From: Rhodohalobacter sp. SW132
GTDB taxonomy: Bacteria > Bacteroidota > Rhodothermia > Balneolales > Balneolaceae
Direction of reading: 5' to 3'
DNA length: 64,000 nucleotides
Assembly: GCF_003390325.1 (NCBI RefSeq)
Contig: NZ_QUOK01000002.1
Coordinates: forward strand, 248,001 to 312,000
Translations under genes and position numbers: made by a program
Notes under the pieces: model-generated
Databases searched by the model: none
What the model saw: only the letters and a program-made list of their open reading frames with translations
What the model was told of the DNA's origin: nothing
Part shown: positions 1 through 64,000 of the stretch, one piece after another
Position numbering within the stretch: position 1 is the first letter of the stretch
Layout of the letters: each line of letters opens with the position of its first letter

Positions 1-1084
<1,084 letters not shown>

Positions 1085-1106
1085 TTAAATATGTTGTTGA
1101 AAGTAA

Positions 1107-1278
1107 TTCCCCTATCGGGAGGGGACAGTATAATCGCGTTCAGCGATTTTACAGGGGTGGGTTTGTAGGATTGAGAAGCTTGAATCTATCTCTAAACTAC
1201 ATCAACGTTCCTTCTACCCACCTCTGATCAAAAACTCTGTACGAGTTTTGATCTGTCTCCTCCGGGGAGGAGAGGGGA
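1107..1278. repeat. composite palindromic intergenic repeat (copy 1)
   Basis: The space between the CoA-binding gene and metY is filled by nested inverted repeats. G/C-rich outer arms (CCCCTATCGGGAGGGG) are followed by an inner hairpin, AATCGC-GTTCA-GCGATT. After about 50 nt a mirrored part follows, with the hairpin GATCAAAACTC/GAGTTTTGATC and arms CTCCTCCGGGGAGGAG. The loop motif GCGTTCAGC recurs in the copy at 1801-1858. This looks like a REP-type dispersed element rather than a gene. Confidence 0.6.
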
Positions 1279-1289
1279 TAAAAAACCCA

Positions 1290-1736
1290 TCACTTACCCT
1301 TATCCCGGTCGCGGATTAAAAACTGGTGATCAACCTTCATACAGCGGTTTTGTACCAGCAGTGTACCGGCTTCTTCGGCTTTCTGTTTTTCATCAGGGTG
1401 ATCTCCGGTACCGAGTTGCAGCCAGATCACTTTTGGATCGATTTCCAGCGCCTGATTGACAACTTCGGGGACATAGTCCGGACTGATAAAGACATCCACA
1501 GCATCCACAGTTTCCGGAATTGATTTCAGGTCGGGATACGCCTTGTTGCCAAGGATTTCATCCGCTCCCGGATTTACCGGAATAATGTTATAACCGGCAT
1601 TTTGCAGATATCGGCCTACAAAATGGCTGTCTTTATATCTGTTTCGTGATATTCCCACAATGGCAATGGTTTTGATGTTATCCAGCCAGTTTTCAATGGT
1701 GTCGGTCTCCTCGGAAAGTTCCGGAGTTGCCCGCAT
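1290..1736 (-). CDS. CoA-binding domain protein (YccU-like)
   Basis: Small Rossmann-fold protein of the CoA_binding_2 family. The sequence shows IKTIAIVGISRN (nucleotide-binding loop), NIIPVNPG and a conserved VIWLQLG segment, followed by a cysteine-containing motif NRCMKVDH near the C-terminus, as in YccU-type proteins. The open frame extends to a TTG at 1772, but the ATG at 1736 (MRATPELSEE) gives a 148-residue protein of normal family length and is preferred. Members bind CoA, but a physiological role is not firmly known. It is the first gene after the SAM-I riboswitch and precedes metY, so it is probably co-regulated with methionine biosynthesis. Confidence 0.85.
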   Translation of the reverse strand: MRATPELSEETDTIENWLDNIKTIAIVGISRNRYKDSHFVGRYLQNAGYNIIPVNPGADEILGNKAYPDLKSIPETVDAVDVFISPDYVPEVVNQALEIDPKVIWLQLGTGDHPDEKQKAEEAGTLLVQNRCMKVDHQFLIRDRDKGK

Positions 1737-1800
1737 CTTCTTTTCGTACCAGCTGTTGAATGTACTTCGCAATGTTTTTTATTGGATTAAAGTTGAAAAT

Positions 1801-1858
1801 AGTCCCCCCTTGGAAGGGGGGATGATCAAATGCGTTCAGCATTTGATATGGGGGGATG
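1801..1858. repeat. palindromic intergenic repeat (copy 2)
   Basis: Outer arms CCCCCCTTGGAAGGGGGG, then an inner hairpin ATCAAATGC-GTTCA-GCATTTGAT and a closing GGGGGGATG. It shares the loop motif GCGTTCAGC with the copy at 1107-1278. It lies between the riboswitch terminator and the CoA-binding gene. Confidence 0.6.
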
Positions 1859-1911
1859 TTTCTGATCATGGCTTCAATGTCAGAAATGAGAAATACACCC
1901 CTTACTCAAAC

Positions 1912-1963
1912 AAAAAAAGCCTCTTCCGAAAATCCTGTAATGGGAAAGATTTTCAGAAGAGGC
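1912..1963 (-). terminator. riboswitch expression-platform terminator
   Basis: On the minus strand a 16-bp stem with one mismatch (GCCTCTTCTGAAAATC paired with GATTTTCGGAAGAGGC) is followed by seven T residues. It starts 34 nt after the SAM-I aptamer and before the CoA-binding gene, the position expected for a SAM-controlled transcription terminator. Confidence 0.85.
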
Positions 1964-1996
1964 TTTTTGATTACTGCTTGTAAAATTGCCTGATCA

Positions 1997-2130
1997 TCTC
2001 ATCTTTCCCTGAGCTGATTATTTGATAAATCACTCCGGGCAGGATTTAGCACCTAACATTCCAGCATCTCTGCCGGAACCGGTTGCTAAGGTTTCACAGG
2101 GCCTGTCCCTCAACCTTTCTGGATAAGAAT
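1997..2130 (-). ncRNA. SAM-I riboswitch aptamer (S-box)
   Basis: Read on the minus strand, the segment has the SAM-I hallmarks. P1 pairs TCTTATC with GATGAGA. The conserved core AGGTTGAGGGACAGGCCC is followed by GTGAAACCTTAGCAACC, then a variable hairpin, GGTGCTAAATCC, and the closing CAGGGAAAGATGAGA. SAM-I riboswitches bind S-adenosylmethionine and usually promote termination. Here a strong terminator follows at 1912-1963, and the downstream genes are a CoA-binding protein and metY, fitting an off-switch for methionine synthesis. Identification is from recognised consensus elements, not a covariance search. Confidence 0.93.
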
Positions 2131-2170
2131 TCAAAATGTCAAAAGAACGAATCTCAGAATTGTGAACAAC

Positions 2171-2201
2171 AAAAAAGCCCTGCCGGTTTCCCGGAGGGCT
2201 T
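2171..2201 (-). terminator. Rho-independent terminator, minus strand
   Basis: Hairpin AAGCCCTCCGG/CCGGCAGGGCTT (one bulged base) followed on the minus strand by TTTTTTGTTGTT. It lies about 240 nt after the era stop codon and just before the SAM riboswitch. It probably ends the pdxJ-era transcript. Positions 2202-2444 show no gene. Confidence 0.65.
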
Positions 2202-2444
2202 AGTAATTCTTTCGAAAAAAGTTACACCCTCCGCACTATGTGTGACAATACATACACATCATGCAGATAAAATTTTGGATGCTATTTGATTTAATATTTT
2301 TCACACTTCCATAATACAATTGTTTATGGGTTTGATGCAAGAACTATTTTAGAAGCCTGGAAATAGAGCCTCAATCGCTTAAATGTGTATTTGCTTTAAT
2401 TACTGATGGATCATAGTGAATTACAAGGGTAGATTTATTATATG

Positions 2445-3329
2445 TCAGTACCCAAGATTTCTGACCCAGTTCTCTTTCTCGCGCCATTTTTCGCGCACTT
2501 TAACGTGTAAATCGAGAAATACTTTTTTTCCGATGAACTCTTCAATCGATTCTCTCGCTTTAATGCCGAGATTTTTAATCGCTTTTCCGCCTTTTCCGAT
2601 CAGCATCCCTTTTTGAGATTTTCGGTTTACGATAATCTCAGCACTAATTCTGTCAATATCTACATCCGCTTCGTAGGATATAATCTCAACCGTGCATGAA
2701 TAAGGAATCTCCTCCTGGAACTGAAGATAGACTTGTTCCCGGATCAACTCTGATACAAAAAACCGCACCGGATGTTCACTCAGGTCTTCTTTGGGATAGT
2801 AGGGCGGCCCTGGAATCAGATGAGTTCGGATCGATTCCATCAGCTCTTCAACGCCGGTTCCCTGCAGCGCCGACAGGTAATGCACACCCCGAAAATTTAG
2901 TTTTTCTTTTAATATAGATACTTTTTGATCCGCTTTTCCCCGGTCGATTGCATCCATTTTATTGACAACCAGCAGAATCGGTTTTTGAATGGACCTGAGC
3001 AGTTCAATCACTTCATCTGTGGGATGGGTATCTGTCGGGTCGAATATAAAGAGGATCACATCCGCATCTTTTCGGGCCCGCTCCACGGTTTTCATCATTG
3101 CCTTCTGAAGCTCATATTTTGGTGTAATCACTCCAGGGGTATCTAAAAACACAACCTGCGTATCATCATCAGAAAAAATGCCAACCACCTGGTGGCGAGT
3201 GGTTTGCGCTTTGTGTGTTGTGATAGAAATTTTACTTCCCAGAATGCGATTCATCAATGTCGATTTTCCCGCATTCGGTTTTCCAATGATGGCCGCATAA
3301 CCCGATTTGTGCTGTTTTTCTGTGGTCAA
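2445..3329 (-). CDS. era: GTPase Era
   Basis: Essential GTPase that binds 16S rRNA near its 3' end and assists 30S subunit maturation. The 294-residue product has the G1 loop GKPNAGKST (residues 16-24), a G3 motif FLDTPG, the G4 motif NKMD and a C-terminal KH domain with GKGGKAIKNLG, all in normal order and length. The frame opens with a TTG at 3329 and there is no suitable ATG before the P-loop, so TTG is taken as the start. pdxJ lies 69 nt upstream on the same strand, so a pdxJ-era transcript is likely. Confidence 0.96.
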   Translation of the reverse strand: MTTEKQHKSGYAAIIGKPNAGKSTLMNRILGSKISITTHKAQTTRHQVVGIFSDDDTQVVFLDTPGVITPKYELQKAMMKTVERARKDADVILFIFDPTDTHPTDEVIELLRSIQKPILLVVNKMDAIDRGKADQKVSILKEKLNFRGVHYLSALQGTGVEELMESIRTHLIPGPPYYPKEDLSEHPVRFFVSELIREQVYLQFQEEIPYSCTVEIISYEADVDIDRISAEIIVNRKSQKGMLIGKGGKAIKNLGIKARESIEEFIGKKVFLDLHVKVREKWREKENWVRNLGY

Positions 3330-3398
3330 AATTTCTGGGTTTTAGGTGATTGGATAGATTCTCAACGAATGAATGTACGGATAAAACCTATTCCAGAT

Positions 3399-4118
3399 TT
3401 AGTTCATGATTTTTAAGTACTCTTTCACTGTTTTTTCCAATCCCCAAAATATGGATTTAGAAATCAGAGCGTGACCAATACTGATATCCGCCAGGTGTGG
3501 TACATGTTTAATCAGCAGCGGCAGGTTATCGAGATTAAGACCATGACCCGCATTGACGGTCATGCCAGCTTCATGTATCATGCCGGCTGCTTTTCCAAGT
3601 CGTTTAAGCTCGGTTAACTGGTCTTCCTTATTGATACTGTTTGCAAATGTACCGGTGTGCAGCTCAACAGCATCAGCCCCGAGTTTATGTGCCAGCTCAA
3701 TATCTTTCGGATTGGGGTCCAGGAAGAGTGAAATATCGATCCCGGATTGTTTAAATGCCGGAAACACCCGTTCTTCGTAATCTTTATAGACTTTTTCCAT
3801 GTTAAGGCCTCCTTCCGTAGTTAGTTCTTCACGGCCCTCCGGCACAAGTGTTACCAGTTCCGGTTTGATATCGAGGCAAATTTCTATCATTTCATCCGAT
3901 GCTGCCATTTCAAAATCAAGCAATCCCGTGACTGAATCTTTCAGCCGGTACACATCATCGTCCCGAATGTGGCGCCGGTCGCCGCGAAGGTGAAACACAA
4001 TGCCAGCCGCACCAGCCCGTTCGCAAACCTCTGAAGCTTCTACCGGATCGGGAAAACCTTCTCCGCGTGCATTACGAATTGTAGCAACATGGTCGATATT
4101 TACCAGTAATCTCATCAT
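3399..4118 (-). CDS. pdxJ: pyridoxine 5'-phosphate synthase PdxJ
   Basis: Condenses 1-deoxyxylulose 5-phosphate with 3-amino-2-oxopropyl phosphate to give pyridoxine 5'-phosphate, the last ring-forming step of the DXP-dependent vitamin B6 pathway. The protein starts MMRLLVNIDHVATIRNARG, the diagnostic PdxJ N-terminus. It contains RGDRRHI, an ELHTG motif and NAGHGLNLDN near the C-terminus. The open frame reaches back to a TTG at 4142, but the ATG pair at 4118/4115 matches the family start. It is divergent from the NlpC/P60 gene and co-directional with era. Confidence 0.95.
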   Translation of the reverse strand: MMRLLVNIDHVATIRNARGEGFPDPVEASEVCERAGAAGIVFHLRGDRRHIRDDDVYRLKDSVTGLLDFEMAASDEMIEICLDIKPELVTLVPEGREELTTEGGLNMEKVYKDYEERVFPAFKQSGIDISLFLDPNPKDIELAHKLGADAVELHTGTFANSINKEDQLTELKRLGKAAGMIHEAGMTVNAGHGLNLDNLPLLIKHVPHLADISIGHALISKSIFWGLEKTVKEYLKIMN

Positions 4119-4162
4119 ATTCAATGGTTGGTTTTTCAACAAGATACAAACAACGATTACAA

Positions 4163-4669
4163 ATGTGCACCCCGGGAAACATTGTTCTTTTTTATCAAAA
4201 ATTTGCTCTTTTACTGCTTACAGTAATTCTTTTATCCTCATGCGGAGTGGCGAACCAACAGCGTGCGCCTCAACAGAGCGCAACAGATTCAGGCCAGCGT
4301 TCGAGTATATTGGGTGCCCTTGAAGAAGCTCACCGGGAGTGGCAGGGAACGCCGTACATTCTCGGCGGAAGCGGTATAAACGGCGTAGATTGCTCCTCTT
4401 TTACTCAAATTATTTTCAGAGATTACCTGGGTAAAACACTTCCCAGAAATACCCGCGCCCAGCTGCAGGAGGGGAACAGCGTGCGGCGAAATCAAATTCA
4501 GCCGGGTGATCTGATTTTTTTCAGAACCGGTCGCGATCTGCTGCATGTGGGAATCGCAATGGAGAACGGAAGATTTTTACACGCTTCGGTCTCCTCCGGC
4601 GTGATGATCTCCCGGCTTGATCAAAACTACTGGGCTTCACGATATCTTGCTACAAGGCGACTGTTCTGA
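4163..4669 (+). CDS. NlpC/P60 family lipoprotein (peptidoglycan hydrolase)
   Basis: Cell-wall hydrolase of the NlpC/P60 cysteine-peptidase family, expected to cut peptide stems of peptidoglycan from the periplasm. From the ATG at 4163 the protein has a hydrophobic signal segment ending LLSSCG (lipobox Cys27). The catalytic domain shows GVDCSSF (C77, nucleophile) and LLHVGIAM (H128), like Spr/NlpC. The frame could start at 4124, but that would overlap divergent pdxJ and put a charged stretch before the signal peptide. Total length of 168 residues is normal for single-domain lipoprotein members. No plus-strand partner is adjacent. Confidence 0.9.
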   Translation: MCTPGNIVLFYQKFALLLLTVILLSSCGVANQQRAPQQSATDSGQRSSILGALEEAHREWQGTPYILGGSGINGVDCSSFTQIIFRDYLGKTLPRNTRAQLQEGNSVRRNQIQPGDLIFFRTGRDLLHVGIAMENGRFLHASVSSGVMISRLDQNYWASRYLATRRLF

Positions 4670-4781
4670 AGGTTGATTTCGTAAATCTTCTCACACTATT
4701 TGGACGCCTTCGGTTGAACGCCTTCGGATAGAGTTCTGTTTAGATAGTTGAACAAACGATAATCCAATTCATCATAATCCC

Positions 4782-5366
4782 ATGAGTACCGAAAAGAAAA
4801 AAGATCTCAGAACATATACATCTGACCTGCTTGCACTCGAAAAACATTTTATGAATGCGATAAAAAAGCAGAAAGCGTCCGATAAGGTAAAGGACGATCG
4901 TGTTATTGAATTGATGCACGAGCTTGACAAGATGGTCTCCACCCATGTGAAATCCCTCGAACGGCACGTAGACAGACTTGGCGGCGAGATGAAATCCGAT
5001 ATCAAATCAAAAATTGCATCGTTTACCGGCTCGGTCGCTGGCCTGATGGATAGCGTACGCAGTGATACGGTTTCAAAGATGATGCGAGATGATTACACCG
5101 CCCTTTCTATGATTACAATCGGTTATACCATGCTGCATACCCACGCGCTGGCGGAAGAGGATGAGCTGCTGGCAGATTTGACCACGGAGCACATGACAAG
5201 GTGCACCAGTTTGATTACCGAAATCAGCAAAGTGGTGCCGCTCGTTGTGGCTTCTGAAATGATTGAGGATGAAAAACGTGCGGAGATAATCGGTCAGAAA
5301 GCGCTTGAAAATACGCAGGCAGCCTGGAAACCGGATGTCGTAAACAGGGAGCCTGAGATCGTCTGA
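4782..5366 (+). CDS. conserved hypothetical protein, helical
   Basis: The 194-residue product is almost entirely predicted helical, rich in charged residues and without signal peptide. It resembles a four-helix, ferritin-like bundle of the kind seen in stress proteins (segments LLALEKHFMNAIKKQK, ELLADLTTEHMTRCTSLI). No metal-binding EXXH pattern is clear, so the fold assignment is only a guess. It begins MSTEKKKDLRTYTSDLLALE and is followed by a good terminator. It appears monocistronic. Function not recognised. Confidence 0.75.
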   Translation: MSTEKKKDLRTYTSDLLALEKHFMNAIKKQKASDKVKDDRVIELMHELDKMVSTHVKSLERHVDRLGGEMKSDIKSKIASFTGSVAGLMDSVRSDTVSKMMRDDYTALSMITIGYTMLHTHALAEEDELLADLTTEHMTRCTSLITEISKVVPLVVASEMIEDEKRAEIIGQKALENTQAAWKPDVVNREPEIV

Positions 5367-5393
5367 TTTGTTGCTGAATAAATAATTTCTAAG

Positions 5394-5433
5394 AAAAAGT
5401 CGGGCAGGAAAAGTACCGGCTTTTTCTTTTTTT
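5394..5433 (+). terminator. Rho-independent terminator
   Basis: Stem AAAAAGTCGG/CCGGCTTTTT (one G-T pair) followed by CTTTTTTT, 27 nt after the stop of the helical hypothetical gene. Confidence 0.8.
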
Positions 5434-5477
5434 AAATACCTGAGTTCTATTCATAATATATTTCATTTATTCGGTAT

Positions 5478-5580
5478 CAAGTCTCCCCTAAAAAGGGGAG
5501 ATTTAGAGGGGTGTTCATCGGTTTATTCACAGGTCTGATGGACATCCCCCTCAATCCCCCTTTTCTAAGGGGGACTTTTT
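5478..5580. repeat. palindromic intergenic repeat (copy 3)
   Basis: Arms GTCTCCCCTAAAAAGGGGAG and CCCCCTTTTCTAAGGGGGAC flank a core with GAGGGGTGTTCATC and GATGGACATCCCCCTC, so the element is an imperfect palindrome of about 100 nt. It has the same nested CCCCC/GGGGG architecture as the elements at 1107-1278 and 1801-1858. It lies between convergent genes. Confidence 0.6.
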
Positions 5581-5608
5581 CATCCCTAATTCAAGAATAG
5601 AACTCAGG

Positions 5609-6286
5609 TTAAAACCTATTCCATGGAAAAGTGTCGGGTGCAGAAGCAACGAACTCCTGTTTCTCTTTCAGTGTGGGGTGCTCTAGCCTGAATTTGTGTG
5701 CGTGAAGGGCAATATCAGAATCAGACGTACGTCCATATTTTCGATCGCCGTGAACCGGGGTGCCGATTTCAGCGAATTGTACGCGTATCTGATGCGCTCG
5801 TCCGGTTTCAAGGTTTATACTCACAAGTGCCATTCTTTCGTTTCTCCCTACAGTTTGAAATGAGAGTTTTGCCGCTTTGCTGTTCTTCCGGGGCGAGGAT
5901 ACAACCTGTGTGATGTTCTTTTTTTTGTCTTTCAACAGGTGATGCTCCAGCACACCATTTGGAGGAGGATCACCATCCAGCACGGCGAGATACGACTTTT
6001 TGACTTTACGGGCTCGTATCTGCTCGCTGATTCGTGAGGCTGCTTTGGATGTTTTAGCAAACACCATCACACCGCTGACCGGCTGATCCAGTCTATGAAG
6101 CAGACCCAGAAATACGTTGCCCGGCTTATCATACTTTTTTTTGATGTACTCTTTACAGAGATTCAGCAAGTCCGGACGCCCGGTATGATCCTCCTGCGAA
6201 AGCACGCCGGCCGGTTTGTTCACTACGAGCAGATGATTGTCTTCGAACAAAATCGGAATATCAGGTTGGGTGCCGGTTGTTTCCAT
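5609..6286 (-). CDS. RluA-family pseudouridine synthase
   Basis: Isomerises specific uridines in rRNA or tRNA to pseudouridine. The 225-residue protein has the family opening DNHLLVVNKPAGVLSQ, the catalytic motif HRLDQPVSGV with Asp67, and the C-terminal ETGRAHQIRVQFAEIGTP block. It lacks an S4 domain, like short RluA-type members such as RluC/TruC catalytic cores. Which site it modifies cannot be told from sequence. It starts at an ATG and stands alone between convergent and divergent neighbours. Confidence 0.92.
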   Translation of the reverse strand: METTGTQPDIPILFEDNHLLVVNKPAGVLSQEDHTGRPDLLNLCKEYIKKKYDKPGNVFLGLLHRLDQPVSGVMVFAKTSKAASRISEQIRARKVKKSYLAVLDGDPPPNGVLEHHLLKDKKKNITQVVSSPRKNSKAAKLSFQTVGRNERMALVSINLETGRAHQIRVQFAEIGTPVHGDRKYGRTSDSDIALHAHKFRLEHPTLKEKQEFVASAPDTFPWNRF

Positions 6287-6563
6287 TATGGATAAGATCT
6301 TGAAGTATTCTTAGTGTTTCGGTTTGATATCAGACTGATAATGCGTCTTTGATAATCGATAAAGATTGAGTCTCCGGATGAGCCATCTATGTTTCAAATG
6401 TTGATTCATCAGAAGACTATTTACCCAAAAACTCATCTGATTACTGCCCTGTATTGCATAAGTGCCACTACGCAAATAGCTGCAGCTGCATCAAATCAAA
6501 CAATATAAAAGTTTTTCCCGAGGATACGGTTTGCTATTTTTGTGAAAATTGAAAGTTGCTTGT

Positions 6564-8399
6564 ATGTCTATTACCGTTCAGGAAAAAGTTGATCATCTGC
6601 CGCTGAGTCCCGGTGTCTACCAGTTTAAAGACAGCCGCGGGAACCATCTTTATGTCGGAAAAGCAAAAAAGCTGCGGAATCGTGTGCGATCCTATTTCCA
6701 GGAATCCCGCCATCATGACGGACGCCTGAAGGTGATGATCTCTAAGATTGATGATGTGGAGGTCATCGTTACCGATTCCGAAGCAGAAGCATTGATTCTC
6801 GAAAATAACCTCATCAAAAAGCATCAGCCGCGATACAACATCATGTATCGTGATGATAAATCCTATCCCTACATCTGCGTAACGCGCGGACGAAAACCGA
6901 GGGTTTATCCAACCCGAACCGTCGTTCGTGACGGCAGTAAATATTTTGGCCCGTACGATCACGTGGGTCACATGCGACGCATGCTCGAAACCATCCGGAA
7001 GACATTCAATCTCTGCACATGCGCTGTCTCTCCAAAAATGATCGATCCTTCAAGAGGCACTCCAAAATGGCACTCCTGTTTTGATGATTACCTTGAAAAC
7101 TGTTCGGGAGACTGGGATGAGGAGACATATCAAACCATAATGCAGAAGGTTGAGCGGCTGCTGACCGGGAAAACGGAGGACCTGATCCGTGAAATCAAAG
7201 AAGAGATGCAGATCGCTTCGGATGCGCTTGCATTTGAGGAAGCTGCCAGACTTCGCGACAGCATGGAATCTCTTGTGAAATACAATCAGAAAATGAAGAT
7301 TGTAGATAACAAACAGGTGAACCGCGATATATTTGCCATAGAAGTGGATGACGAGCTGCAGGAAGCGTGCGGCGTACTTTTTAAGGTAAGAGAGGGAAAA
7401 CTGATCGGGAAATTTCACCGTTTTTTGAAAAACATATCTGAATCCTCAAGAGACATGATGATTCAATCATTCGTGGAGGATTACTACACAGGTCAGTTTG
7501 CCGGGGCAATTCCGGATGAAGTATATATCAGCGAAGAGATGGAAGATTCCGAACCTCTGGCCGAATATTTGTGGGAACAGCATCAGAAAAAAGTGCCGAT
7601 TCATGTGCCGAAAATCGGGGAGAAGAAGCACCTGATTAACATGGCGATTTCAAATGCCAAGCTGAACCTCGGGCAGAGAAAACTGGAAAAGCAGAAGTAT
7701 GAAAAGGAGCGGATCCCGCAGTCGGTTAAAGACCTGAAAGAGTATCTCCACCTGCAGCGGCTGCCTCGACGGATTGAGTGCTTTGATAATTCCAACACCC
7801 AGGGAACCGACCCGGTCGCTTCGATGGTCAGTTTTGTGGATGCAAAGCCAAGAAAAAGCGAATACAAACGATTTAAAATTAGAACCGTAACCGGGGCCGA
7901 TGATTTCGCATCGATGAAAGAGATTGTGATGCGTCGCTATAAACGGGTAAAACGGGAAAAACTGCAGCCTCCTGATTTAATTTTGATCGACGGCGGAAAA
8001 GGCCAGCTAAATGCGGCGGTAGAAGGTTTGAGGGAAATTGGGTTTGAAGACGCATGCGAAGTTGCGGGGATCGCAAAACGGATGGAGGAGATTTTTGTGC
8101 CGGGAAAGGCAGACCCTTATATGATTCCCAAAACATCATCAGCCCTCAAACTGCTGCAGCGGGCACGGGATGAAGCGCACCGGTTTGCCATCAACTACCA
8201 CCGGGATAAACGCACAAAAAGGACAATCAAAACGGAATTGACAGAAATAGACGGAATCGGTGAAAAAACGGCTACAGAACTTATTAAAATCTTTGGATCA
8301 GTAAAGAAAGTAAAACAGGCGGAAGAGCAGCAGATTAGGGATGCTATAGGAGAAAAGAAGGGGAGTGCAGTCTATTCATTTTTCCGTGATCGGGGGTAA
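6564..8399 (+). CDS. uvrC: excinuclease ABC subunit UvrC
   Basis: Nuclease subunit of nucleotide excision repair, making the 3' and 5' incisions in the UvrB-DNA complex. The 611-residue protein has an N-terminal GIY-YIG domain (PGVYQFKDSRGN...YVGKAKKLRNRV), a UVR motif near residues 205-240, the C-terminal RNase H-like endonuclease (ECFDNSNTQGTDPVASMV, DLILIDGGKGQLNAA) and terminal helix-hairpin-helix repeats (EIDGIGEKTATELIKIFGS). The open frame extends to a TTG at 6549, but the ATG at 6564 (MSITVQEKVDHL) is the natural start. Confidence 0.97.
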   Translation: MSITVQEKVDHLPLSPGVYQFKDSRGNHLYVGKAKKLRNRVRSYFQESRHHDGRLKVMISKIDDVEVIVTDSEAEALILENNLIKKHQPRYNIMYRDDKSYPYICVTRGRKPRVYPTRTVVRDGSKYFGPYDHVGHMRRMLETIRKTFNLCTCAVSPKMIDPSRGTPKWHSCFDDYLENCSGDWDEETYQTIMQKVERLLTGKTEDLIREIKEEMQIASDALAFEEAARLRDSMESLVKYNQKMKIVDNKQVNRDIFAIEVDDELQEACGVLFKVREGKLIGKFHRFLKNISESSRDMMIQSFVEDYYTGQFAGAIPDEVYISEEMEDSEPLAEYLWEQHQKKVPIHVPKIGEKKHLINMAISNAKLNLGQRKLEKQKYEKERIPQSVKDLKEYLHLQRLPRRIECFDNSNTQGTDPVASMVSFVDAKPRKSEYKRFKIRTVTGADDFASMKEIVMRRYKRVKREKLQPPDLILIDGGKGQLNAAVEGLREIGFEDACEVAGIAKRMEEIFVPGKADPYMIPKTSSALKLLQRARDEAHRFAINYHRDKRTKRTIKTELTEIDGIGEKTATELIKIFGSVKKVKQAEEQQIRDAIGEKKGSAVYSFFRDRG

Positions 8400-8550
8400 C
8401 TATTTTTCCTGTGAGCGGTTTTAGGCAACAAATTTTCTTGAAATCATAGTAGATTTGCACACCCTATATCTCTATTTATATATGATAATACCCAAAATGG
8501 CTAAGAAAGTTGTATCCACTTAAAGAAATAACTTTCTATATTTGTCCTTT

Positions 8551-8558
8551 TTGCTCAA
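8551..8558. promoter_or_regulatory. TTGCTCAA motif upstream of the LacI-family gene
   Basis: One copy of the TTGCTCAA motif that recurs through the locus lies 45 nt before the regulator's ATG. Just upstream, AGAAAGTT (8504-8511) and AACTTTCT (8530-8537) form an inverted repeat. This suggests the regulator gene belongs to the same circuit. Confidence 0.4.
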
Positions 8559-8602
8559 ATGATCGTTATTGAACAGTATACCACTCACTTGAACTACCAT
8601 TG

Positions 8603-9634
8603 ATGAAAGTTACACTTAAAGACATATCAGAAAACACGGGGTTTTCCGTATCTACAATTTCAAGGGCTATTCGAAATAAAGGAAGAATATCAGATAAAAA
8701 TCGCAAAAAGATTATCACCAGTGCTCAAAAACTGGGCTACCCGCTGCCGGAAAAACGAACAAGGGAAACTGAAAGCGGCAAGCCAAATTTTGCGCTGGTT
8801 ACACATTTCAGAACCGGCGAATTTTACGCGTCATTCTTTGTAGGCTTTGCAGAAGCGGCTCAAAAAAAAGGGCTTCGGGTTGGGCTATTTGATGTAAGGC
8901 CTGATCTTCAGGAGATAGAGGAACTGTTTAAAGATCTGAAAGGGCTGGGGTATGCGGGTGCAGTACTGTTTATACCGGAGCTTAAAGATTTTGAGTACAA
9001 AGAAATTTTAGAAAATACTTCGGTTGATTTTCCTATCATCTCTTGTTCCCAGATTGATAACTCCGTGCTGGATACGGTGACCTTTGATGCCTACCAGGGT
9101 GCGGTGATGGTGGCAAAACATTTTTATGAGCAGGGGTACCGTTCCTTCGGAATTATCGAAGGACCCTATGAAACTCCAGAAGCGAGATTTCGAACCAACG
9201 GCTTTACAGATTATTTGAAAAGCGTTCCGGATGCTGAAAAATTGTGGGAATTCCGTGGCGATTATACTCATGAGTCCGGTATTCGCGCATTCGATGATTT
9301 TATACAGCTAAACAAAAAACCACGCGCTATTTTTGGAGCGAACGATGCAATGGTTCTGGGTTTTATAGAATCGCTGCGAAAAGCCAATCTTCAGATTCCG
9401 GATGATGTAGCCATTGCCGGTTATGACAACCTTCCGATTTGTGAATATCACTATCCCAAAATTACATCCGTAAAAACAGATTATTCTTTATTAGCAGAGA
9501 ATACGTTCGACAACCTGATTTCCCGGCTCGGATCACCCGATAAACACCAGGGGATCGTTAGCCTCGTGCCTGTATCACTTGAAGTCAGAGACTCTTCACT
9601 TCACTATTCAGAGAATAAAGTTGCACAGTCCTGA
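8603..9634 (+). CDS. LacI-family transcriptional regulator
   Basis: DNA-binding repressor with an N-terminal LacI helix-turn-helix (VTLKDISENTGFSVSTISRAIRNKG, residues 3-27 region) and a periplasmic-binding-protein-like sugar-sensing domain (from about residue 60). The latter includes GIIEGPYETPEAR and the family segment AIFGANDAMVLGFIESLRK. Length of 343 residues is normal. The ATG at 8603 is chosen over a TTG at 8600. It directly precedes the xylan cluster, and LacI-type palindromes (AAGCGCTT) lie upstream of several locus genes, so it is the likely repressor for them. The effector is not visible. A xylo-oligomer, xylose or an aldobiouronate is plausible. Confidence 0.93.
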   Translation: MKVTLKDISENTGFSVSTISRAIRNKGRISDKNRKKIITSAQKLGYPLPEKRTRETESGKPNFALVTHFRTGEFYASFFVGFAEAAQKKGLRVGLFDVRPDLQEIEELFKDLKGLGYAGAVLFIPELKDFEYKEILENTSVDFPIISCSQIDNSVLDTVTFDAYQGAVMVAKHFYEQGYRSFGIIEGPYETPEARFRTNGFTDYLKSVPDAEKLWEFRGDYTHESGIRAFDDFIQLNKKPRAIFGANDAMVLGFIESLRKANLQIPDDVAIAGYDNLPICEYHYPKITSVKTDYSLLAENTFDNLISRLGSPDKHQGIVSLVPVSLEVRDSSLHYSENKVAQS

Positions 9635-10215
9635 TACAGGATTTTATCTGCAATTTGAATCAGTTATAACCCTCTGCCTTTCTATGATTTTATGGACCTG
9701 GACTTTCATATTAACATGGAAATGACGCTCTGCTTAGATTTTATGTGGTATCATAGATGTAGATATGGTGTCGTTTGTCTTCCTTTTTATTCTTGAGATA
9801 TAAAGGTAAAATGGGATTCAACAGAGAATCGAGAATTCCATGAGTAAATAGTGTCAAATCTACGGCTTAGGTGGAAGATCCCGGCTTCCAGTTGTTATTT
9901 AGCCTTAATGAGCACTATATAGCGGAATTCCGAATATATATTTGCAATTGAGCAAAGATGGGCAACAAAGAGAAAAAATTGCTCTTTTCTTTTTTTTATT
10001 TGTTCTGATTAAATATATTCCGCTATAAATAAATGTGGAGCTTTATCTCGTGGTGATTTTAAAAAGCGCTTTTAGCTTTAAGGCAACTCAGACAAGTTTT
10101 GTTTAGATTTATTATCATAAATATTGCTACTTAAAACAATACATAAGTAGTAGTTATTCTTCTGCAAGCTTACACATTCAAATTTCATTAACTTTTTTAA
10201 CCGGATTTGCTCTCG
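9635..10215. promoter_or_regulatory. regulatory region of the SDR-GH67 operon
   Basis: No gene is visible in these 581 nt. It holds TTGAGCAA at 9948-9955, a related TTGCTCTT at 9979-9986 (31 bp apart, about three helical turns), and the LacI-type operator AAAAGCGCTTTT at 10062-10073, 142 nt before the SDR start codon. An 11-bp inverted repeat, TATAGCGGAAT (9918-9928) and ATTCCGCTATA (10017-10027), brackets the TTGAGCAA sites. Confidence 0.55.
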
Positions 10216-10977
10216 ATGTTAAAGACATTCTACAATTTTGAAGGTAAGCTTGTTCTTGTTACAGGTGGCGGCAGTGGTTTAGGTCTCGGAATTTCAAAGA
10301 TCTTCATTGAAGCCGGAGCTTCGGTTGTGATTACAGGCAGGGGAGAGGAAAAACTGAAAAAAGCATGCAATGCAATGGGGGAATCGGCCTCATATATTGT
10401 TAATGATATCACTGAACTTGATTCACTGCCCGGACTTGTTGAAAAAATTGAGTCAGAAATTGCCCCTATCGATATTTTAGTGAATAACGCGGGAATTAAT
10501 CTTAAAAAACATACCCGTGATGTTAGCGATAAAGAGTTTAATGACATTATTCAAACCAACCTTAACGGACTTTTTTCTCTTTCCAGAGAAGTAGCGTCCA
10601 GGATGATGAAACGGGAAAGTGGAGTTATCCTGAATATAACCTCTATGGCAGCGATTTACGGAATCCCGCAAGTCACGGCCTACACCGCTTCCAAAACCGG
10701 GCTTCTTGGATTGACCCGCGCACTCGCTGTTGATCTCTCTCCGCACGGAATTCGGGTAAATGCAATTGCTCCCGGTTTTATTGATTCCCCGATGTTGCGT
10801 AAAGCGTTCGATTCTGATCCCGACCGCGCAAATCGAGTTCTTGAACGTACTCCCATGAAAAAGCTGGGAGAACCTGAAGATATTGCCACTGCAGCCCTTT
10901 TTCTGACTTCAGATGCAGCAAAATTTATTACCGGTGTAAATTTACCGGTTGATGGTGGTAACTCAATCGGTTTTTAA
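10216..10977 (+). CDS. SDR-family oxidoreductase
   Basis: NAD(P)-dependent short-chain dehydrogenase, classical type. The 253-residue protein has TGGGSGLGLGI (cofactor loop), NNAG at 90-93, and the catalytic set S143, Y156 and K160 (YTASK). It ends with a typical FITGVNLPVDGG segment. The nearest functional groups are gluconate 5-dehydrogenase and KduD-like enzymes. Because the gene is 15 nt from a GH67 alpha-glucuronidase, a role in hexuronate or aldonate conversion is reasonable but inferred. The ATG at 10216 is used rather than the TTG at 10207. It is the first gene of the plus-strand operon. Confidence 0.9.
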   Translation: MLKTFYNFEGKLVLVTGGGSGLGLGISKIFIEAGASVVITGRGEEKLKKACNAMGESASYIVNDITELDSLPGLVEKIESEIAPIDILVNNAGINLKKHTRDVSDKEFNDIIQTNLNGLFSLSREVASRMMKRESGVILNITSMAAIYGIPQVTAYTASKTGLLGLTRALAVDLSPHGIRVNAIAPGFIDSPMLRKAFDSDPDRANRVLERTPMKKLGEPEDIATAALFLTSDAAKFITGVNLPVDGGNSIGF

Positions 10978-10992
10978 ACCTGAATTTCACAA

Positions 10993-13173
10993 ATGAATTT
11001 CATGACAAAATTAAAACATAGTACAATTCTTCTTTTAGCATTCATCCTGTTTTCCGGAACCGATGTTTTCGGTCAGGATGGATACAGAATGTGGCTCAAA
11101 TACGACAAAATTAGCGATGATCAGCTGCTTGAACAGTATCGCAGCCAGATTCATCAAATTCAGATAGCTACTGATACGCCTACACTGGAAGCTGCCGAAA
11201 AAGAACTCCTCGATGGGTTAAGCGGTCTTCTTGATACAGAAATCGAAAACCGTTCCGAACTGAACCGCAGCTCCGTGGTTGCAGGAACACCGGCTAACTC
11301 AGAAACAATTGCAGCCCTTGGGCTCGAGGACGATCTCCGGCAGCTGGGTGATGAAGGATATTTAATCCGCCATACCGAACACAATGGAAATGCACATATC
11401 ATCATCGCGGCGAATGAAGATATTGGAGTCCTGTATGGTGTTTTTGGCTTATTACGAAAAATACAAACGAACACCGGTCTGGATGGAATTTCTTATGAAA
11501 CCGCACCGAAGGTTCAGTTTCGGGTAGTTAACCACTGGGATAATCTTGACCGCCTCGTGGAAAGGGGATATGCGGGTCTTTCATTGTGGGAATGGGGCAC
11601 ACTGCCGGAATACAAACATCCCCGCTACATCGATTATGCACGAATCAACGCTTCTATTGGAATCAACGCTGCAGCCATTAACAACGTAAATGCAGATCCG
11701 CTAATCCTGACAGACCAGTTTCTTGAGAAAGTTGAAGTACTGGCCGATATTTTTCGCCCGTACGGCATCCAGATGTTTCTGTCGATTAACTTTCACTCAC
11801 CCGTTCGGATTGGAGGTTTGGATACGGCCGATCCGCTTGATCCCGGCGTTATCGAATTTTGGGCTGATAAAGCGGATGAAATTTATGAGCGTATCCCCGA
11901 TTTCGGCGGATTTCTGGTAAAAGCGGATTCAGAAGGTCAACCCGGACCACACGGTTACGGTCGGGATCACGCTCAGGGCGCAAATGTTTTGGCAGATGCT
12001 CTTGAGCCGCACGGCGGAGTTGTTTTCTGGAGAGCATTCGTTTATGACCCCGAGCAGGATGACCGGTTCCGGGAAGCGTATGATGAATTTGTGCCGCTTG
12101 ATGGAAAATTTAAAGACAACGTCATTCTCCAGGTGAAAAACGGTCCGATTGACTTTCAGCCAAGAGAACCTTTTTCCCCTCTATTTGGCGCACTGCCAGA
12201 AACCAATACGATGATTGAGCTGCAGGTCACTCAGGAGTATTTCGGTTTTAATCTGCACCTTGCCTACCAGGGGCCGCTCTTTACCGAAGTTTTGAATGAA
12301 GATACGTACGCGAAGGGTGAGGGCTCAACCGTAGCTAAAGTTGTGGATGGATCGGTTTTCGACTACGAACTGACCGGAATGGCAGGAGTGATCAATCCGG
12401 GAACCGACCGAAACTGGACCGGACACCCGTTTGTGCAGTCGAGCTGGTACGCTTATGGGCGACTCGCGTGGGATCACACACTGTCAGCAGAAGAAATCGC
12501 CGATGAGTGGATCCGGATGACATTCACAAACAACAACGAGTTCATCGATCCGGTTACGGAAATCATGATGGAATCCCGTGAAGCCGGGGTGAACTATCGA
12601 AATCCGCTGGGTCTTACTCACCTCTATGCCCAGGGGCATCACTACGGACCCGCTCCGTGGCATTCAGAATCATCCCGTCCGGACTGGACTTCTGCATACT
12701 ACCATAAAGCGGATGATTACGGCATTGGTTTTGACCGTACCGAAACCGGGTCAAACGCAGTAGAGCAGTATCATGAACCGGTAGCCAGCGTCTTCCGGGA
12801 CTTGGACAAGATTCCTGAAGATTACCTGCTTTGGTTTCACCACGTCAGCTGGGATCATGAAATGGAATCCGGCCGAACCCTTTGGGAAGAGCTCGTTCAC
12901 AAATATTACGAAGGTGTTGAGCAAGTTCGGTGGATGCAGGAACAATGGAATGAGATGGAAGGACTGATCGATGATGAACGATTTGAACATGTAAAAGCTC
13001 TGTTGAAAATACAGGAGAGAGACGCTGTCCGATGGAGAGATTCATGTGTGCTCTATTTCCAGACACATTCGGGGATGGAGATACCAGAGCAATATGAACA
13101 GCCCGAGCACGATCTGCAGCACTACATCGATCTTGAGCATATTATTTACGTGCCGGACCCATGGTACAACTAA
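10993..13173 (+). CDS. GH67 alpha-glucuronidase, exported
   Basis: Removes (4-O-methyl)glucuronic acid from the non-reducing end of aldouronic acids released from glucuronoxylan. Strong GH67 signatures are present: [39 protein letters not shown], and [10 protein letters not shown]. Expected acid is E314, and expected bases are D387 (PIDF) and E415 (TQEY), counted from the first Met. Length of 726 is normal. An N-terminal signal peptide (hydrophobic [11 protein letters not shown], cleavage likely after VFG) indicates a periplasmic enzyme. It lies between the SDR and the GH3 gene in a tight operon. Confidence 0.95.
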
Positions 13174-13225
13174 CCGATAGAATTGATGAATAATCAGAAA
13201 GAAGAAATTAATAACGAATAATAAA

Positions 13226-15538
13226 ATGGCTACACAATCTAACCTACGCCCGGTATCTGAAGCAAAATTTAAAGATTCTGATCTTTCACCGGATGAGAGA
13301 ACTGACGATCTGCTATCGTTAATGACTCTGGAGGAGAAAATTGCACAACTGATGTGCGTTTGGAATCAAAAGGCTGATACTCTTCTTGACAAGGATGGCA
13401 AATTTGATGAAAAAAAGGCAAATGATTCGTATAAACACGGCAATGGCCTTGGTCAGGTAGGGCGCCCGAATGATTCCGGCGGAGGTACTACGGCCCGGGA
13501 AATGGCTGAACTGACCAATCGAATCCAGAAATTTTTTATTGAAAACTCACGTCTTGGTATCCCGGTCATTTTTCATGAAGAGTGCCTTCACGGACTTGCA
13601 GCTAAAGACAGTACAAGTTTTTCGCAGCCGATTGGCCTTGCTGGAACATTCAATCCCGATCTGATTGAAAAACTTTATGCAATGACCGCTGAAGAAACCC
13701 GTGTAAGAGGCGGACACCAGGCGCTGACTCCGGTACTTGATGTAGCCCGTGATCCGCGCTGGGGCCGTGTTGAAGAGACATTTGGCGAAGACCCTTACCT
13801 GATTACACAAATGGGTTTATCCGCAGTGAAAGGTTTCCAGGGCGATGCCTCATTTAATAATAGAAAACATGTGCTGGCTACGCTTAAACACTTTGCAGCC
13901 CATGGGGATCCGGAATCCGGCATGAACTGTGCACCGGTGAATGTATCGGAACGGGTGCTTCGTGAAGTCTTTCTGCCGCCGTTCAAAGAGGTGCTGCAAA
14001 AAGCTGAAGCGATCAGCGTGATGGCATCTTACAACGAAATTGATGGTGTTCCGTCTCATGCCAATAAGTGGCTTCTACGCGATGTGCTGCGCGAAGAGTG
14101 GGGCTTTGAAGGATTTGTAGTATCCGATTATTATGCGATTTGGGAGCTGAATGATCGCCCCGATACACACGGCCATTTTGTGGCAAAAGATAAGAAGCAG
14201 GCGGCTGAACTTGCGGTTAAAGCCGGTGTAAACATGGAATTTCCTGAGCCGGACTGCTATCTCTTTCTGAAAGAACTTGTGGAAGAAGGCAGCGTGGATG
14301 AGTCCCTGATAGATGGACTTGTTCGTCCGATGCTCTACTGGAAATTCAGGCTCGGACTTTTCGAGGATCCATATGTAGATCCGGATGAAGCGGACCGAAT
14401 CTGCGGATCGAAAGAAAATGCAGAACTGGCTTATGAGGCAGCGAAGGAGACCATCACCCTTCTGAAAAACGAAAATAAAACACTGCCGATAAATCTCGAC
14501 GAGGTGAATAAAATCGCCGTTATCGGCCCAAATGCAGACAGAAGTCTTCTGGGCGGATACAGCGGTGTGCCGAAAAAAGAGATCTCCGTACTGGAAGGCA
14601 TTCGTGAGAAAGTTGGCGACAAAGCTGAAATTCTCTACAGTGAAGGGTGCAAAATTACCGTTGGCGGTTCATGGAATGAAGATGCCGTGGTGCTGCCTGA
14701 TGAGGAAGACGATCTGAAATCGATTGCTGAAGCGGTAAAAGTTGCTGAAGAGGCAGATGTGATTGTACTCGCCATCGGAGGCAATGAGCAGACATCCCGT
14801 GAATCGTGGGATATCCGCCACATGGGGGATCGCACAGACATAACCCTGTTCGGCAGGCAGGAAGAACTGATCAAAGAGATGATCAAAACCGGAAAGCCGG
14901 TCATTGCATTTCTGTTTAACGGACGTCCGCTCGCTACAAATTATCTGAGCGAAAATGCCAGTGCAATATTTGAATGCTGGTACCTCGGCCAGGAGACCGG
15001 CCGGGCTGTTGCGGATGTTCTGGTGGGAGATTACAATCCCGGCGGAAAACTGCCGATCACCATTCCAAGATCTGTAGGACACATTCCTGCGTATTACAAT
15101 CACAAGCCATCCGACAGGCGCGGTTTTCTGCATGACGTGGTAACACCGCTCTATCCTTTCGGATTCGGCCTCAGCTATACGGAATTCAAAATTGGCAACA
15201 TCAGCCTGAAAGATTCCACAATCGAAGCGTACAATTCTACTACGGTTTCATGTGAAGTTTCAAACACCGGGGATCGCGAGGGATCAGAAGTGGTTCAGCT
15301 CTACATCCGGGATCTGGTCAGCACGGCAACCCGGCCAGTTAAAGAGCTGAAGGGTTTTGAGAAAGTCTGGCTAAAACCGGGTGAAACCAAAACCGTTGAG
15401 TTTCAGATCAAACCGGATTCACTGGCATTTCATGACATTAACATGGAATATGTTGTTGAACCGGGCGAATTTGAGCTCATGATCGGAACATCTTCACAGG
15501 ATGAAGATCTGTCAAAAGTTACGCTCGAAGTTGTATAA
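13226..15538 (+). CDS. GH3 beta-xylosidase/beta-glucosidase
   Basis: Retaining exo-glycosidase that would release xylose (or glucose) from short oligosaccharides. The 770-residue protein has the GH3 N-terminal TIM barrel (LTPVLDVARDPRWGRVEETFGEDPYL, nucleophile D301 in VVSDYY), the alpha/beta domain (ETITLLKNENKTLP) and a C-terminal fibronectin III-like domain (from about residue 665). No signal peptide is seen after the ATG at 13226, so it is probably cytoplasmic, acting on oligomers imported by the neighbouring GPH transporter. Substrate choice between xylose and glucose cannot be read from sequence. The xylan context favours xylosidase. Confidence 0.92.
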   Translation: MATQSNLRPVSEAKFKDSDLSPDERTDDLLSLMTLEEKIAQLMCVWNQKADTLLDKDGKFDEKKANDSYKHGNGLGQVGRPNDSGGGTTAREMAELTNRIQKFFIENSRLGIPVIFHEECLHGLAAKDSTSFSQPIGLAGTFNPDLIEKLYAMTAEETRVRGGHQALTPVLDVARDPRWGRVEETFGEDPYLITQMGLSAVKGFQGDASFNNRKHVLATLKHFAAHGDPESGMNCAPVNVSERVLREVFLPPFKEVLQKAEAISVMASYNEIDGVPSHANKWLLRDVLREEWGFEGFVVSDYYAIWELNDRPDTHGHFVAKDKKQAAELAVKAGVNMEFPEPDCYLFLKELVEEGSVDESLIDGLVRPMLYWKFRLGLFEDPYVDPDEADRICGSKENAELAYEAAKETITLLKNENKTLPINLDEVNKIAVIGPNADRSLLGGYSGVPKKEISVLEGIREKVGDKAEILYSEGCKITVGGSWNEDAVVLPDEEDDLKSIAEAVKVAEEADVIVLAIGGNEQTSRESWDIRHMGDRTDITLFGRQEELIKEMIKTGKPVIAFLFNGRPLATNYLSENASAIFECWYLGQETGRAVADVLVGDYNPGGKLPITIPRSVGHIPAYYNHKPSDRRGFLHDVVTPLYPFGFGLSYTEFKIGNISLKDSTIEAYNSTTVSCEVSNTGDREGSEVVQLYIRDLVSTATRPVKELKGFEKVWLKPGETKTVEFQIKPDSLAFHDINMEYVVEPGEFELMIGTSSQDEDLSKVTLEVV

Positions 15539-15594
15539 AAAAGGGCAAATAAAATCGCAAACAGAATTAACACTAACTCAATCATACAAATCCA

Positions 15595-17025
15595 TTGAAC
15601 AACTCAGGTGATAACGGGGTGAAGCTTGAACGGCCAAGGTTAACGTTCAAAGAAAAAGTCGGGTACGGTCTTGGGGATATGGCATCGAATCTGTATTTCC
15701 AGACCTTTGTTCTGTTCCTGCCCATTTTCTATACAGATGTTTTCGGAATTCCTGCCGCTGCTATGGGAACCATGATGCTGGTTACGCGTGTGTGGGATGC
15801 CGTTACCGATCCGGTCATGGGAATGATCGCGGACAGAACTCAGACGCGATGGGGTAAATTTCGCCCCTATATCATCAGTTTTGCTATACCGCTTGCGGTT
15901 GGCGGGGTGCTCGTATTTTCGACCCCTGACCTGGGCGACTCAGGTAAGCTGATCTACGCTTATGCAACGTACATGCTGCTGATGATGCTCTACACCGCTA
16001 TCAACGTGCCGTATTCTGCGCTGATGGGTGTGATCACTCCAAACTCAATGGAGCGTACCGAAGTCTCCTCATTCCGATTTGTGGCAGCCTTCGGTGGTCA
16101 GGTTATTGTAGGTGCTGCCACACTTGGCCTGGTTGAATATCTTGGCGGCGGGGATGAAACGCTCGGCTGGCAGATGACAATGGTAGCATATGGTGCGCTT
16201 GCTGTGGCGCTGTTGTTCGCAACTTTTTATCTCACTAAAGAGAGAGTATCTCCCAAGAAAGAGGTTCGAAACAAACCATCGGCTGATCTCAAAGATCTGT
16301 TTATGAACAAACCGTGGGTACTGGTCGGATTAGCTACGCTTTTCCAGCTTACCTACATAGTAATGAGGGGCTCATCAACTACGTACTATTTCCGCTATTT
16401 TGTTGGCGACCAGCAGTTAAATCTGCTGGGCTGGAATATTGACCTGACATATGCGCTGTTTACCTCCTCCTTTATCACAGCCGGTACGATTGCAACACTT
16501 ATTGGTGCGGTTCTTACGAAATACTTCACCAAGCTGCTTGATAAGAAATTCGTCTACTCCGGCTTTCTGCTCTCAAGTGCAGCGTTTTCATGCGCCTTTT
16601 TCTTTCTTGAACCAGATAACGTTGTGCTGATGTACGTACTAAATGTTCTGGTATCGTTCTTCTTTGGATCGGTTTCCGTACTTCAGTGGGCCATTTACAC
16701 TGATGCAGCCGATTATGGGGAGTGGAAATTCGGCAGAAGGGCGACAGCACTCATCATGGCTGCATCCCTCTTTATGCTGAAGCTTGGCTTAACATTTGGA
16801 GGGGCAATTACCGGATGGATGCTTGAGTTTCATAACTTTGTACCGCTTGCGGAGCAGAGCGAATACACCATCACCGGAATTAAGCTTCTTATGAGTGTTT
16901 ACCCTGCGATATTTGGCTTTATCGGCGGCGCCATCATGCTGTTTTATCCGCTGAGGGATGTTACTATGGTGAAAATCGAAGAGGATCTACTCGCACGAAA
17001 AGAGAAAGCAGGACAGGAATCATAA
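15595..17025 (+). CDS. GPH-family sugar:cation symporter
   Basis: Inner-membrane glycoside-pentoside-hexuronide:cation symporter (MFS, XylP/UidB/MelB type) with about 12 hydrophobic segments. Typical GPH features are KVGYGLGDMASNLYFQ near the N-terminus, the DAVTDPVMGMIADRTQTRWGKFRP motif after TM2, and DAADYGEWKFGRRATAL in the C-terminal half. The frame starts with TTG at 15595. A GTG at 15619 is an alternative. It lies 56 nt after the GH3 gene and 29 nt before a GH10 xylanase. It likely imports xylo-oligomers, xylobiose or aldobiouronates for GH3. Confidence 0.93.
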   Translation: MNNSGDNGVKLERPRLTFKEKVGYGLGDMASNLYFQTFVLFLPIFYTDVFGIPAAAMGTMMLVTRVWDAVTDPVMGMIADRTQTRWGKFRPYIISFAIPLAVGGVLVFSTPDLGDSGKLIYAYATYMLLMMLYTAINVPYSALMGVITPNSMERTEVSSFRFVAAFGGQVIVGAATLGLVEYLGGGDETLGWQMTMVAYGALAVALLFATFYLTKERVSPKKEVRNKPSADLKDLFMNKPWVLVGLATLFQLTYIVMRGSSTTYYFRYFVGDQQLNLLGWNIDLTYALFTSSFITAGTIATLIGAVLTKYFTKLLDKKFVYSGFLLSSAAFSCAFFFLEPDNVVLMYVLNVLVSFFFGSVSVLQWAIYTDAADYGEWKFGRRATALIMAASLFMLKLGLTFGGAITGWMLEFHNFVPLAEQSEYTITGIKLLMSVYPAIFGFIGGAIMLFYPLRDVTMVKIEEDLLARKEKAGQES

Positions 17026-17054
17026 TTAGTTATCATAAATCTAAACATAATTTC

Positions 17055-18194
17055 ATGAAATCTATTTTATTTACATCTATTCTACTTCTTTTGATTGGGT
17101 GCGGATCCGACAGAGATCAATATCAGCAGGAGCAAACTGAAGAACAAACTTTGAGAAGCGCCTTTGAGGGATCCTTCCTGATCGGTACGATTCTGAACCA
17201 TCGGCAGATTTTTGGACAAGATCAGCGAGGTCAGGATTTGGCTGTGCGGGAATTCAATGCCGTAACTGCTGAGAATGTAATGAAGTGGGAGAATATCCAT
17301 CCCGAACCTGGAGTGTATGATTTCGATGCTGCTGATACAATGATTGATATCGCAGAAGAGAACGGTATGTTTGTGGTTGGGCATACACTTGTGTGGCACA
17401 GTCAGACACCTGATTGGGTTTTTTATGATGACGAAGGTGAACTTCTCAGTCGTGAAGCTCTTTTGGAACGGATGAAAGATCACATCGAGACCGTCGTTGG
17501 CCGCTATAAAGGGCGTGTTCATGGATGGGACGTGGTAAATGAAGCGATTGTGGATGATGGCACTATGCGGGACACCTACTGGTACCGAATTATAGGTGAA
17601 GACTTTCTTGTAAAAGCATTTGAGTATGCGCACGCAGTAGACCCCGAAGCCGAGCTCTACTATAATGATTACTCCCTGGAAATTCCGTCGAAGCGGGAAG
17701 GGGCAATTCGCCTGGTTGAATATCTCCAGGAAAATGACGCACCTATTACCGGTATAGGTACGCAGGGTCACTTTATGCTCGATTTTCCCGATCTTGAAGA
17801 AATCGAAAAAACGATCACTGATTTCGCCGCACTTGGTATCGATGTGATGGTAACTGAGCTGGACATCGATGTATTACCGCCAGCATTTGATTACATGGGC
17901 GCTGACGTTTCGGCATCAGCAGAAATGCGGGAAGAACTAAATCCCTATCCCGACGCACTTCCCGATTCCGTACAGCAGCAGCTCACCGACCGCTACCGGG
18001 ACATATTTGAAATCTACCTGCGTCACAGTGACGATATCACCCGCGTAACATTCTGGGGCGTGACCGATGGAGATTCCTGGAAAAATAACTGGCCGGTCAG
18101 TGGACGAACAAACTATCCGCTGATATTTGACCGGAACTGGGAGCCGAAACCGGCTTATCACGCAATCATCGAACTGGCTGAAGAACACCGTTGA
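17055..18194 (+). CDS. GH10 endo-1,4-beta-xylanase, lipoprotein
   Basis: Retaining endoxylanase in a minimal form: an SPII signal peptide ending LLLLIGC (lipid anchor Cys16) followed by one GH10 barrel. Acid/base E163 is in WDVVNEA and nucleophile E268 is in VTELDID. The N-E-N motif of GH10 (NAVTAENVMKWENIHPEPG) is present. No CBM and no T9SS tail. It is therefore a membrane-anchored enzyme, probably periplasmic or at the surface, acting on imported xylo-oligomers, in contrast with the large secreted GH10 enzymes at 23705 and 36969. Confidence 0.95.
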   Translation: MKSILFTSILLLLIGCGSDRDQYQQEQTEEQTLRSAFEGSFLIGTILNHRQIFGQDQRGQDLAVREFNAVTAENVMKWENIHPEPGVYDFDAADTMIDIAEENGMFVVGHTLVWHSQTPDWVFYDDEGELLSREALLERMKDHIETVVGRYKGRVHGWDVVNEAIVDDGTMRDTYWYRIIGEDFLVKAFEYAHAVDPEAELYYNDYSLEIPSKREGAIRLVEYLQENDAPITGIGTQGHFMLDFPDLEEIEKTITDFAALGIDVMVTELDIDVLPPAFDYMGADVSASAEMREELNPYPDALPDSVQQQLTDRYRDIFEIYLRHSDDITRVTFWGVTDGDSWKNNWPVSGRTNYPLIFDRNWEPKPAYHAIIELAEEHR

Positions 18195-18296
18195 TTATTT
18201 AGTTTTTGAAATGTCGGCATCTGAAGCCAGATCATACAGGATGAGAACTTTCACATATCAGATTATCATAAATAAAAATTGAACAAGCATATATAA

Positions 18297-18533
18297 TTGC
18301 GAGTAATGATAGCTGCAGCTTTGCATTTTGGTATCCAGGAGCAAATGCTGCATAGTGAATTGACGGACGAGATCTTTCCTCACGCCTACACATTTAATGA
18401 CGGATATATGTATCCCGGAGATGAGCCCGGCCTTGGGGTGGACATCGATGAAAAGAAAGCGAAAAATTATCAGTATGAACGAGCTCGTCTTCCGGTTAAT
18501 CGTAAAGAAGACGGTACGCTCTTTAACGGGTAA
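18297..18533 (+). pseudogene. remnant of a mannonate dehydratase-like (RspA/ManD) gene, C-terminus only
   Basis: About 75 residues match the C-terminal end of the enolase-superfamily mannonate/galactonate dehydratases (RspA/ManD). Recognised blocks are [33 protein letters not shown] and [13 protein letters not shown]. The family protein is about 400 residues, and the metal-binding barrel is absent. Around ALHF-GIQE a short segment, roughly seven residues in intact members, also appears deleted. No rest of the gene lies upstream to 18195. The remnant sits between the GH10 lipoprotein and the esterase. D-mannonate dehydratase works in glucuronate catabolism, so this suggests loss of a glucuronate-pathway gene from the operon. 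Confidence 0.8.
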
Positions 18534-18606
18534 TGGGGCGCATCGATTTTCGTTTGTGGTAAGAATCACTGCCCAGATTTAATTCAAACAAAACAGTGTC
18601 CTTTCC

Positions 18607-20553
18607 ATGATGAATAAACGATCTGCTGCTTTCCTGTTTCTCTTCCTTTTTTTGGCACTTCCGGTTTTTGCACAAGTATCGCTTCCTCAGCTTGTGTCGG
18701 ACGGTATGGTGCTGCAGCGTGATGCCGAAGTGAAAATCTGGGGGTGGGCATCAGCTGATGAAGATGTGACTGTACATTTTTTGGGAGAGTCTCATCAAAC
18801 CAGGGCTGACGGTGAGGGAGAATGGGAAATTACCCTGGCCAGACTGGAAGCCGGTGGCCCGCACGAAATGAAAATCGAAGCGTCAAACACGGTTACCATC
18901 GAAGATATTCTGATTGGCGATGTGTGGGTTGCATCGGGTCAATCGAATATTGAATTGCCGATGCGAAGGGTGGCTCCGCTGTACCAGGATGTGATTGATT
19001 CAGCAGACTATCCGGAAATCCGGTATTTCGAAGTTCCGAAACGGTATAATTTCAAAACCGAAGAGACAGATCTGATTTCGGGTCACTGGCAGCGAGCCAC
19101 ACCGGAGAGTGTTCAGGAGTTCTCAGCCGTGTCTCTGTTTTTTGCGAAATCGATACAGCAGCGGTATGATGTTCCGGTTGGCATCATTCTTTCCGGTCTG
19201 GGAGGATCCCCGGCTGAAGCGTGGATCAGTGAGAATGCTTTGAAAGATTTCCCGGATCATTATGAGGAAGCACAACGATTTAAAGATGATGAGCTGATTG
19301 CCGATATCGAAAGAGAGGATCAGCAGAGATCGGATGCGTGGCATGATGAGTTGAATCAAACCGACACCGGACTCAGTGACCCGAATAACACATGGCACGA
19401 GCCGGATATCAATACGGAAGAGTGGGGAAGTATGACGATTCCCGGATACTGGGCCGATACGGAAACAGGAGCAATAAACGGATCCGTTTGGTTTCAAAAA
19501 AAGCTTACTCTGGATGGTGACTGGGCCCGTAATTCAGCAAAACTGGAGCTCGGTGTTATCGTGGATGCTGATTCGGTTTTTGTAAACGGCACCTTTGTTG
19601 GAAATACGACCTATCAATATCCGCCGCGATGGTATGATGTTCCGCAGGGAGTACTTACCGAAGGTGAAAATACGATATCGGTTCGTGTGATCAATCAAAG
19701 CGGCAAGGGCGGATTCATCCCCGATAAACCGTATGAACTCACCACAGAAACAGATACCGTGGATCTGAAGGGAGAGTGGAAGTACAAAGTAGGTGCAGAG
19801 ATGGATCCATTGCCCGGTCAGACATTTGTCCGCTGGAAACCTGTGGGTCTCTTTAACGCGATGATTTCTCCGCTTTTAAAAACCTCCATCAAAGGAGTGA
19901 TCTGGTACCAGGGTGAATCAAACACCGGCCGGCCTGATGAGTACCGCGAACTTTTTCCCGCATTGATCAACGACTGGCGACAGCAGTGGGGTATTGGCGA
20001 TTTTCCGTTTCTGTATGTACAGCTTGCCAATTTTATGGAGCCGAAAGATCATCCTTCCGAAAGCAACTGGGCAGAGCTAAGGGATGCACAGCTTCAAACA
20101 CTATCACTGCCCAATACGGGAATGGCGGTAGCCATTGATATCGGTGAGTGGAATGACATCCATCCTCTCAATAAAAAAGATGTGGGAGAACGGCTCGCCG
20201 CATCAGCATTTCATCTGGCTTATGGCGAAGATGTTGTACACTCCGGACCAATAGCTTCCAAACTAAATACGTTTGGCGGGGAGAACGAATTGGCTGTATC
20301 CTTTGAACACACCGGCAGCGGGATGCAGGTGAAAGGGGAGGTTCTTCATGAATTTGCCATAGCGGGAAGTGATGGCAAATTCTTTCCGGCTGATGCACGA
20401 ATTGAGGGAGAAAGAGTCATTGTGCAGAGCGGTGAAGTGCCTGATCCGAAAATCGTTCGCTACGCCTGGGCTGATAACCCAGTGAATGCCAACCTGTATA
20501 ACAAGGAGGGTTTTCCTGCAACCCCGTTCCAGCTTACCATTGAAAAGAATTGA
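18607..20553 (+). CDS. SASA-type acetylesterase (sialate O-acetylesterase-like)
   Basis: Secreted SGNH-fold carbohydrate esterase, likely an acetyl-xylan esterase in this context. Signal peptide ends at VFA-Q (residue 22). The SASA block VWVASGQSNIELPM carries the presumed nucleophile S113, and the distal pair is D517/H519 in NDIHPLNKKDVG. A second conserved block is GVIWYQGESNTGRPDEY. A GH2-like jelly-roll sugar-binding segment is inserted at about 280-390 (VWFQKKLTL...VFVNGTFVG). Length of 648 is typical of this architecture in Bacteroidetes polysaccharide loci. No T9SS tail, so probably periplasmic. It ends the plus-strand operon. Confidence 0.88.
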   Translation: MMNKRSAAFLFLFLFLALPVFAQVSLPQLVSDGMVLQRDAEVKIWGWASADEDVTVHFLGESHQTRADGEGEWEITLARLEAGGPHEMKIEASNTVTIEDILIGDVWVASGQSNIELPMRRVAPLYQDVIDSADYPEIRYFEVPKRYNFKTEETDLISGHWQRATPESVQEFSAVSLFFAKSIQQRYDVPVGIILSGLGGSPAEAWISENALKDFPDHYEEAQRFKDDELIADIEREDQQRSDAWHDELNQTDTGLSDPNNTWHEPDINTEEWGSMTIPGYWADTETGAINGSVWFQKKLTLDGDWARNSAKLELGVIVDADSVFVNGTFVGNTTYQYPPRWYDVPQGVLTEGENTISVRVINQSGKGGFIPDKPYELTTETDTVDLKGEWKYKVGAEMDPLPGQTFVRWKPVGLFNAMISPLLKTSIKGVIWYQGESNTGRPDEYRELFPALINDWRQQWGIGDFPFLYVQLANFMEPKDHPSESNWAELRDAQLQTLSLPNTGMAVAIDIGEWNDIHPLNKKDVGERLAASAFHLAYGEDVVHSGPIASKLNTFGGENELAVSFEHTGSGMQVKGEVLHEFAIAGSDGKFFPADARIEGERVIVQSGEVPDPKIVRYAWADNPVNANLYNKEGFPATPFQLTIEKN

Positions 20554-20989
20554 ACATAGTTGAAGAAATCACTAAAAAGTGTGGTACTTACACTAATAAA
20601 GTTTGCGCAAAAAGTAATATTATTGCGCAAAAAGTCGATCTCAAAATATACAAGAAGATATAAATGAAAGTGTGATATTCAGCAGTCTGATTGGGTGATT
20701 ATATTTCTAAATACCTGTTAATTATATATTTGAAGAATATATAGAAGCGCTTTTATTTTTCTTGTGTTCATAAAGGCTGTTTGGTAAATTGAAATAGAGC
20801 TGAAGAAAAGGAGGTTCAAAATTGAGCAAAAGTCATTTCAGATGTCCCACTTTTTTCGACAGTGCATTAAGGTTAACACCAGGGAAGGCGGAATTGCTCA
20901 AAAAGAGATACTACACTTAATGTGTTCTTCAGAATTCTGAATTAACTCATTGAGACACACGCTAAACCTTAACTTAGAATACAACCTAT
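20554..20989. promoter_or_regulatory. regulatory region upstream of the CBM-only gene
   Basis: No gene here. Motif copies are TTGCGCAA at 20603-20610 and 20623-20630 (each followed by AAAGT, 20 bp apart), TTGAGCAA at 20822-20829 and TTGCTCAA at 20894-20901. The LacI-type palindrome AAGCGCTT is at 20745-20752, 77 bp before TTGAGCAA and 245 bp before the start codon. Both spacings are identical in the GH10 promoter at 23.5 kb. Confidence 0.65.
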
Positions 20990-22981
20990 ATGAAAATAAA
21001 AAATACTATTGAGACTGGTTTATTCACACTTATGTTTCTGTTGGTTTTTTCCACAGGAGTATTTGCGCAAACGGTTATCAATCAGAATGGAGATTTTTCC
21101 GATGCTACGGAAGGTCAGACCGAAGAGATAACCAACTGGCTGCTTGAAGGCACAGAATTTGCTGATTTTGAAGTAGTTACTGATCCTGATAATGGTGACA
21201 ATAAACTACTTCGAGCAACGATCACCGACATCGATGGAGTGGAGAACCCCTGGGATATTCAACCACTTCATGTAAATGTACAATTAGAAGAGAATGGTGA
21301 GTATATCATTACTGCCCGTATACGCTACGATAATGCCGGAGGAGGTACCGCAGGTGCGGTGAGTGTTGATGCAGAGGGTGATTTACCGGCTGTGTACGAA
21401 CGGGATATCTCTGGTGGTGAGTGGGAAGTGATTGAGCTGGATTCGTTTACCGCGACTGAGGATGCAACTATACAGGTTGGTATTCACCTGGGTGCAGACT
21501 CACATGCAAATGATGATATTCTCTATATTGATTATCTGAGAGTCGAAAAAGTTGAGGGCGATGATAATGGTGACACGGATCCGGTATCTCCGCCTTCTAC
21601 GGATGAAATTGTTTGGAATTTCGATAATCCGGATGATTTGAACGGCTGGGTAAATGGAACAAACTCATCACAAACGCTGGAATCCAGTGATGATAATACC
21701 CAGGGTGAAGCATCTCTTCACTGGACATATACTGTAGATCCAAGCGAGGACTGGGGAGGAAGCGCTGACATCGAGCTAATGATGGAAGGTGAGATGCTCA
21801 CAGATCTTTCAGGTTATGATGGCATGTCGCTGGATTATAAAGTACTGGAACCCGTATCACCAGCCAACGGTGGTGCTTCTTTCAATGTCATAATTTTCGT
21901 TGAAAGCGGGGAAGAAGGTGAAGCTGTAGAGGAATGGCACCACACGGTTTCAGGCCTGCTTGACGATGAGAGCGGCGAATGGCAAACAGCTGAAATGCTA
22001 TTCGAAGATTTTGCGATTCCAGGCTGGCAGGATACCCATGATGGTGTTCTTTATGAAGACCAAATCCAAAAAATCCAGATACAGGTGATTGTAGGAAGTG
22101 ACGGATCTGAAGTTACAGGTGAACTCTTGCTTGACAACCTTTTGCCTTATACAACACCTTTGCCCATTCCGGAGCCGCCACACGAAATCGGTGATATCAT
22201 CAACTATAATGGAAGTTTCCAGCTCTCTGAGCTTGGTGAGAATGAACCGGCAGCCTGGTCAGTTACTGCGCATGACGATTCTATTGTAGAAGTTGTAGAT
22301 GATGCAGCTGATGATGACGAACGTGCACTATCCTTTACTGTGAATTGGACAGGAAACACAAACTGGTACGAAAATGAAGTTGTGAATGAACCCATTCATG
22401 TAGTGGAAGGTGATGAATATAACATTTCCGTATGGCTGAAAGCTGATTCTGATGAGCGGGTTGCAGGTTTCTATATGGGTATGCCAGAAAGTGGCGGCTG
22501 GGAACGTGCACGGGGTTGGGATACTCCGGTGCTGAGCCTCACAGATGAGTGGCAGGAATTTTCGTTCACTCATACCGCCACTGCAAATAATGAGACTCAC
22601 GGAATGCGAGTTGGTATTGAGTTAAATACCGAAGAGAATGACGGTGGTACGATTTATATCGATAATGTTCAGGTTGAAAAAGTGGATGCCGTATCAAATG
22701 AGGCGATAGAGCAGCCATTATCATTTGAACTCAACCAGAACTATCCCAATCCGTTCAACCCGACGACAAGTATCACATATACTCTGCCACAGTCAGCTGA
22801 TGTACGGCTCGATGTATTTAACGTTCTCGGTCAGCGGGTAATGACGCTGGTGGACACACATCAAAGTGCTGGTGCAAAGCAGGTAACTTTTGATGCAAGC
22901 AATTTATCATCCGGTGTTTACCTCTACAGAATTCAGGCCGGCGATTTTGTTCAGTCCCGGCGAATGACATTAATTAAGTAA
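20990..22981 (+). CDS. secreted non-catalytic multi-CBM protein with T9SS tail
   Basis: The 663-residue protein has a signal peptide (to VFAQ, about 27), a CBM4/9-like module (28-185), a second jelly-roll module resembling CBM11 or CIA30-like domains (200-385), a third CBM-like module (392-565, containing [21 protein letters not shown]) and a T9SS type A sorting domain (575-663, [12 protein letters not shown]...). No glycosidase domain is seen. Modules one and three match the CBMs of the GH10 xylanase downstream. It may act as a surface glycan-binding protein. The first module looks like a chimera of two xylanase CBMs (see findings). Confidence 0.88.
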
Positions 22982-23004
22982 AATTTCAAAACCGATTATT
23001 TAAG

Positions 23005-23040
23005 AAAGTACCGTCTATAAAACAGGCGGTACTTTTTTTT
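23005..23040 (+). terminator. Rho-independent terminator after the CBM-only gene
   Basis: Stem AAAGTACCGTCT/AGGCGGTACTTT (12 bp, one G-T pair) ending in T8. It separates the CBM-only gene from the downstream GH10 xylanase. Confidence 0.88.
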
Positions 23041-23704
23041 ACGAATAAATGTGTCTTTCTCAAAAAGTTATTACTGATGATTATCGAGATATCCGCTTGA
23101 ATAGTAATACCAGCCATCAGGGCTTTTCTCATTAGGCCTGGAGATTTGGAATAGGTTCATGTGCAAATTTTGATTTGAATCCCGAAAAAGAAAGAAGTGT
23201 AGAATGACCAAATGAGGTTTCTGAATATTCGATTTTCTCTGGATCAATCAATAATGCAGAAGTCAATCATCCGATATCTTATTCATACAACACAACACAA
23301 TCATCAGAGTTTAGCAATTGAGCAATAAATACATCTATTTGCGCAATTTCCTTAGCGCAATAAATTAAAAAGTTCATTTAATTTACTTTCACTTCCTTGT
23401 AAATATAGTAGTAAAAATTCTATAAGTAATTGATAATTAGTTAATTAATAAATTTATAGAAGCGCTTCTAATTTTCTTGGATTGATAGCCTTCGTTTACT
23501 AAATTGCGCTATATACCTAATAGAAAAGGGTCAAAATTGAGCAAAAGCTTGTCTTTATGTTTTTTAGGGAAAATATTTCTGAGGTATATCCCTAAAGCAG
23601 TTCAGTCCAATTTAGCCCGTAAAAGGAAAAAATACTGCCGTTCAATCACAGCAGAAATAACCTTTAGGTAACACCCTTAAATACTCACTTAGAATGCAAT
23701 TCAT
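23041..23704. promoter_or_regulatory. regulatory region upstream of the multi-CBM GH10 gene
   Basis: No gene in these 664 nt. Motifs are TTGAGCAA at 23318-23325, TTGCGCAA at 23339-23346 (21 bp apart), TAGCGCAA at 23353-23360, TTGCGCTA near 23503-23510, and TTGAGCAA at 23537-23544. The 14-bp perfect palindrome TAGAAGCGCTTCTA is at 23457-23470. Its AAGCGCTT core is 77 bp before TTGAGCAA and 245 bp before the start codon, the same as the CBM-only gene's promoter. Confidence 0.65.
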
Positions 23705-26700
23705 ATGAACATAAAATCTACCATTACAACGAGTCTGTTTATGTTGATGTTTCTGGTGGCTTTCTCCACCAGTGCATTTTCGCAAACGGTTATCAATCAA
23801 AACGGTGATTTTTCCGATGCTACGGAAGGTCAGACTGATGAGATAACCAACTGGCTGCTTGAAGGCACAGATCATGCTGATTTCGAAGTTGTTACTGATC
23901 CGGATGATCCAAACAATCTTGTACTTCAGGTAACCCTCACTGATATTGACGGTATCAATGCCTGGGCTGTACAAGCAATGAATACCGGCACTATGTTTAC
24001 TGAAGGCGAAGATTATCAGGTATCGTTCAGAGTTCGTGGTGATCAGGATGGTACTATTCAGCTTGATGCCGGTGACGGCGGCCAGCTATGGGGGCAGCAA
24101 ATAACCGGTGGTGAATGGCATACGCTTGAAACCGGAGTATTTACTCCTACGGAAGATAATGACGGGGAACGTCTCATTGCTATTCACTTCGCTCATGAGA
24201 ACAATGCCGACGAATATGTTTTTTATATCGATGACATCCAGGTAGTTCACCATGAATCGGATGACAATGGTAATGGTGATAATGATACCGATCCTGTCAC
24301 AGAAATTGTAAATGTAAATGGAGATTTTACCGGTGCTGAAATTGGTCAAACAACCGGGATTACAAACTGGGTTTTGGAAGGCAGTGATCTTGCTGACTAT
24401 GAAGTGATTGCTGATCCGGACAATGCTGATAATAGAATCCTTCAGGCAACAATTACGAATATTGAAGGAGCGGAGAATCCATGGAATATCCAGCCGCTGC
24501 ATGTAGATGTTCCCATGGAAGAAGGTGAAGAGTATATAATAACCGCTCGGATAAAATATGACAATGCCGGCGGAGGTTCAGCCGGATCGGTAAGCGTGGA
24601 TGCAGAGGGAGATCTGCCTGCAGTTTACGGCAGAGATATTTCGAGTGGTGAATGGGAAGTAATTGAGCTGTCACCATTTACTGGAGATGCAGATAGATTA
24701 TTTCAAGTCGGTATTCACCTTGGAGCTGCTACGCATGCCAATGGAGATATCCTTTACATAGATTACCTGCTGGTAGAGAAGGTTGAAGAAGCAGATGACA
24801 ACGGTGACAATGGCGAAAACGGTGAAGATGACGAATCATTAGCTCCGAATCCTCCTCACGCGATTGGGGACATCATTAATTACAATGGTAGTTTTCAGCA
24901 TTCAGAGTTAGGCGAAACGGAACCGGTTTCCTGGACCGTTACTGCAAATGCTGGTTCGCAGGTTGCAGTAGTAGACGATGCTGCCGATGAAGATGGGCGT
25001 GCATTGGAATTCAATGTTAACCATACAGGAAATACAAACTGGTATGAAAATGAAGTGGTAAACGAACCCATTCATGTTCTTGAGGGTGATATCCTTCGAA
25101 TGACGGTATCACTGAAAGCCGATACTGATGATCGGATTGCAAGGTTTTACCTTGGTATGCCGGAAAGTGGAGGGTGGGAACGAGCCCGTGGATGGGACAC
25201 ACCCGAATTGAGTCTGACAGATGAGTGGCAAGAGTTTACTTTTGAACACACGGTAACAGCCAACAATGCTACCCACGGTATGAGAGCTGGCATCGAATTC
25301 AATTCTGCAGTGAATGATGAAGCTACAATTCTTATTGACAATCTCCAGGTTGAGAAAATTGGTGTCGGAGAAGCCCAGCAGCGGGTACCTGTAATTGTTG
25401 AGGCTGAATCAGGTGAGTTAGGCGATGAATGGGAAGTTCTTGAAGATGGCGGCACAACCTACATCGTAATAACAACCGATTTTAATGAGACAACCGGCTC
25501 AGCTGCATATCCCGGTGAAAATCGTACCGCATCATATACTGTTTCATTTCCTGCAGAAGGGGATTACGACCTGTACGCTCGGGTACGGGTAGGGGCAGGA
25601 AATTTTGATGACGACAGCTTTTTTGAACCACATGGTTTTGGTGAAAAAGATCCGTCAAATGCGGAAGACTGGTTTAATGTGAATGGCCTTGCCGCCGCAG
25701 GGTATGATGATCCGGATGCAGTCGTTCGTGATGCAGGGGGCCTCGGCAGCGAAGTTTGGAAATGGGTAAATGTTTCCCGCAATGCATTTCAGGGGGATAC
25801 TACTCAAACCTTTACTGTAGAAGGCGATCTTACCAAAATATTCCAGATTGGTGCCCGTGAAGATGGTCAGGAGATCGATAAGTTTGCTTTCGGTAAGTCT
25901 GATCTTTATTTCACGGTTGCCAACCTGGACAACATGGAAGCCGGTTCAGATACCGATCCGCGTGATATACCTGTTCATACCGCTCCAATTGCCGATGGCA
26001 AAGAAAAATGGCTGGGGAACATTTACAGCAGTTCTCAGATTGAGGATTTCGAAGTGTACTGGAACCAGGTTACCGCTGAAAACGCCGGTAAATGGGGAAG
26101 TGTTGAAAGTAGCCGGGGTAATTACAACTGGACTGAGCTTGATGCTTCTTACAATCTTGCTAAAGACAATGGTTTCCCATACCGTTTTCATATCCTTACC
26201 TGGGGTGGACAGCAGCCTGACTGGATTAACGATCTGAGCACAGAAGAACAACTTGTAGCCATCGAAGAGTGGTATGATGCTGTTGCTGAGCGATATCCAG
26301 ACATGGAATATGTGGAAGTGGTAAATGAAGGTTCTAACGGGCACCAATTACCGGACGGACAAAGCGGAAGTGCCAATTACATTGAAGCTTTAGGCGGAAC
26401 CGGTGATACCGGCCACGACTGGATTATCACTGCTTTTGAAATGGCGCGTGATCGATTTCCAGAAAGCAAACTAATGATCAATGATTATAATATTGTATGT
26501 AGTCATTCCGTCAGCTGGTGCTCTAATAATGCCGTGAATTATCGCAATATCATTGAGGACCTTATGGAACGGGACTTAATTGATGTAATAGGTGTTCAGG
26601 CCCATGCATTCTCTACAATGGGATCAACAGAACAAATAATCAATTCATTAGATTATTTAGCTGAGACGGGCTTGCCAATTCAGGCTACTGAAATGGATAT

Positions 26701-27229
26701 CGATGGAGCGCCGGGTGAATCAAATGAGGAGTCGGATCAGGCGCAGCTTGAAAATATGCAACGCATATTTCCGGCATTCTGGGAGCATCCGGCAGTAGAG
26801 GGTGTAACGTTCTGGGGCTGGAGGCCCGGACTCTGGCGTCAGGATCAGGATGCTTTTCTTATCAGAAGCTCAGGTGTTGAACGGCCCGCTCTTACATGGC
26901 TCAGAGAATATGTTGAAGAAACGGATCTAAGTGTTTCAAATGAAATAGTAGAAGGAGAGTCTCCTATGCAGTTTAGACTCTACGACAACTACCCGAATCC
27001 GTTTAACCCAACAACACAGATACGGTATGATATTGCCCGTACCTCTGACGTATCCGTTCGGGTATATGATGTGCTGGGACGACAAGTGCAGACACTTGTT
27101 AACACGCAGCAATCACCCGGTACATACACACTCACATTTGATGCGTCTAACTTGTCATCTGGTGTGTATTTCTATAGAATACAAACGGACTCTTTTGTAG
27201 ATGTAAAACAAATGATGCTGGTTAAATAA
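23705..27229 (+). CDS. multi-CBM GH10 endo-xylanase with T9SS tail
   Basis: Secreted retaining endoxylanase, 1174 residues. Order: signal peptide (to about 27), CBM A (28-190), CBM B (200-365), CBM C (385-555), a CBM6/35-like module (560-755, beginning VIVEAESGELGDEW), GH10 barrel (765-1085), and T9SS tail (1095-1174, [11 protein letters not shown]). Acid/base E875 is in EVVNEG and nucleophile E996 is in QATEMDID. The barrel carries a TAENAGKWGSVE variant of the GH10 N-terminal motif. It is a close paralog of the minus-strand enzyme at 36969. Extracellular or surface-attached xylan backbone cleavage is expected. Confidence 0.95.
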   Translation: MNIKSTITTSLFMLMFLVAFSTSAFSQTVINQNGDFSDATEGQTDEITNWLLEGTDHADFEVVTDPDDPNNLVLQVTLTDIDGINAWAVQAMNTGTMFTEGEDYQVSFRVRGDQDGTIQLDAGDGGQLWGQQITGGEWHTLETGVFTPTEDNDGERLIAIHFAHENNADEYVFYIDDIQVVHHESDDNGNGDNDTDPVTEIVNVNGDFTGAEIGQTTGITNWVLEGSDLADYEVIADPDNADNRILQATITNIEGAENPWNIQPLHVDVPMEEGEEYIITARIKYDNAGGGSAGSVSVDAEGDLPAVYGRDISSGEWEVIELSPFTGDADRLFQVGIHLGAATHANGDILYIDYLLVEKVEEADDNGDNGENGEDDESLAPNPPHAIGDIINYNGSFQHSELGETEPVSWTVTANAGSQVAVVDDAADEDGRALEFNVNHTGNTNWYENEVVNEPIHVLEGDILRMTVSLKADTDDRIARFYLGMPESGGWERARGWDTPELSLTDEWQEFTFEHTVTANNATHGMRAGIEFNSAVNDEATILIDNLQVEKIGVGEAQQRVPVIVEAESGELGDEWEVLEDGGTTYIVITTDFNETTGSAAYPGENRTASYTVSFPAEGDYDLYARVRVGAGNFDDDSFFEPHGFGEKDPSNAEDWFNVNGLAAAGYDDPDAVVRDAGGLGSEVWKWVNVSRNAFQGDTTQTFTVEGDLTKIFQIGAREDGQEIDKFAFGKSDLYFTVANLDNMEAGSDTDPRDIPVHTAPIADGKEKWLGNIYSSSQIEDFEVYWNQVTAENAGKWGSVESSRGNYNWTELDASYNLAKDNGFPYRFHILTWGGQQPDWINDLSTEEQLVAIEEWYDAVAERYPDMEYVEVVNEGSNGHQLPDGQSGSANYIEALGGTGDTGHDWIITAFEMARDRFPESKLMINDYNIVCSHSVSWCSNNAVNYRNIIEDLMERDLIDVIGVQAHAFSTMGSTEQIINSLDYLAETGLPIQATEMDIDGAPGESNEESDQAQLENMQRIFPAFWEHPAVEGVTFWGWRPGLWRQDQDAFLIRSSGVERPALTWLREYVEETDLSVSNEIVEGESPMQFRLYDNYPNPFNPTTQIRYDIARTSDVSVRVYDVLGRQVQTLVNTQQSPGTYTLTFDASNLSSGVYFYRIQTDSFVDVKQMMLVK

Positions 27230-27264
27230 AGTTGCGCAAAATCCAGTAATTCTATGTTGTGATG

Positions 27265-27299
27265 AAAGCCTGTTCCCTGGTACGGAATGGGCTTTTTTA
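27265..27299 (+). terminator. Rho-independent terminator after the large GH10 gene
   Basis: Stem AAAGCCTGTTCC/GGAATGGGCTTT with G-T pairs, followed by TTTTTT. It is 36 nt after the stop codon. A TTGCGCAA copy sits at 27232-27239 between stop and hairpin. Confidence 0.75.
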
Positions 27300-27717
27300 T
27301 TGGCCAAATAATAAGAACACAGAATCATTTTTTATTCTCAAAAATGCGTAATACAGTGAGGGAAATCACCTGATCATAGCCATGATTCTTGCAAAAAAAT
27401 CAATTCATTTCATTTAATATTAAATAAAAGTCTTATGCCAGGTTGAACTAATGGTCAAATAGAGGGATTTCTATGAAATATCTGTCTCTTGTAAAATCAT
27501 AATTAACAATTAATTAACATATCAAAAATCACGGATCGCATTTCAATATTGTTTAAATCATAGAAAACAACGGCCTCATATGTACGATGAGCAAAATTTG
27601 CTCAAAATATCTCATATATTGCTCAAAAAACATTTCATTAATACTTTCCATTTGATATATTCAATAAAGGATGAAAGCGCTTTTTAGCGCTAGTGATTTT
27701 AACCTAAACAGATCATC
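27300..27717. promoter_or_regulatory. regulatory region of the TonB receptor gene
   Basis: No gene here. A near-perfect 17-nt palindrome (TGAGCAAAATTTGCTCA, 27588-27604) contains TTGCTCAA at 27598-27605, and a second TTGCTCAA is at 27619-27626, 21 bp later. The operator AAGCGCTT is at 27675-27682 (in AAAGCGCTTTT) with an adjacent TAGCGCTA at 27685-27692. It lies only 36 nt before the start codon, a position that would block transcription or initiation. Confidence 0.65.
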
Positions 27718-30678
27718 ATGGCAAAAAAGTTTACAGAAATTATTTACATACTTTTTCTATTGGTATTTGCTCTTTTTAGTACCGCATCATTTGGGCAAGA
27801 TACCGGTGATATAAGAGGTACAGTAACTGATGCAGTTACAGGAGAAACACTCATTGGAGTAAACCTGATGATTGAAGGCAGCAGTCAGGGAACCGCAACA
27901 AATGTATCTGGTGAATATGTTATAAGGAGAGTGCCTGCCGGAACTCATAACCTTGTTGTAACATATATAGGTTATCAAAGGATTGTTGAAGAAATTGAGG
28001 TAACAGCAGGCGAAACGCTCGAGGTCGATTTCGTAATGCAGGAGATGGCACTTGAAGGTGCGGAGGTAGTTGTTACCACTCAGGCAAGAGGACAGCGAAG
28101 TGCAATTAATGAGCAAATTAGCTCACGTTCTATAACGAACGTGGTATCGGCTGACAAAATTCGTGAATTGCCCGACGACAATGCAGCCACAGCTTTGAGT
28201 CGACTCCCCGGAATTTCTCTTCAGGATGGGGATAAAGTTGTTATTCGTGGAATGCAGGCAAGATATAACCAGGTAATGGTGAACGGTGTTTCATTACCGA
28301 GTACAAGTGACGGAGATCGTTCTACGAACCTCGGATTTATCTCATCGAACATGCTTGCAGGAATTGAGGTAACAAAGGCTCTGCGCCCCGATATGGATGC
28401 AAATTCACTTGGAGGTGTTGTGAATTTGAGACTTCAGGAAGCACCTGAGGGAGTCAATTCGGATGTGATGCTACAGGGTACATATAACACCCAGGATCAA
28501 ACATCCCGTAACTATCAAACATGGGCCAGTGTAAGCAATCGTTTTTTTGAAAACAGACTCGGCGTTTTTGTGCAGGGAAATGCTCGGCGTTTTGATGGCG
28601 GGGGGGAATCTGCAAGCGCTACATGGGAACGATTGGGTTCCGATCCAGGGTATGGGCTTGCTCCCTATGGAATGTCGGAATTTACATTTCGTGATAATAT
28701 CAGCGTAACGGAAGAGTATGGCGGTAGCGTACTGATGGATTACAGAATTCCAACAGGCTCGATTAAATTGCAGAACACCTACGCGTATACTGAATTGGAT
28801 CAATTTAGCCATTTCGACCATTTGCTTCTTGGCAATGGCGGGCGACAGGTGCGTGCTGAAAGGGATAACAACAATCGTCATCTGCTGGTAAACGCACTAC
28901 AGGTTGAAAGTGATTTCGACATCTTTAAAGTAGATTTTGGCGTATCTCACTCTGCAAGTCAAAAAGAGACCGGCCTTAGATATGCTATAGAGTTTCCTAT
29001 AAGTAATGCATTTCCATCCTTTGGGGAATCACAAAGACGTCAGCTAACACCAGCAGATATCTATGATATCACATTTGATGAAGATAGATTTTCTGCAATG
29101 ACGGCTGGCAACGGTTCAACCCGGGATGAATATTTTCAGGAGAGGCAAATTGTTGCAAACCTAAATGTTACGGTCCCCGTACAGATTACAAGGAACATTA
29201 GTGGTGATTTTAAAACGGGTGCAAAAGTAAATTACCTTTCCCGGGAAAATGATGTGACACGCTATTTTGCCAGGCTTTCTGAAGGCAGTAATAATGCCGC
29301 TGCAGCTGATTTTCTTAGCAGCATAGGTGTATCAAACCCTAATTCTGCATTGCGTTTTACTGATTTTCAGGATCAGGTATACCCCACCGGTCGGGGGTCT
29401 TATTTCCTGCAGGGTGATTACAGGCTCAATCAGGTGATACGATCAGACTATATGGATCAGTATATGACTCTTGCTCCTACAGGCTGGGGTTCACCACACG
29501 TACCGGATTCCCGGCGGTTTGACTATGATGCAAATGAAACCCTTTCTGCTGCATATGTTATGGCTGATTTGGATATCGGATCTCGCCTTTCCCTGCTTTT
29601 TGGTGCACGGTACGAACACTTTAATATGGATTATGAGGGCAGCTTTGTTCTTCAAACTCAGTTTACAGGGCAAGGCCAAACTGACCTGACCAATCCTGAG
29701 CTTGATACTCTGAATACCGCAAACCGGAGTGTAGATCATTTTCTCCCGAATCTACAGTTAAGATATAAATTTACAGATTGGCTGGATTTGCGTCTTGCTT
29801 ATACACGAACTCTTTCCCGGCCGAACTACAATCAGTTAATGCCATCTATCTTTATTGCCAGCGATGGTGGCACTGGAGATGCAGGTAACCCAACTCTTGA
29901 ACCGACAGTATCTAATAATTATGATGCGTATCTATCTATATACGAAAATAGAATAGGACTCTTTACAGTTGGTGGATTTTACAAGCATGTTGATGGTGTT
30001 ATTCTTTCGAATCAATTCCAGCGAAGAAATTTACCCGAAAACATTGTTTGGCCCAGTGAGGATTCAGGACTGCCAAGAGCACGCGAAACAGATTTAATCA
30101 CCACGTTTAGTAACAACCCAAATCCTGCACATGTGTACGGACTTGAGTTTGAATGGCAAACCATATTTTGGTATCTGCCAAGGCCACTCGATTCAATGGT
30201 ATTAAATGTGAACTATACGAGAACCTGGTCTGAAATGGATTACAGACAAATTAGAAATGTTCGACAGGGTTTTGACCCAATCGATTTCCAGCCAATACTC
30301 GTTGAACAAGACACCGCAAGAAGCGGGCGACTCGAACAGCAGGGGAACCATATTGTGAATGTGGCACTTGGCTCCGACTACAGAGGTTTTTCCGGACGGA
30401 TCTCCTTCAGAATGCAGGCTGATGTATTAACAGGTCTCGCGACACGCCCTGAGCTGGATACTTTTACCGGAAACATCTATGGATGGGATTTTACAATCCG
30501 TCAGCAACTACCGTTAGAAGGCTTGAGTCTGTTCCTGAATGGCATGAATATAACTCATTCTCCCACTGAAAATTTCCGGGAATTCCGAAGAGAGTCCGAC
30601 GGAGAGGTATTGTCTAATTTAAGCGCCTTTAATTACAATCCGAGAAGATTTGAGCTCGGTATCAGATACAGTTTTTAA
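27718..30678 (+). CDS. TonB-dependent outer-membrane receptor
   Basis: Outer-membrane active transporter, presumably importing xylo-oligosaccharides. The 986-residue product has a signal peptide (to SFGQ, about 27), an N-terminal carboxypeptidase regulatory-like domain (30-115, RGTVTDAVTGETLIGVN), the plug (about 125-240, with SRLPGISLQDGDKVVIRGMQ) and a 22-strand-type barrel ending in aromatic F (GIRYSF). It lacks the usual SusC-type partner: no SusD gene is next to it or anywhere in the window. The following gene encodes a T9SS-secreted beta-helix-like protein. Confidence 0.92.
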   Translation: MAKKFTEIIYILFLLVFALFSTASFGQDTGDIRGTVTDAVTGETLIGVNLMIEGSSQGTATNVSGEYVIRRVPAGTHNLVVTYIGYQRIVEEIEVTAGETLEVDFVMQEMALEGAEVVVTTQARGQRSAINEQISSRSITNVVSADKIRELPDDNAATALSRLPGISLQDGDKVVIRGMQARYNQVMVNGVSLPSTSDGDRSTNLGFISSNMLAGIEVTKALRPDMDANSLGGVVNLRLQEAPEGVNSDVMLQGTYNTQDQTSRNYQTWASVSNRFFENRLGVFVQGNARRFDGGGESASATWERLGSDPGYGLAPYGMSEFTFRDNISVTEEYGGSVLMDYRIPTGSIKLQNTYAYTELDQFSHFDHLLLGNGGRQVRAERDNNNRHLLVNALQVESDFDIFKVDFGVSHSASQKETGLRYAIEFPISNAFPSFGESQRRQLTPADIYDITFDEDRFSAMTAGNGSTRDEYFQERQIVANLNVTVPVQITRNISGDFKTGAKVNYLSRENDVTRYFARLSEGSNNAAAADFLSSIGVSNPNSALRFTDFQDQVYPTGRGSYFLQGDYRLNQVIRSDYMDQYMTLAPTGWGSPHVPDSRRFDYDANETLSAAYVMADLDIGSRLSLLFGARYEHFNMDYEGSFVLQTQFTGQGQTDLTNPELDTLNTANRSVDHFLPNLQLRYKFTDWLDLRLAYTRTLSRPNYNQLMPSIFIASDGGTGDAGNPTLEPTVSNNYDAYLSIYENRIGLFTVGGFYKHVDGVILSNQFQRRNLPENIVWPSEDSGLPRARETDLITTFSNNPNPAHVYGLEFEWQTIFWYLPRPLDSMVLNVNYTRTWSEMDYRQIRNVRQGFDPIDFQPILVEQDTARSGRLEQQGNHIVNVALGSDYRGFSGRISFRMQADVLTGLATRPELDTFTGNIYGWDFTIRQQLPLEGLSLFLNGMNITHSPTENFREFRRESDGEVLSNLSAFNYNPRRFELGIRYSF

Positions 30679-30778
30679 CGACATCAATCAACCCTAACCA
30701 ATCAACCCAAACTAAGCTACCACAAGACAAAACAACCGATCAATAAATCAAATCAAAAAGAACACAGGTGAACCAAAC

Positions 30779-32611
30779 ATGAAAAAAGCACTACTACTAT
30801 TACTGTTTATGAGTATGGCCGGTATGTACAATGCTATTCATGCACAAACTCTTATGGATTTTGTGGATGAAGTGCGCGGCGACACACTAGTCATTAAAAG
30901 TATTAACGATTTGGGAGAACCAAACTCACTAATCGATGCCATGGATTTAGACGTGGATGCACCTGAAGGAAGGGTGTATGAACTTAAAAGAGGAAACTCT
31001 TATTTGCAAGACCGGGGGCCCTACAATCTTCCGACTGATCGTAAAACCCGTATAGTTGGCGAACAGATGGGTTCCATCGTAACTGAAGGAGGAGACCGCC
31101 CGCCACGAATTGCAGGAACTGTAGATGCTGAAGGAAGCCCGCAGGGTTTCAACTTTCTGGGTGTCCAAAGCGACTTCGAACTTAAGAATGTAGCGGTTCA
31201 CGTAGGTGCATCTGACGGTACAGAAGAATGGTTTGCTTTTGAAATGACCGGTAATAACCTTGATGTAACCTTCGAAAATGTTCTGATGGAACATAATTCC
31301 TGGACCTTCATTCAGTCTAATAATGGTGAAAATAACAGCCTTACGATTCGCGACAGTTACTTTCTGAACATGACCGGATTAGCCGTCCGCAGAAATGGTG
31401 GTATTTACGACAGTGAAAACGAGCCGCTTCGAAAGCTTTTGGTTGAAAACTCAACCCACCTTCATGCTGCCGGTATGATGTATAAATTCAGGAATCACGC
31501 CCCTGACTCCGCTGTTTTTAACAGAAATACATTTGTAAATGCGTCAGGTCAGCTTTTCACAAGTATTGGATATGAGCACAACTTAACCGTTACTCATAAC
31601 CTGTTTGTAAATAGTAATGTACAGGCGTATTATCCGGGTTTGGATGTTAACGAAACCGATCAGGACTTTTTACCGCATGGGATCATCAACCTGAATCACC
31701 TGCCGGATGGAAGTGATGTTGCAGACAATGAACGTAAAGTACTGGTTGCTCATAACGGTGTATTCTGGGATGATCAGCTGGATACCATAGTCGAAACCCT
31801 GAATGCTGAAAACGTTCCCTGCCCCGGGGATGAAGGAGAATCCGAATGCCAGGAGGGTGGACAATGGATGACTCAGATGATTACAATGAATAGCAGAACC
31901 CAGGAGATTTTCGACGATAATGATCGGTATCCGTACATTAACGAAGCAAACTGGGTGATGGCTGGTGACCCTCAGTTTACCGATCACGGTGGATTAATGA
32001 CTACTGCACTGGATGATGTAATTGAGTGGGCAATTAATACTGCCGGCCCCGGAAACACGACTCTGATGGCCAAGTGGAGAACTCCTGGCAATGAAGCACA
32101 AACCGGAGAAGGACAGAACTTCTTCAACTTTGACTGGCCAGTAGCAGCGGACCTTTCGTATTCCAATACGGATTATTACAATGCAGGTGGCCTGAATCGT
32201 TTTCCAATTGGTGATCTTAACTGGTTTCCAGACTATAAAGCTCAATGGGTAGCGTTGCGTGATGATGAGTATGCCCAATTAGGTGAAGCTCTGAACACAG
32301 GGAATATCCCCGTTTCTACCGAGTCTGTTGTTCAGGATCGCCCAACTACGATTGAGTTGAAACAAAACTATCCGAATCCGTTTAACCCATCAACTGTAAT
32401 TGAGTATACACTTGCTCAAACTCAGGAAGTTACTCTTGAGGTGTTTGATGCGACCGGACGAAAAGTGGCTACCCTTGTTGACAATAACGTGCAACAATCC
32501 GGTACACACAATGTACGTTTCAATGCAAGCAACTTAAGCAGTGGTATTTACTTCTACCAACTCACTGCAGGAAATCAAATGTTGACAGGAAAGATGACAC
32601 TTATCAAATAA
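30779..32611 (+). CDS. secreted beta-helix-like protein with T9SS tail
   Basis: The 610-residue protein has a signal peptide (to IHAQ, 22-23), a parallel beta-helix-like body (about 30-500) of N-rich strand repeats (SLTIRDSYFLNMTGLAVRR, VFNRNTFVNASGQLF, LTVTHNLFVNSNV), and a T9SS tail (525-610, [13 protein letters not shown]). No catalytic polysaccharide-lyase residues are recognised, although some pectate-lyase-like or DUF4957/DUF5123-type glycan-binding beta-helices look similar. It is 100 nt after the TonB receptor gene, in the place where SusD normally sits. A surface glycan-binding role is inferred. Confidence 0.8.
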   Translation: MKKALLLLLFMSMAGMYNAIHAQTLMDFVDEVRGDTLVIKSINDLGEPNSLIDAMDLDVDAPEGRVYELKRGNSYLQDRGPYNLPTDRKTRIVGEQMGSIVTEGGDRPPRIAGTVDAEGSPQGFNFLGVQSDFELKNVAVHVGASDGTEEWFAFEMTGNNLDVTFENVLMEHNSWTFIQSNNGENNSLTIRDSYFLNMTGLAVRRNGGIYDSENEPLRKLLVENSTHLHAAGMMYKFRNHAPDSAVFNRNTFVNASGQLFTSIGYEHNLTVTHNLFVNSNVQAYYPGLDVNETDQDFLPHGIINLNHLPDGSDVADNERKVLVAHNGVFWDDQLDTIVETLNAENVPCPGDEGESECQEGGQWMTQMITMNSRTQEIFDDNDRYPYINEANWVMAGDPQFTDHGGLMTTALDDVIEWAINTAGPGNTTLMAKWRTPGNEAQTGEGQNFFNFDWPVAADLSYSNTDYYNAGGLNRFPIGDLNWFPDYKAQWVALRDDEYAQLGEALNTGNIPVSTESVVQDRPTTIELKQNYPNPFNPSTVIEYTLAQTQEVTLEVFDATGRKVATLVDNNVQQSGTHNVRFNASNLSSGIYFYQLTAGNQMLTGKMTLIK

Positions 32612-32647
32612 TTGTCTGATTTCTTCCGTTAGCATGATATGTTTATT

Positions 32648-32681
32648 GCCCCGATTATAATTCATAATCGGGGCTTTTTTT
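32648..32681 (+). terminator. Rho-independent terminator after the beta-helix gene
   Basis: Perfect 11-bp stem GCCCCGATTAT/ATAATCGGGGC with a 5-nt loop and T7 tail. It probably ends the receptor and beta-helix transcript before the foldase gene. Confidence 0.92.
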
Positions 32682-32713
32682 ATATTATTGAATACATCAC
32701 ACAGCAGAAATAA

Positions 32714-34486
32714 ATGTTCAGGAAGCACATGAAATTTTCCTTTTCAATTCTAAAGCCGGCTCTCTATTTAACCGCAATTTCCGCACTTTTTTTGTTATCC
32801 TGCAATGCTGAAAATGAACCAGTAAATGAGCATATCATCGTATCTGTTGATGATGATTACTCCCTTTATTTTCCGTATATCCAAACATTTTACTCAAATC
32901 ATGAATTTGGTGCCCGGTACCCTGATAGTGAATTTAAAGGATATGAAGAGGCAATTGATTACCTGGTTACAAATCATTTAATGTTCGTTGATTTTTTTGA
33001 AAAAGAGATGCACCGTGATCCTGATCTGGAATATGAATTGGCAAGGATCATAAATGAAGATTTAGAGAATGTATATTTTGAGGAACAATACCTGTCTGAC
33101 TATATCAACGAAACGTCAATCAATCGCTACTACCAGGGGATGCAGAAAGAGATTCAATTCAGCCAGATTGTTCTTCCTGTTCAGTCCCAGTCGGCTGAAT
33201 CAAGACAAGAACTGGATGATGTCATAGAGGATATACTTGATGCGATTTCAGAGGGTGAAGATTTTAGCCGGTTAATGAACCTCTATTCCAGAGAAGACAG
33301 AATTGCAGGAACTCAAAGTGGAACCCGTGTACTTCGCGGTGATCGGGACAGAACAACGCCGTTGTTTTCTCAACTATATAACTTAAATGAAGGCGATGTA
33401 AAAGTTCTGGATACCGGTGCTTCGCTGCTTGTGGTTCATATTGACAGAGTTGACCGGATCGATGCACCACCGCTTGAAAATGTAAGAAATGATATACTTC
33501 GCAACCTAAGGAATATTCATTACAACGATATATATGTAGAATTTGAAAATGATAAAAACCGTATCGTAAATAAAGAAAATGCAGATTGGAATGAGGAGGC
33601 ATTGGAGAAACTTACAACATGGTCTGCTCAGCCCGAGTTTTTTACTGAACAATATCAAACCGTGATACAAGATGAAATTTCAGCCGATCGGGATATTGAA
33701 ATTCTTTCCTATAACAATTCAACGGTTTATCTCAGCGACTACCTTAGAATACTGGATACCATTCTGATTCCTCAGCGGTCAAGGGGAATGAACACCGAAC
33801 AAATGAAAAACTTTTTAGTTGAAGCCGTTCAGAAAGACGCTATCGTAAAAAAAGCCCGTGAGATGGGACTTGATGAAAACATCTTAAATGCAAATCGTCA
33901 GAATCCGGCATTGAGGAGTCGCATAATTCAGATTTATGATCGTGAAATCATTGAATCACAAATTCCTGAAGCAACCGATGAACGTATTGCAGAATTTTAT
34001 GAAACCAATCGTGACTCACTCTTTTGGGAACCCGCAAAGGTAAATCTCTTCGTGCATTTTTATGACACCAGGGATGAAGCCGAAGCCGCATGGTCACGAT
34101 ACCAAAACGGGGCAGAGTTTGAAAATCTTGAATCCGGCTATTCTGTACGAACTTTCATCATAAACAGAGAAGGCAATATTGAGTCTTTTATGAGAAGGGA
34201 AACCCCATACCTGGGCGAAGCAGCATTCAGTATTGATCAGGGTGAAGTAGATGGACCAGTTGAATTTACTCACGACCAACATGGACAACAGTTTGCAATC
34301 ATAAAAAGCGCGAACAGAGAAGAGGAAAGAATTCTTGAAATTGCGGATGTTGAAAACCGCATTGACAGAATGTTCCGTGAATATCACAGAAAAGAAATTT
34401 TAAGCCAGGTTAAGGCTGATCTCTGGGATCGGTATCCGGTTACGATCTATAAAGATAACCTGCAGCGGAATATAGCTGAACTTTGA
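32714..34486 (+). CDS. SurA/PpiC-like peptidyl-prolyl isomerase, lipoprotein
   Basis: Putative periplasmic chaperone. The 590-residue protein begins with a signal ending FLLSC (lipobox Cys30) and contains two parvulin-like rotamase segments, one at about 155-250 (IQFSQIVLPVQSQ, then LNEGDVKVLDTGASLLVVHID) and a weaker one at about 430-545 (KVNLFVHFYDTRDEA, LGEAAFSIDQGEVDGPVEF). The flanking regions are alpha-helical, as in SurA. It may assist folding of the TonB receptor or the large secreted enzymes. It sits between the receptor/beta-helix pair and a GH43 gene. The start may be Met1 or Met6 (32729). Confidence 0.82.
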   Translation: MFRKHMKFSFSILKPALYLTAISALFLLSCNAENEPVNEHIIVSVDDDYSLYFPYIQTFYSNHEFGARYPDSEFKGYEEAIDYLVTNHLMFVDFFEKEMHRDPDLEYELARIINEDLENVYFEEQYLSDYINETSINRYYQGMQKEIQFSQIVLPVQSQSAESRQELDDVIEDILDAISEGEDFSRLMNLYSREDRIAGTQSGTRVLRGDRDRTTPLFSQLYNLNEGDVKVLDTGASLLVVHIDRVDRIDAPPLENVRNDILRNLRNIHYNDIYVEFENDKNRIVNKENADWNEEALEKLTTWSAQPEFFTEQYQTVIQDEISADRDIEILSYNNSTVYLSDYLRILDTILIPQRSRGMNTEQMKNFLVEAVQKDAIVKKAREMGLDENILNANRQNPALRSRIIQIYDREIIESQIPEATDERIAEFYETNRDSLFWEPAKVNLFVHFYDTRDEAEAAWSRYQNGAEFENLESGYSVRTFIINREGNIESFMRRETPYLGEAAFSIDQGEVDGPVEFTHDQHGQQFAIIKSANREEERILEIADVENRIDRMFREYHRKEILSQVKADLWDRYPVTIYKDNLQRNIAEL

Positions 34487-34591
34487 GATTATTCAGGTAA
34501 ATATATTTCAAAAAAGGACAGATTTACATTTCAATTTCTCAATTGATTAACAAAGAAAAGAGCCCTATTTCTAAATCAACAATCAAGTTCT

Positions 34592-36871
34592 ATGAAAAAA
34601 ATAGTTACAATCTGCTTATTAAGTATAGTATTGCTGATCTGTTTACCAATGCTTGTCTATTCACAATCCGGTAAAACATTTATCAACCCGATCATACCGG
34701 GAGATCACCCTGATCCAACTCTTACCAAAATCGGGAATTATTTTTACTCATCCGGCTCTTCGTTTAATCCTACTCCAAAAATCTATCGCTCAACCGACCT
34801 TGTGCACTGGGAAGCCATCGCTCAGCCTGTAAAAGCATCCTGGTCTACCTATGGCGATCAGCCGGGCGGAGGTGCCTGGGGCGGCCATACAGTTTATCAT
34901 CACGGAAAATACTGGCACTATTTCGGCCGTGGAGGAGGGAACATGTATTTTGTAACTGCAAATGCACCTACAGCCGGCTGGAGTGATCCGGTTGAACTCC
35001 AGCGTTTCGGAAATCTACCGCCATATGGTGTGGATAACTCAATATTTATAGATGAAGAAACCGGAAAGTGGTACCTGTTAACAAAAGCAGGGCACGAAAA
35101 TAATCACATGATTGAGTTAGGAGAAAATGGTCAGCCGACAGGCGAATTTCTCGATCTTACCTGGTTGAATCCCGATGATGAAGGTCTTCCGTATGGATGG
35201 GCTGAGGGACCCGTAATGTGGAAACATAATGACTTTTATTACTACAGTTTCGCTGAACATCTGGTGGGTGAGCAGTACGTGATGCGTAGTGATACCTTAA
35301 CCGATAATCCCGATGATTGGGAAATTATGAGTGGTAACATGTACTACGGCTCAAGGGGTACATTCGATCGTCCCAATCATATTTCACCGGCTGTAACTCT
35401 GGATGATGGTACAAGCTGGGCGATCGGCCACAGCTATCACACAAACAACAACTGGCAGGCCCAGGGAAGGCAAGGTCTGCTCCATGAAATTACGTACGAA
35501 GACGGCTGGCCCCGAATTGAATTTCCGCCTTCTCACGAAACAGACGCACCCAATCTGCCGAACATAAACAATATTCCATGGATGGTGCCGAAATCTGATA
35601 TGTTCAATACGGCCAGGTTAAACCCTGCATGGTCCGTTTTAGGATATACTCCGGATGGAATGATCTCTTTATCTGACCGCGCAGGCTGGGTGAGACTTGA
35701 ACCCCATAACAACTACACAAGTCTGATACAGAATGATGGCGAACATCAATACTCAGCTATCACACGTGTTGATTTTGAGCCCGATGCGGATTCCGATCAG
35801 GCCGGTTTATGGATCATCAACGGGCCACAGAATCTATCGGTCAGAGTATACAGCTCAGCCAATGCACAAGGCGATCCAATTCTTGGATTTCGTTTTGATG
35901 ACACCGTTTATGAAGTGGAAAATACGGTGGGTTCTGCTGTATGGCTGAAATTGATCCGTAATGATCACACGGTATCGGGCTATTTCAGTGATGACGGGGA
36001 TAGCTGGACCCAGATCGGTGAGGAGATCAATGCTATTGAGTTGGGACGTCATCAGAATGATTTCAATGATTTTACCGGCAATCAGCAAGGATTATTTGTA
36101 GAAGGAAAAGCGGCATTTTTCGATCTCTACGTATATCGTGATGCTTATACGGAAATTATGGGAAGAAAACCTGCAAACTACTCGGGTGCCCGTCCATCAG
36201 GCTCAGGTTCCTTCCTTGGCTCAATTAGTAATGGGGACTGGGCGATGTATGCCGGTGTTCAATTTGGTACATCTTCTCCATCGAACTCCGGTGTGGATTA
36301 CCAGAAATCTGCAAGACAGATTAACCTCACAGCTTCCAGCAATGGCCACGGCGGTGTTGCTGAGGTTTGGCTTGGCGGCATCGAAAACGGTGAAATGATT
36401 GCTGAAGTTCAGATTGAAGATACCGGGAGCAACGCCAGCTATTCGACCTTCAGTGCGCCTACTGCAAGAGATATCACGGGCAGCCATGATGTGTATCTGC
36501 GCTTTACAGGATCTGATGGTGTTCCTGAACTTTTCAGATTGCAAAGCTTATCGTTTTCCACTGAGATAACTACTTCCAGTGAGAGTATAGCAGACGGAAC
36601 GAATCCAAGAGAGTTCAGGCTTCAGCAGAATTATCCAAATCCTTTTAATCCTTCAACTGTCATTACATATCAATTACCGGCAGGTGATCAGGTTTCACTG
36701 AAAGTATTTGATATGCTTGGCCGTGAAGTGGCGACACTGGTTGACGGCATGGTTTCTTCCGGTGAACACAGGGTTACATTTGATGCATCAAATCTTACCA
36801 GCGGGATGTATATCTACCGCCTGCAGGCAGGGGAGAGAGTACAAACCAGGAAAATGATGCTCATCAAATAG
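34592..36871 (+). CDS. GH43 beta-xylosidase/arabinofuranosidase with CBM6 and T9SS tail
   Basis: Inverting arabinosidase or xylosidase. The 759-residue protein has a signal peptide (to SQSGK region, about 25), a five-bladed GH43 propeller (28-320) with general base D41 (HPDPT), pKa-modulator D148 (GVDNSIF) and acid E205 (AEGPV), a beta-sandwich domain (330-525), a CBM6-like module (about 530-660, GVDYQKSARQINLTASSNGHGG) and a T9SS tail ([11 protein letters not shown]). It is a T9SS-secreted enzyme. The exact activity within GH43 cannot be decided from motifs. It follows the foldase gene by 105 nt. Confidence 0.92.
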   Translation: MKKIVTICLLSIVLLICLPMLVYSQSGKTFINPIIPGDHPDPTLTKIGNYFYSSGSSFNPTPKIYRSTDLVHWEAIAQPVKASWSTYGDQPGGGAWGGHTVYHHGKYWHYFGRGGGNMYFVTANAPTAGWSDPVELQRFGNLPPYGVDNSIFIDEETGKWYLLTKAGHENNHMIELGENGQPTGEFLDLTWLNPDDEGLPYGWAEGPVMWKHNDFYYYSFAEHLVGEQYVMRSDTLTDNPDDWEIMSGNMYYGSRGTFDRPNHISPAVTLDDGTSWAIGHSYHTNNNWQAQGRQGLLHEITYEDGWPRIEFPPSHETDAPNLPNINNIPWMVPKSDMFNTARLNPAWSVLGYTPDGMISLSDRAGWVRLEPHNNYTSLIQNDGEHQYSAITRVDFEPDADSDQAGLWIINGPQNLSVRVYSSANAQGDPILGFRFDDTVYEVENTVGSAVWLKLIRNDHTVSGYFSDDGDSWTQIGEEINAIELGRHQNDFNDFTGNQQGLFVEGKAAFFDLYVYRDAYTEIMGRKPANYSGARPSGSGSFLGSISNGDWAMYAGVQFGTSSPSNSGVDYQKSARQINLTASSNGHGGVAEVWLGGIENGEMIAEVQIEDTGSNASYSTFSAPTARDITGSHDVYLRFTGSDGVPELFRLQSLSFSTEITTSSESIADGTNPREFRLQQNYPNPFNPSTVITYQLPAGDQVSLKVFDMLGREVATLVDGMVSSGEHRVTFDASNLTSGMYIYRLQAGERVQTRKMMLIK

Positions 36872-36893
36872 AAGTGCTTCAATATGAATATGA

Positions 36894-36930
36894 AAAGCCC
36901 GACTGGCATTTGCCAGTCGGGCTTTTTTTA
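36894..36930 (+). terminator. bidirectional terminator between converging genes
   Basis: Perfect 15-bp stem AAAGCCCGACTGGCA/TGCCAGTCGGGCTTT with a 2-nt loop, T-rich on one side and A-rich on the other. It lies between the GH43 stop (36871, plus) and the GH10 stop (36969, minus). Confidence 0.92.
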
Positions 36931-36968
36931 TGTTCAATTTTATCTGTTTATATAGTAGAAAGAGTAGG

Positions 36969-39449
36969 TTATTTGATTAACGTCATCTTTTTAACATCTC
37001 TGTAATTTCCGGCTCGGATTTCATAAAAATAGATTCCGGTTGATAAATTTGACGCATCAAACCGTATGGTATGGCTTCCTGCCGTTTGCCGACTATTTAC
37101 AAGTGTTTGAATTCGTCTGCCCGTTACATCATACACGTGCAGTGTAACATCGGTTGCAGCCGGAAGCGTGTATGAAATCGTAGTTGCCGGGTTAAACGGG
37201 TTTGGATAGTTGTTTTTTAAATCGAATTTTTGAGGTTGTGTATCGGTGATATCTTCAGTGCTGACGTTCAGTTCAACATTTGCTGTATCAACATAAGCTC
37301 TCAGCCATTCGAGGGCCGGCCGTTCCTCGCCGTTGTTTCGAACCAGGAATGCATCCTGATCTTGTCGCCACAATCCGGGTCTCCATCCCCAGAACGTAAC
37401 ACCTTCCACTGCAGGGTGCTCCCAGAAAGTTGGGAAAATGCGCTGCATATTTTCAAGTTGTACCTGATCAGATTGTGCTTCAGTACCACTCGGATATCCA
37501 TCGATATCCATTTCTGTGGCTTGAATTGGTAAACCGGTCTCAGCCAGCAGATCCAGTACGGATGTCATTTGAGCACGAGTTCCCACAGTTGAGAATCCAT
37601 GGGCCTGAACGCCAATCACATCAATTAAGTCCCGATCTATCAGGTCATCTATAATTTGTCTGTAATTTGCAGCGTTTTGGGTATTCCAGGTATGACTGCT
37701 TACGATATTATAATCATTGATCATTAGCTTACTGTTGGGGAATCGCTCTCGGGCCATTTCAAAAGCCGTAATGATCCAGTCATGTCCGGTTTCACCGGTT
37801 CCGCCCAAAGCTTCAATATAGTTGGCAGAACCGCTTTGTCCGTCTGGTAATTGGTGACCACAGCAGCCCTCATTGACCACTTCCACATATTCCATGTCTG
37901 GATATCGCTCAGCAACGGCATCATACCACTCTTCGATAGCTACAAGCTGCTCTTCTGTGCTCAGATCGTTAATCCAGCCAGGTTGTTGTCCACCCCAAGT
38001 TAGGATGTGAAATCGGTAGGGAAACCCATTGTCTCTGGCAAGATTATAGGAGGCATCAAGCGCTCCCCAATTATAATTGCCACGGGTTCCTTCTACGCTG
38101 CCCCATTTACCGGCATTTTCAGCCGTTACCTGGTTCCAGTAGTATTCGAAGTTTTCTGTTTGTGCAGGACTGTAGATGTTCCCCAGCCATTTCTCTTTAC
38201 CCTGAGCGATCGGGTCCTGGGGTTCAACAGGCGAAATGGGAGGGATCGGTGAACCAGCTTCGCCATTATCCAGATTTTCTACAGTGTAGTAAAAATCGGA
38301 GAGGCCAAAGGCAATTTTATCAATTCTGAATCCGTCCTCGCTTGCACCAATTTGAAAGGTATAGGTTAGGTTTTCGGGATCATCTACAATAAACGTATCC
38401 GCAGGTGCACTTTGATAACCGTTTTTCGTGAAATTCACCCACTTCCAGACTTCAGACCCGAGGCCGCCCGCTTCTCTTACTACATCATCCGGCATATTAA
38501 AACCAGCAGCTGCAAGCCCGTTTATTGCCTGCCAGTCATCCGGATTATCAGGTGATTTCTCGCCAAATCCACGTGGAGTGAACCAGCTGTCATCGTCAAA
38601 GGATTGGGAGCCAACGTATACCCTTGCAAAAAGATCGTAATTTCCGGTATCAGGGAAGGTGATTTCGTAGGTAATGGTTCGGTTTTCCCCGGGAAATGTT
38701 CCGGAGCCGGATGTTTCGCTTATATCTGTTGTAATTTCAACATATGTGCTTCCATCATCGGCATCGGTATCTGTAATCCATTCGCTTCCCAATTCACCTG
38801 ATTCGGCATCAAAAACCAATGGAATTCCAATAATCTTCGGATGGGTGATACTTACACTATCTAAATAGATAGTTTTTCCAATATTCTCTTCAAAACTGAA
38901 ATGCATTGGAGCGCGGAGCGTATCGGCTCCGTTGGGTGCTGTAAAATTAAAACTAAACTCCTGCCATTCTGTAGTCAGCGATACATCATTGCTTCCTACC
39001 CGACCAAGTTCCATAAAGTTATTGTTAGGGTCGTGAACGGTGAAGTTTGCTGTGCCACCTGCTTCTGACGATTTTGCCCATAAAGATACGGTATACGTCA
39101 ACCCTCCAATAACAGGAACGCCTTCGTTTACAGCGCCAAGACTATACTCTTCGGAACCTGTACTTTCAACGGTAACAGCCAGGGCCCGGTTTCCATCTTT
39201 AGTGACACTATCAACAATTGCGTAAGTGCCAGCTGCGCCATCATCCAGTACAAAGAATTGCCACCCTTCAACAGCGGCTGTATCCCCGGATGTGGTTACC
39301 TCAGACAGTTCGAAACTGCCATTCGTATTTACGATTACGTCCTGCTGGGCATAAATTTTTTCGGAGATACCGCTAATCGATACCAGCAACAATCCCAACA
39401 CAAAACAAAGAGTGACTTTTGTAAATTTGTATCTATATATATGTTCCAT
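36969..39449 (-). CDS. second multi-CBM GH10 endo-xylanase with T9SS tail
   Basis: The 826-residue enzyme has a signal peptide (to IYAQ, about 34), one CBM4/9-like module (37-205), a CBM6/35-like module (210-400, IPLVFDAESGELGSEW), a GH10 barrel (415-735) and a T9SS tail (745-826, [11 protein letters not shown]). Acid/base E527 (EVVNEG, followed by CCG) and nucleophile E646 (QATEMDID) are present. The last three modules are highly similar to those at 23705. CBM A/B/C are replaced by a single one. It is the third gene of a minus-strand operon after GH43 and the esterase, with 33 nt to the esterase stop. A TTGAGCAA copy overlaps its start (39449-39456), possibly by chance. Confidence 0.94.
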   Translation of the reverse strand: MEHIYRYKFTKVTLCFVLGLLLVSISGISEKIYAQQDVIVNTNGSFELSEVTTSGDTAAVEGWQFFVLDDGAAGTYAIVDSVTKDGNRALAVTVESTGSEEYSLGAVNEGVPVIGGLTYTVSLWAKSSEAGGTANFTVHDPNNNFMELGRVGSNDVSLTTEWQEFSFNFTAPNGADTLRAPMHFSFEENIGKTIYLDSVSITHPKIIGIPLVFDAESGELGSEWITDTDADDGSTYVEITTDISETSGSGTFPGENRTITYEITFPDTGNYDLFARVYVGSQSFDDDSWFTPRGFGEKSPDNPDDWQAINGLAAAGFNMPDDVVREAGGLGSEVWKWVNFTKNGYQSAPADTFIVDDPENLTYTFQIGASEDGFRIDKIAFGLSDFYYTVENLDNGEAGSPIPPISPVEPQDPIAQGKEKWLGNIYSPAQTENFEYYWNQVTAENAGKWGSVEGTRGNYNWGALDASYNLARDNGFPYRFHILTWGGQQPGWINDLSTEEQLVAIEEWYDAVAERYPDMEYVEVVNEGCCGHQLPDGQSGSANYIEALGGTGETGHDWIITAFEMARERFPNSKLMINDYNIVSSHTWNTQNAANYRQIIDDLIDRDLIDVIGVQAHGFSTVGTRAQMTSVLDLLAETGLPIQATEMDIDGYPSGTEAQSDQVQLENMQRIFPTFWEHPAVEGVTFWGWRPGLWRQDQDAFLVRNNGEERPALEWLRAYVDTANVELNVSTEDITDTQPQKFDLKNNYPNPFNPATTISYTLPAATDVTLHVYDVTGRRIQTLVNSRQTAGSHTIRFDASNLSTGIYFYEIRAGNYRDVKKMTLIK

Positions 39450-39482
39450 TGAGCAATGATTTTTTGATTATGATGATTTTTA

Positions 39483-40352
<870 letters not shown>

Positions 40353-40467
40353 TTATTTCATTTTAGTGTTTAAATACTGAAGCGGACAACAGTACCGGAT
40401 ATTTAAAGCTGAGATATTTCTTGCGAGAAAATTGGTGATGTTCTTCGGGTAAAACTAAGACAGTCTG

Positions 40468-42108
40468 CTATGGCGTAAACAGGGTGTTGTTCACCCTGAA
40501 ATAGTCAAAATCCACATATCCGCCAGTATTTTCGGTTGCGTAGCTAAAGAGTGCAAAACGGTACCCCATAAAATGGGGCAGAGTGTAAGCCATATTCAGC
40601 AGTTCTCCCGCCGGGTTCCAGATATCGCCATCCAGGCTGTAAAAGAAAAATGCTTCGTCAATTCTGTCTTTAAAATTGAATGAAATTTTCAAATACACGT
40701 GATCCTCATCTATCAAAATTCGCTCCTTTTCATCATAAGAGTCCGAATCACCTTTAGCCATCACAAGATATTTTTGATCATCGTCCATGGCTATTCCAAT
40801 AAACCCATAGTTTTCCTGGAGGGCACCGAGGCCTGCATAATCACCATTTTTCATGTTGCTGATATCTATTCGAACGGTGCCTGTACATTCGGGGCCAAAG
40901 GTTCGCTGAGTGAGAGTATTCTTAGTGTCAAGGAATCCTGAATCTACAGCACCGTTTGTAAGCCTGAGATAACCGGGCCGGTCGGTCAGTGACCAGTACT
41001 CTTCAACCGGGTTGTGATTCCACTGCCAGACCAGGGGAAGCCCGTTTAGAACTGAATCCATCGATCTGTTTTCATTTTCTTCAGCGGGCACAACAAACTC
41101 ATCGGATGCCACAATCCCTGAAATCCCACGTACTTCCGTATCGATATCAAGATGCAACGGAGCGGTTCCGTTATCGCCAAACAGGGGCCACCCATCATTC
41201 CACCGAATAGGCACCAGATAAGGTGTTCGTCCGACTGCTCCGTTATCCTGAAACAAAAAAGCGTACCAATCACCTTCAGGGGTGTCGATTAAGCCACCCT
41301 GTGCTATTCCCTGATCCTGTAAGGCAATTTTTCCGTTATATTCTCCGAATAATGAGTCGGAGCGATAAATCAATTGGGTACGCATGCTTTCCTGCGGCCA
41401 TGTGATGAGCGAGACATAGTACATGCCGTCAATTTTCTGAAGATGAGCACCTTCGGCGGGAACAATAAAATCATCCCCTGCAATTGCATCTGCTTCAGGT
41501 ATTAATATCTGGTCCATACCATCTTCTTTGATGGCGGTGACATCGGCAGTGAGCTCTATGATTCTAATATCGCTCGTATCGTATATCAGGTAGGCACGCC
41601 CATTTTCAAAAAAGAGAGAGGGGTCATGATAAACCGTATCCATTGTATGTCTGTCCCATGAGCCAGATTCAATATCATCCGTTTGAAAGATGTAGGTTTT
41701 GTTTGTGGTATAGGAAAACGTGACCAGGTAAAAAGTTCCTTCATGGTATTTAAGACTGCTTGCCCAGGAACCGCGGCCATACGTATTTTCACCATTTAGC
41801 AGTTTAGAGGCATCATTTTCAGCTAAAATGTCATAAACGTAATTCACAATTTTCCAATTGACGAGGTCTGTGGATTTCATGATCGGAACACCCGGATTCA
41901 TGTGCATTGTAGTGCTGCTCATGTAATAGGTATCATCAACACGAATAACGGAAGGGTCCGGTACATCCGCCCAGATTACAGGATTTTGAGGGGCTGATTC
42001 GTCAGTTTGTGCATAAATTTCCGGTTGAATAAATAGGGACGCGAGTAGAAAGGAGCATATACTCACTAATGAAATCTCATATACTTTGTTCGTATCTCTC
42101 ATGGCCAT
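40468..42108 (-). CDS. GH43 beta-xylosidase/arabinofuranosidase
   Basis: First gene of the minus-strand operon. The 546-residue protein has a hydrophobic N-terminal signal (to IYAQ, about 34), a GH43 propeller (about 42-340) and a C-terminal beta-sandwich (about 345-546), the arrangement of subfamily 12-like enzymes. Catalytic triad: base D51 (VPDPSV), D162 (HDPSLFF) and acid E219 (PAEGAH). No T9SS tail, so a periplasmic enzyme is expected, unlike the GH43 at 34592. The operator AAGCGCTT at 42181-42188 lies 73 nt upstream of the start. Confidence 0.91.
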   Translation of the reverse strand: MAMRDTNKVYEISLVSICSFLLASLFIQPEIYAQTDESAPQNPVIWADVPDPSVIRVDDTYYMSSTTMHMNPGVPIMKSTDLVNWKIVNYVYDILAENDASKLLNGENTYGRGSWASSLKYHEGTFYLVTFSYTTNKTYIFQTDDIESGSWDRHTMDTVYHDPSLFFENGRAYLIYDTSDIRIIELTADVTAIKEDGMDQILIPEADAIAGDDFIVPAEGAHLQKIDGMYYVSLITWPQESMRTQLIYRSDSLFGEYNGKIALQDQGIAQGGLIDTPEGDWYAFLFQDNGAVGRTPYLVPIRWNDGWPLFGDNGTAPLHLDIDTEVRGISGIVASDEFVVPAEENENRSMDSVLNGLPLVWQWNHNPVEEYWSLTDRPGYLRLTNGAVDSGFLDTKNTLTQRTFGPECTGTVRIDISNMKNGDYAGLGALQENYGFIGIAMDDDQKYLVMAKGDSDSYDEKERILIDEDHVYLKISFNFKDRIDEAFFFYSLDGDIWNPAGELLNMAYTLPHFMGYRFALFSYATENTGGYVDFDYFRVNNTLFTP

Positions 42109-42505
42109 AAAACAAGTGGATTTTAATGGTTCCTTTAGTTCTCTGTTTAAATCAAACCCTGCTCGAAAAAATGTTAAAAAAAGCGCTTCCGTTTTTATAT
42201 AAAAAAATATTAGAATACCTTAGTGAAAGTGTATTAATAACACTTATTAAAAACAAAAAATATTCCACTAATTTTCGATATTTCTTAAAATAATTTTAGA
42301 GAATTGCACTCTTAATTCGATGAACAGATAGTTGGATTAACCGTACTCATAATCTTCTGAATGAATAACTTCCGAAACAAAGCGTGGATACAGTTCAGAC
42401 CTCTAAAAAAACCTTACCTCAATACTTTTATAATCACTCGGGGTATTTATTAAAAACTGAAACGGGTTGATAGTAATTTATGCCCACAAAATTCAATGGT
42501 GAAAA
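42109..42505. promoter_or_regulatory. divergent regulatory region between GH43 and GH30
   Basis: No gene here. It holds the LacI-type operator AAGCGCTT (42181-42188), 73 nt upstream of the minus-strand GH43 and 318 nt from the plus-strand GH30. No TTGAGCAA-type motif was found. Confidence 0.5.
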
Positions 42506-44143
42506 ATGAACATACCTGCTACAAACAAAGCCCTCACATTTTTTAAGATGTCCGGCACATTTATAATCTGTCTTCTGATTTCATTTTTGAATCAATCTCC
42601 CGCTCAGGCACAAAGTGAACAAAATGTTATTATTTATGCAGACAGTACTGCGCAAATCATTCGCGGTTTTGGTGCCGCAAACATCGTAGGATGGTGGCCG
42701 GATATGACGCCCGGGGATGTGGAAAACGCCTTTGGTATGGAAGATGGCCAGCTTGGGATGTCGATCCTTCGGATACGGATCTCGCCAGACGAGAATCAAT
42801 GGGGAGATAATCTACCCACGGCACAAATGGCCTACGATATGGGCGTTAAAGTAATTGCATCCCCGTGGAGCCCGCCTGCGGAAATGAAAACAAACAACGA
42901 GTTGATAGGAGGGAGCCTTCGACCGGATGCCTATGCCGATTATGCGGATCATCTGAACCGTTTTGCAGATTTTATGGAAGAGAACGGGGTACCGCTTTAC
43001 GGAATTTCGATCCAGAATGAGCCCGATATTCAGGTGAGTTATGAGTCCTGCGACTGGACACCCGAAGAGATGATTACATTTCTGCGTGATCACGGAGATT
43101 CGATCGGCCCCAGAATTATCGCGCCTGAATCCTTTCAGTTTCTAAGGGAGATGTCGGATCCTATTCTGAATGATTCCCTTGCTGCCGCACAAGTGGATAT
43201 TCTGGGCGGCCACATTTATGGAGGCGGAAACTTCCGATATCCGCTTGCTGAGCAAAAAGGCAAAGAGATCTGGATGACAGAATATCTTCTTAACCTCGGA
43301 ACGGGAAATACGGGCGCTGATCCATGGAGTTCCTACAGTGAAGAGGAAGTATGGGATGAAACCCTAACAATGCTCAGTTCCATGCAGCGATCTATGAGGA
43401 ATAACTGGAACGCCTACATCTGGTGGTATCTGCAGAGATACTATTCGTTTATCGGTGATGGGGATGAGGGAACGGAAAATGGCGAAATCTTAAAAAGAGG
43501 ATACGCCTTTGCACACTTCTCTCGCTTTGTTCGTCCGGGATATCATCGTGTACATGCGAGTGTTCCTTTTGATGTTGGATTTACTCAGTTTTCAGCCACT
43601 GCGTATAAAGATATGGATTCGTCTCAATTGGTCGTAATTGCGGTAAATGGTGAGAATTCCGACAGGGAGTACACGTTTACGTTCCAGGATTCGGCACCAT
43701 CACAAATCAGGCAATTTCAAACCAGTTTAACTCAGAACCTGGAACAGCTTGAAAATCCCGATCTTGATCCGGATGGCAGATCCTTTACGGCCACCATACC
43801 GGCAAGATCGGTCACCACGTTTGTAGGAGATGAGGTTCAGGCTGTTTCAAATAAGATTGATGAAAACAGGAACCGGCCGAATTCCGTGCAGCTGCGGCAA
43901 AACTATCCCAACCCGTTTAACCCGTCCACGACGATTCATTATCGATTAACTGAAGCCGGAAACATAACGCTGAAAGTGTTTGATATGACGGGACGTGAAG
44001 TGGCTACATTAACAAACGGAATACAAACCGCAGGTGATCACCGGATCTCTTTTGATGCTACAAATCTATCCAGCGGCATTTATATCTATCGATTGCAGGC
44101 CGGTGACAGGGTGCTGACCCGAAAGATGACGCTGATAAAGTAG
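42506..44143 (+). CDS. GH30 glucuronoxylanase with T9SS tail
   Basis: Retaining GH30 enzyme, likely glucuronoxylan endo-xylanase (subfamily 8-like). The 545-residue protein has a signal peptide (to QAQ, about 35), barrel (36-380) with IRGFGAANIVGW near the start, acid/base E172 (IQNEPD) and nucleophile E259 (WMTEYLL), the side beta-domain (to about 450) and a T9SS tail (460-545, [12 protein letters not shown]). Subfamily assignment and the requirement for glucuronate side chains are inference. It is divergent from GH43 and followed by a strong terminator. Confidence 0.92.
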   Translation: MNIPATNKALTFFKMSGTFIICLLISFLNQSPAQAQSEQNVIIYADSTAQIIRGFGAANIVGWWPDMTPGDVENAFGMEDGQLGMSILRIRISPDENQWGDNLPTAQMAYDMGVKVIASPWSPPAEMKTNNELIGGSLRPDAYADYADHLNRFADFMEENGVPLYGISIQNEPDIQVSYESCDWTPEEMITFLRDHGDSIGPRIIAPESFQFLREMSDPILNDSLAAAQVDILGGHIYGGGNFRYPLAEQKGKEIWMTEYLLNLGTGNTGADPWSSYSEEEVWDETLTMLSSMQRSMRNNWNAYIWWYLQRYYSFIGDGDEGTENGEILKRGYAFAHFSRFVRPGYHRVHASVPFDVGFTQFSATAYKDMDSSQLVVIAVNGENSDREYTFTFQDSAPSQIRQFQTSLTQNLEQLENPDLDPDGRSFTATIPARSVTTFVGDEVQAVSNKIDENRNRPNSVQLRQNYPNPFNPSTTIHYRLTEAGNITLKVFDMTGREVATLTNGIQTAGDHRISFDATNLSSGIYIYRLQAGDRVLTRKMTLIK

Positions 44144-44173
44144 GAGGTGAAAATTTTTGGTTAAAAACACATC

Positions 44174-44213
44174 AGATCTGCAATGTCTCAAAAAGACTTT
44201 GCAGATCTTTTCT
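44174..44213 (+). terminator. Rho-independent terminator after GH30
   Basis: Stem AGATCTGCAATGTCT/AGACTTTGCAGATCT (15 bp, one mismatch), followed by TTTCT. Confidence 0.85.
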
Positions 44214-44230
44214 AAGCCTAATTGAACAAC

Positions 44231-44432
44231 CTGGCAGAGTACGAAGCGCAGCGTAGTTCCTGCAAGAGTTGTGTATTTCGAGGCGAGGAACTCGATGCAG
44301 CCCTTACAAAACCAGTTGTAACTCTGCCAGCAGCTCTCCGTCAGCCGACGGATCGTGGTCTTGCAGGTCACAGTTAAAGTCCTGCGGGCTCTGCCAGGAA
44401 CCTCTCTTCGTTCGTTACTCTTGCAGGTCCTT
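44231..44432. repeat. dispersed intergenic repeat (copy A)
   Basis: Two blocks, GGCAGAGTACGAAGCGCAGC plus GTAGTTCCTGCAAGAGTTGTGT at 44233-44274, and CTGCCAGGAACCTCTCTTCG with TTACTCTTGCAGGTCC at 44391-44430. Related blocks occur at 49581-49714 and 51927-51978. CTGCCAGG/CCTGGCAG can pair between blocks. The element is adjacent to the 3' end of the CotH gene, and no gene is seen in it. Confidence 0.7.
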
Positions 44433-44436
44433 GAAC

Positions 44437-47400
44437 TTATTTCACCAGCACCATCTGCCGGGTTTGGACGTCGTCTCCGGCCGTAAGGCGATAAACGTAA
44501 ACGCCGCTGGAGAGACCAGAGGCATCGAATGTAGCCTGGTGGTGGCCTGACTGAACCGGGCCATCCATAAGAACGGCAACGCGACGGCCGAGCATATCAA
44601 ATATTTCAAGGCGCACATCACTTTGAACCGGAAGCTGGTATCCGATTACCGTCACAGGGTTGAATGGATTGGGGTAGTTTTGGTCGAGCTGCACTTCTCG
44701 GGGCAGTTCCGTACCCGGCTCGATATCGATTGCAGTTTCACCATCCACGCTGATGGACGTTACCGCCATTTTGGAGCGCTGACCGCTCTCTTCATCCAGC
44801 CGCTCCCCGGTGTAGTAATACCGCCACAGAAGTTGTACGTACGCTTTGTTCTCAGCCTCTTGCGGCAGTGTCACCGGCCCGATCCATTCGCTGTGGCCCT
44901 CTTCATCGTTTCGTTCATATTCCACCGGATCACCATCTTCAGTCAGTAAATCCTGGAACTCACCCTCGTTTCCGATTCGGTACTGCAGCTGCAGGTTGTA
45001 CACTCTTGAATTTGGGCGAATGGTGCTGCCCTGCCAGTGTACGGAGATGTTTTTCATCTCCTGCGTGTCAAGAGCCAGTATTGCCCCGCCGAGGGTGGTG
45101 CCGGGATAGCCGGGGTTTCCATCCTCGTTTCCGGTGTTGATGAACGCAAATCCGTCTTGACCCAGTCCGTTGATCCGGGTGCGTGAATCTAAATCGTACA
45201 CGCCATCGGTAAAGCCTGCAACCTGTGCCGTCAGCTCCGGATCGCGCTCATCCATATACACAAACGCCATGTTGTCGGGATAACTTCCAGCCTCGGCATC
45301 GGCCGGCCACTCATCAAATTGATAGGAGCTGTCGCTCAGCCGGTGTGCAACAGGGAAGAGGTTGGCGTTGGGGTCTTCTTCAAACACGGCGGTTACCGAT
45401 AGGGGAGATGTGAGATTATGGCTGAACTCCGTCAGGTGAGATTCGGCGTCGATCCCTTCCCAGTGGGAGAACCGATAGCCGGGCAGGGGCTCGGCTTTCA
45501 GCGTGACGGGAATCCCCTCAAAATAGGTTCCGGTCCACGGATACGGCTCCGGGCCGATCCCCGGCGTCTCCCCGCTGATGGCGATCGTGTTCACATGAAC
45601 AAACCCTTCGGCGGGGTTCGAGATATCAACGGTTATGTCATGCTCGTTTTCAATTTCAAAAAAGTCGAACAGATGCTGGCGAGCGTAGCCCGGACGTTGT
45701 TCTGCGTAGTTAACCAGGTTAGCTTCAATCCGGCCTTCCCAATCGCTGAGTCCGCCCCAGGGCCTGCTCCACCGCTCGTGATGCTCTGCAATTTCAGGCT
45801 GAATTCGATCCGTCATCTCACGAATAACACGAACGATCCAGTCTGTTCTGAATCCGCTGTTTAACTGATCCAGATACCGCGTGATGAAATCATTCCGGAA
45901 TCTCTCATTCTCCAGCAAAGATCGAAATATAAATGTTGACCAGGATGGGTTTGGCCATGAATCCCCGTCGGGGTAGGCGGCAAATTCCAGGGTATTATGA
46001 TGGGCGCCTTCGCCGAAGCGGCTGAATCCAAAATCGGTATCAAATAACAGCCATCGCCATCTTCCGTCGAGCTGACCGGGTGCATCCGGATTGTAACTGT
46101 CCGTTCGATATCGCCAGTAGTCGATGTTATTGCCGGGCCAGTCGGTATTCCCAACAAAGATCTGTGCAATTTGATAATCGATAAAGTTATCTGTATCCAT
46201 CCGGGTTTGAATATCTTCGTAGTGATGGTCTTGGGCTATATCATTCTCTTCCATGTAATTCCACATCTGCGTATAGTGAAGATCATCGCCTTCCTTAATG
46301 GTAGAACTGCCGCTGAGCAGGTCGATGTTTTCTGGATCAGCACCGTGAACCCGCTCCAGGTAATGTTTATCATATCGCTCTCTCATGCTCAGAATTCCCC
46401 AGTATTCACCGTTAATAAACACGATGTACGGCTGATACGCCTGCGTATCGAAATTCATGTGACCCACCATATTCTGAATCATTGGGTCGCGGATCATCAT
46501 ATTATCCCAGTCGTTTCCACTGTTGCGCAAAATCAGCCGGTTGTACTCGTTGTAGGGGTTGTCGGGGATCATTTGATGATAAAACCGATTATCTCCATAC
46601 TGATTGCGGGCATAGAGGCGGAATGATTTTATCGGGAATGACCGGCTTGATCCGCCATGCAGCCGAACACCCAAATCCTGGTTGAAAACACGCTCTGTTA
46701 CACCAGGTTCAAATATCTCCATCGAAGCGGGGCGCTCCCACTCGATTCCACGCTGGTTATAGTTGGCCACCGCATGATGACTATTGTACATCGGGTTCAC
46801 ATCGTCATAAATTTTACCCGGCACATACATTCCCGTTTCATAATCGAACAGGTAATCCTCCTGGATGGATAGAGAGATCACCGGCAGGGTGTAACGTTCT
46901 TCGGGTTGATCGGTTACAAAGTAGGTGTGAGTATCCGGTTTCGGTGAGGAATAGCCATTCTTTACCGCGACAGCACGAACAGCCGTACCTTTGAAGATCG
47001 GGTCATCAGGAAAATAATAGGGATGTTCATTTGATTCATATGTAGTTTGTTTACGGCTTAGATAATTCGGCTCATCGGATCTGTCATCAATTGTTAAAGT
47101 TGAGCCGGGTTCATATATCAGGGTTTCGTAACTGCGTTCTTGCAAATCGCCGGAGGGCCGGTAACGATCCATGTAGGAATAGGTTTGACCGCCCACTTTT
47201 TCAGGATCCGGCTCCGACCCGTCCAGTGTATAATAGATAGTTACATCCGGGTCGGGGTGGGAGAGGGTGAGTTCAAAAGGTGTATCATAAAAACCGCCGG
47301 TGTGCGAAAATTCAATAGGGTCGAGAATATCCCGGTAGCCGTCATCTCCGTTGGGTTCGCCCGGGGTGGGGTGGTCATAGAAATACCAGTCACCGGTGCC

Positions 47401-47871
47401 GTCGGGGTAGCGGCCCAGGCTGATGTCAGTGGGGATTTCAGTGGGTTCCAGTTCATCGATCCGCTCGCCATTTGGTGTGGTCAGCAGTACCTCTTCACCG
47501 GCTGAAGCGATACTGAAATTTGTATGTAACTCATCTTCTGGATCACTGCGATCTTTTCCGGATGCCCAAACCAGCAGAAACTCCCCCGGCTGGATTGTCA
47601 AATCTGGAAATTCCCATCGGAACGGGCGGTCATAATCATCAGACAAGCCAAAACCTTCCAGGTTCAGCGGCTGGTCCCCGGCGTAGTAGAGTTCGATCCA
47701 ATCTTCGTTATCGCCATCTTCATCAGTAATGCCCCACCCGTTGGAGGCGAGAATTTCATTCAGAAAGAGTTGCTGGGCTGAAACCTGACCGGGTTCCAGA
47801 AAAATTGAGGCCACGAACAGGAAAGAGAGGCAGAGTAGCGTTTTATAAATTGCACCGGCAGAGATCTTCAT
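44437..47871 (-). CDS. CotH-like/lamin-tail surface protein with T9SS tail (copy 1)
   Basis: The 1144-residue protein (ATG 47871, MKISAGAIYK) has a signal peptide (to SAQ, about 33), a lamin-tail domain (about 35-150, LNEILASNGWGITDEDGDNEDWIELY), a CHB_HEX_C-like domain (about 175-245, YYTLDGSEPDPE), a CotH kinase-like domain (about 330-690, HGGSSRSFPIKSFRLYARNQYGDN), an InlB-repeat-like and sandwich region, and a T9SS tail ([11 protein letters not shown]). CotH-like domains resemble spore-coat kinases; here a kinase function is unproven. It is a close paralog of the protein at 51985-55422. It may be a surface adhesin or matrix protein. Role in xylan use is unknown. Confidence 0.88.
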   Translation of the reverse strand: MKISAGAIYKTLLCLSFLFVASIFLEPGQVSAQQLFLNEILASNGWGITDEDGDNEDWIELYYAGDQPLNLEGFGLSDDYDRPFRWEFPDLTIQPGEFLLVWASGKDRSDPEDELHTNFSIASAGEEVLLTTPNGERIDELEPTEIPTDISLGRYPDGTGDWYFYDHPTPGEPNGDDGYRDILDPIEFSHTGGFYDTPFELTLSHPDPDVTIYYTLDGSEPDPEKVGGQTYSYMDRYRPSGDLQERSYETLIYEPGSTLTIDDRSDEPNYLSRKQTTYESNEHPYYFPDDPIFKGTAVRAVAVKNGYSSPKPDTHTYFVTDQPEERYTLPVISLSIQEDYLFDYETGMYVPGKIYDDVNPMYNSHHAVANYNQRGIEWERPASMEIFEPGVTERVFNQDLGVRLHGGSSRSFPIKSFRLYARNQYGDNRFYHQMIPDNPYNEYNRLILRNSGNDWDNMMIRDPMIQNMVGHMNFDTQAYQPYIVFINGEYWGILSMRERYDKHYLERVHGADPENIDLLSGSSTIKEGDDLHYTQMWNYMEENDIAQDHHYEDIQTRMDTDNFIDYQIAQIFVGNTDWPGNNIDYWRYRTDSYNPDAPGQLDGRWRWLLFDTDFGFSRFGEGAHHNTLEFAAYPDGDSWPNPSWSTFIFRSLLENERFRNDFITRYLDQLNSGFRTDWIVRVIREMTDRIQPEIAEHHERWSRPWGGLSDWEGRIEANLVNYAEQRPGYARQHLFDFFEIENEHDITVDISNPAEGFVHVNTIAISGETPGIGPEPYPWTGTYFEGIPVTLKAEPLPGYRFSHWEGIDAESHLTEFSHNLTSPLSVTAVFEEDPNANLFPVAHRLSDSSYQFDEWPADAEAGSYPDNMAFVYMDERDPELTAQVAGFTDGVYDLDSRTRINGLGQDGFAFINTGNEDGNPGYPGTTLGGAILALDTQEMKNISVHWQGSTIRPNSRVYNLQLQYRIGNEGEFQDLLTEDGDPVEYERNDEEGHSEWIGPVTLPQEAENKAYVQLLWRYYYTGERLDEESGQRSKMAVTSISVDGETAIDIEPGTELPREVQLDQNYPNPFNPVTVIGYQLPVQSDVRLEIFDMLGRRVAVLMDGPVQSGHHQATFDASGLSSGVYVYRLTAGDDVQTRQMVLVK

Positions 47872-48020
47872 GAAAAATCGTTCATTACATTTGCCCAAAG
47901 CATAGGAAACTTTTATTCAATTTGTAAACCCGGTTTGAGGATAGGATATCGATCATTCAATTTCTTTCCTGTTTATATCCAACAAACAGATGAGTCGCTA
48001 ATTAATTTACAGTTACATTA

Positions 48021-49277
48021 TCAATAACTCACTTCAAACTCACGGCTCCATGCGGGTTCTTCTGCCTCAGTATCCATTTCAAAATATTCAACAAGAAACC
48101 GACCGGGATCAAATCGAATTCTGAGATCGGAACTTTTACCCGACTCAAGTGCGACAAACTGCTGAGTATGATCAGAATAATTATATTGCCTTACCTCCCA
48201 ATTAATGGGCGACATAACATCATAAGCCCACATCCCTTCCGTAGAAATGGGTGTTCCTTCGAGTGTTGAAATCTTTACTCGCAGTGATGTACCTTCAGCC
48301 AGGTCGGCAGCCAGGCTGATAAAGTAACTGGTATTAGTGGAGGCTTTATACTCTGAACGGTTTGGATCGAGTATGTTCTCTCCATGGCGGCCTTCGGGTG
48401 GGTAGTCAATCAGCCTTTTAGTAACTTCAAAAGGTGTTTTTTTTACAAAACTTTCAATGATATGCTTGAAATCCGGGATCTCAGTTTCACTTCCGATATC
48501 AGAATACCTCTGTTCAAGATTCTTTCGAATCGTTTCAGCATTAAGGTATAATGCGTGATTGATCAACTGCGAACCTACCGAGTGATCGTTCAACTCTCCG
48601 TCTTCTTTCAGGTCATTGATCATGCCAGATAACAATTCCGAAAGCTCAGCCTCCGTCCGGTAACCCTGCAATATCGAAGAGATGGCTAAAAGAATATCAT
48701 CGCCTTCTTTCGCCGAAGCAATATTCAATTTTTCAGATGGCGAGATACCGTTATTTTCAATATGGAAAATCGATAAAATTTCCGATTGAGCCTGTTTTTT
48801 TGCCGCAGCAAATTCAACTCCCTGAGAAATCAGGTATTCAATTCGGGGTTTCTCCAAATGTGACATTACATTGACATTGATCCCTGAATCTTCACTTACA
48901 TCGGCAAGTGCCTGTAGGGAAATTTGTGATGACGACTGTTTCCCAAGAATCTCATTAAAGTAGAAACCGTCAGCCCGAAACGTCACATAAGGTGATTCCA
49001 GTTCAATATTTTCAATCCGGAATTCACCCTGGTGATTATCAATCTGCGTATTAAATGTTCTTCCGGTTTGTGACAGATCTGATGAACGGAGTTCAAACAC
49101 CATCACATTGCTGCCGCTGATAAACGGTCCTTTTTGCACAACTCCTGTAATAGATTCTTTGTGAATTGATTCAAGCTCTTCTCCCTCATCTGATGGATCT
49201 AATGTACGATCTGAACAACCGGAGATAATGATGAAGAAAACACCAGCGAATAAGAATGCGAATCTGTAAATATTCAT
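48021..49277 (-). CDS. hypothetical lipoprotein
   Basis: Not recognised. The 418-residue product has a signal ending IIISGC (lipobox Cys21). A beta-rich N-terminal part (GPFISGSNVMVFELRS, carboxypeptidase-regulatory-like, about 40-125) is followed by a helical middle (about 140-280) and a C-terminal part (about 285-418) with VTKRLIDYPPEG and ADLAEGTSLRVKISTLEG. It lies between the dioxygenase-like gene and CotH copy 1 on the same strand, 494 nt after the former. It probably localises to the outer envelope. No CAZyme motif was seen. Confidence 0.75.
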   Translation of the reverse strand: MNIYRFAFLFAGVFFIIISGCSDRTLDPSDEGEELESIHKESITGVVQKGPFISGSNVMVFELRSSDLSQTGRTFNTQIDNHQGEFRIENIELESPYVTFRADGFYFNEILGKQSSSQISLQALADVSEDSGINVNVMSHLEKPRIEYLISQGVEFAAAKKQAQSEILSIFHIENNGISPSEKLNIASAKEGDDILLAISSILQGYRTEAELSELLSGMINDLKEDGELNDHSVGSQLINHALYLNAETIRKNLEQRYSDIGSETEIPDFKHIIESFVKKTPFEVTKRLIDYPPEGRHGENILDPNRSEYKASTNTSYFISLAADLAEGTSLRVKISTLEGTPISTEGMWAYDVMSPINWEVRQYNYSDHTQQFVALESGKSSDLRIRFDPGRFLVEYFEMDTEAEEPAWSREFEVSY

Positions 49278-49771
49278 CTCGAACCTATATTTACTTAAAA
49301 TAAACAGCCCTGATTTTTTTGGTTTGCTATTTCTGCATAATCCAAGGTTATGGTACTACACACTTAAATCCTGTTATACCTATCGGGAAGAGACCGGAGA
49401 AGCAAAAATCTCATCCGAATGATATACTCGACGATTCAATGAACAGCTAAACGAACGACAAATGACAAATCCTGAATAAAAAGTGGAATCAAATGCAATA
49501 TATTACCTAAATAATAAACTGTTAACAAATAATCAAAACTGTTTTTGAAAAAGGAGATCATTGGAATACTTTCGATAAAACCAGGCAGAGTACGAAGCGC
49601 AGCGTAGTTCCTGCAAGAGTTGTGTGTTTGGAGATGAGGAATTCGAATTTAAGTTTCTTGAACCGCTGGCGATTCTGCCAGGAACCTCACTTCGTTCGGT
49701 GCTCCGGCAGGTACTGTAATCTAACTTCAGGCCCAAAATCGAAATGGTCTATAGGCCATTGACCAACTCTT
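49278..49771. repeat. intergenic stretch with dispersed repeat (copy B)
   Basis: No gene here. Repeat blocks at 49581-49627 (GGCAGAGTACGAAGCGCAGC...) and 49671-49714 (CTGCCAGGAACCTCACTTCG...CCGGCAGGTAC) match copy A at 44.2-44.4 kb almost base for base. Short minus-strand frames in this region overlap the repeat and are not convincing genes. Confidence 0.65.
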
Positions 49772-50386
49772 CTAACTATTCCTCAACTGGAGATTGATAT
49801 CAAAACTGCCGGTTAGTATATCATCCTCTTCATGGAGCGATATAATTCGTTCCGGTTCTGCTTCACGTGCCCATGGATCAACTTCTATATATTCATCTCC
49901 CTCAAAATAGAGTTGTGTCACCAGATCCATGTGATTTTCCGCTTTTACCATAAAATGGATATGCCGGGGTCTGAATTGCCCGCCATTTAAATATCGTCCG
50001 GGAAGAATGCTCATAAATTCATATTCTCCCTGCTCATTGGTCAGGATTCGGCCCCTGTACTTGAACTCTTCGCTTTCGTTATCATACTCTCCGTCATGAT
50101 CCGCCTGCCATACATCCACAAGTGCGTCTGCCAGGGGAGAGCCGCATTCTGCGCCACCCATAACTTTTCCGCTTATAACAACAGGCGTTCCCTCTTCACT
50201 TAATACATTCAGGGCCTCTCTGAACGGAGCCTCCGCACGATAAAAAGGCCCCAAAATATCCTCACCGGTCTGACAGTGGATATGATCGCCGCCACTACTG
50301 GTATTACTTTTGCACCCCGCAATTGTGGTAAACGGTAATCCGGCAAGGGCGATGGATGTTGTGCGTATGAAGGTTTTTCTTTTCAT
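49772..50386 (-). CDS. intradiol dioxygenase-like lipoprotein
   Basis: The 204-residue product has a lipoprotein-type signal (TTIAGC, Cys25) and the fold of intradiol ring-cleavage dioxygenases. The expected iron ligands are visible: Y101 (DGEYDN), Y132 (PGRYL), H142 and H144 (RPRHIHF). An N-terminal segment ILGPFYR is typical. Known family members cleave catechols or protocatechuate; extracytoplasmic members are poorly understood. It is 12 nt downstream of the TolB-like pseudogene and on the same strand. A link to aromatic (lignin- or ferulate-derived) chemistry is only speculative. Confidence 0.82.
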   Translation of the reverse strand: MKRKTFIRTTSIALAGLPFTTIAGCKSNTSSGGDHIHCQTGEDILGPFYRAEAPFREALNVLSEEGTPVVISGKVMGGAECGSPLADALVDVWQADHDGEYDNESEEFKYRGRILTNEQGEYEFMSILPGRYLNGGQFRPRHIHFMVKAENHMDLVTQLYFEGDEYIEVDPWAREAEPERIISLHEEDDILTGSFDINLQLRNS

Positions 50387-50398
50387 ATGTAATTTTGA

Positions 50399-51486
50399 TT
50401 AATAAATCCGAACGGGTGACCAACTGGGGTTAGTCCCTTTTGAAAGAAAGGACCAGCTACTCCCATCAGATTTTACTTTATAAATCCCATATTCTTCGGG
50501 AAGTGTTTCCATGTTATAACCACACTCAATCATGATATTATCTCCATCAGGACTCCAACTTAAAGAAGTACAGCCATCTACAGTGATGTGATCGGGATTT
50601 AGTTTTTCAACCCTTTTCCAGCAATATCTACTACGTATAAGTCATGAACATATAATCTTACATAATGATGAAACGCGATTCTGTTACCATCCGGAGAAAC
50701 TGCCAAAGCCGTTGGTAAATATTCCGAAGTTAATTCTTGCTGATCTTCTCCATTAGCATTCATAATAGTAATGCTTTTCTCATTCGCCCAATCCCCACCG
50801 GTCCATACAATTTCATTACTACCTGGAACCCAGGATGGAAACCTTCCGTTTTTTTCCTTCGCTGTAAGTTCTCTAAGATTTGAACCATCGGCATTTATTA
50901 CATTAATTACACCCATATTCGACGTTGAATCGTCTGATTGAACGATAGTTGTAAATGAAATCCTCGACCCATCTGGCGACCAACTCAAATCCCATACAGG
51001 TTTATCCGTTATCCGCTCCTGACTATCTCCATTATCTTTTAAAATGTAAATTCCTAAGTCAGTAGACACAGCTATCTTGCTCCCATTTGGTGACCAGGCA
51101 AATTTATTGGCATATTCATTACCTGAAAAATTTGTCACTTGACTTAATTCTTTCCCATCCGGTGTGATTGTATATAAGTTGGTTTTCCAATTTTGGTGTG
51201 ATTTGTACAGAATTCTTTTCCCGTCAGGAGACCAAACCGGATTTTCGGACCCATAATATGACTCTTCATCTACATCGGAAGGCCTTTGGGTAAGCTGTAT
51301 TTTATTGCTCCCATCCGTGTTCATCAGGTAAATATCTTTGACGTTGTTTGATGAATTTCTAATATCAAAAGCAATTTTGTACTCCCCTTTATCTTTTGAT
51401 TGAAAGGGATTATCGCATCCTGAAAAAATGAGTAGTAAAGGCAAGATGAATATTCCTGATGCTTTTTTTATAGTATCCAGTTTCAT
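50399..51486 (-). pseudogene. TolB/WD40-like lipoprotein, frameshifted
   Basis: The intact frame (start 51486, ends at 50599) encodes a 295-residue lipoprotein (lipobox Cys24, LIFSGC) of beta-propeller repeats (IYLMNTDGSN, PVWSPDGKRILY, SWSPDGSRISF, AVSPDGNRIAF). After GGA-AAA-GGG the frame stops. Reading on in the -1 frame from AAA-AGG gives a further run of about 65 codons, containing LSWSPDGDNIMIECGYN and KSDGSSWSFLSKG and ending at a TAA at 50399-50401. A single missing A in an A-run would explain it. TolB-like propellers bind partner proteins or sugars. The role here is unknown. Confidence 0.85.
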
Positions 51487-51984
51487 AAGAATCCCCCTTA
51501 TATTTGATCAGATAAGGTTTTAAAGGTTATTTATCCTAAGAAAAGAGTGTTGGTACTCACTGAATATTTACTTCTCTCACTCACTCATTCACACTCTCCA
51601 TTCCTTTTTTGGAAGAATTACGGCTGTTCATCGTTAAAGCCTTTTTAAATAACTAAAAAAGGAAAAAGAAGCAATTACCTGAAATATTGCCATATAACAG
51701 TACGTGTTTTTAGTTCCGGTTTGATAAAGCTTTTTATTTGATGGGTACGGGAGCCCAGGCAACAGTTCCATTTATAGTAGGACAATATCAAACAGAGATT
51801 CATCTTATTCGTCTTGTGCATTTTCCATGGTAGAAAAACAGGTGTATTGCATTACTATTAGTGTTTCAAAGTCCGGCGGCGACACTTCCAGAAGCTCATG
51901 TCGTTCGTACTCTGGTAGGTCTAAAGTCCGCGGACTCTGCCAGGAACCTCTCTTCCGTTCGGCACTCTGGCAGGTCCTTTAAAC
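51487..51984. repeat. intergenic stretch with dispersed repeat (copy C)
   Basis: No gene here. CTCTGCCAGGAACCTCTCTT with CACTCTGGCAGGTCC at 51935-51977 is the third copy of the element seen at 44.4 and 49.7 kb, again just after a CotH gene's stop. The rest (51487-51890) shows no recognisable feature. Confidence 0.6.
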
Positions 51985-54900
51985 CTATTTCACCAACACC
52001 ATCTGGCGGGTTTGAACAGCGTCCCCGGTTGTGAGGCGATAAACATAAACACCGCTGGAGAGACCAGAGGCATCGAATGTAGCCTGGTGGTGGCCTGACT
52101 GAACCGTTCCATCCACTAAAACGGCTACGCGTCGGCCGAGCATGTCAAATACTTCAAGGCGCACATCACTTTGAACCGGAAGCTGGTATCCGATTACCGT
52201 CACCGGGTTAAACGGGTTGGGGTAGTTTTGGTCGAGCTGCAATTCCCGGGGCAGTTCCGTTTTCGGTTCGATGTCGGTCGATGTTTCGCCATCCACCTGG
52301 ATCGACGTTACCGCCATTTTGGAGCGCTGACCGCTCTCTTCATCCAGTCGTTCACCGGTGAAGAAGTAGCGCCAGAGAAGCTGTACGTACGCTTTGTTTT
52401 CAGCCTCTTGCGGCAGTGTCACCGGCCCGATCCACTCGCTGTGGCCCTCTTCTTCGTTTCGCTGATACTCCACCGGTTCACCGTTCTCATCCATCAGATC
52501 TTCAAATTCTCCATCATTGCCGATTCGGTACTGCAGCCGCAGGTTGTACACTCTTGAGTTGGGGCGAATGGTGCTGCCCTGCCAGTGTACAGAGATGTTT
52601 TTCATCTCCCGGGTGTCAAGCGCCAGGATTGCACCGCCGAGAGTAGTGCCGGGATACCCGGGATTACCATCCTCGTTTCCGGTGTTGATAAACGAAAATC
52701 CGTCTTGACCCAGCCCGTTGATCCGGGTGCGTGAATCCAGATCGTACACGCCATCAGTAAAACCGGCAACCTGTGCTGTCAGCTCCGGATCGCGCTCATC
52801 CATATAGACAAACGCCATATTATTTGGATAACTTCCCGATTCGGCATCGGCAGGCCACTCATCAAATTGATAGGAGCTGTCGCTCAGCCGATGTGCAAGA
52901 GGGAAGAGGTTGGCGTTGGGATCTTCCTCAAACACGGCGGTTACCGACAGGGGAGATGTGAGATTATGACTGAATTCCGGCAGGTGAGATTCGGCGTCGA
53001 TCCCTTCCCAGTGGGAGAACCGATAGCCGGGGAGGGGCTCGGCTTTCAGCGTGACGGGAATCCCCTCAAAATAGGTTCCGGTCCAGGGATACGGCTCCGG
53101 GCCGATTCCCGGCGTCTCCCCGCTGATGGCAATTGTGTTTACGTGGACAAATCCTTCAGCGGGATCGGAGACATTCACGGTGATGTCATGTTCGTCTTCA
53201 ATATCAAAATAGTTTCGAAGATGCTGACGAGAGTAATCCGGGCGCTGTTCTGCAAAGGGGATAAGCTGGTCGGAAATTCTGTTCTCCCAGTTGTTTATGG
53301 TACCCAATGGTCTGTTCCATCGCTGAATGTGTTCAGCTATTTCAGGACGTATCCCTGCAGCCATATTCTCAATAATATCTACGGTTCGTTCTGACAGAAA
53401 TGCGCTGTTTAGCTGATCCAGAAATCGGTTGATAAAGCCATTCTGGAACGACTCGCTTTCCATCAGACCACTGAAAAGTTCAGTAGACCACCCGGGATTA
53501 CCGTGTGCATGGGATATTTCACCAAGTGCATGACGCAGCGTATTGTGATTCGGACCCTGTCCATAAAGATAGAATCCAAAATCCAGATCAAATGTAAGCC
53601 AGCGCCAGCGCCCATCATGCTGAGGGGGCGCATCGGGTTCATAGGAATCGGTTCGGTAACGCCAGAAATCGATATTGTTTCCGGGCCAGTCGGTGTTCCC
53701 GACAAAAATCTGAGCGACCTGGTAATCGATATAGTTCTCCATATCGATCCGGGTAAGCGCATAGTTATAATGATTTTCATCCGACATCGAATTGTCACGG
53801 ATATAGGAGAGCGTTTCATTGTAGTGCTGATTATCACCCTCCTTTACCACAGCATTCCCTTCCAGAATATCTACACGATCCGGGTCAACTCCATGTACAC
53901 GAGCAAGATAGTGCCGGTCGTATCGCTCGCGCATGTTATGAATTCCCCAATATTCTCCGTTTAGAAAAATGATATAGGGCTGATAGGCCTGGGTGTCAAA
54001 TTTCATATGGCCTACAATCTCCTGCATCATGGCATCCCGAAACATCGTTTCCGGCCAGTCATTTCCGGAATTCCGGAGCATCAGGCGATTGTATTCGCTA
54101 TAAGGTTCGTTCGGAAAAACCGGATAGTAGAATCTATTGTCGCCATACTGATTTCTGGCGTACAGTCTCAGTGATTTCATTGGCTCAGCCCGGCTCCATC
54201 CTCCATGAATACGTATCCCCATATCCTGCCGGTGAACTCTTTCTCCCGTATGCTCGTCAAAGATCTCCATAGATGCGGGAGATTCCCATTCAATTCCCCG
54301 CTGGTGATAATTGGCATTGGCACCACCATCGGCCTGCCAGGGATTGGTATCATTATATATCTTGCCGGGTACATACATTCCACGTTCATAATCGAACAAA
54401 TTTGCCTCATTGATTCCAAATGAGAGTACGGGCAGGGAATATCTGCCGGCAGGATCGCCTGTAATAAAATAACTGTTTGATTCCGGGGCAGCCGGGGCAA
54501 ACCCATCTTTTACACCAATAGCCCTTATTACAGTGCCTTTGAATATAGGATCAGAGGGAAAATAATATGGCGTAGTGCTCTGTTCGAATGCCGATTGCAG
54601 GCGGCTCAAATCATTCGGCTCATCGGTTCTGTCATCAATGGTGAGGGTTGAGCCGGGTTCATATATCAGGGTTTCGTAACTGCGCTCCTGAAGGTCGCCG
54701 GAGGGCCGGTAACGATCCATGTACGGATACGTTTGTCCGCCTACGTTATCGGGTTCCGGCTCCGATCCGTCCAGTGTATAGTAGATGGTCACATCCGGAT
54801 CGGGATGGGTTAGGGTAAGTTCAAATGATGAGTTATAAAAACCGCCGGTTTGTGAAAATTCAACCGGATCGAGAATATCCTGGTAGCCGCCTTCTCCGTT

Positions 54901-55422
54901 GGGTTCGCCCGGGGTAGGATTGTTATAGAAATACCAGTTGCCGGTACCATCGGGGTAGCGGCCCAGGCTGATGTCGGTAGGGATTGCGATTGGTTCCAGT
55001 TCATCGATTCGATCGCCATCCGGCGTGGTCAGCAGAACCACTTCGCCCGATGCAGAAATACTGAAATTGGTGTGAAGCTCACTTGACGAATCATTGCGAT
55101 CTTTACCGGATGCCCAAATCACCAGAAACTCTCCCGGCTGAATCGTAACATCAGGAAATTCCCATCGGAAGGGGCGGTCGTAGTCATCAGACAGGCCAAA
55201 TCCTTCCAGGTTTAGCGGCTCATCCCCGGCATAATAAATTTCAATCCAGTCTTCATTATCACCATCCTCATCCGCAATGCCTGACCCGTTCGAGGCGACA
55301 ATTTCATTCAGGTAGAGCTGCTGAGCGGTTATTTCTAATGGCAGAAGTGCCATCGTAAATACCAACATCAACAGGGGAATTGCAAAAATAGACGCTTTGA
55401 TACGATAGTAATGATATTTCAA
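51985..55422 (-). CDS. CotH-like/lamin-tail surface protein with T9SS tail (copy 2)
   Basis: The 1145-residue paralog of the protein at 44437: signal peptide (to TAQ, about 34), lamin-tail domain (about 36-150), CHB_HEX_C-like domain, CotH kinase-like domain (about 330-690), an extended beta region (HDITVNVSDPAEGFVHVN) and a T9SS tail ([10 protein letters not shown]). The C-terminal third is nearly identical to copy 1 at DNA and protein level, while the CotH domain is more diverged. It is upstream of the TolB-like pseudogene and downstream of GH115. It is predicted to be cell-surface attached. Confidence 0.88.
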   Translation of the reverse strand: MKYHYYRIKASIFAIPLLMLVFTMALLPLEITAQQLYLNEIVASNGSGIADEDGDNEDWIEIYYAGDEPLNLEGFGLSDDYDRPFRWEFPDVTIQPGEFLVIWASGKDRNDSSSELHTNFSISASGEVVLLTTPDGDRIDELEPIAIPTDISLGRYPDGTGNWYFYNNPTPGEPNGEGGYQDILDPVEFSQTGGFYNSSFELTLTHPDPDVTIYYTLDGSEPEPDNVGGQTYPYMDRYRPSGDLQERSYETLIYEPGSTLTIDDRTDEPNDLSRLQSAFEQSTTPYYFPSDPIFKGTVIRAIGVKDGFAPAAPESNSYFITGDPAGRYSLPVLSFGINEANLFDYERGMYVPGKIYNDTNPWQADGGANANYHQRGIEWESPASMEIFDEHTGERVHRQDMGIRIHGGWSRAEPMKSLRLYARNQYGDNRFYYPVFPNEPYSEYNRLMLRNSGNDWPETMFRDAMMQEIVGHMKFDTQAYQPYIIFLNGEYWGIHNMRERYDRHYLARVHGVDPDRVDILEGNAVVKEGDNQHYNETLSYIRDNSMSDENHYNYALTRIDMENYIDYQVAQIFVGNTDWPGNNIDFWRYRTDSYEPDAPPQHDGRWRWLTFDLDFGFYLYGQGPNHNTLRHALGEISHAHGNPGWSTELFSGLMESESFQNGFINRFLDQLNSAFLSERTVDIIENMAAGIRPEIAEHIQRWNRPLGTINNWENRISDQLIPFAEQRPDYSRQHLRNYFDIEDEHDITVNVSDPAEGFVHVNTIAISGETPGIGPEPYPWTGTYFEGIPVTLKAEPLPGYRFSHWEGIDAESHLPEFSHNLTSPLSVTAVFEEDPNANLFPLAHRLSDSSYQFDEWPADAESGSYPNNMAFVYMDERDPELTAQVAGFTDGVYDLDSRTRINGLGQDGFSFINTGNEDGNPGYPGTTLGGAILALDTREMKNISVHWQGSTIRPNSRVYNLRLQYRIGNDGEFEDLMDENGEPVEYQRNEEEGHSEWIGPVTLPQEAENKAYVQLLWRYFFTGERLDEESGQRSKMAVTSIQVDGETSTDIEPKTELPRELQLDQNYPNPFNPVTVIGYQLPVQSDVRLEVFDMLGRRVAVLVDGTVQSGHHQATFDASGLSSGVYVYRLTTGDAVQTRQMVLVK

Positions 55423-55535
55423 AATGGCCGGTTTGAGTGGAGAGAATTTTTCAGGGTTTGATCTTGTTTCAAAATCGTAGTTCTGGATGTCTGTTTAAAA
55501 TGGATGAACAATAAGGAAATTCAAAATCAATTTGG

Positions 55536-55700
55536 TTACGTCACTCCAGAGCGGGCCATCTCCTCCATCGCCACGGAAACCGGGTGGGAGGGATGCATGG
55601 CATGGGGAAGCAGGATTGTTTCTGATGTATCACTACATCGATCATCAGAACAGCAACCCTGAAACAGCACTATGATCAGGCAAATTATCGGTAACCGCAT
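55536..55700 (-). CDS. small putative lipoprotein, uncertain
   Basis: From the ATG at 55700 (MRLPIICLIIVLFQGCC), the 54-residue product has a hydrophobic signal and a lipobox Cys, then a Cys/Asp-rich stretch. It may also start at 55730. No family is recognised, so it may be a truncated gene's 5' end or a spurious frame. It lies between GH115 and CotH copy 2. Confidence 0.3.
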   Translation of the reverse strand: MRLPIICLIIVLFQGCCSDDRCSDTSETILLPHAMHPSHPVSVAMEEMARSGVT

Positions 55701-55845
55701 CCACTTCAATGATGTACTTATTTTTAGCATATGTGAACTGCCGGTAATGCCTTTATTTGCCGATCATCAAAGAGGCTGGTCTCAAAGCAATTTTTATGAT
55801 ATTAGAATTATTTTAACTGATTCTTATAAGTTTATGTTATCCAAT

Positions 55846-58800
55846 TTAATTTGCGCGCAAACTCTCCGGCGGACCCAGATACGTTTCTGGAATATCATCG
55901 GTTTTCACAACAATTTTTTGCAGCACTACGCCGGTATCCACAAGCCAGAATTTAAGCGTGTTTAACCCGGCCTCTGAAATTTCTATGGTAGTTTCTTTGA
56001 TAATGGCGTTGTTCCTCGTCCATTCATACCACACATTGGTATCAAAGCCGCCGCCCTCAGGCATTTCATCGTGCATGTTTACCACAGTTGGCTCATCATC
56101 GTTAAAGGAAAGCGCATAGCGGATGCCATCCAGGTTCCGGAAGTTTTTGCTGTAATTTTTGGTCGGTGACAGATACACGCGTACGGTCACCTCTCCGGGA
56201 TTGAAAATATGCATATCATATTCAAGACGAGGTGTATCCGGATTGCCGGGCTCCTGTACGTCGGCTATCACCGGCCAGGGTGACATTGCTGATTGGGTGC
56301 GACCAAGCTGCGGGATCTTTTTCCACTGAAGGTCGTCCTTTGTAATATTCCGGTCATAATTTCCGGCTTCCATCGATACATACCCATTGCTCTCAACAAA
56401 GCCCTGGATCTCATTGCGTGACGGAGTTTCAGGATTAAACACTTCTATTTTGATCTCAGCGGTATGTTCGTCCCACTCCGCATTGGGGCCGGTCACATAA
56501 ATCGAAGCTTCTTGTTCGCCATGAGGAACGTTATCCCAGTCGATACTAACCCAGACTTTTTCCTGGGTATCAATAGATCCGGAAGCGCCCGAAAGTGTGA
56601 CCCAGGGCTCATTCACTTCGATTTCGTAATCAAAAGGTTCACTTCCCTGGTTGAATATTTCAAAGTAGTATTCCTGCTGATTGAATTTATCAAACACCGG
56701 AAGTTTTGGCTCATCGGCTGCAGTGGGACCGGGATAGGAAAACGGACCGGGCCACGGTACCAGCGAGTTTTCTGCTGATACGGCCATCACACCACGGTCA
56801 TACGGTGTATGGATGATATCCACATAGGGCATGCGGTCGGCATACGGCTGAGCCCAGGATGTATAGCCGATGTAGGTTTGATCCGCCTGGTGCTTCCATT
56901 TTCCGTCAGCAACACTATGATATCGTCCCCTGATTTCATCGGCCTGGTTGAAAAGCTCTCGTACGCGTTCGGCAACATCGTTGGTTGTATTGCGCACCTG
57001 CCGGGCGTAGGCACGGTTTTTTGCTGTTTCCATATACATTTCATGCAGGCTTGAGGCTGCTTCTACTTTGTATTCAACCAGTTGATAGAAGGCGTCGTAG
57101 TACTTCTCAGACAGTCCGCTTTTAACTGTTTCGGTAATTTCACGCAATTCTTCCCACTCTTCCAATACCCGTTCTGCTTCCCGGAAGTTCTGCAGGCTGT
57201 AGGTATCTTCGTCCAGCAATTCCGGTTTGCGGCGGGAGTTAATTCGGGTGTACTCCGTGAGTATGTGGCCAATCTCTTCGGCATACTGTGGACCGAAATT
57301 TTGCCGGGCCCAGTTTACCGGATACGCATCCATATCATCGTGCGTGAACTCATCGGCATTCCATGCAAAATCCAGGAAAAAGGAGATCGGAAATTCGTGC
57401 GGTTTGATATCACCCACATTTACCAGCCACAACTCATCTACACCGTGCTGATAGGTCAGATTCATCTGTTCCCAAATCCGGGCAATTTGGGTTGTGTTGA
57501 GAGTTTTATAGGTTCGCGGGCCGCCGACATAGTCAAAATGGTAATACAGTCCCCATCCGCCTTCACGTTCGTGGGCGGTTTCCGGATCGGGTAACAACCG
57601 GATGTTCCCCCAATTGTCGTTGGCCAGCAGGATCATCACGTCATCCGGCACAGTCATGCCCATTTCATAATATTCCTGTACTTCTTTATAGAGCGCCCAA
57701 TATTGCGTGATTTTTGAGGTGTCCTGTGCATGTTCACGGATAATTTCACGCTGATCGGCAATGATTTGCTCCATCAGTTCAATGTTGCGGTCGTCACTCA
57801 GAGGCATGTCACCGTCGCCGCGCATCCCCAGCGTTACCGTGGTTTCGTAATCGTGAATTCGCTCGATACCCTCGGTCCAGAATTCACGCAGCCGCTCCTC
57901 GTTTTGGGAGTAGTCCCATGGGCCTTCACCATAGCGGCTCCACTCGATGTGTGAACGCATCAGGGGCTCGTGGTGGGAGTAACCGATCACCACTCCATAT
58001 TCATCTGCAAGCTTGGGATTCATCGGGTCATCGTCATGAAACGCTTTCCCCCACATGGCCGGCCAGAGGTAATTCCCTTTTTGCCTGAGGATCAGCTCAA
58101 ATACGTGCTCATAAAACTCATGATTAAATCCTCCATAGCGGGTGGTAACCCATCCCAGCAGTCCCGGGTTTTCGTTGTTGATGAAAATCCCACGATATTT
58201 TACGGCCGGTTCGCCGAGAGAGTGGGGTTCGGGAGAGATATAGAGATCGGATTGCTGAACAACCGGTACATCGGCCCACCAGTACCATGGGGAGACCCCG
58301 ATCTTTTCTGAGAGTTCATAAATTCCGTAGATTGTGCCTCGTTTATCACTTCCGGCAATCACAAGGGCTTCCTCTGTGCCGGGAAACGGATCTTCCACAA
58401 CAGTAATCACAAACGTTTCCCATTTACCGTCAACATCAGAGACATCCAGTTTACCCTCCTCAATCAGCCGGTCAATTTCAGGGTTTTGGCCGATTGTACC
58501 CGCAATCACGATCCGGTCGGCATCCGGATTTGTGTCAGTATAGAGACCTGGTTCCGAATTTGTAACACGCTCAATATCCGACTGAAGATCACGAAAGGCC
58601 CGAATCACGCCGGAATCATCATTCTCGTGAATATAAAGCGGTACAGGTGTGCCATTTGAAGCGAGAGGAAAATGACCCTCCACTGATGAAAAGGAGACAA
58701 GTCCACTATCATCGGTGTGTAAGACAGTCTCAGTTTGATCGCTCATATACCCATCATGCTGATCGCCGGTATACTCTTCCCGATCAGAGCACCCGATCAA

Positions 58801-58902
58801 AATCAGGGGAAGGATCAGTAAAAAAAGGAGTGGTTTGATTAAATCAGAAAATGGGTTGGGTGACGAAGCTGTGTGAGGCAATAGAGGTATGTCTCGTTTC
58901 AT
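55846..58902 (-). CDS. GH115 alpha-glucuronidase, lipoprotein
   Basis: Removes (4-O-methyl)glucuronic acid from internal positions of glucuronoxylan, complementing GH67. From the ATG at 58902 the protein has 1018 residues: a signal ending ILIGC (lipobox Cys38), an N-terminal beta domain, the GH115 core (KYRGIFINNENPGLLGW, KGNYLWPAMWGKAFHDDDP, VTLGMRGDGDMP) and C-terminal beta-sandwich domains (INEPWVTLSGASGSI region). The open frame extends to 58965, but the internal Met gives a better signal peptide. It has its own regulatory sites upstream (58991, 59162). It probably sits at the outer envelope. Confidence 0.94.
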   Translation of the reverse strand: MKRDIPLLPHTASSPNPFSDLIKPLLFLLILPLILIGCSDREEYTGDQHDGYMSDQTETVLHTDDSGLVSFSSVEGHFPLASNGTPVPLYIHENDDSGVIRAFRDLQSDIERVTNSEPGLYTDTNPDADRIVIAGTIGQNPEIDRLIEEGKLDVSDVDGKWETFVITVVEDPFPGTEEALVIAGSDKRGTIYGIYELSEKIGVSPWYWWADVPVVQQSDLYISPEPHSLGEPAVKYRGIFINNENPGLLGWVTTRYGGFNHEFYEHVFELILRQKGNYLWPAMWGKAFHDDDPMNPKLADEYGVVIGYSHHEPLMRSHIEWSRYGEGPWDYSQNEERLREFWTEGIERIHDYETTVTLGMRGDGDMPLSDDRNIELMEQIIADQREIIREHAQDTSKITQYWALYKEVQEYYEMGMTVPDDVMILLANDNWGNIRLLPDPETAHEREGGWGLYYHFDYVGGPRTYKTLNTTQIARIWEQMNLTYQHGVDELWLVNVGDIKPHEFPISFFLDFAWNADEFTHDDMDAYPVNWARQNFGPQYAEEIGHILTEYTRINSRRKPELLDEDTYSLQNFREAERVLEEWEELREITETVKSGLSEKYYDAFYQLVEYKVEAASSLHEMYMETAKNRAYARQVRNTTNDVAERVRELFNQADEIRGRYHSVADGKWKHQADQTYIGYTSWAQPYADRMPYVDIIHTPYDRGVMAVSAENSLVPWPGPFSYPGPTAADEPKLPVFDKFNQQEYYFEIFNQGSEPFDYEIEVNEPWVTLSGASGSIDTQEKVWVSIDWDNVPHGEQEASIYVTGPNAEWDEHTAEIKIEVFNPETPSRNEIQGFVESNGYVSMEAGNYDRNITKDDLQWKKIPQLGRTQSAMSPWPVIADVQEPGNPDTPRLEYDMHIFNPGEVTVRVYLSPTKNYSKNFRNLDGIRYALSFNDDEPTVVNMHDEMPEGGGFDTNVWYEWTRNNAIIKETTIEISEAGLNTLKFWLVDTGVVLQKIVVKTDDIPETYLGPPESLRAN

Positions 58903-58965
58903 CGGTAGGGGTTTCAAAATTTTGCGTTGTGATTGTGAATCTATATCACCAAAAGATAGCTGCAA

Positions 58966-59376
58966 GCGGCTGAAAACGCGGGGTTTATTAAAAAGCGCTT
59001 ACAGTCATTACGTGGTGTTGAGGTGATTTCTATATAAAAATTGCACGCTGAATTCATTAGAATGAGAGCAACAATTGCCTCAATCTTTTTATGAATGGTT
59101 GGAACGATCCATGAAATAAAATGAATTTCGGTTTTAAACGAAAGAAAAGAGATGTAATAATTTGCGCAAATTAGAGCAAATTAAAACAAGAATTAGTGAG
59201 ATTTTAGAAGGTTGGCATCTAAACAATGCTGAAGTGCACGAGCGTCAGTCAGTTGCTCTAAAGGTTTGAAATATGTTGATGTAACCGGCTGCCTCCGGGG
59301 TTGAAAACTTTTTGCTTTGCCATGCTTAAGGGGAGCCTGATGGCGAACACCTGATGGAGGCTTGGTTCCAAATCGG
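58966..59376. promoter_or_regulatory. regulatory region upstream of GH115
   Basis: Holds AAAAGCGCTT (58991-59000), 91 nt upstream of the GH115 start, and TTGCGCAA at 59162-59169 with TAGAGCAA at 59172-59179. A frame at 59193-59417 on the minus strand is not a convincing gene. The rest shows nothing recognisable. Confidence 0.5.
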
Positions 59377-59919
59377 TTACTCTTCTTCCCAGTCTCCCCA
59401 GAACAGATCAAACTCAACAGGATAGCGGAGATACTCGCGCGGTACTTTCACGATATATGAAGCAGCAGTCGGTACCAAGCAAGCTGCTTCCCGGATTTCA
59501 ACTCTGTAAACCAATGTTCCATCTTGCAGGAAAAGACCTTGTCCGTATAGCAGAAGGCACTGGTGGTGACCTTTTGTCCCCGCAAGGAGAAACGAATCGT
59601 TGAAATCTACCTGGGTATCTTCATTGCAGATGATGTACGTTTGAAATTCATCCTTACTGGTGATAATCAATTCAGCTTCACCGGCTGAGGTCTCTATATT
59701 GGAATAGTTCAGCCTGCATCGCGTAATACTTGTGGACTCTTCGTCTTCATACGGCATTGGACTTCCTCTCAGAATCTCAAACGGCACAGGTTCCGCTTCA
59801 GAAAGTTCCTCAATATCGAAAACGGAAGAACAGGAGAGGGGGATAAGGATGAGAAACAGGATGATGAATATTCGAGTTCTTCTATACTGTCGATCAAAGA
59901 AGAATATGCAACGGCTCAT
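59377..59919 (-). CDS. hypothetical lipoprotein
   Basis: Not recognised. The 180-residue product has a positive N-region and hydrophobic segment ending LIPLSC (lipobox Cys30), then a beta-rich domain (about 45-170) with several Cys (CRLNYS, ICNEDTQ, HHQCLL, AACLV) that could form disulfides. It starts 23 nt after the stop of the TolB-like gene on the same strand, so the two are probably co-transcribed. It may be an export partner. Function unknown. Confidence 0.7.
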   Translation of the reverse strand: MSRCIFFFDRQYRRTRIFIILFLILIPLSCSSVFDIEELSEAEPVPFEILRGSPMPYEDEESTSITRCRLNYSNIETSAGEAELIITSKDEFQTYIICNEDTQVDFNDSFLLAGTKGHHQCLLLYGQGLFLQDGTLVYRVEIREAACLVPTAASYIVKVPREYLRYPVEFDLFWGDWEEE

Positions 59920-59942
59920 TTTCCTGGCTTTTATTTGATTCT

Positions 59943-60896
59943 TTACGATGGCAGGGGAATAGGAGATATCGTAAACAGGTGAAATCCGGGCTGTTTTAAA
60001 TCTGCAATGGAACGGGTGCTGCTTCCATCATAATTCATGATTTTTAAACTTTTTTCTTCTTCAGATATGTAAACAATCCGGTTTGACCGGGAATCGGGGA
60101 GCCATCGCGGTGCCGTCACATCATCAGATAATTTGTGATATCCGGCTCCATCGGAACGGATGATCATGGGTGGGTACATGTGACTCTCTCCGGTAACCGC
60201 AGTCATAATCATCGATCCATCGGGCGACCAACCCCGAATCGAGATGATGTTTTCCGAATCGGGACTCAATTGCTGAGAGGTACCGTTTTCAAGATTTGTT
60301 TTCCAAAGTTTGTAGTCACTGATATATGCAATATCTGATCCATCGGGAGACCATACAAGGCCACGCGAGGAGACGTCATCTGCAATTTTTTCGGGGTTGG
60401 AACCATCTCTGTTCATTACAAATAGCTCATTCTCATTGCGTCTTAAGGCAATTTTGTCTCCGTTTGGAGACACGACCGGAGTTCTTCCCAAAAACCCTTT
60501 TTGAAATGATTCAGAATGGATATGATAGGTATACACCGTATCAAAACGGCTGAACAATAACTCCTCTTGTGATAACCAGCCAAACCCATAAGCCGGAAAA
60601 TTGGGAATATCGATCTCTCTTACATCAGACCCGTCAGGTTTTAAGGTGAAGTAATCGACGTTATATATGTCAGTAAGCAATCGGCCTGCATCCGGTGACC
60701 ATTCAAGGTTATAGGGAGTGCCTCTCAGTTTATAAATTTCGGTAAGCTCACTTCCATCCAGGTTTACGGTGTTCAGGCTTAATCCGTCCGCAAAAGCAAT
60801 CTTGTATTGTTCCAGTTCCCCGGGATCAACCGTCTTGCTGCAGCCAGTAAAAAGTAAAAAAATCAGTATCGTAAGGATGGTTGATTGTTTCTCCAT
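59943..60896 (-). CDS. TolB/WD40-like lipoprotein
   Basis: The 317-residue beta-propeller lipoprotein (signal ending LLFTGC, Cys19) has repeats such as LEWSPDAGRLL, LVWSPDGSDIAYIS and WSPDGSMIMTAV. It is the intact paralog of the frameshifted gene at 50399-51486. It is divergent from the GH51 gene. Function is not known; a glycan- or protein-binding role at the envelope is possible. Confidence 0.82.
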   Translation of the reverse strand: MEKQSTILTILIFLLFTGCSKTVDPGELEQYKIAFADGLSLNTVNLDGSELTEIYKLRGTPYNLEWSPDAGRLLTDIYNVDYFTLKPDGSDVREIDIPNFPAYGFGWLSQEELLFSRFDTVYTYHIHSESFQKGFLGRTPVVSPNGDKIALRRNENELFVMNRDGSNPEKIADDVSSRGLVWSPDGSDIAYISDYKLWKTNLENGTSQQLSPDSENIISIRGWSPDGSMIMTAVTGESHMYPPMIIRSDGAGYHKLSDDVTAPRWLPDSRSNRIVYISEEEKSLKIMNYDGSSTRSIADLKQPGFHLFTISPIPLPS

Positions 60897-61386
60897 GATC
60901 GGTTTGTTTTAGGCAGGATGGGTAGAAACCTCGTCAGGACCGTCTCCTGCATTATGATTCGGGTTGTCTAAACTCTGTAAGAATAGAAAGCATTCATTTC
61001 CCTGATTTCTGTTATATATACAAAAAATTTAGGTTTAGATGAGTTGAAATGCAATTGAATGGTGCCTGACTTTGACATCTGCACTTTTTAACAGCCATCA
61101 CCATTCATGAGTGTCTTCTGACACTGTCATCGCAGGTATCATTGTCATTATTCAAAATTTTCAAGTACATTATTTGCTCATTGGTTGAACAAAGTTTGCC
61201 TTAAATGGTTGAGGTTTGCTCAAGAACTGCTTGTTGGATTACTGACTTGCTGCAAACCTATACCAATCATTCATCCAACTGAATAATCGGCGGTGCGTGT
61301 ATTTGGATGTTTGATCATATAGTAGAAATTAGCATCTAATTCAATTCCCGAACACAGAATAACATTAACAAACAGTGAGTGAAAAG
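60897..61386. promoter_or_regulatory. divergent regulatory region of TolB-like and GH51 genes
   Basis: Contains TTGCTCAT at 61174-61181 and TTGCTCAA at 61216-61223 (42 bp apart, two 21-bp units), with TTGAACAA at 61185-61192, about 170-210 nt upstream of the GH51 start. A short hairpin AGTGTC-TTCT-GACACT is at 61110-61125. No gene is visible. Confidence 0.5.
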
Positions 61387-62955
61387 ATGAGTCAAATCAG
61401 AAAAGCGCTTTTGTTCATTTTTATTTTATGCATGCAAATGCATTTTTTTAATAATAATGCAGATGCTCAACAGAATCGTGTTGTCATTAACGCGGACCAG
61501 GAACTGAGTGAGATCAGCAAACACATCTACGGTCAGTTTGCCGAACATCTTGGCCGGGGGATTTATGGCGGCATCTGGGTGGGTGAGGATTCCGATATCC
61601 CGAATACGGAAGGGTACCGGAATGATGTCCTGCAGGCACTTCGGGACCTCGAAGTTCCCAATGTTCGCTGGCCCGGCGGCTGTTTTGCGGATGAATACCA
61701 CTGGAAAGATGGTATCGGTCCCGCAGATGAGCGCCCGGTGCGGATCAACACCCACTGGGGAATGGTGGAAGAGGATAACAGTTTTGGCACACACGAATTT
61801 CTTCGATTGATGGAGCTGATTGATGCCGAACCGGTTATAGCGATGAATGTAGGAAGCGGAACGCCGAGGGAGATGGCCCGATGGCTGGAATACCTGAATT
61901 ACGATGGTGAGAGCACGCTTGCGAACATGAGGCGTGAAAACGGCCGCGATGAACCCTGGGGTGTGAAATACATCGGCGTGGGTAATGAAAGCTGGGGCTG
62001 CGGCGGTAACATGACTGTAGAATTCTATGCCGATCTGTATCGCCAGTATGCAACCTTTACGAAGGAATTCAGCGGGCACGAACTGTTTCGCGTTGCCAGC
62101 GGCCGGTACGACACCGAATATGATTGGACCGAACATATGATGCAGGAAGCCGGCGATATGATGGAAGGTGTTTCACTTCATTATTATGTGATTCCCACTG
62201 CAGACTGGGACGCCAAAGGCCCTTCGATCGATTTTGATGAAGATCTTTATTTTGCAGGAATTCAGCGCTCGCTGTTGATGGATGAATATGTTCAGGGTCA
62301 CTCTAACCGAATGGACAAATTTGACCCTGAAAAAAATGTAGCCATGGTTGTAGATGAATGGGGGATCTGGACCGACCCATACCCCGGAACAAACCCGGGA
62401 TTCCTGGAGCAGCAAAACTCCCTTCGTGATGCGCTCATCGCCTCCATTACGCTCGATATCCTCAACAAACACAGTGATCGCGTGCGAATGGCGAACATTG
62501 CCCAGATGATAAACGTGCTTCAGGCGATGATCCTGACTGACGGGGACAAGATGGTTAAAACACCGACCTATCACGTGTTTGATCTCTACCGGATTCACCA
62601 TGACACTCAGCTGTTACATACACACATGATGGAGATCAATGAATACTCGTATGAAGATGAGAGCATCCCCGTACTGAGCATGACCCCCTCAAAAAACAGC
62701 GACGGACAGATCGGAATAACGATTACAAATAAAAGTCCGAATACTCCACAGAGCGTTGAAATTGAGATTCGGGGCCAGCAAATCGGTAATCTTTCTGAGG
62801 GCCGCATTCTGGCCGCAGAACATTTTGCGGATATAAATACATTTGAAGACCCGGACCGGCTGACAATTGAAGAATTCACAAATTACAGCCTGAACGGTAA
62901 CACAATAACCCTCGAGCTGCCGCCGATGTCTGTGGCGGCTTTGCGGGTTGAATAA
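61387..62955 (+). CDS. GH51 alpha-L-arabinofuranosidase
   Basis: Removes arabinofuranosyl side chains from arabinoxylan. The 522-residue protein (ATG 61387) has a signal peptide (hydrophobic to ADAQ, about 28), a TIM barrel with NVRWPGGCFADEYHW, acid/base E201 (VGNESWG) and nucleophile E324 (VVDEWG), and a C-terminal beta-domain. The signal peptide indicates export. A GTG at 61375 also opens the frame. The LacI-type palindrome AAAAGCGCTTTT at 61401-61412 lies within codons 5-9. It is followed by a very strong terminator. Confidence 0.93.
   Translation: MSQIRKALLFIFILCMQMHFFNNNADAQQNRVVINADQELSEISKHIYGQFAEHLGRGIYGGIWVGEDSDIPNTEGYRNDVLQALRDLEVPNVRWPGGCFADEYHWKDGIGPADERPVRINTHWGMVEEDNSFGTHEFLRLMELIDAEPVIAMNVGSGTPREMARWLEYLNYDGESTLANMRRENGRDEPWGVKYIGVGNESWGCGGNMTVEFYADLYRQYATFTKEFSGHELFRVASGRYDTEYDWTEHMMQEAGDMMEGVSLHYYVIPTADWDAKGPSIDFDEDLYFAGIQRSLLMDEYVQGHSNRMDKFDPEKNVAMVVDEWGIWTDPYPGTNPGFLEQQNSLRDALIASITLDILNKHSDRVRMANIAQMINVLQAMILTDGDKMVKTPTYHVFDLYRIHHDTQLLHTHMMEINEYSYEDESIPVLSMTPSKNSDGQIGITITNKSPNTPQSVEIEIRGQQIGNLSEGRILAAEHFADINTFEDPDRLTIEEFTNYSLNGNTITLELPPMSVAALRVE
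61401..61412. promoter_or_regulatory. AAAAGCGCTTTT palindrome inside the GH51 start
   Basis: Perfect 12-bp palindrome identical to the operator at 10062-10073 but lying just after the ATG, in codons for KAL. It could be a functional operator or chance: AAAGCGCTTG also occurs by coincidence inside an unrelated gene at about 5299-5308. Confidence 0.35.
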
Positions 62956-62961
62956 CAGTAC

Positions 62962-62999
62962 GACCTGTCAGGTTTTTCGCAAACCTGACAGGTCTTTTA
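62962..62999 (+). terminator. Rho-independent terminator after GH51
   Basis: Perfect 14-bp stem GACCTGTCAGGTTT/AAACCTGACAGGTC with a short loop, followed by TTTTATT. It separates GH51 from the downstream dehydrogenase gene. Confidence 0.93.
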
Positions 63000-63057
63000 T
63001 TATAAGTTTCAACAAAAACGTCTCTTTGATAAAACCACATATAGATTATAATTACAT

Positions 63058-64000
63058 ATGATACGATTCTTACTGGCACTTCTTTTGATTACCTTTTTTC
63101 CTGTCCTTCTCTTTTCACAAACTCCGCAAATACTGGATGAAGATCTCACAATTCAGGCAATAACAGAGGTTCCATTTGAGGCCGTTAAACTGTCCTATAA
63201 TCATCAGGATGAAACACTTTATCTGCTCACACAACCTGGAGATATTTATAGTGTAGATATTGAAAACGGACAGCTCACCGAAGTGCAAAACAGTTCCGAT
63301 CACGGGCTTGAAGATGTGCAGGGGTTTGATATTTCCTATGACGGACGATTTTTTATCGTAGGGAATATCCGTAACAACTCTGATTTTACGAATATTGGAG
63401 TCATTAAGCGGGCAGAGGTTGTCAACGGAGCCTGGGAGTGGAGTACGGTGGCGGAATCGGAGCCGTATCCACTCAGCAACACCTTTTTTGATCATGTGAT
63501 GAATGGGGTGGTAGTGAGTCCGGACGGGCAGATGCTCTATGTGAACAGCGGCTCGCGAACCGATCACGGGGAAGTTCATTCAGTTGATGGGCGCTATCCC
63601 GGTTTGAGAGAAGCACCGCTGACAGCCATCATTCTGCAATTACCCGCAGATGGTGAGGATATAATTCTGGAAAATGACAGGGATATTCTCAGGGATAATG
63701 GTTACCTGTATGCAGAAGGCACACGGAACAGTTTTAGCCTGGCATTTAACACCGATGGAAAGCTATTTGCAGCCGACAACGCTGGTGAGCGCGATGATCC
63801 AGAGGAGCTGAACTGGCTGCGTGAAGGCCATCACTACGGTTTTCCCTGGGTGATGGGCGGCAATCAAAACCCTATGCAATTCGAAGGGTATGTACCTGAA
63901 GAAGATCTGCTGCTGCCGACTGAGACCGGTTCATACCACTACTTTTATGATGATCCCGACTTTCCCGCACCGCCGGAGGGGGTAGAATTTACTGCAGCAA
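63058..64000 (+). CDS. glucose/sorbosone dehydrogenase-like protein (partial)
   Basis: The frame from ATG 63058 runs off the window after 314 codons with no stop. The product has a signal peptide (hydrophobic LLALLLITFFPVLLF to SQ, about 21) and the beta-propeller of soluble PQQ-type sugar dehydrogenases. Typical features are GTRNSFSLAFNTDGKLFAADN, then DDPEELNWLREGHHYGFPWV. This fits aldose or oligosaccharide oxidation in the periplasm, but the cofactor and substrate are unproven. It may lie outside the xylan locus proper. Confidence 0.85.
   Translation, partial: MIRFLLALLLITFFPVLLFSQTPQILDEDLTIQAITEVPFEAVKLSYNHQDETLYLLTQPGDIYSVDIENGQLTEVQNSSDHGLEDVQGFDISYDGRFFIVGNIRNNSDFTNIGVIKRAEVVNGAWEWSTVAESEPYPLSNTFFDHVMNGVVVSPDGQMLYVNSGSRTDHGEVHSVDGRYPGLREAPLTAIILQLPADGEDIILENDRDILRDNGYLYAEGTRNSFSLAFNTDGKLFAADNAGERDDPEELNWLREGHHYGFPWVMGGNQNPMQFEGYVPEEDLLLPTETGSYHYFYDDPDFPAPPEGVEFTAA

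Follow-up and report, generated by a model that had tools for sequence, protein, structure and literature searches.

A TonB-dependent receptor paired with a T9SS-secreted beta-helix protein, a candidate SusD-independent glycan importer in a glucuronoxylan locus of Rhodohalobacter sp. SW132

Genes of the glucuronoxylan locus

The window, that is, the whole analysed stretch of 64,000 nucleotides from Rhodohalobacter sp. SW132 (contig NZ_QUOK01000002.1, here C2, positions 248,001 to 312,000), is a glucuronoxylan locus. Its carbohydrate-active and transport genes encode GH67, GH3, a GPH symporter, three GH10, a SASA esterase, GH43, GH30 and GH115, with the GH67 alpha-glucuronidase, GH3 and GPH symporter genes in the inner part of the locus (10993–17025, plus strand). 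A GH10 xylanase with CBM4_9 and a T9SS tail (23705–27229, plus strand) precedes three genes read from the same strand and separated by gaps of about 100 nt: a TonB-dependent receptor of 986 aa (27718–30678), a T9SS-secreted right-handed beta-helix protein of 610 aa, proposed here as the glycan-capturing partner of the receptor (30779–32611), and a SurA/PrsA-like lipoprotein of 590 aa (32714–34486). The next gene, also on the plus strand, encodes a T9SS-secreted protein with GH43, GH43_C2 and CBM6 (34592–36871). The sequence-only reading of this DNA had described a receptor, a T9SS beta-helix-like protein and a two-parvulin lipoprotein in this order, and the three ORFs were indeed found in place on one strand.

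Two minus-strand genes inside the xylan locus (44437–47898 and 51985–55422) encode proteins of 1153 and 1145 aa with identical domain make-up, namely CotH kinase, lamin tail and T9SS tail. A SAM riboswitch (RF00162, 75.5 bits) is found at 1996–2129, minus strand.

The receptor consists of a CarboxypepD_reg-like domain (aa 32–119), a Plug (aa 136–234) and a TonB barrel (aa 455–945). It scores 341.1 bits with TIGR01782 (TonB-Xanth-Caul) over aa 116–986, above the curated cut-off of 310, and only 55.7 bits with the SusC/RagA model TIGR04056 (cut-off 368), this match being confined to the N-terminal 180 aa. In the PDB, the sole match of the receptor profile was XusA, in its N-terminal part. The earlier idea of a SusC that had lost its SusD did not hold: these scores, together with the SusC outgroup in the receptor tree (see below), rule out a degenerate SusC and place the receptor in a SusD-independent family. 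Since the receptor is TIGR01782-type and not SusC-like, the absence of SusD beside it is expected. A search for SusD (PF07980) yielded no gene and no SusC/SusD adjacency within the 64-kb window, in agreement with the sequence-only reading; all 26 SusD_RagB places of the genome are in other loci, the nearest (C2:206368–207180) lying about 41 kb ahead of the window start. Hence SusCD is present in SW132, but not for the xylan receptor unit.

The mature beta-helix protein without its tail, referred to below as the body, occupies 30845–32293 (plus strand). It is followed by a Por_Secre_tail/TIGR04183 domain (aa 531–606; 32369–32596, plus strand), which scores 47.5 bits with Por_Secre_tail (cut-off 27) and 47.3 bits with TIGR04183 (cut-off 23) and identifies the protein as a type-A T9SS cargo. 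Such a tail was found on 124 of 129 beta-helix relatives, three of the other five being cut by a contig end. The body contains the signature P-x-G-D-L-N-W-F-P (32204–32230, plus strand; aligned positions 454–462), in which P, G, D, L, N, W and F are invariant in 64 aligned relatives and the last P is conserved in at least 90%. The Pfam Beta_helix match of the 610-aa protein is sub-threshold; an AlphaFold2 model of the body built from the alignment of 64 relatives is a beta-helix (pLDDT 93.9, pTM 0.94), as had been read from the sequence.

A search of the SW132 genome with the full-length protein returned 57 places, nearly all of them T9SS tails, and body-only profiles were used instead. Among solved proteins the body profile had one good match, residues 431–694 of the alginate lyase BcAlyPL6 (E 3.5e-11), which form its C-terminal helix; the alignment to the N-terminal, catalytic helix of the same enzyme was insignificant. 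The structural comparison by VIA-align gave the same result: the top five matches were C-terminal domains of two-domain PL6 structures (Z 22.1–28.5; the best was 7dmk 426–747, Z 28.5), and the next beta-helices had Z of at most 19.7. The body is thus a stand-alone homolog of the PL6 C-terminal beta-helix domain. The window protein does not belong to the PL6 lyases, their catalytic N-terminal helix having no significant match and no CAZyme Pfam model being found in the 64 members. The idea of a known CAZyme was rejected, as neither Pfam nor NCBIfam assigns any of the members to a CAZyme family. In these two collections the bodies matched only the generic Beta_helix model and, in a single weak case, DUF4957 (E 0.0034 for one of the 64 members, below the Pfam cut-off; none for the window protein). 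DUF5123 was likewise below its cut-off (18.5 bits against 35.1, E 0.0046, in locus L041). One relative (L162:7576–10659, on G022:C17), a protein of 1027 aa encoded after a receptor, carries the beta-helix body twice in tandem, with a single T9SS tail.

Pairing of receptor and beta-helix protein within the genome and across lineages

TIGR01782 receptors occur at six sites of the SW132 genome, and at four of them, the window (C2), C4:280852, C5:327994 and C9:68351, a protein of the beta-helix family is encoded directly downstream. The four paired T9SS proteins (568–876 aa) share the P-x-G-D-L-N-W motif and have about 25% identity to the window protein. Their settings differ: xylan in the window; probably alginate at C4:280852, as judged from two genes resembling PL17/heparinase-type lyases; mannan at C9:68351, as judged from a GH130 phosphorylase and an epimerase in the equivalent locus L156; and no CAZymes at C5:327994. 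The probable alginate-type receptor (L040:8850–14074) has an STN domain, and FecR-like and ECF-sigma-like genes lie upstream of it, that is, receptor-coupled regulation. At the two remoter receptors, C4:34815 and C3:127498, other proteins occupy the partner position.

Relatives were searched with a profile of the four SW132 bodies, which yielded 80 loci in Balneolota, Ignavibacteria/Melioribacter, Neomarinimicrobiota, KSB1, Calditrichota, Saprospiraceae and Bacteroidales. Within the order, 34 of 129 genomes carry the family; in an even draw across the phylum, 54 of 392 do. One hundred and seventeen distinct beta-helix domains were collected; the upstream gene was known for 112 of them, and in 102 cases it was a receptor on the same strand, directly upstream, with a median gap of 79 nt.

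We then considered the receptors themselves, using a tree of 146 tips (FastTree; SH-like support, not bootstrap) that combined receptors found by the receptor search with those from beta-helix loci. The sorting model for this search had been built from the four SW132 receptors, and it is the tree, not the score, that served as the test. All 90 receptors directly preceding a beta-helix gene fall in one clade of 94 tips (support 98) spanning Balneolota, Ignavibacteria, Neomarinimicrobiota, KSB1, Calditrichota and Bacteroidales. The four remaining tips are a split receptor (L115), a receptor separated from the beta-helix gene by one gene (L145), a receptor at a contig end and an artefact (L134), where the beta-helix ORF is present but hidden by the ORF filter. 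The order of receptor and beta-helix gene seen in the window is kept in relatives.

Receptors outside this clade have other partners, and the notion that every TIGR01782 receptor has this beta-helix partner was rejected: the sister set precedes beta-helix-like proteins of other kinds (bhX and bhY), proteins of about 360–480 aa and T9SS proteins of 670–790 aa. At L043:8099–12722 a remoter TIGR01782-like receptor is followed by bhX, a different beta-helix-like protein; the pairing recurs in L219, L220, L223, L224, L226–L228, L232 and L233, bhX being a T9SS protein or a lipoprotein, and the pair in the SW132 genome adjoins ftsH-like and 2-oxoglutarate-dehydrogenase-like genes. In L206, L207, L209 and L211 (for example, G025:C11:45750–55871) three TIGR01782-type receptors alternate with T9SS proteins of 670–790 aa, and these arrays are kept in several genomes of the family.

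The two proteins also co-vary. The similarity matrices of receptors and beta-helix proteins (41 pairs) are correlated with a Mantel r of 0.947, the best of 999 permutations reaching 0.129, and the cross-genome best hits of the two proteins agree in 229 of 264 cases, with 100 expected. This demonstrates joint descent. Contact between receptor and beta-helix protein would fit the same pattern, but so would two genes inherited together as a unit whose products never touch. Some beta-helix copies have no receptor (L092, L098, L100–L102, L104, L076 and the tandem copies of L190); therefore, the protein can have another use.

The sequence-only reading had held that a SusD-family gene near a homologous receptor in relatives would speak against an alternative uptake unit. 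This objection was not borne out: among the 80 loci L075–L154 (flanks up to 10 kb) and the regions L156–L193, SusD was found near a homologous receptor only in L134, about 2.7 kb away and behind an opposite-strand gene. At the genome level, no SusD was detected at E 1e-8 in 18 of 30 near-complete carriers of the beta-helix family (completeness 96–100%), among them the one-contig G041, which has four beta-helix copies. At E 0.001, 13 of 20 genomes holding beta-helix loci had no SusD match, among them G247, where the beta-helix occurs 17 times. Some assemblies have two handles (for example, G235 is G022), so that the two sets share members and are not additive, and many of the SusD-free genomes are MAGs or drafts in which a very divergent SusD could escape detection. 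With the pairing conserved, present four times in SW132 and carried by many SusD-free genomes, the earlier suggestion of an alternative uptake unit with a beta-helix protein in the SusD position gains support.

The SurA/PrsA-like third gene

The third protein has Rotamase_2 and Rotamase_3 matches above the Pfam cut-off, its profile matches PrsA (E 2.4e-10) and SurA (E 1e-5), and Foldseek retrieved PEB4, PrsA and SurA, in line with a SurA/PrsA-like chaperone fold. It is built of two tandem modules, each with a chaperone and a parvulin part, and has a lipobox with Cys30; an alignment between its halves (hhalign, E 8.9e-6) demonstrates internal duplication. Parvulin domain 1 (aa 142–243; 33137–33442, plus strand) has a conserved YxQIVL where SHILI is expected, and in domain 2 (aa 421–547; 33974–34354, plus strand) an invariant Ala replaces the strand-4 His. 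With the catalytic positions set by register to SurA/PrsA, strand 1 of domain 1 has Gln in 18 of 23 relatives and His in none, its strand 4 has His in two of 23, and strand 4 of domain 2 has Ala in all 23. An active parvulin-type PPIase was rejected on these residues, the strand-1 and strand-4 catalytic histidines being missing. Because both domains lack them, prolyl isomerase activity is unlikely; a chaperone-type role is possible. Of the foldase proposed earlier, the two parvulin-like domains and possibly the chaperone function are thus retained, and isomerisation is not.

The gene is restricted to a single clade of 36 beta-helix tips, the xylan-type clade, where 27 tips carry it: 26 with a receptor upstream and one cut by a contig end. 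Among the other tips, seven have neither the SurA-like gene nor a receptor and two are cut off downstream, so that no resolvable tip of the clade has a receptor without the SurA-like gene. GH10 xylanases are nearby in eight of 27 carriers, against two of 82. The culturable Gracilimonas mengyeensis (L078) is among the organisms with the xylan-type unit. A lipobox is present in about half of the SurA-like proteins, while the others apparently have a plain signal peptide, which suggests the periplasm as the probable workplace of the protein. In most relatives' xylan-type units the SurA-like gene is followed by a gene for a membrane-type protein of about 775 aa with a central spermidine-synthase/methyltransferase-like domain (for example, L077:10967–13294, L083:8025–10391, L166:11428–13749, L080:13616–15955 and L112:16146–18467); SW132 has no ortholog of it, only a distant relative on C1.

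Proposed function and likeness to known systems

We consider it fairly probable that the products of the locus import glycan across the outer membrane without SusD, with a T9SS-delivered beta-helix protein that captures or positions the glycan at the receptor and a dedicated chaperone-like helper. The beta-helix protein would be exported by the type IX system and tethered at the cell surface, where it would bind xylan chains or oligosaccharides freed by the neighbouring GH10, GH43 and GH30 enzymes before passing them on to the receptor, in the way that SusD, BtuG or XusB deliver their ligands. A ligand held over the TonB barrel by a surface protein is the working mode of such systems (PMC13142918). 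The receptor would import the glycan with TonB energy, and GH67, GH115, GH3 and the GPH symporter would be involved in its breakdown inside. The SurA-like protein would most likely aid folding or periplasmic crossing of the receptor or its partner, because its relatives include plain-signal-peptide forms with neither lipobox nor T9SS tail. The homology to the PL6 C-terminal domain and the gene context point to glycan binding by the beta-helix protein, which may also form a complex with the receptor. The type-A tail implies tethering to surface polysaccharide, from which a position on the receptor does not follow.

The beta-helix protein might instead be a surface enzyme, a lyase, glycanase or esterase that trims the glycan for the receptor and is linked to it only genetically. 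We regard this as unlikely, even if polysaccharide lyases and GH28 often have a beta-helix fold, and even if the C-terminal domain of BcAlyPL6 is reported to hold the substrate in an appropriate conformation, to form a closed pocket and to have a weak lyase activity of its own (review PMC8618178). The similarity is to the C-terminal and not to the catalytic N-terminal PL6 helix, and no CAZyme family is reached by any member. Among the charged residues, D457 of the GDLNW motif is the only one fully invariant in the 64 relatives, and a 90% threshold adds only D36, H227 and R297. Furthermore, one family serves xylan, mannan and probable alginate loci alongside their dedicated enzymes, a pattern better matched by broad glycan handling whose specificity varies locally than by a single enzyme reaction.

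A type-A T9SS tail attaches its protein to polysaccharide at the cell surface and does not hold it in a 1:1 complex; this and the receptor-less copies also fit a protein that binds surface glycan without touching the receptor, in the manner of an SGBP or an adhesin, its adjacency reflecting co-regulation only. This reading seems to us somewhat less likely again than a trimming enzyme, as one would hardly expect a helper of this kind, judged by those of SusCD loci, to lie almost always beside a single receptor clade and to co-vary with it so strongly. That the three genes are unrelated neighbours by chance in an ordinary xylan cluster, where many T9SS enzymes make a T9SS neighbour unsurprising, is contradicted by the recurrence of this order in roughly a hundred distinct loci from several phyla and is very improbable.

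The importer reading can be extended, more tentatively, to a third class of TonB-powered glycan importers beside SusCD and lone receptors. Its beta-helix lid, ancestor or descendant of the PL6 C-terminal domain, would reach the surface via the type IX system, serve several polysaccharides (xylan, mannan, probably alginate) and replace SusCD in SusD-less lineages of the wider Bacteroidota group; we hold this to be possible, with the balance slightly against it. If true, a TonB transporter would have a partner that arrives through the type IX system and not by the lipoprotein route, and a family that no curated model describes would gain a testable role. The recurring pairing and the many SusD-free genomes suggest a second, largely unstudied route of polysaccharide uptake. 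SusD is a widely used marker for polysaccharide utilisation loci; if the pair does the work of SusCD, SusD-based locus finding misses glycan uptake in Balneolota, Ignavibacteria, Neomarinimicrobiota, Calditrichota and KSB1. We found nothing relevant on a TonB receptor with a beta-helix partner in the open-licence literature, and a prior description elsewhere is possible.

Like SusC/SusD, the unit lies in a CAZyme locus and has, directly after the gene of the TonB barrel, the gene of a partner exported to the cell surface. Unlike it, the receptor is of the TIGR01782 and not the TIGR04056 type, the partner is a T9SS-exported beta-helix and not a helical SusD lipoprotein, and the family is present in many SusD-free genomes. 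The TIGR01782 receptors of Xanthomonas and Caulobacter belong to the same family as the window receptor, which exceeds the curated cut-off. No obligate beta-helix partner is known for them, unlike for the present clade. They are SusD-independent and serve plant carbohydrate scavenging (PMC1790865). In BtuB-BtuG and XusA-XusB (PMC10404256, PMC13142918) the TonB transporter is also paired with a non-SusD surface protein, a beta-propeller lipoprotein that sits lid-like on the barrel; their ligands, however, are B12 and siderophores, and the present partner is a beta-helix with a T9SS tail and only a putative lid.

The two-domain PL6 lyases (AlyGC 5gkq, BcAlyPL6 7dmk, Patl3640 7o77, and 8bwk) contain in their C-terminal beta-helix the nearest solved relative of the body, but the window protein has no PL6 catalytic module and stands alone with a T9SS tail, and its family is not limited to alginate loci. 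The DUF5123/DUF4957 proteins of Bacteroides loci, such as the product of a DUF5123 gene that is listed alongside pectinesterases and a TonB receptor for BT4109–4114 of B. thetaiotaomicron (PMC10434189), resemble the beta-helix family at a level that remains under the Pfam cut-offs. The third protein shares chaperone helices and parvulin folds with SurA, PrsA, PEB4 and BamM, the last being a recent parallel, a PPI-fold lipoprotein found at the cell surface on the Flavobacterium BAM (PMC12611786); it differs from them in its duplicated module, in the absence of histidines from both parvulin sites and in the confinement of its gene to one type of uptake unit. By analogy, we think that the receptor unit may work like SusCD, BtuBG or XusAB, yet it is a member of none of them. 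The novelty is the partner: its fold, its export route and its distribution.
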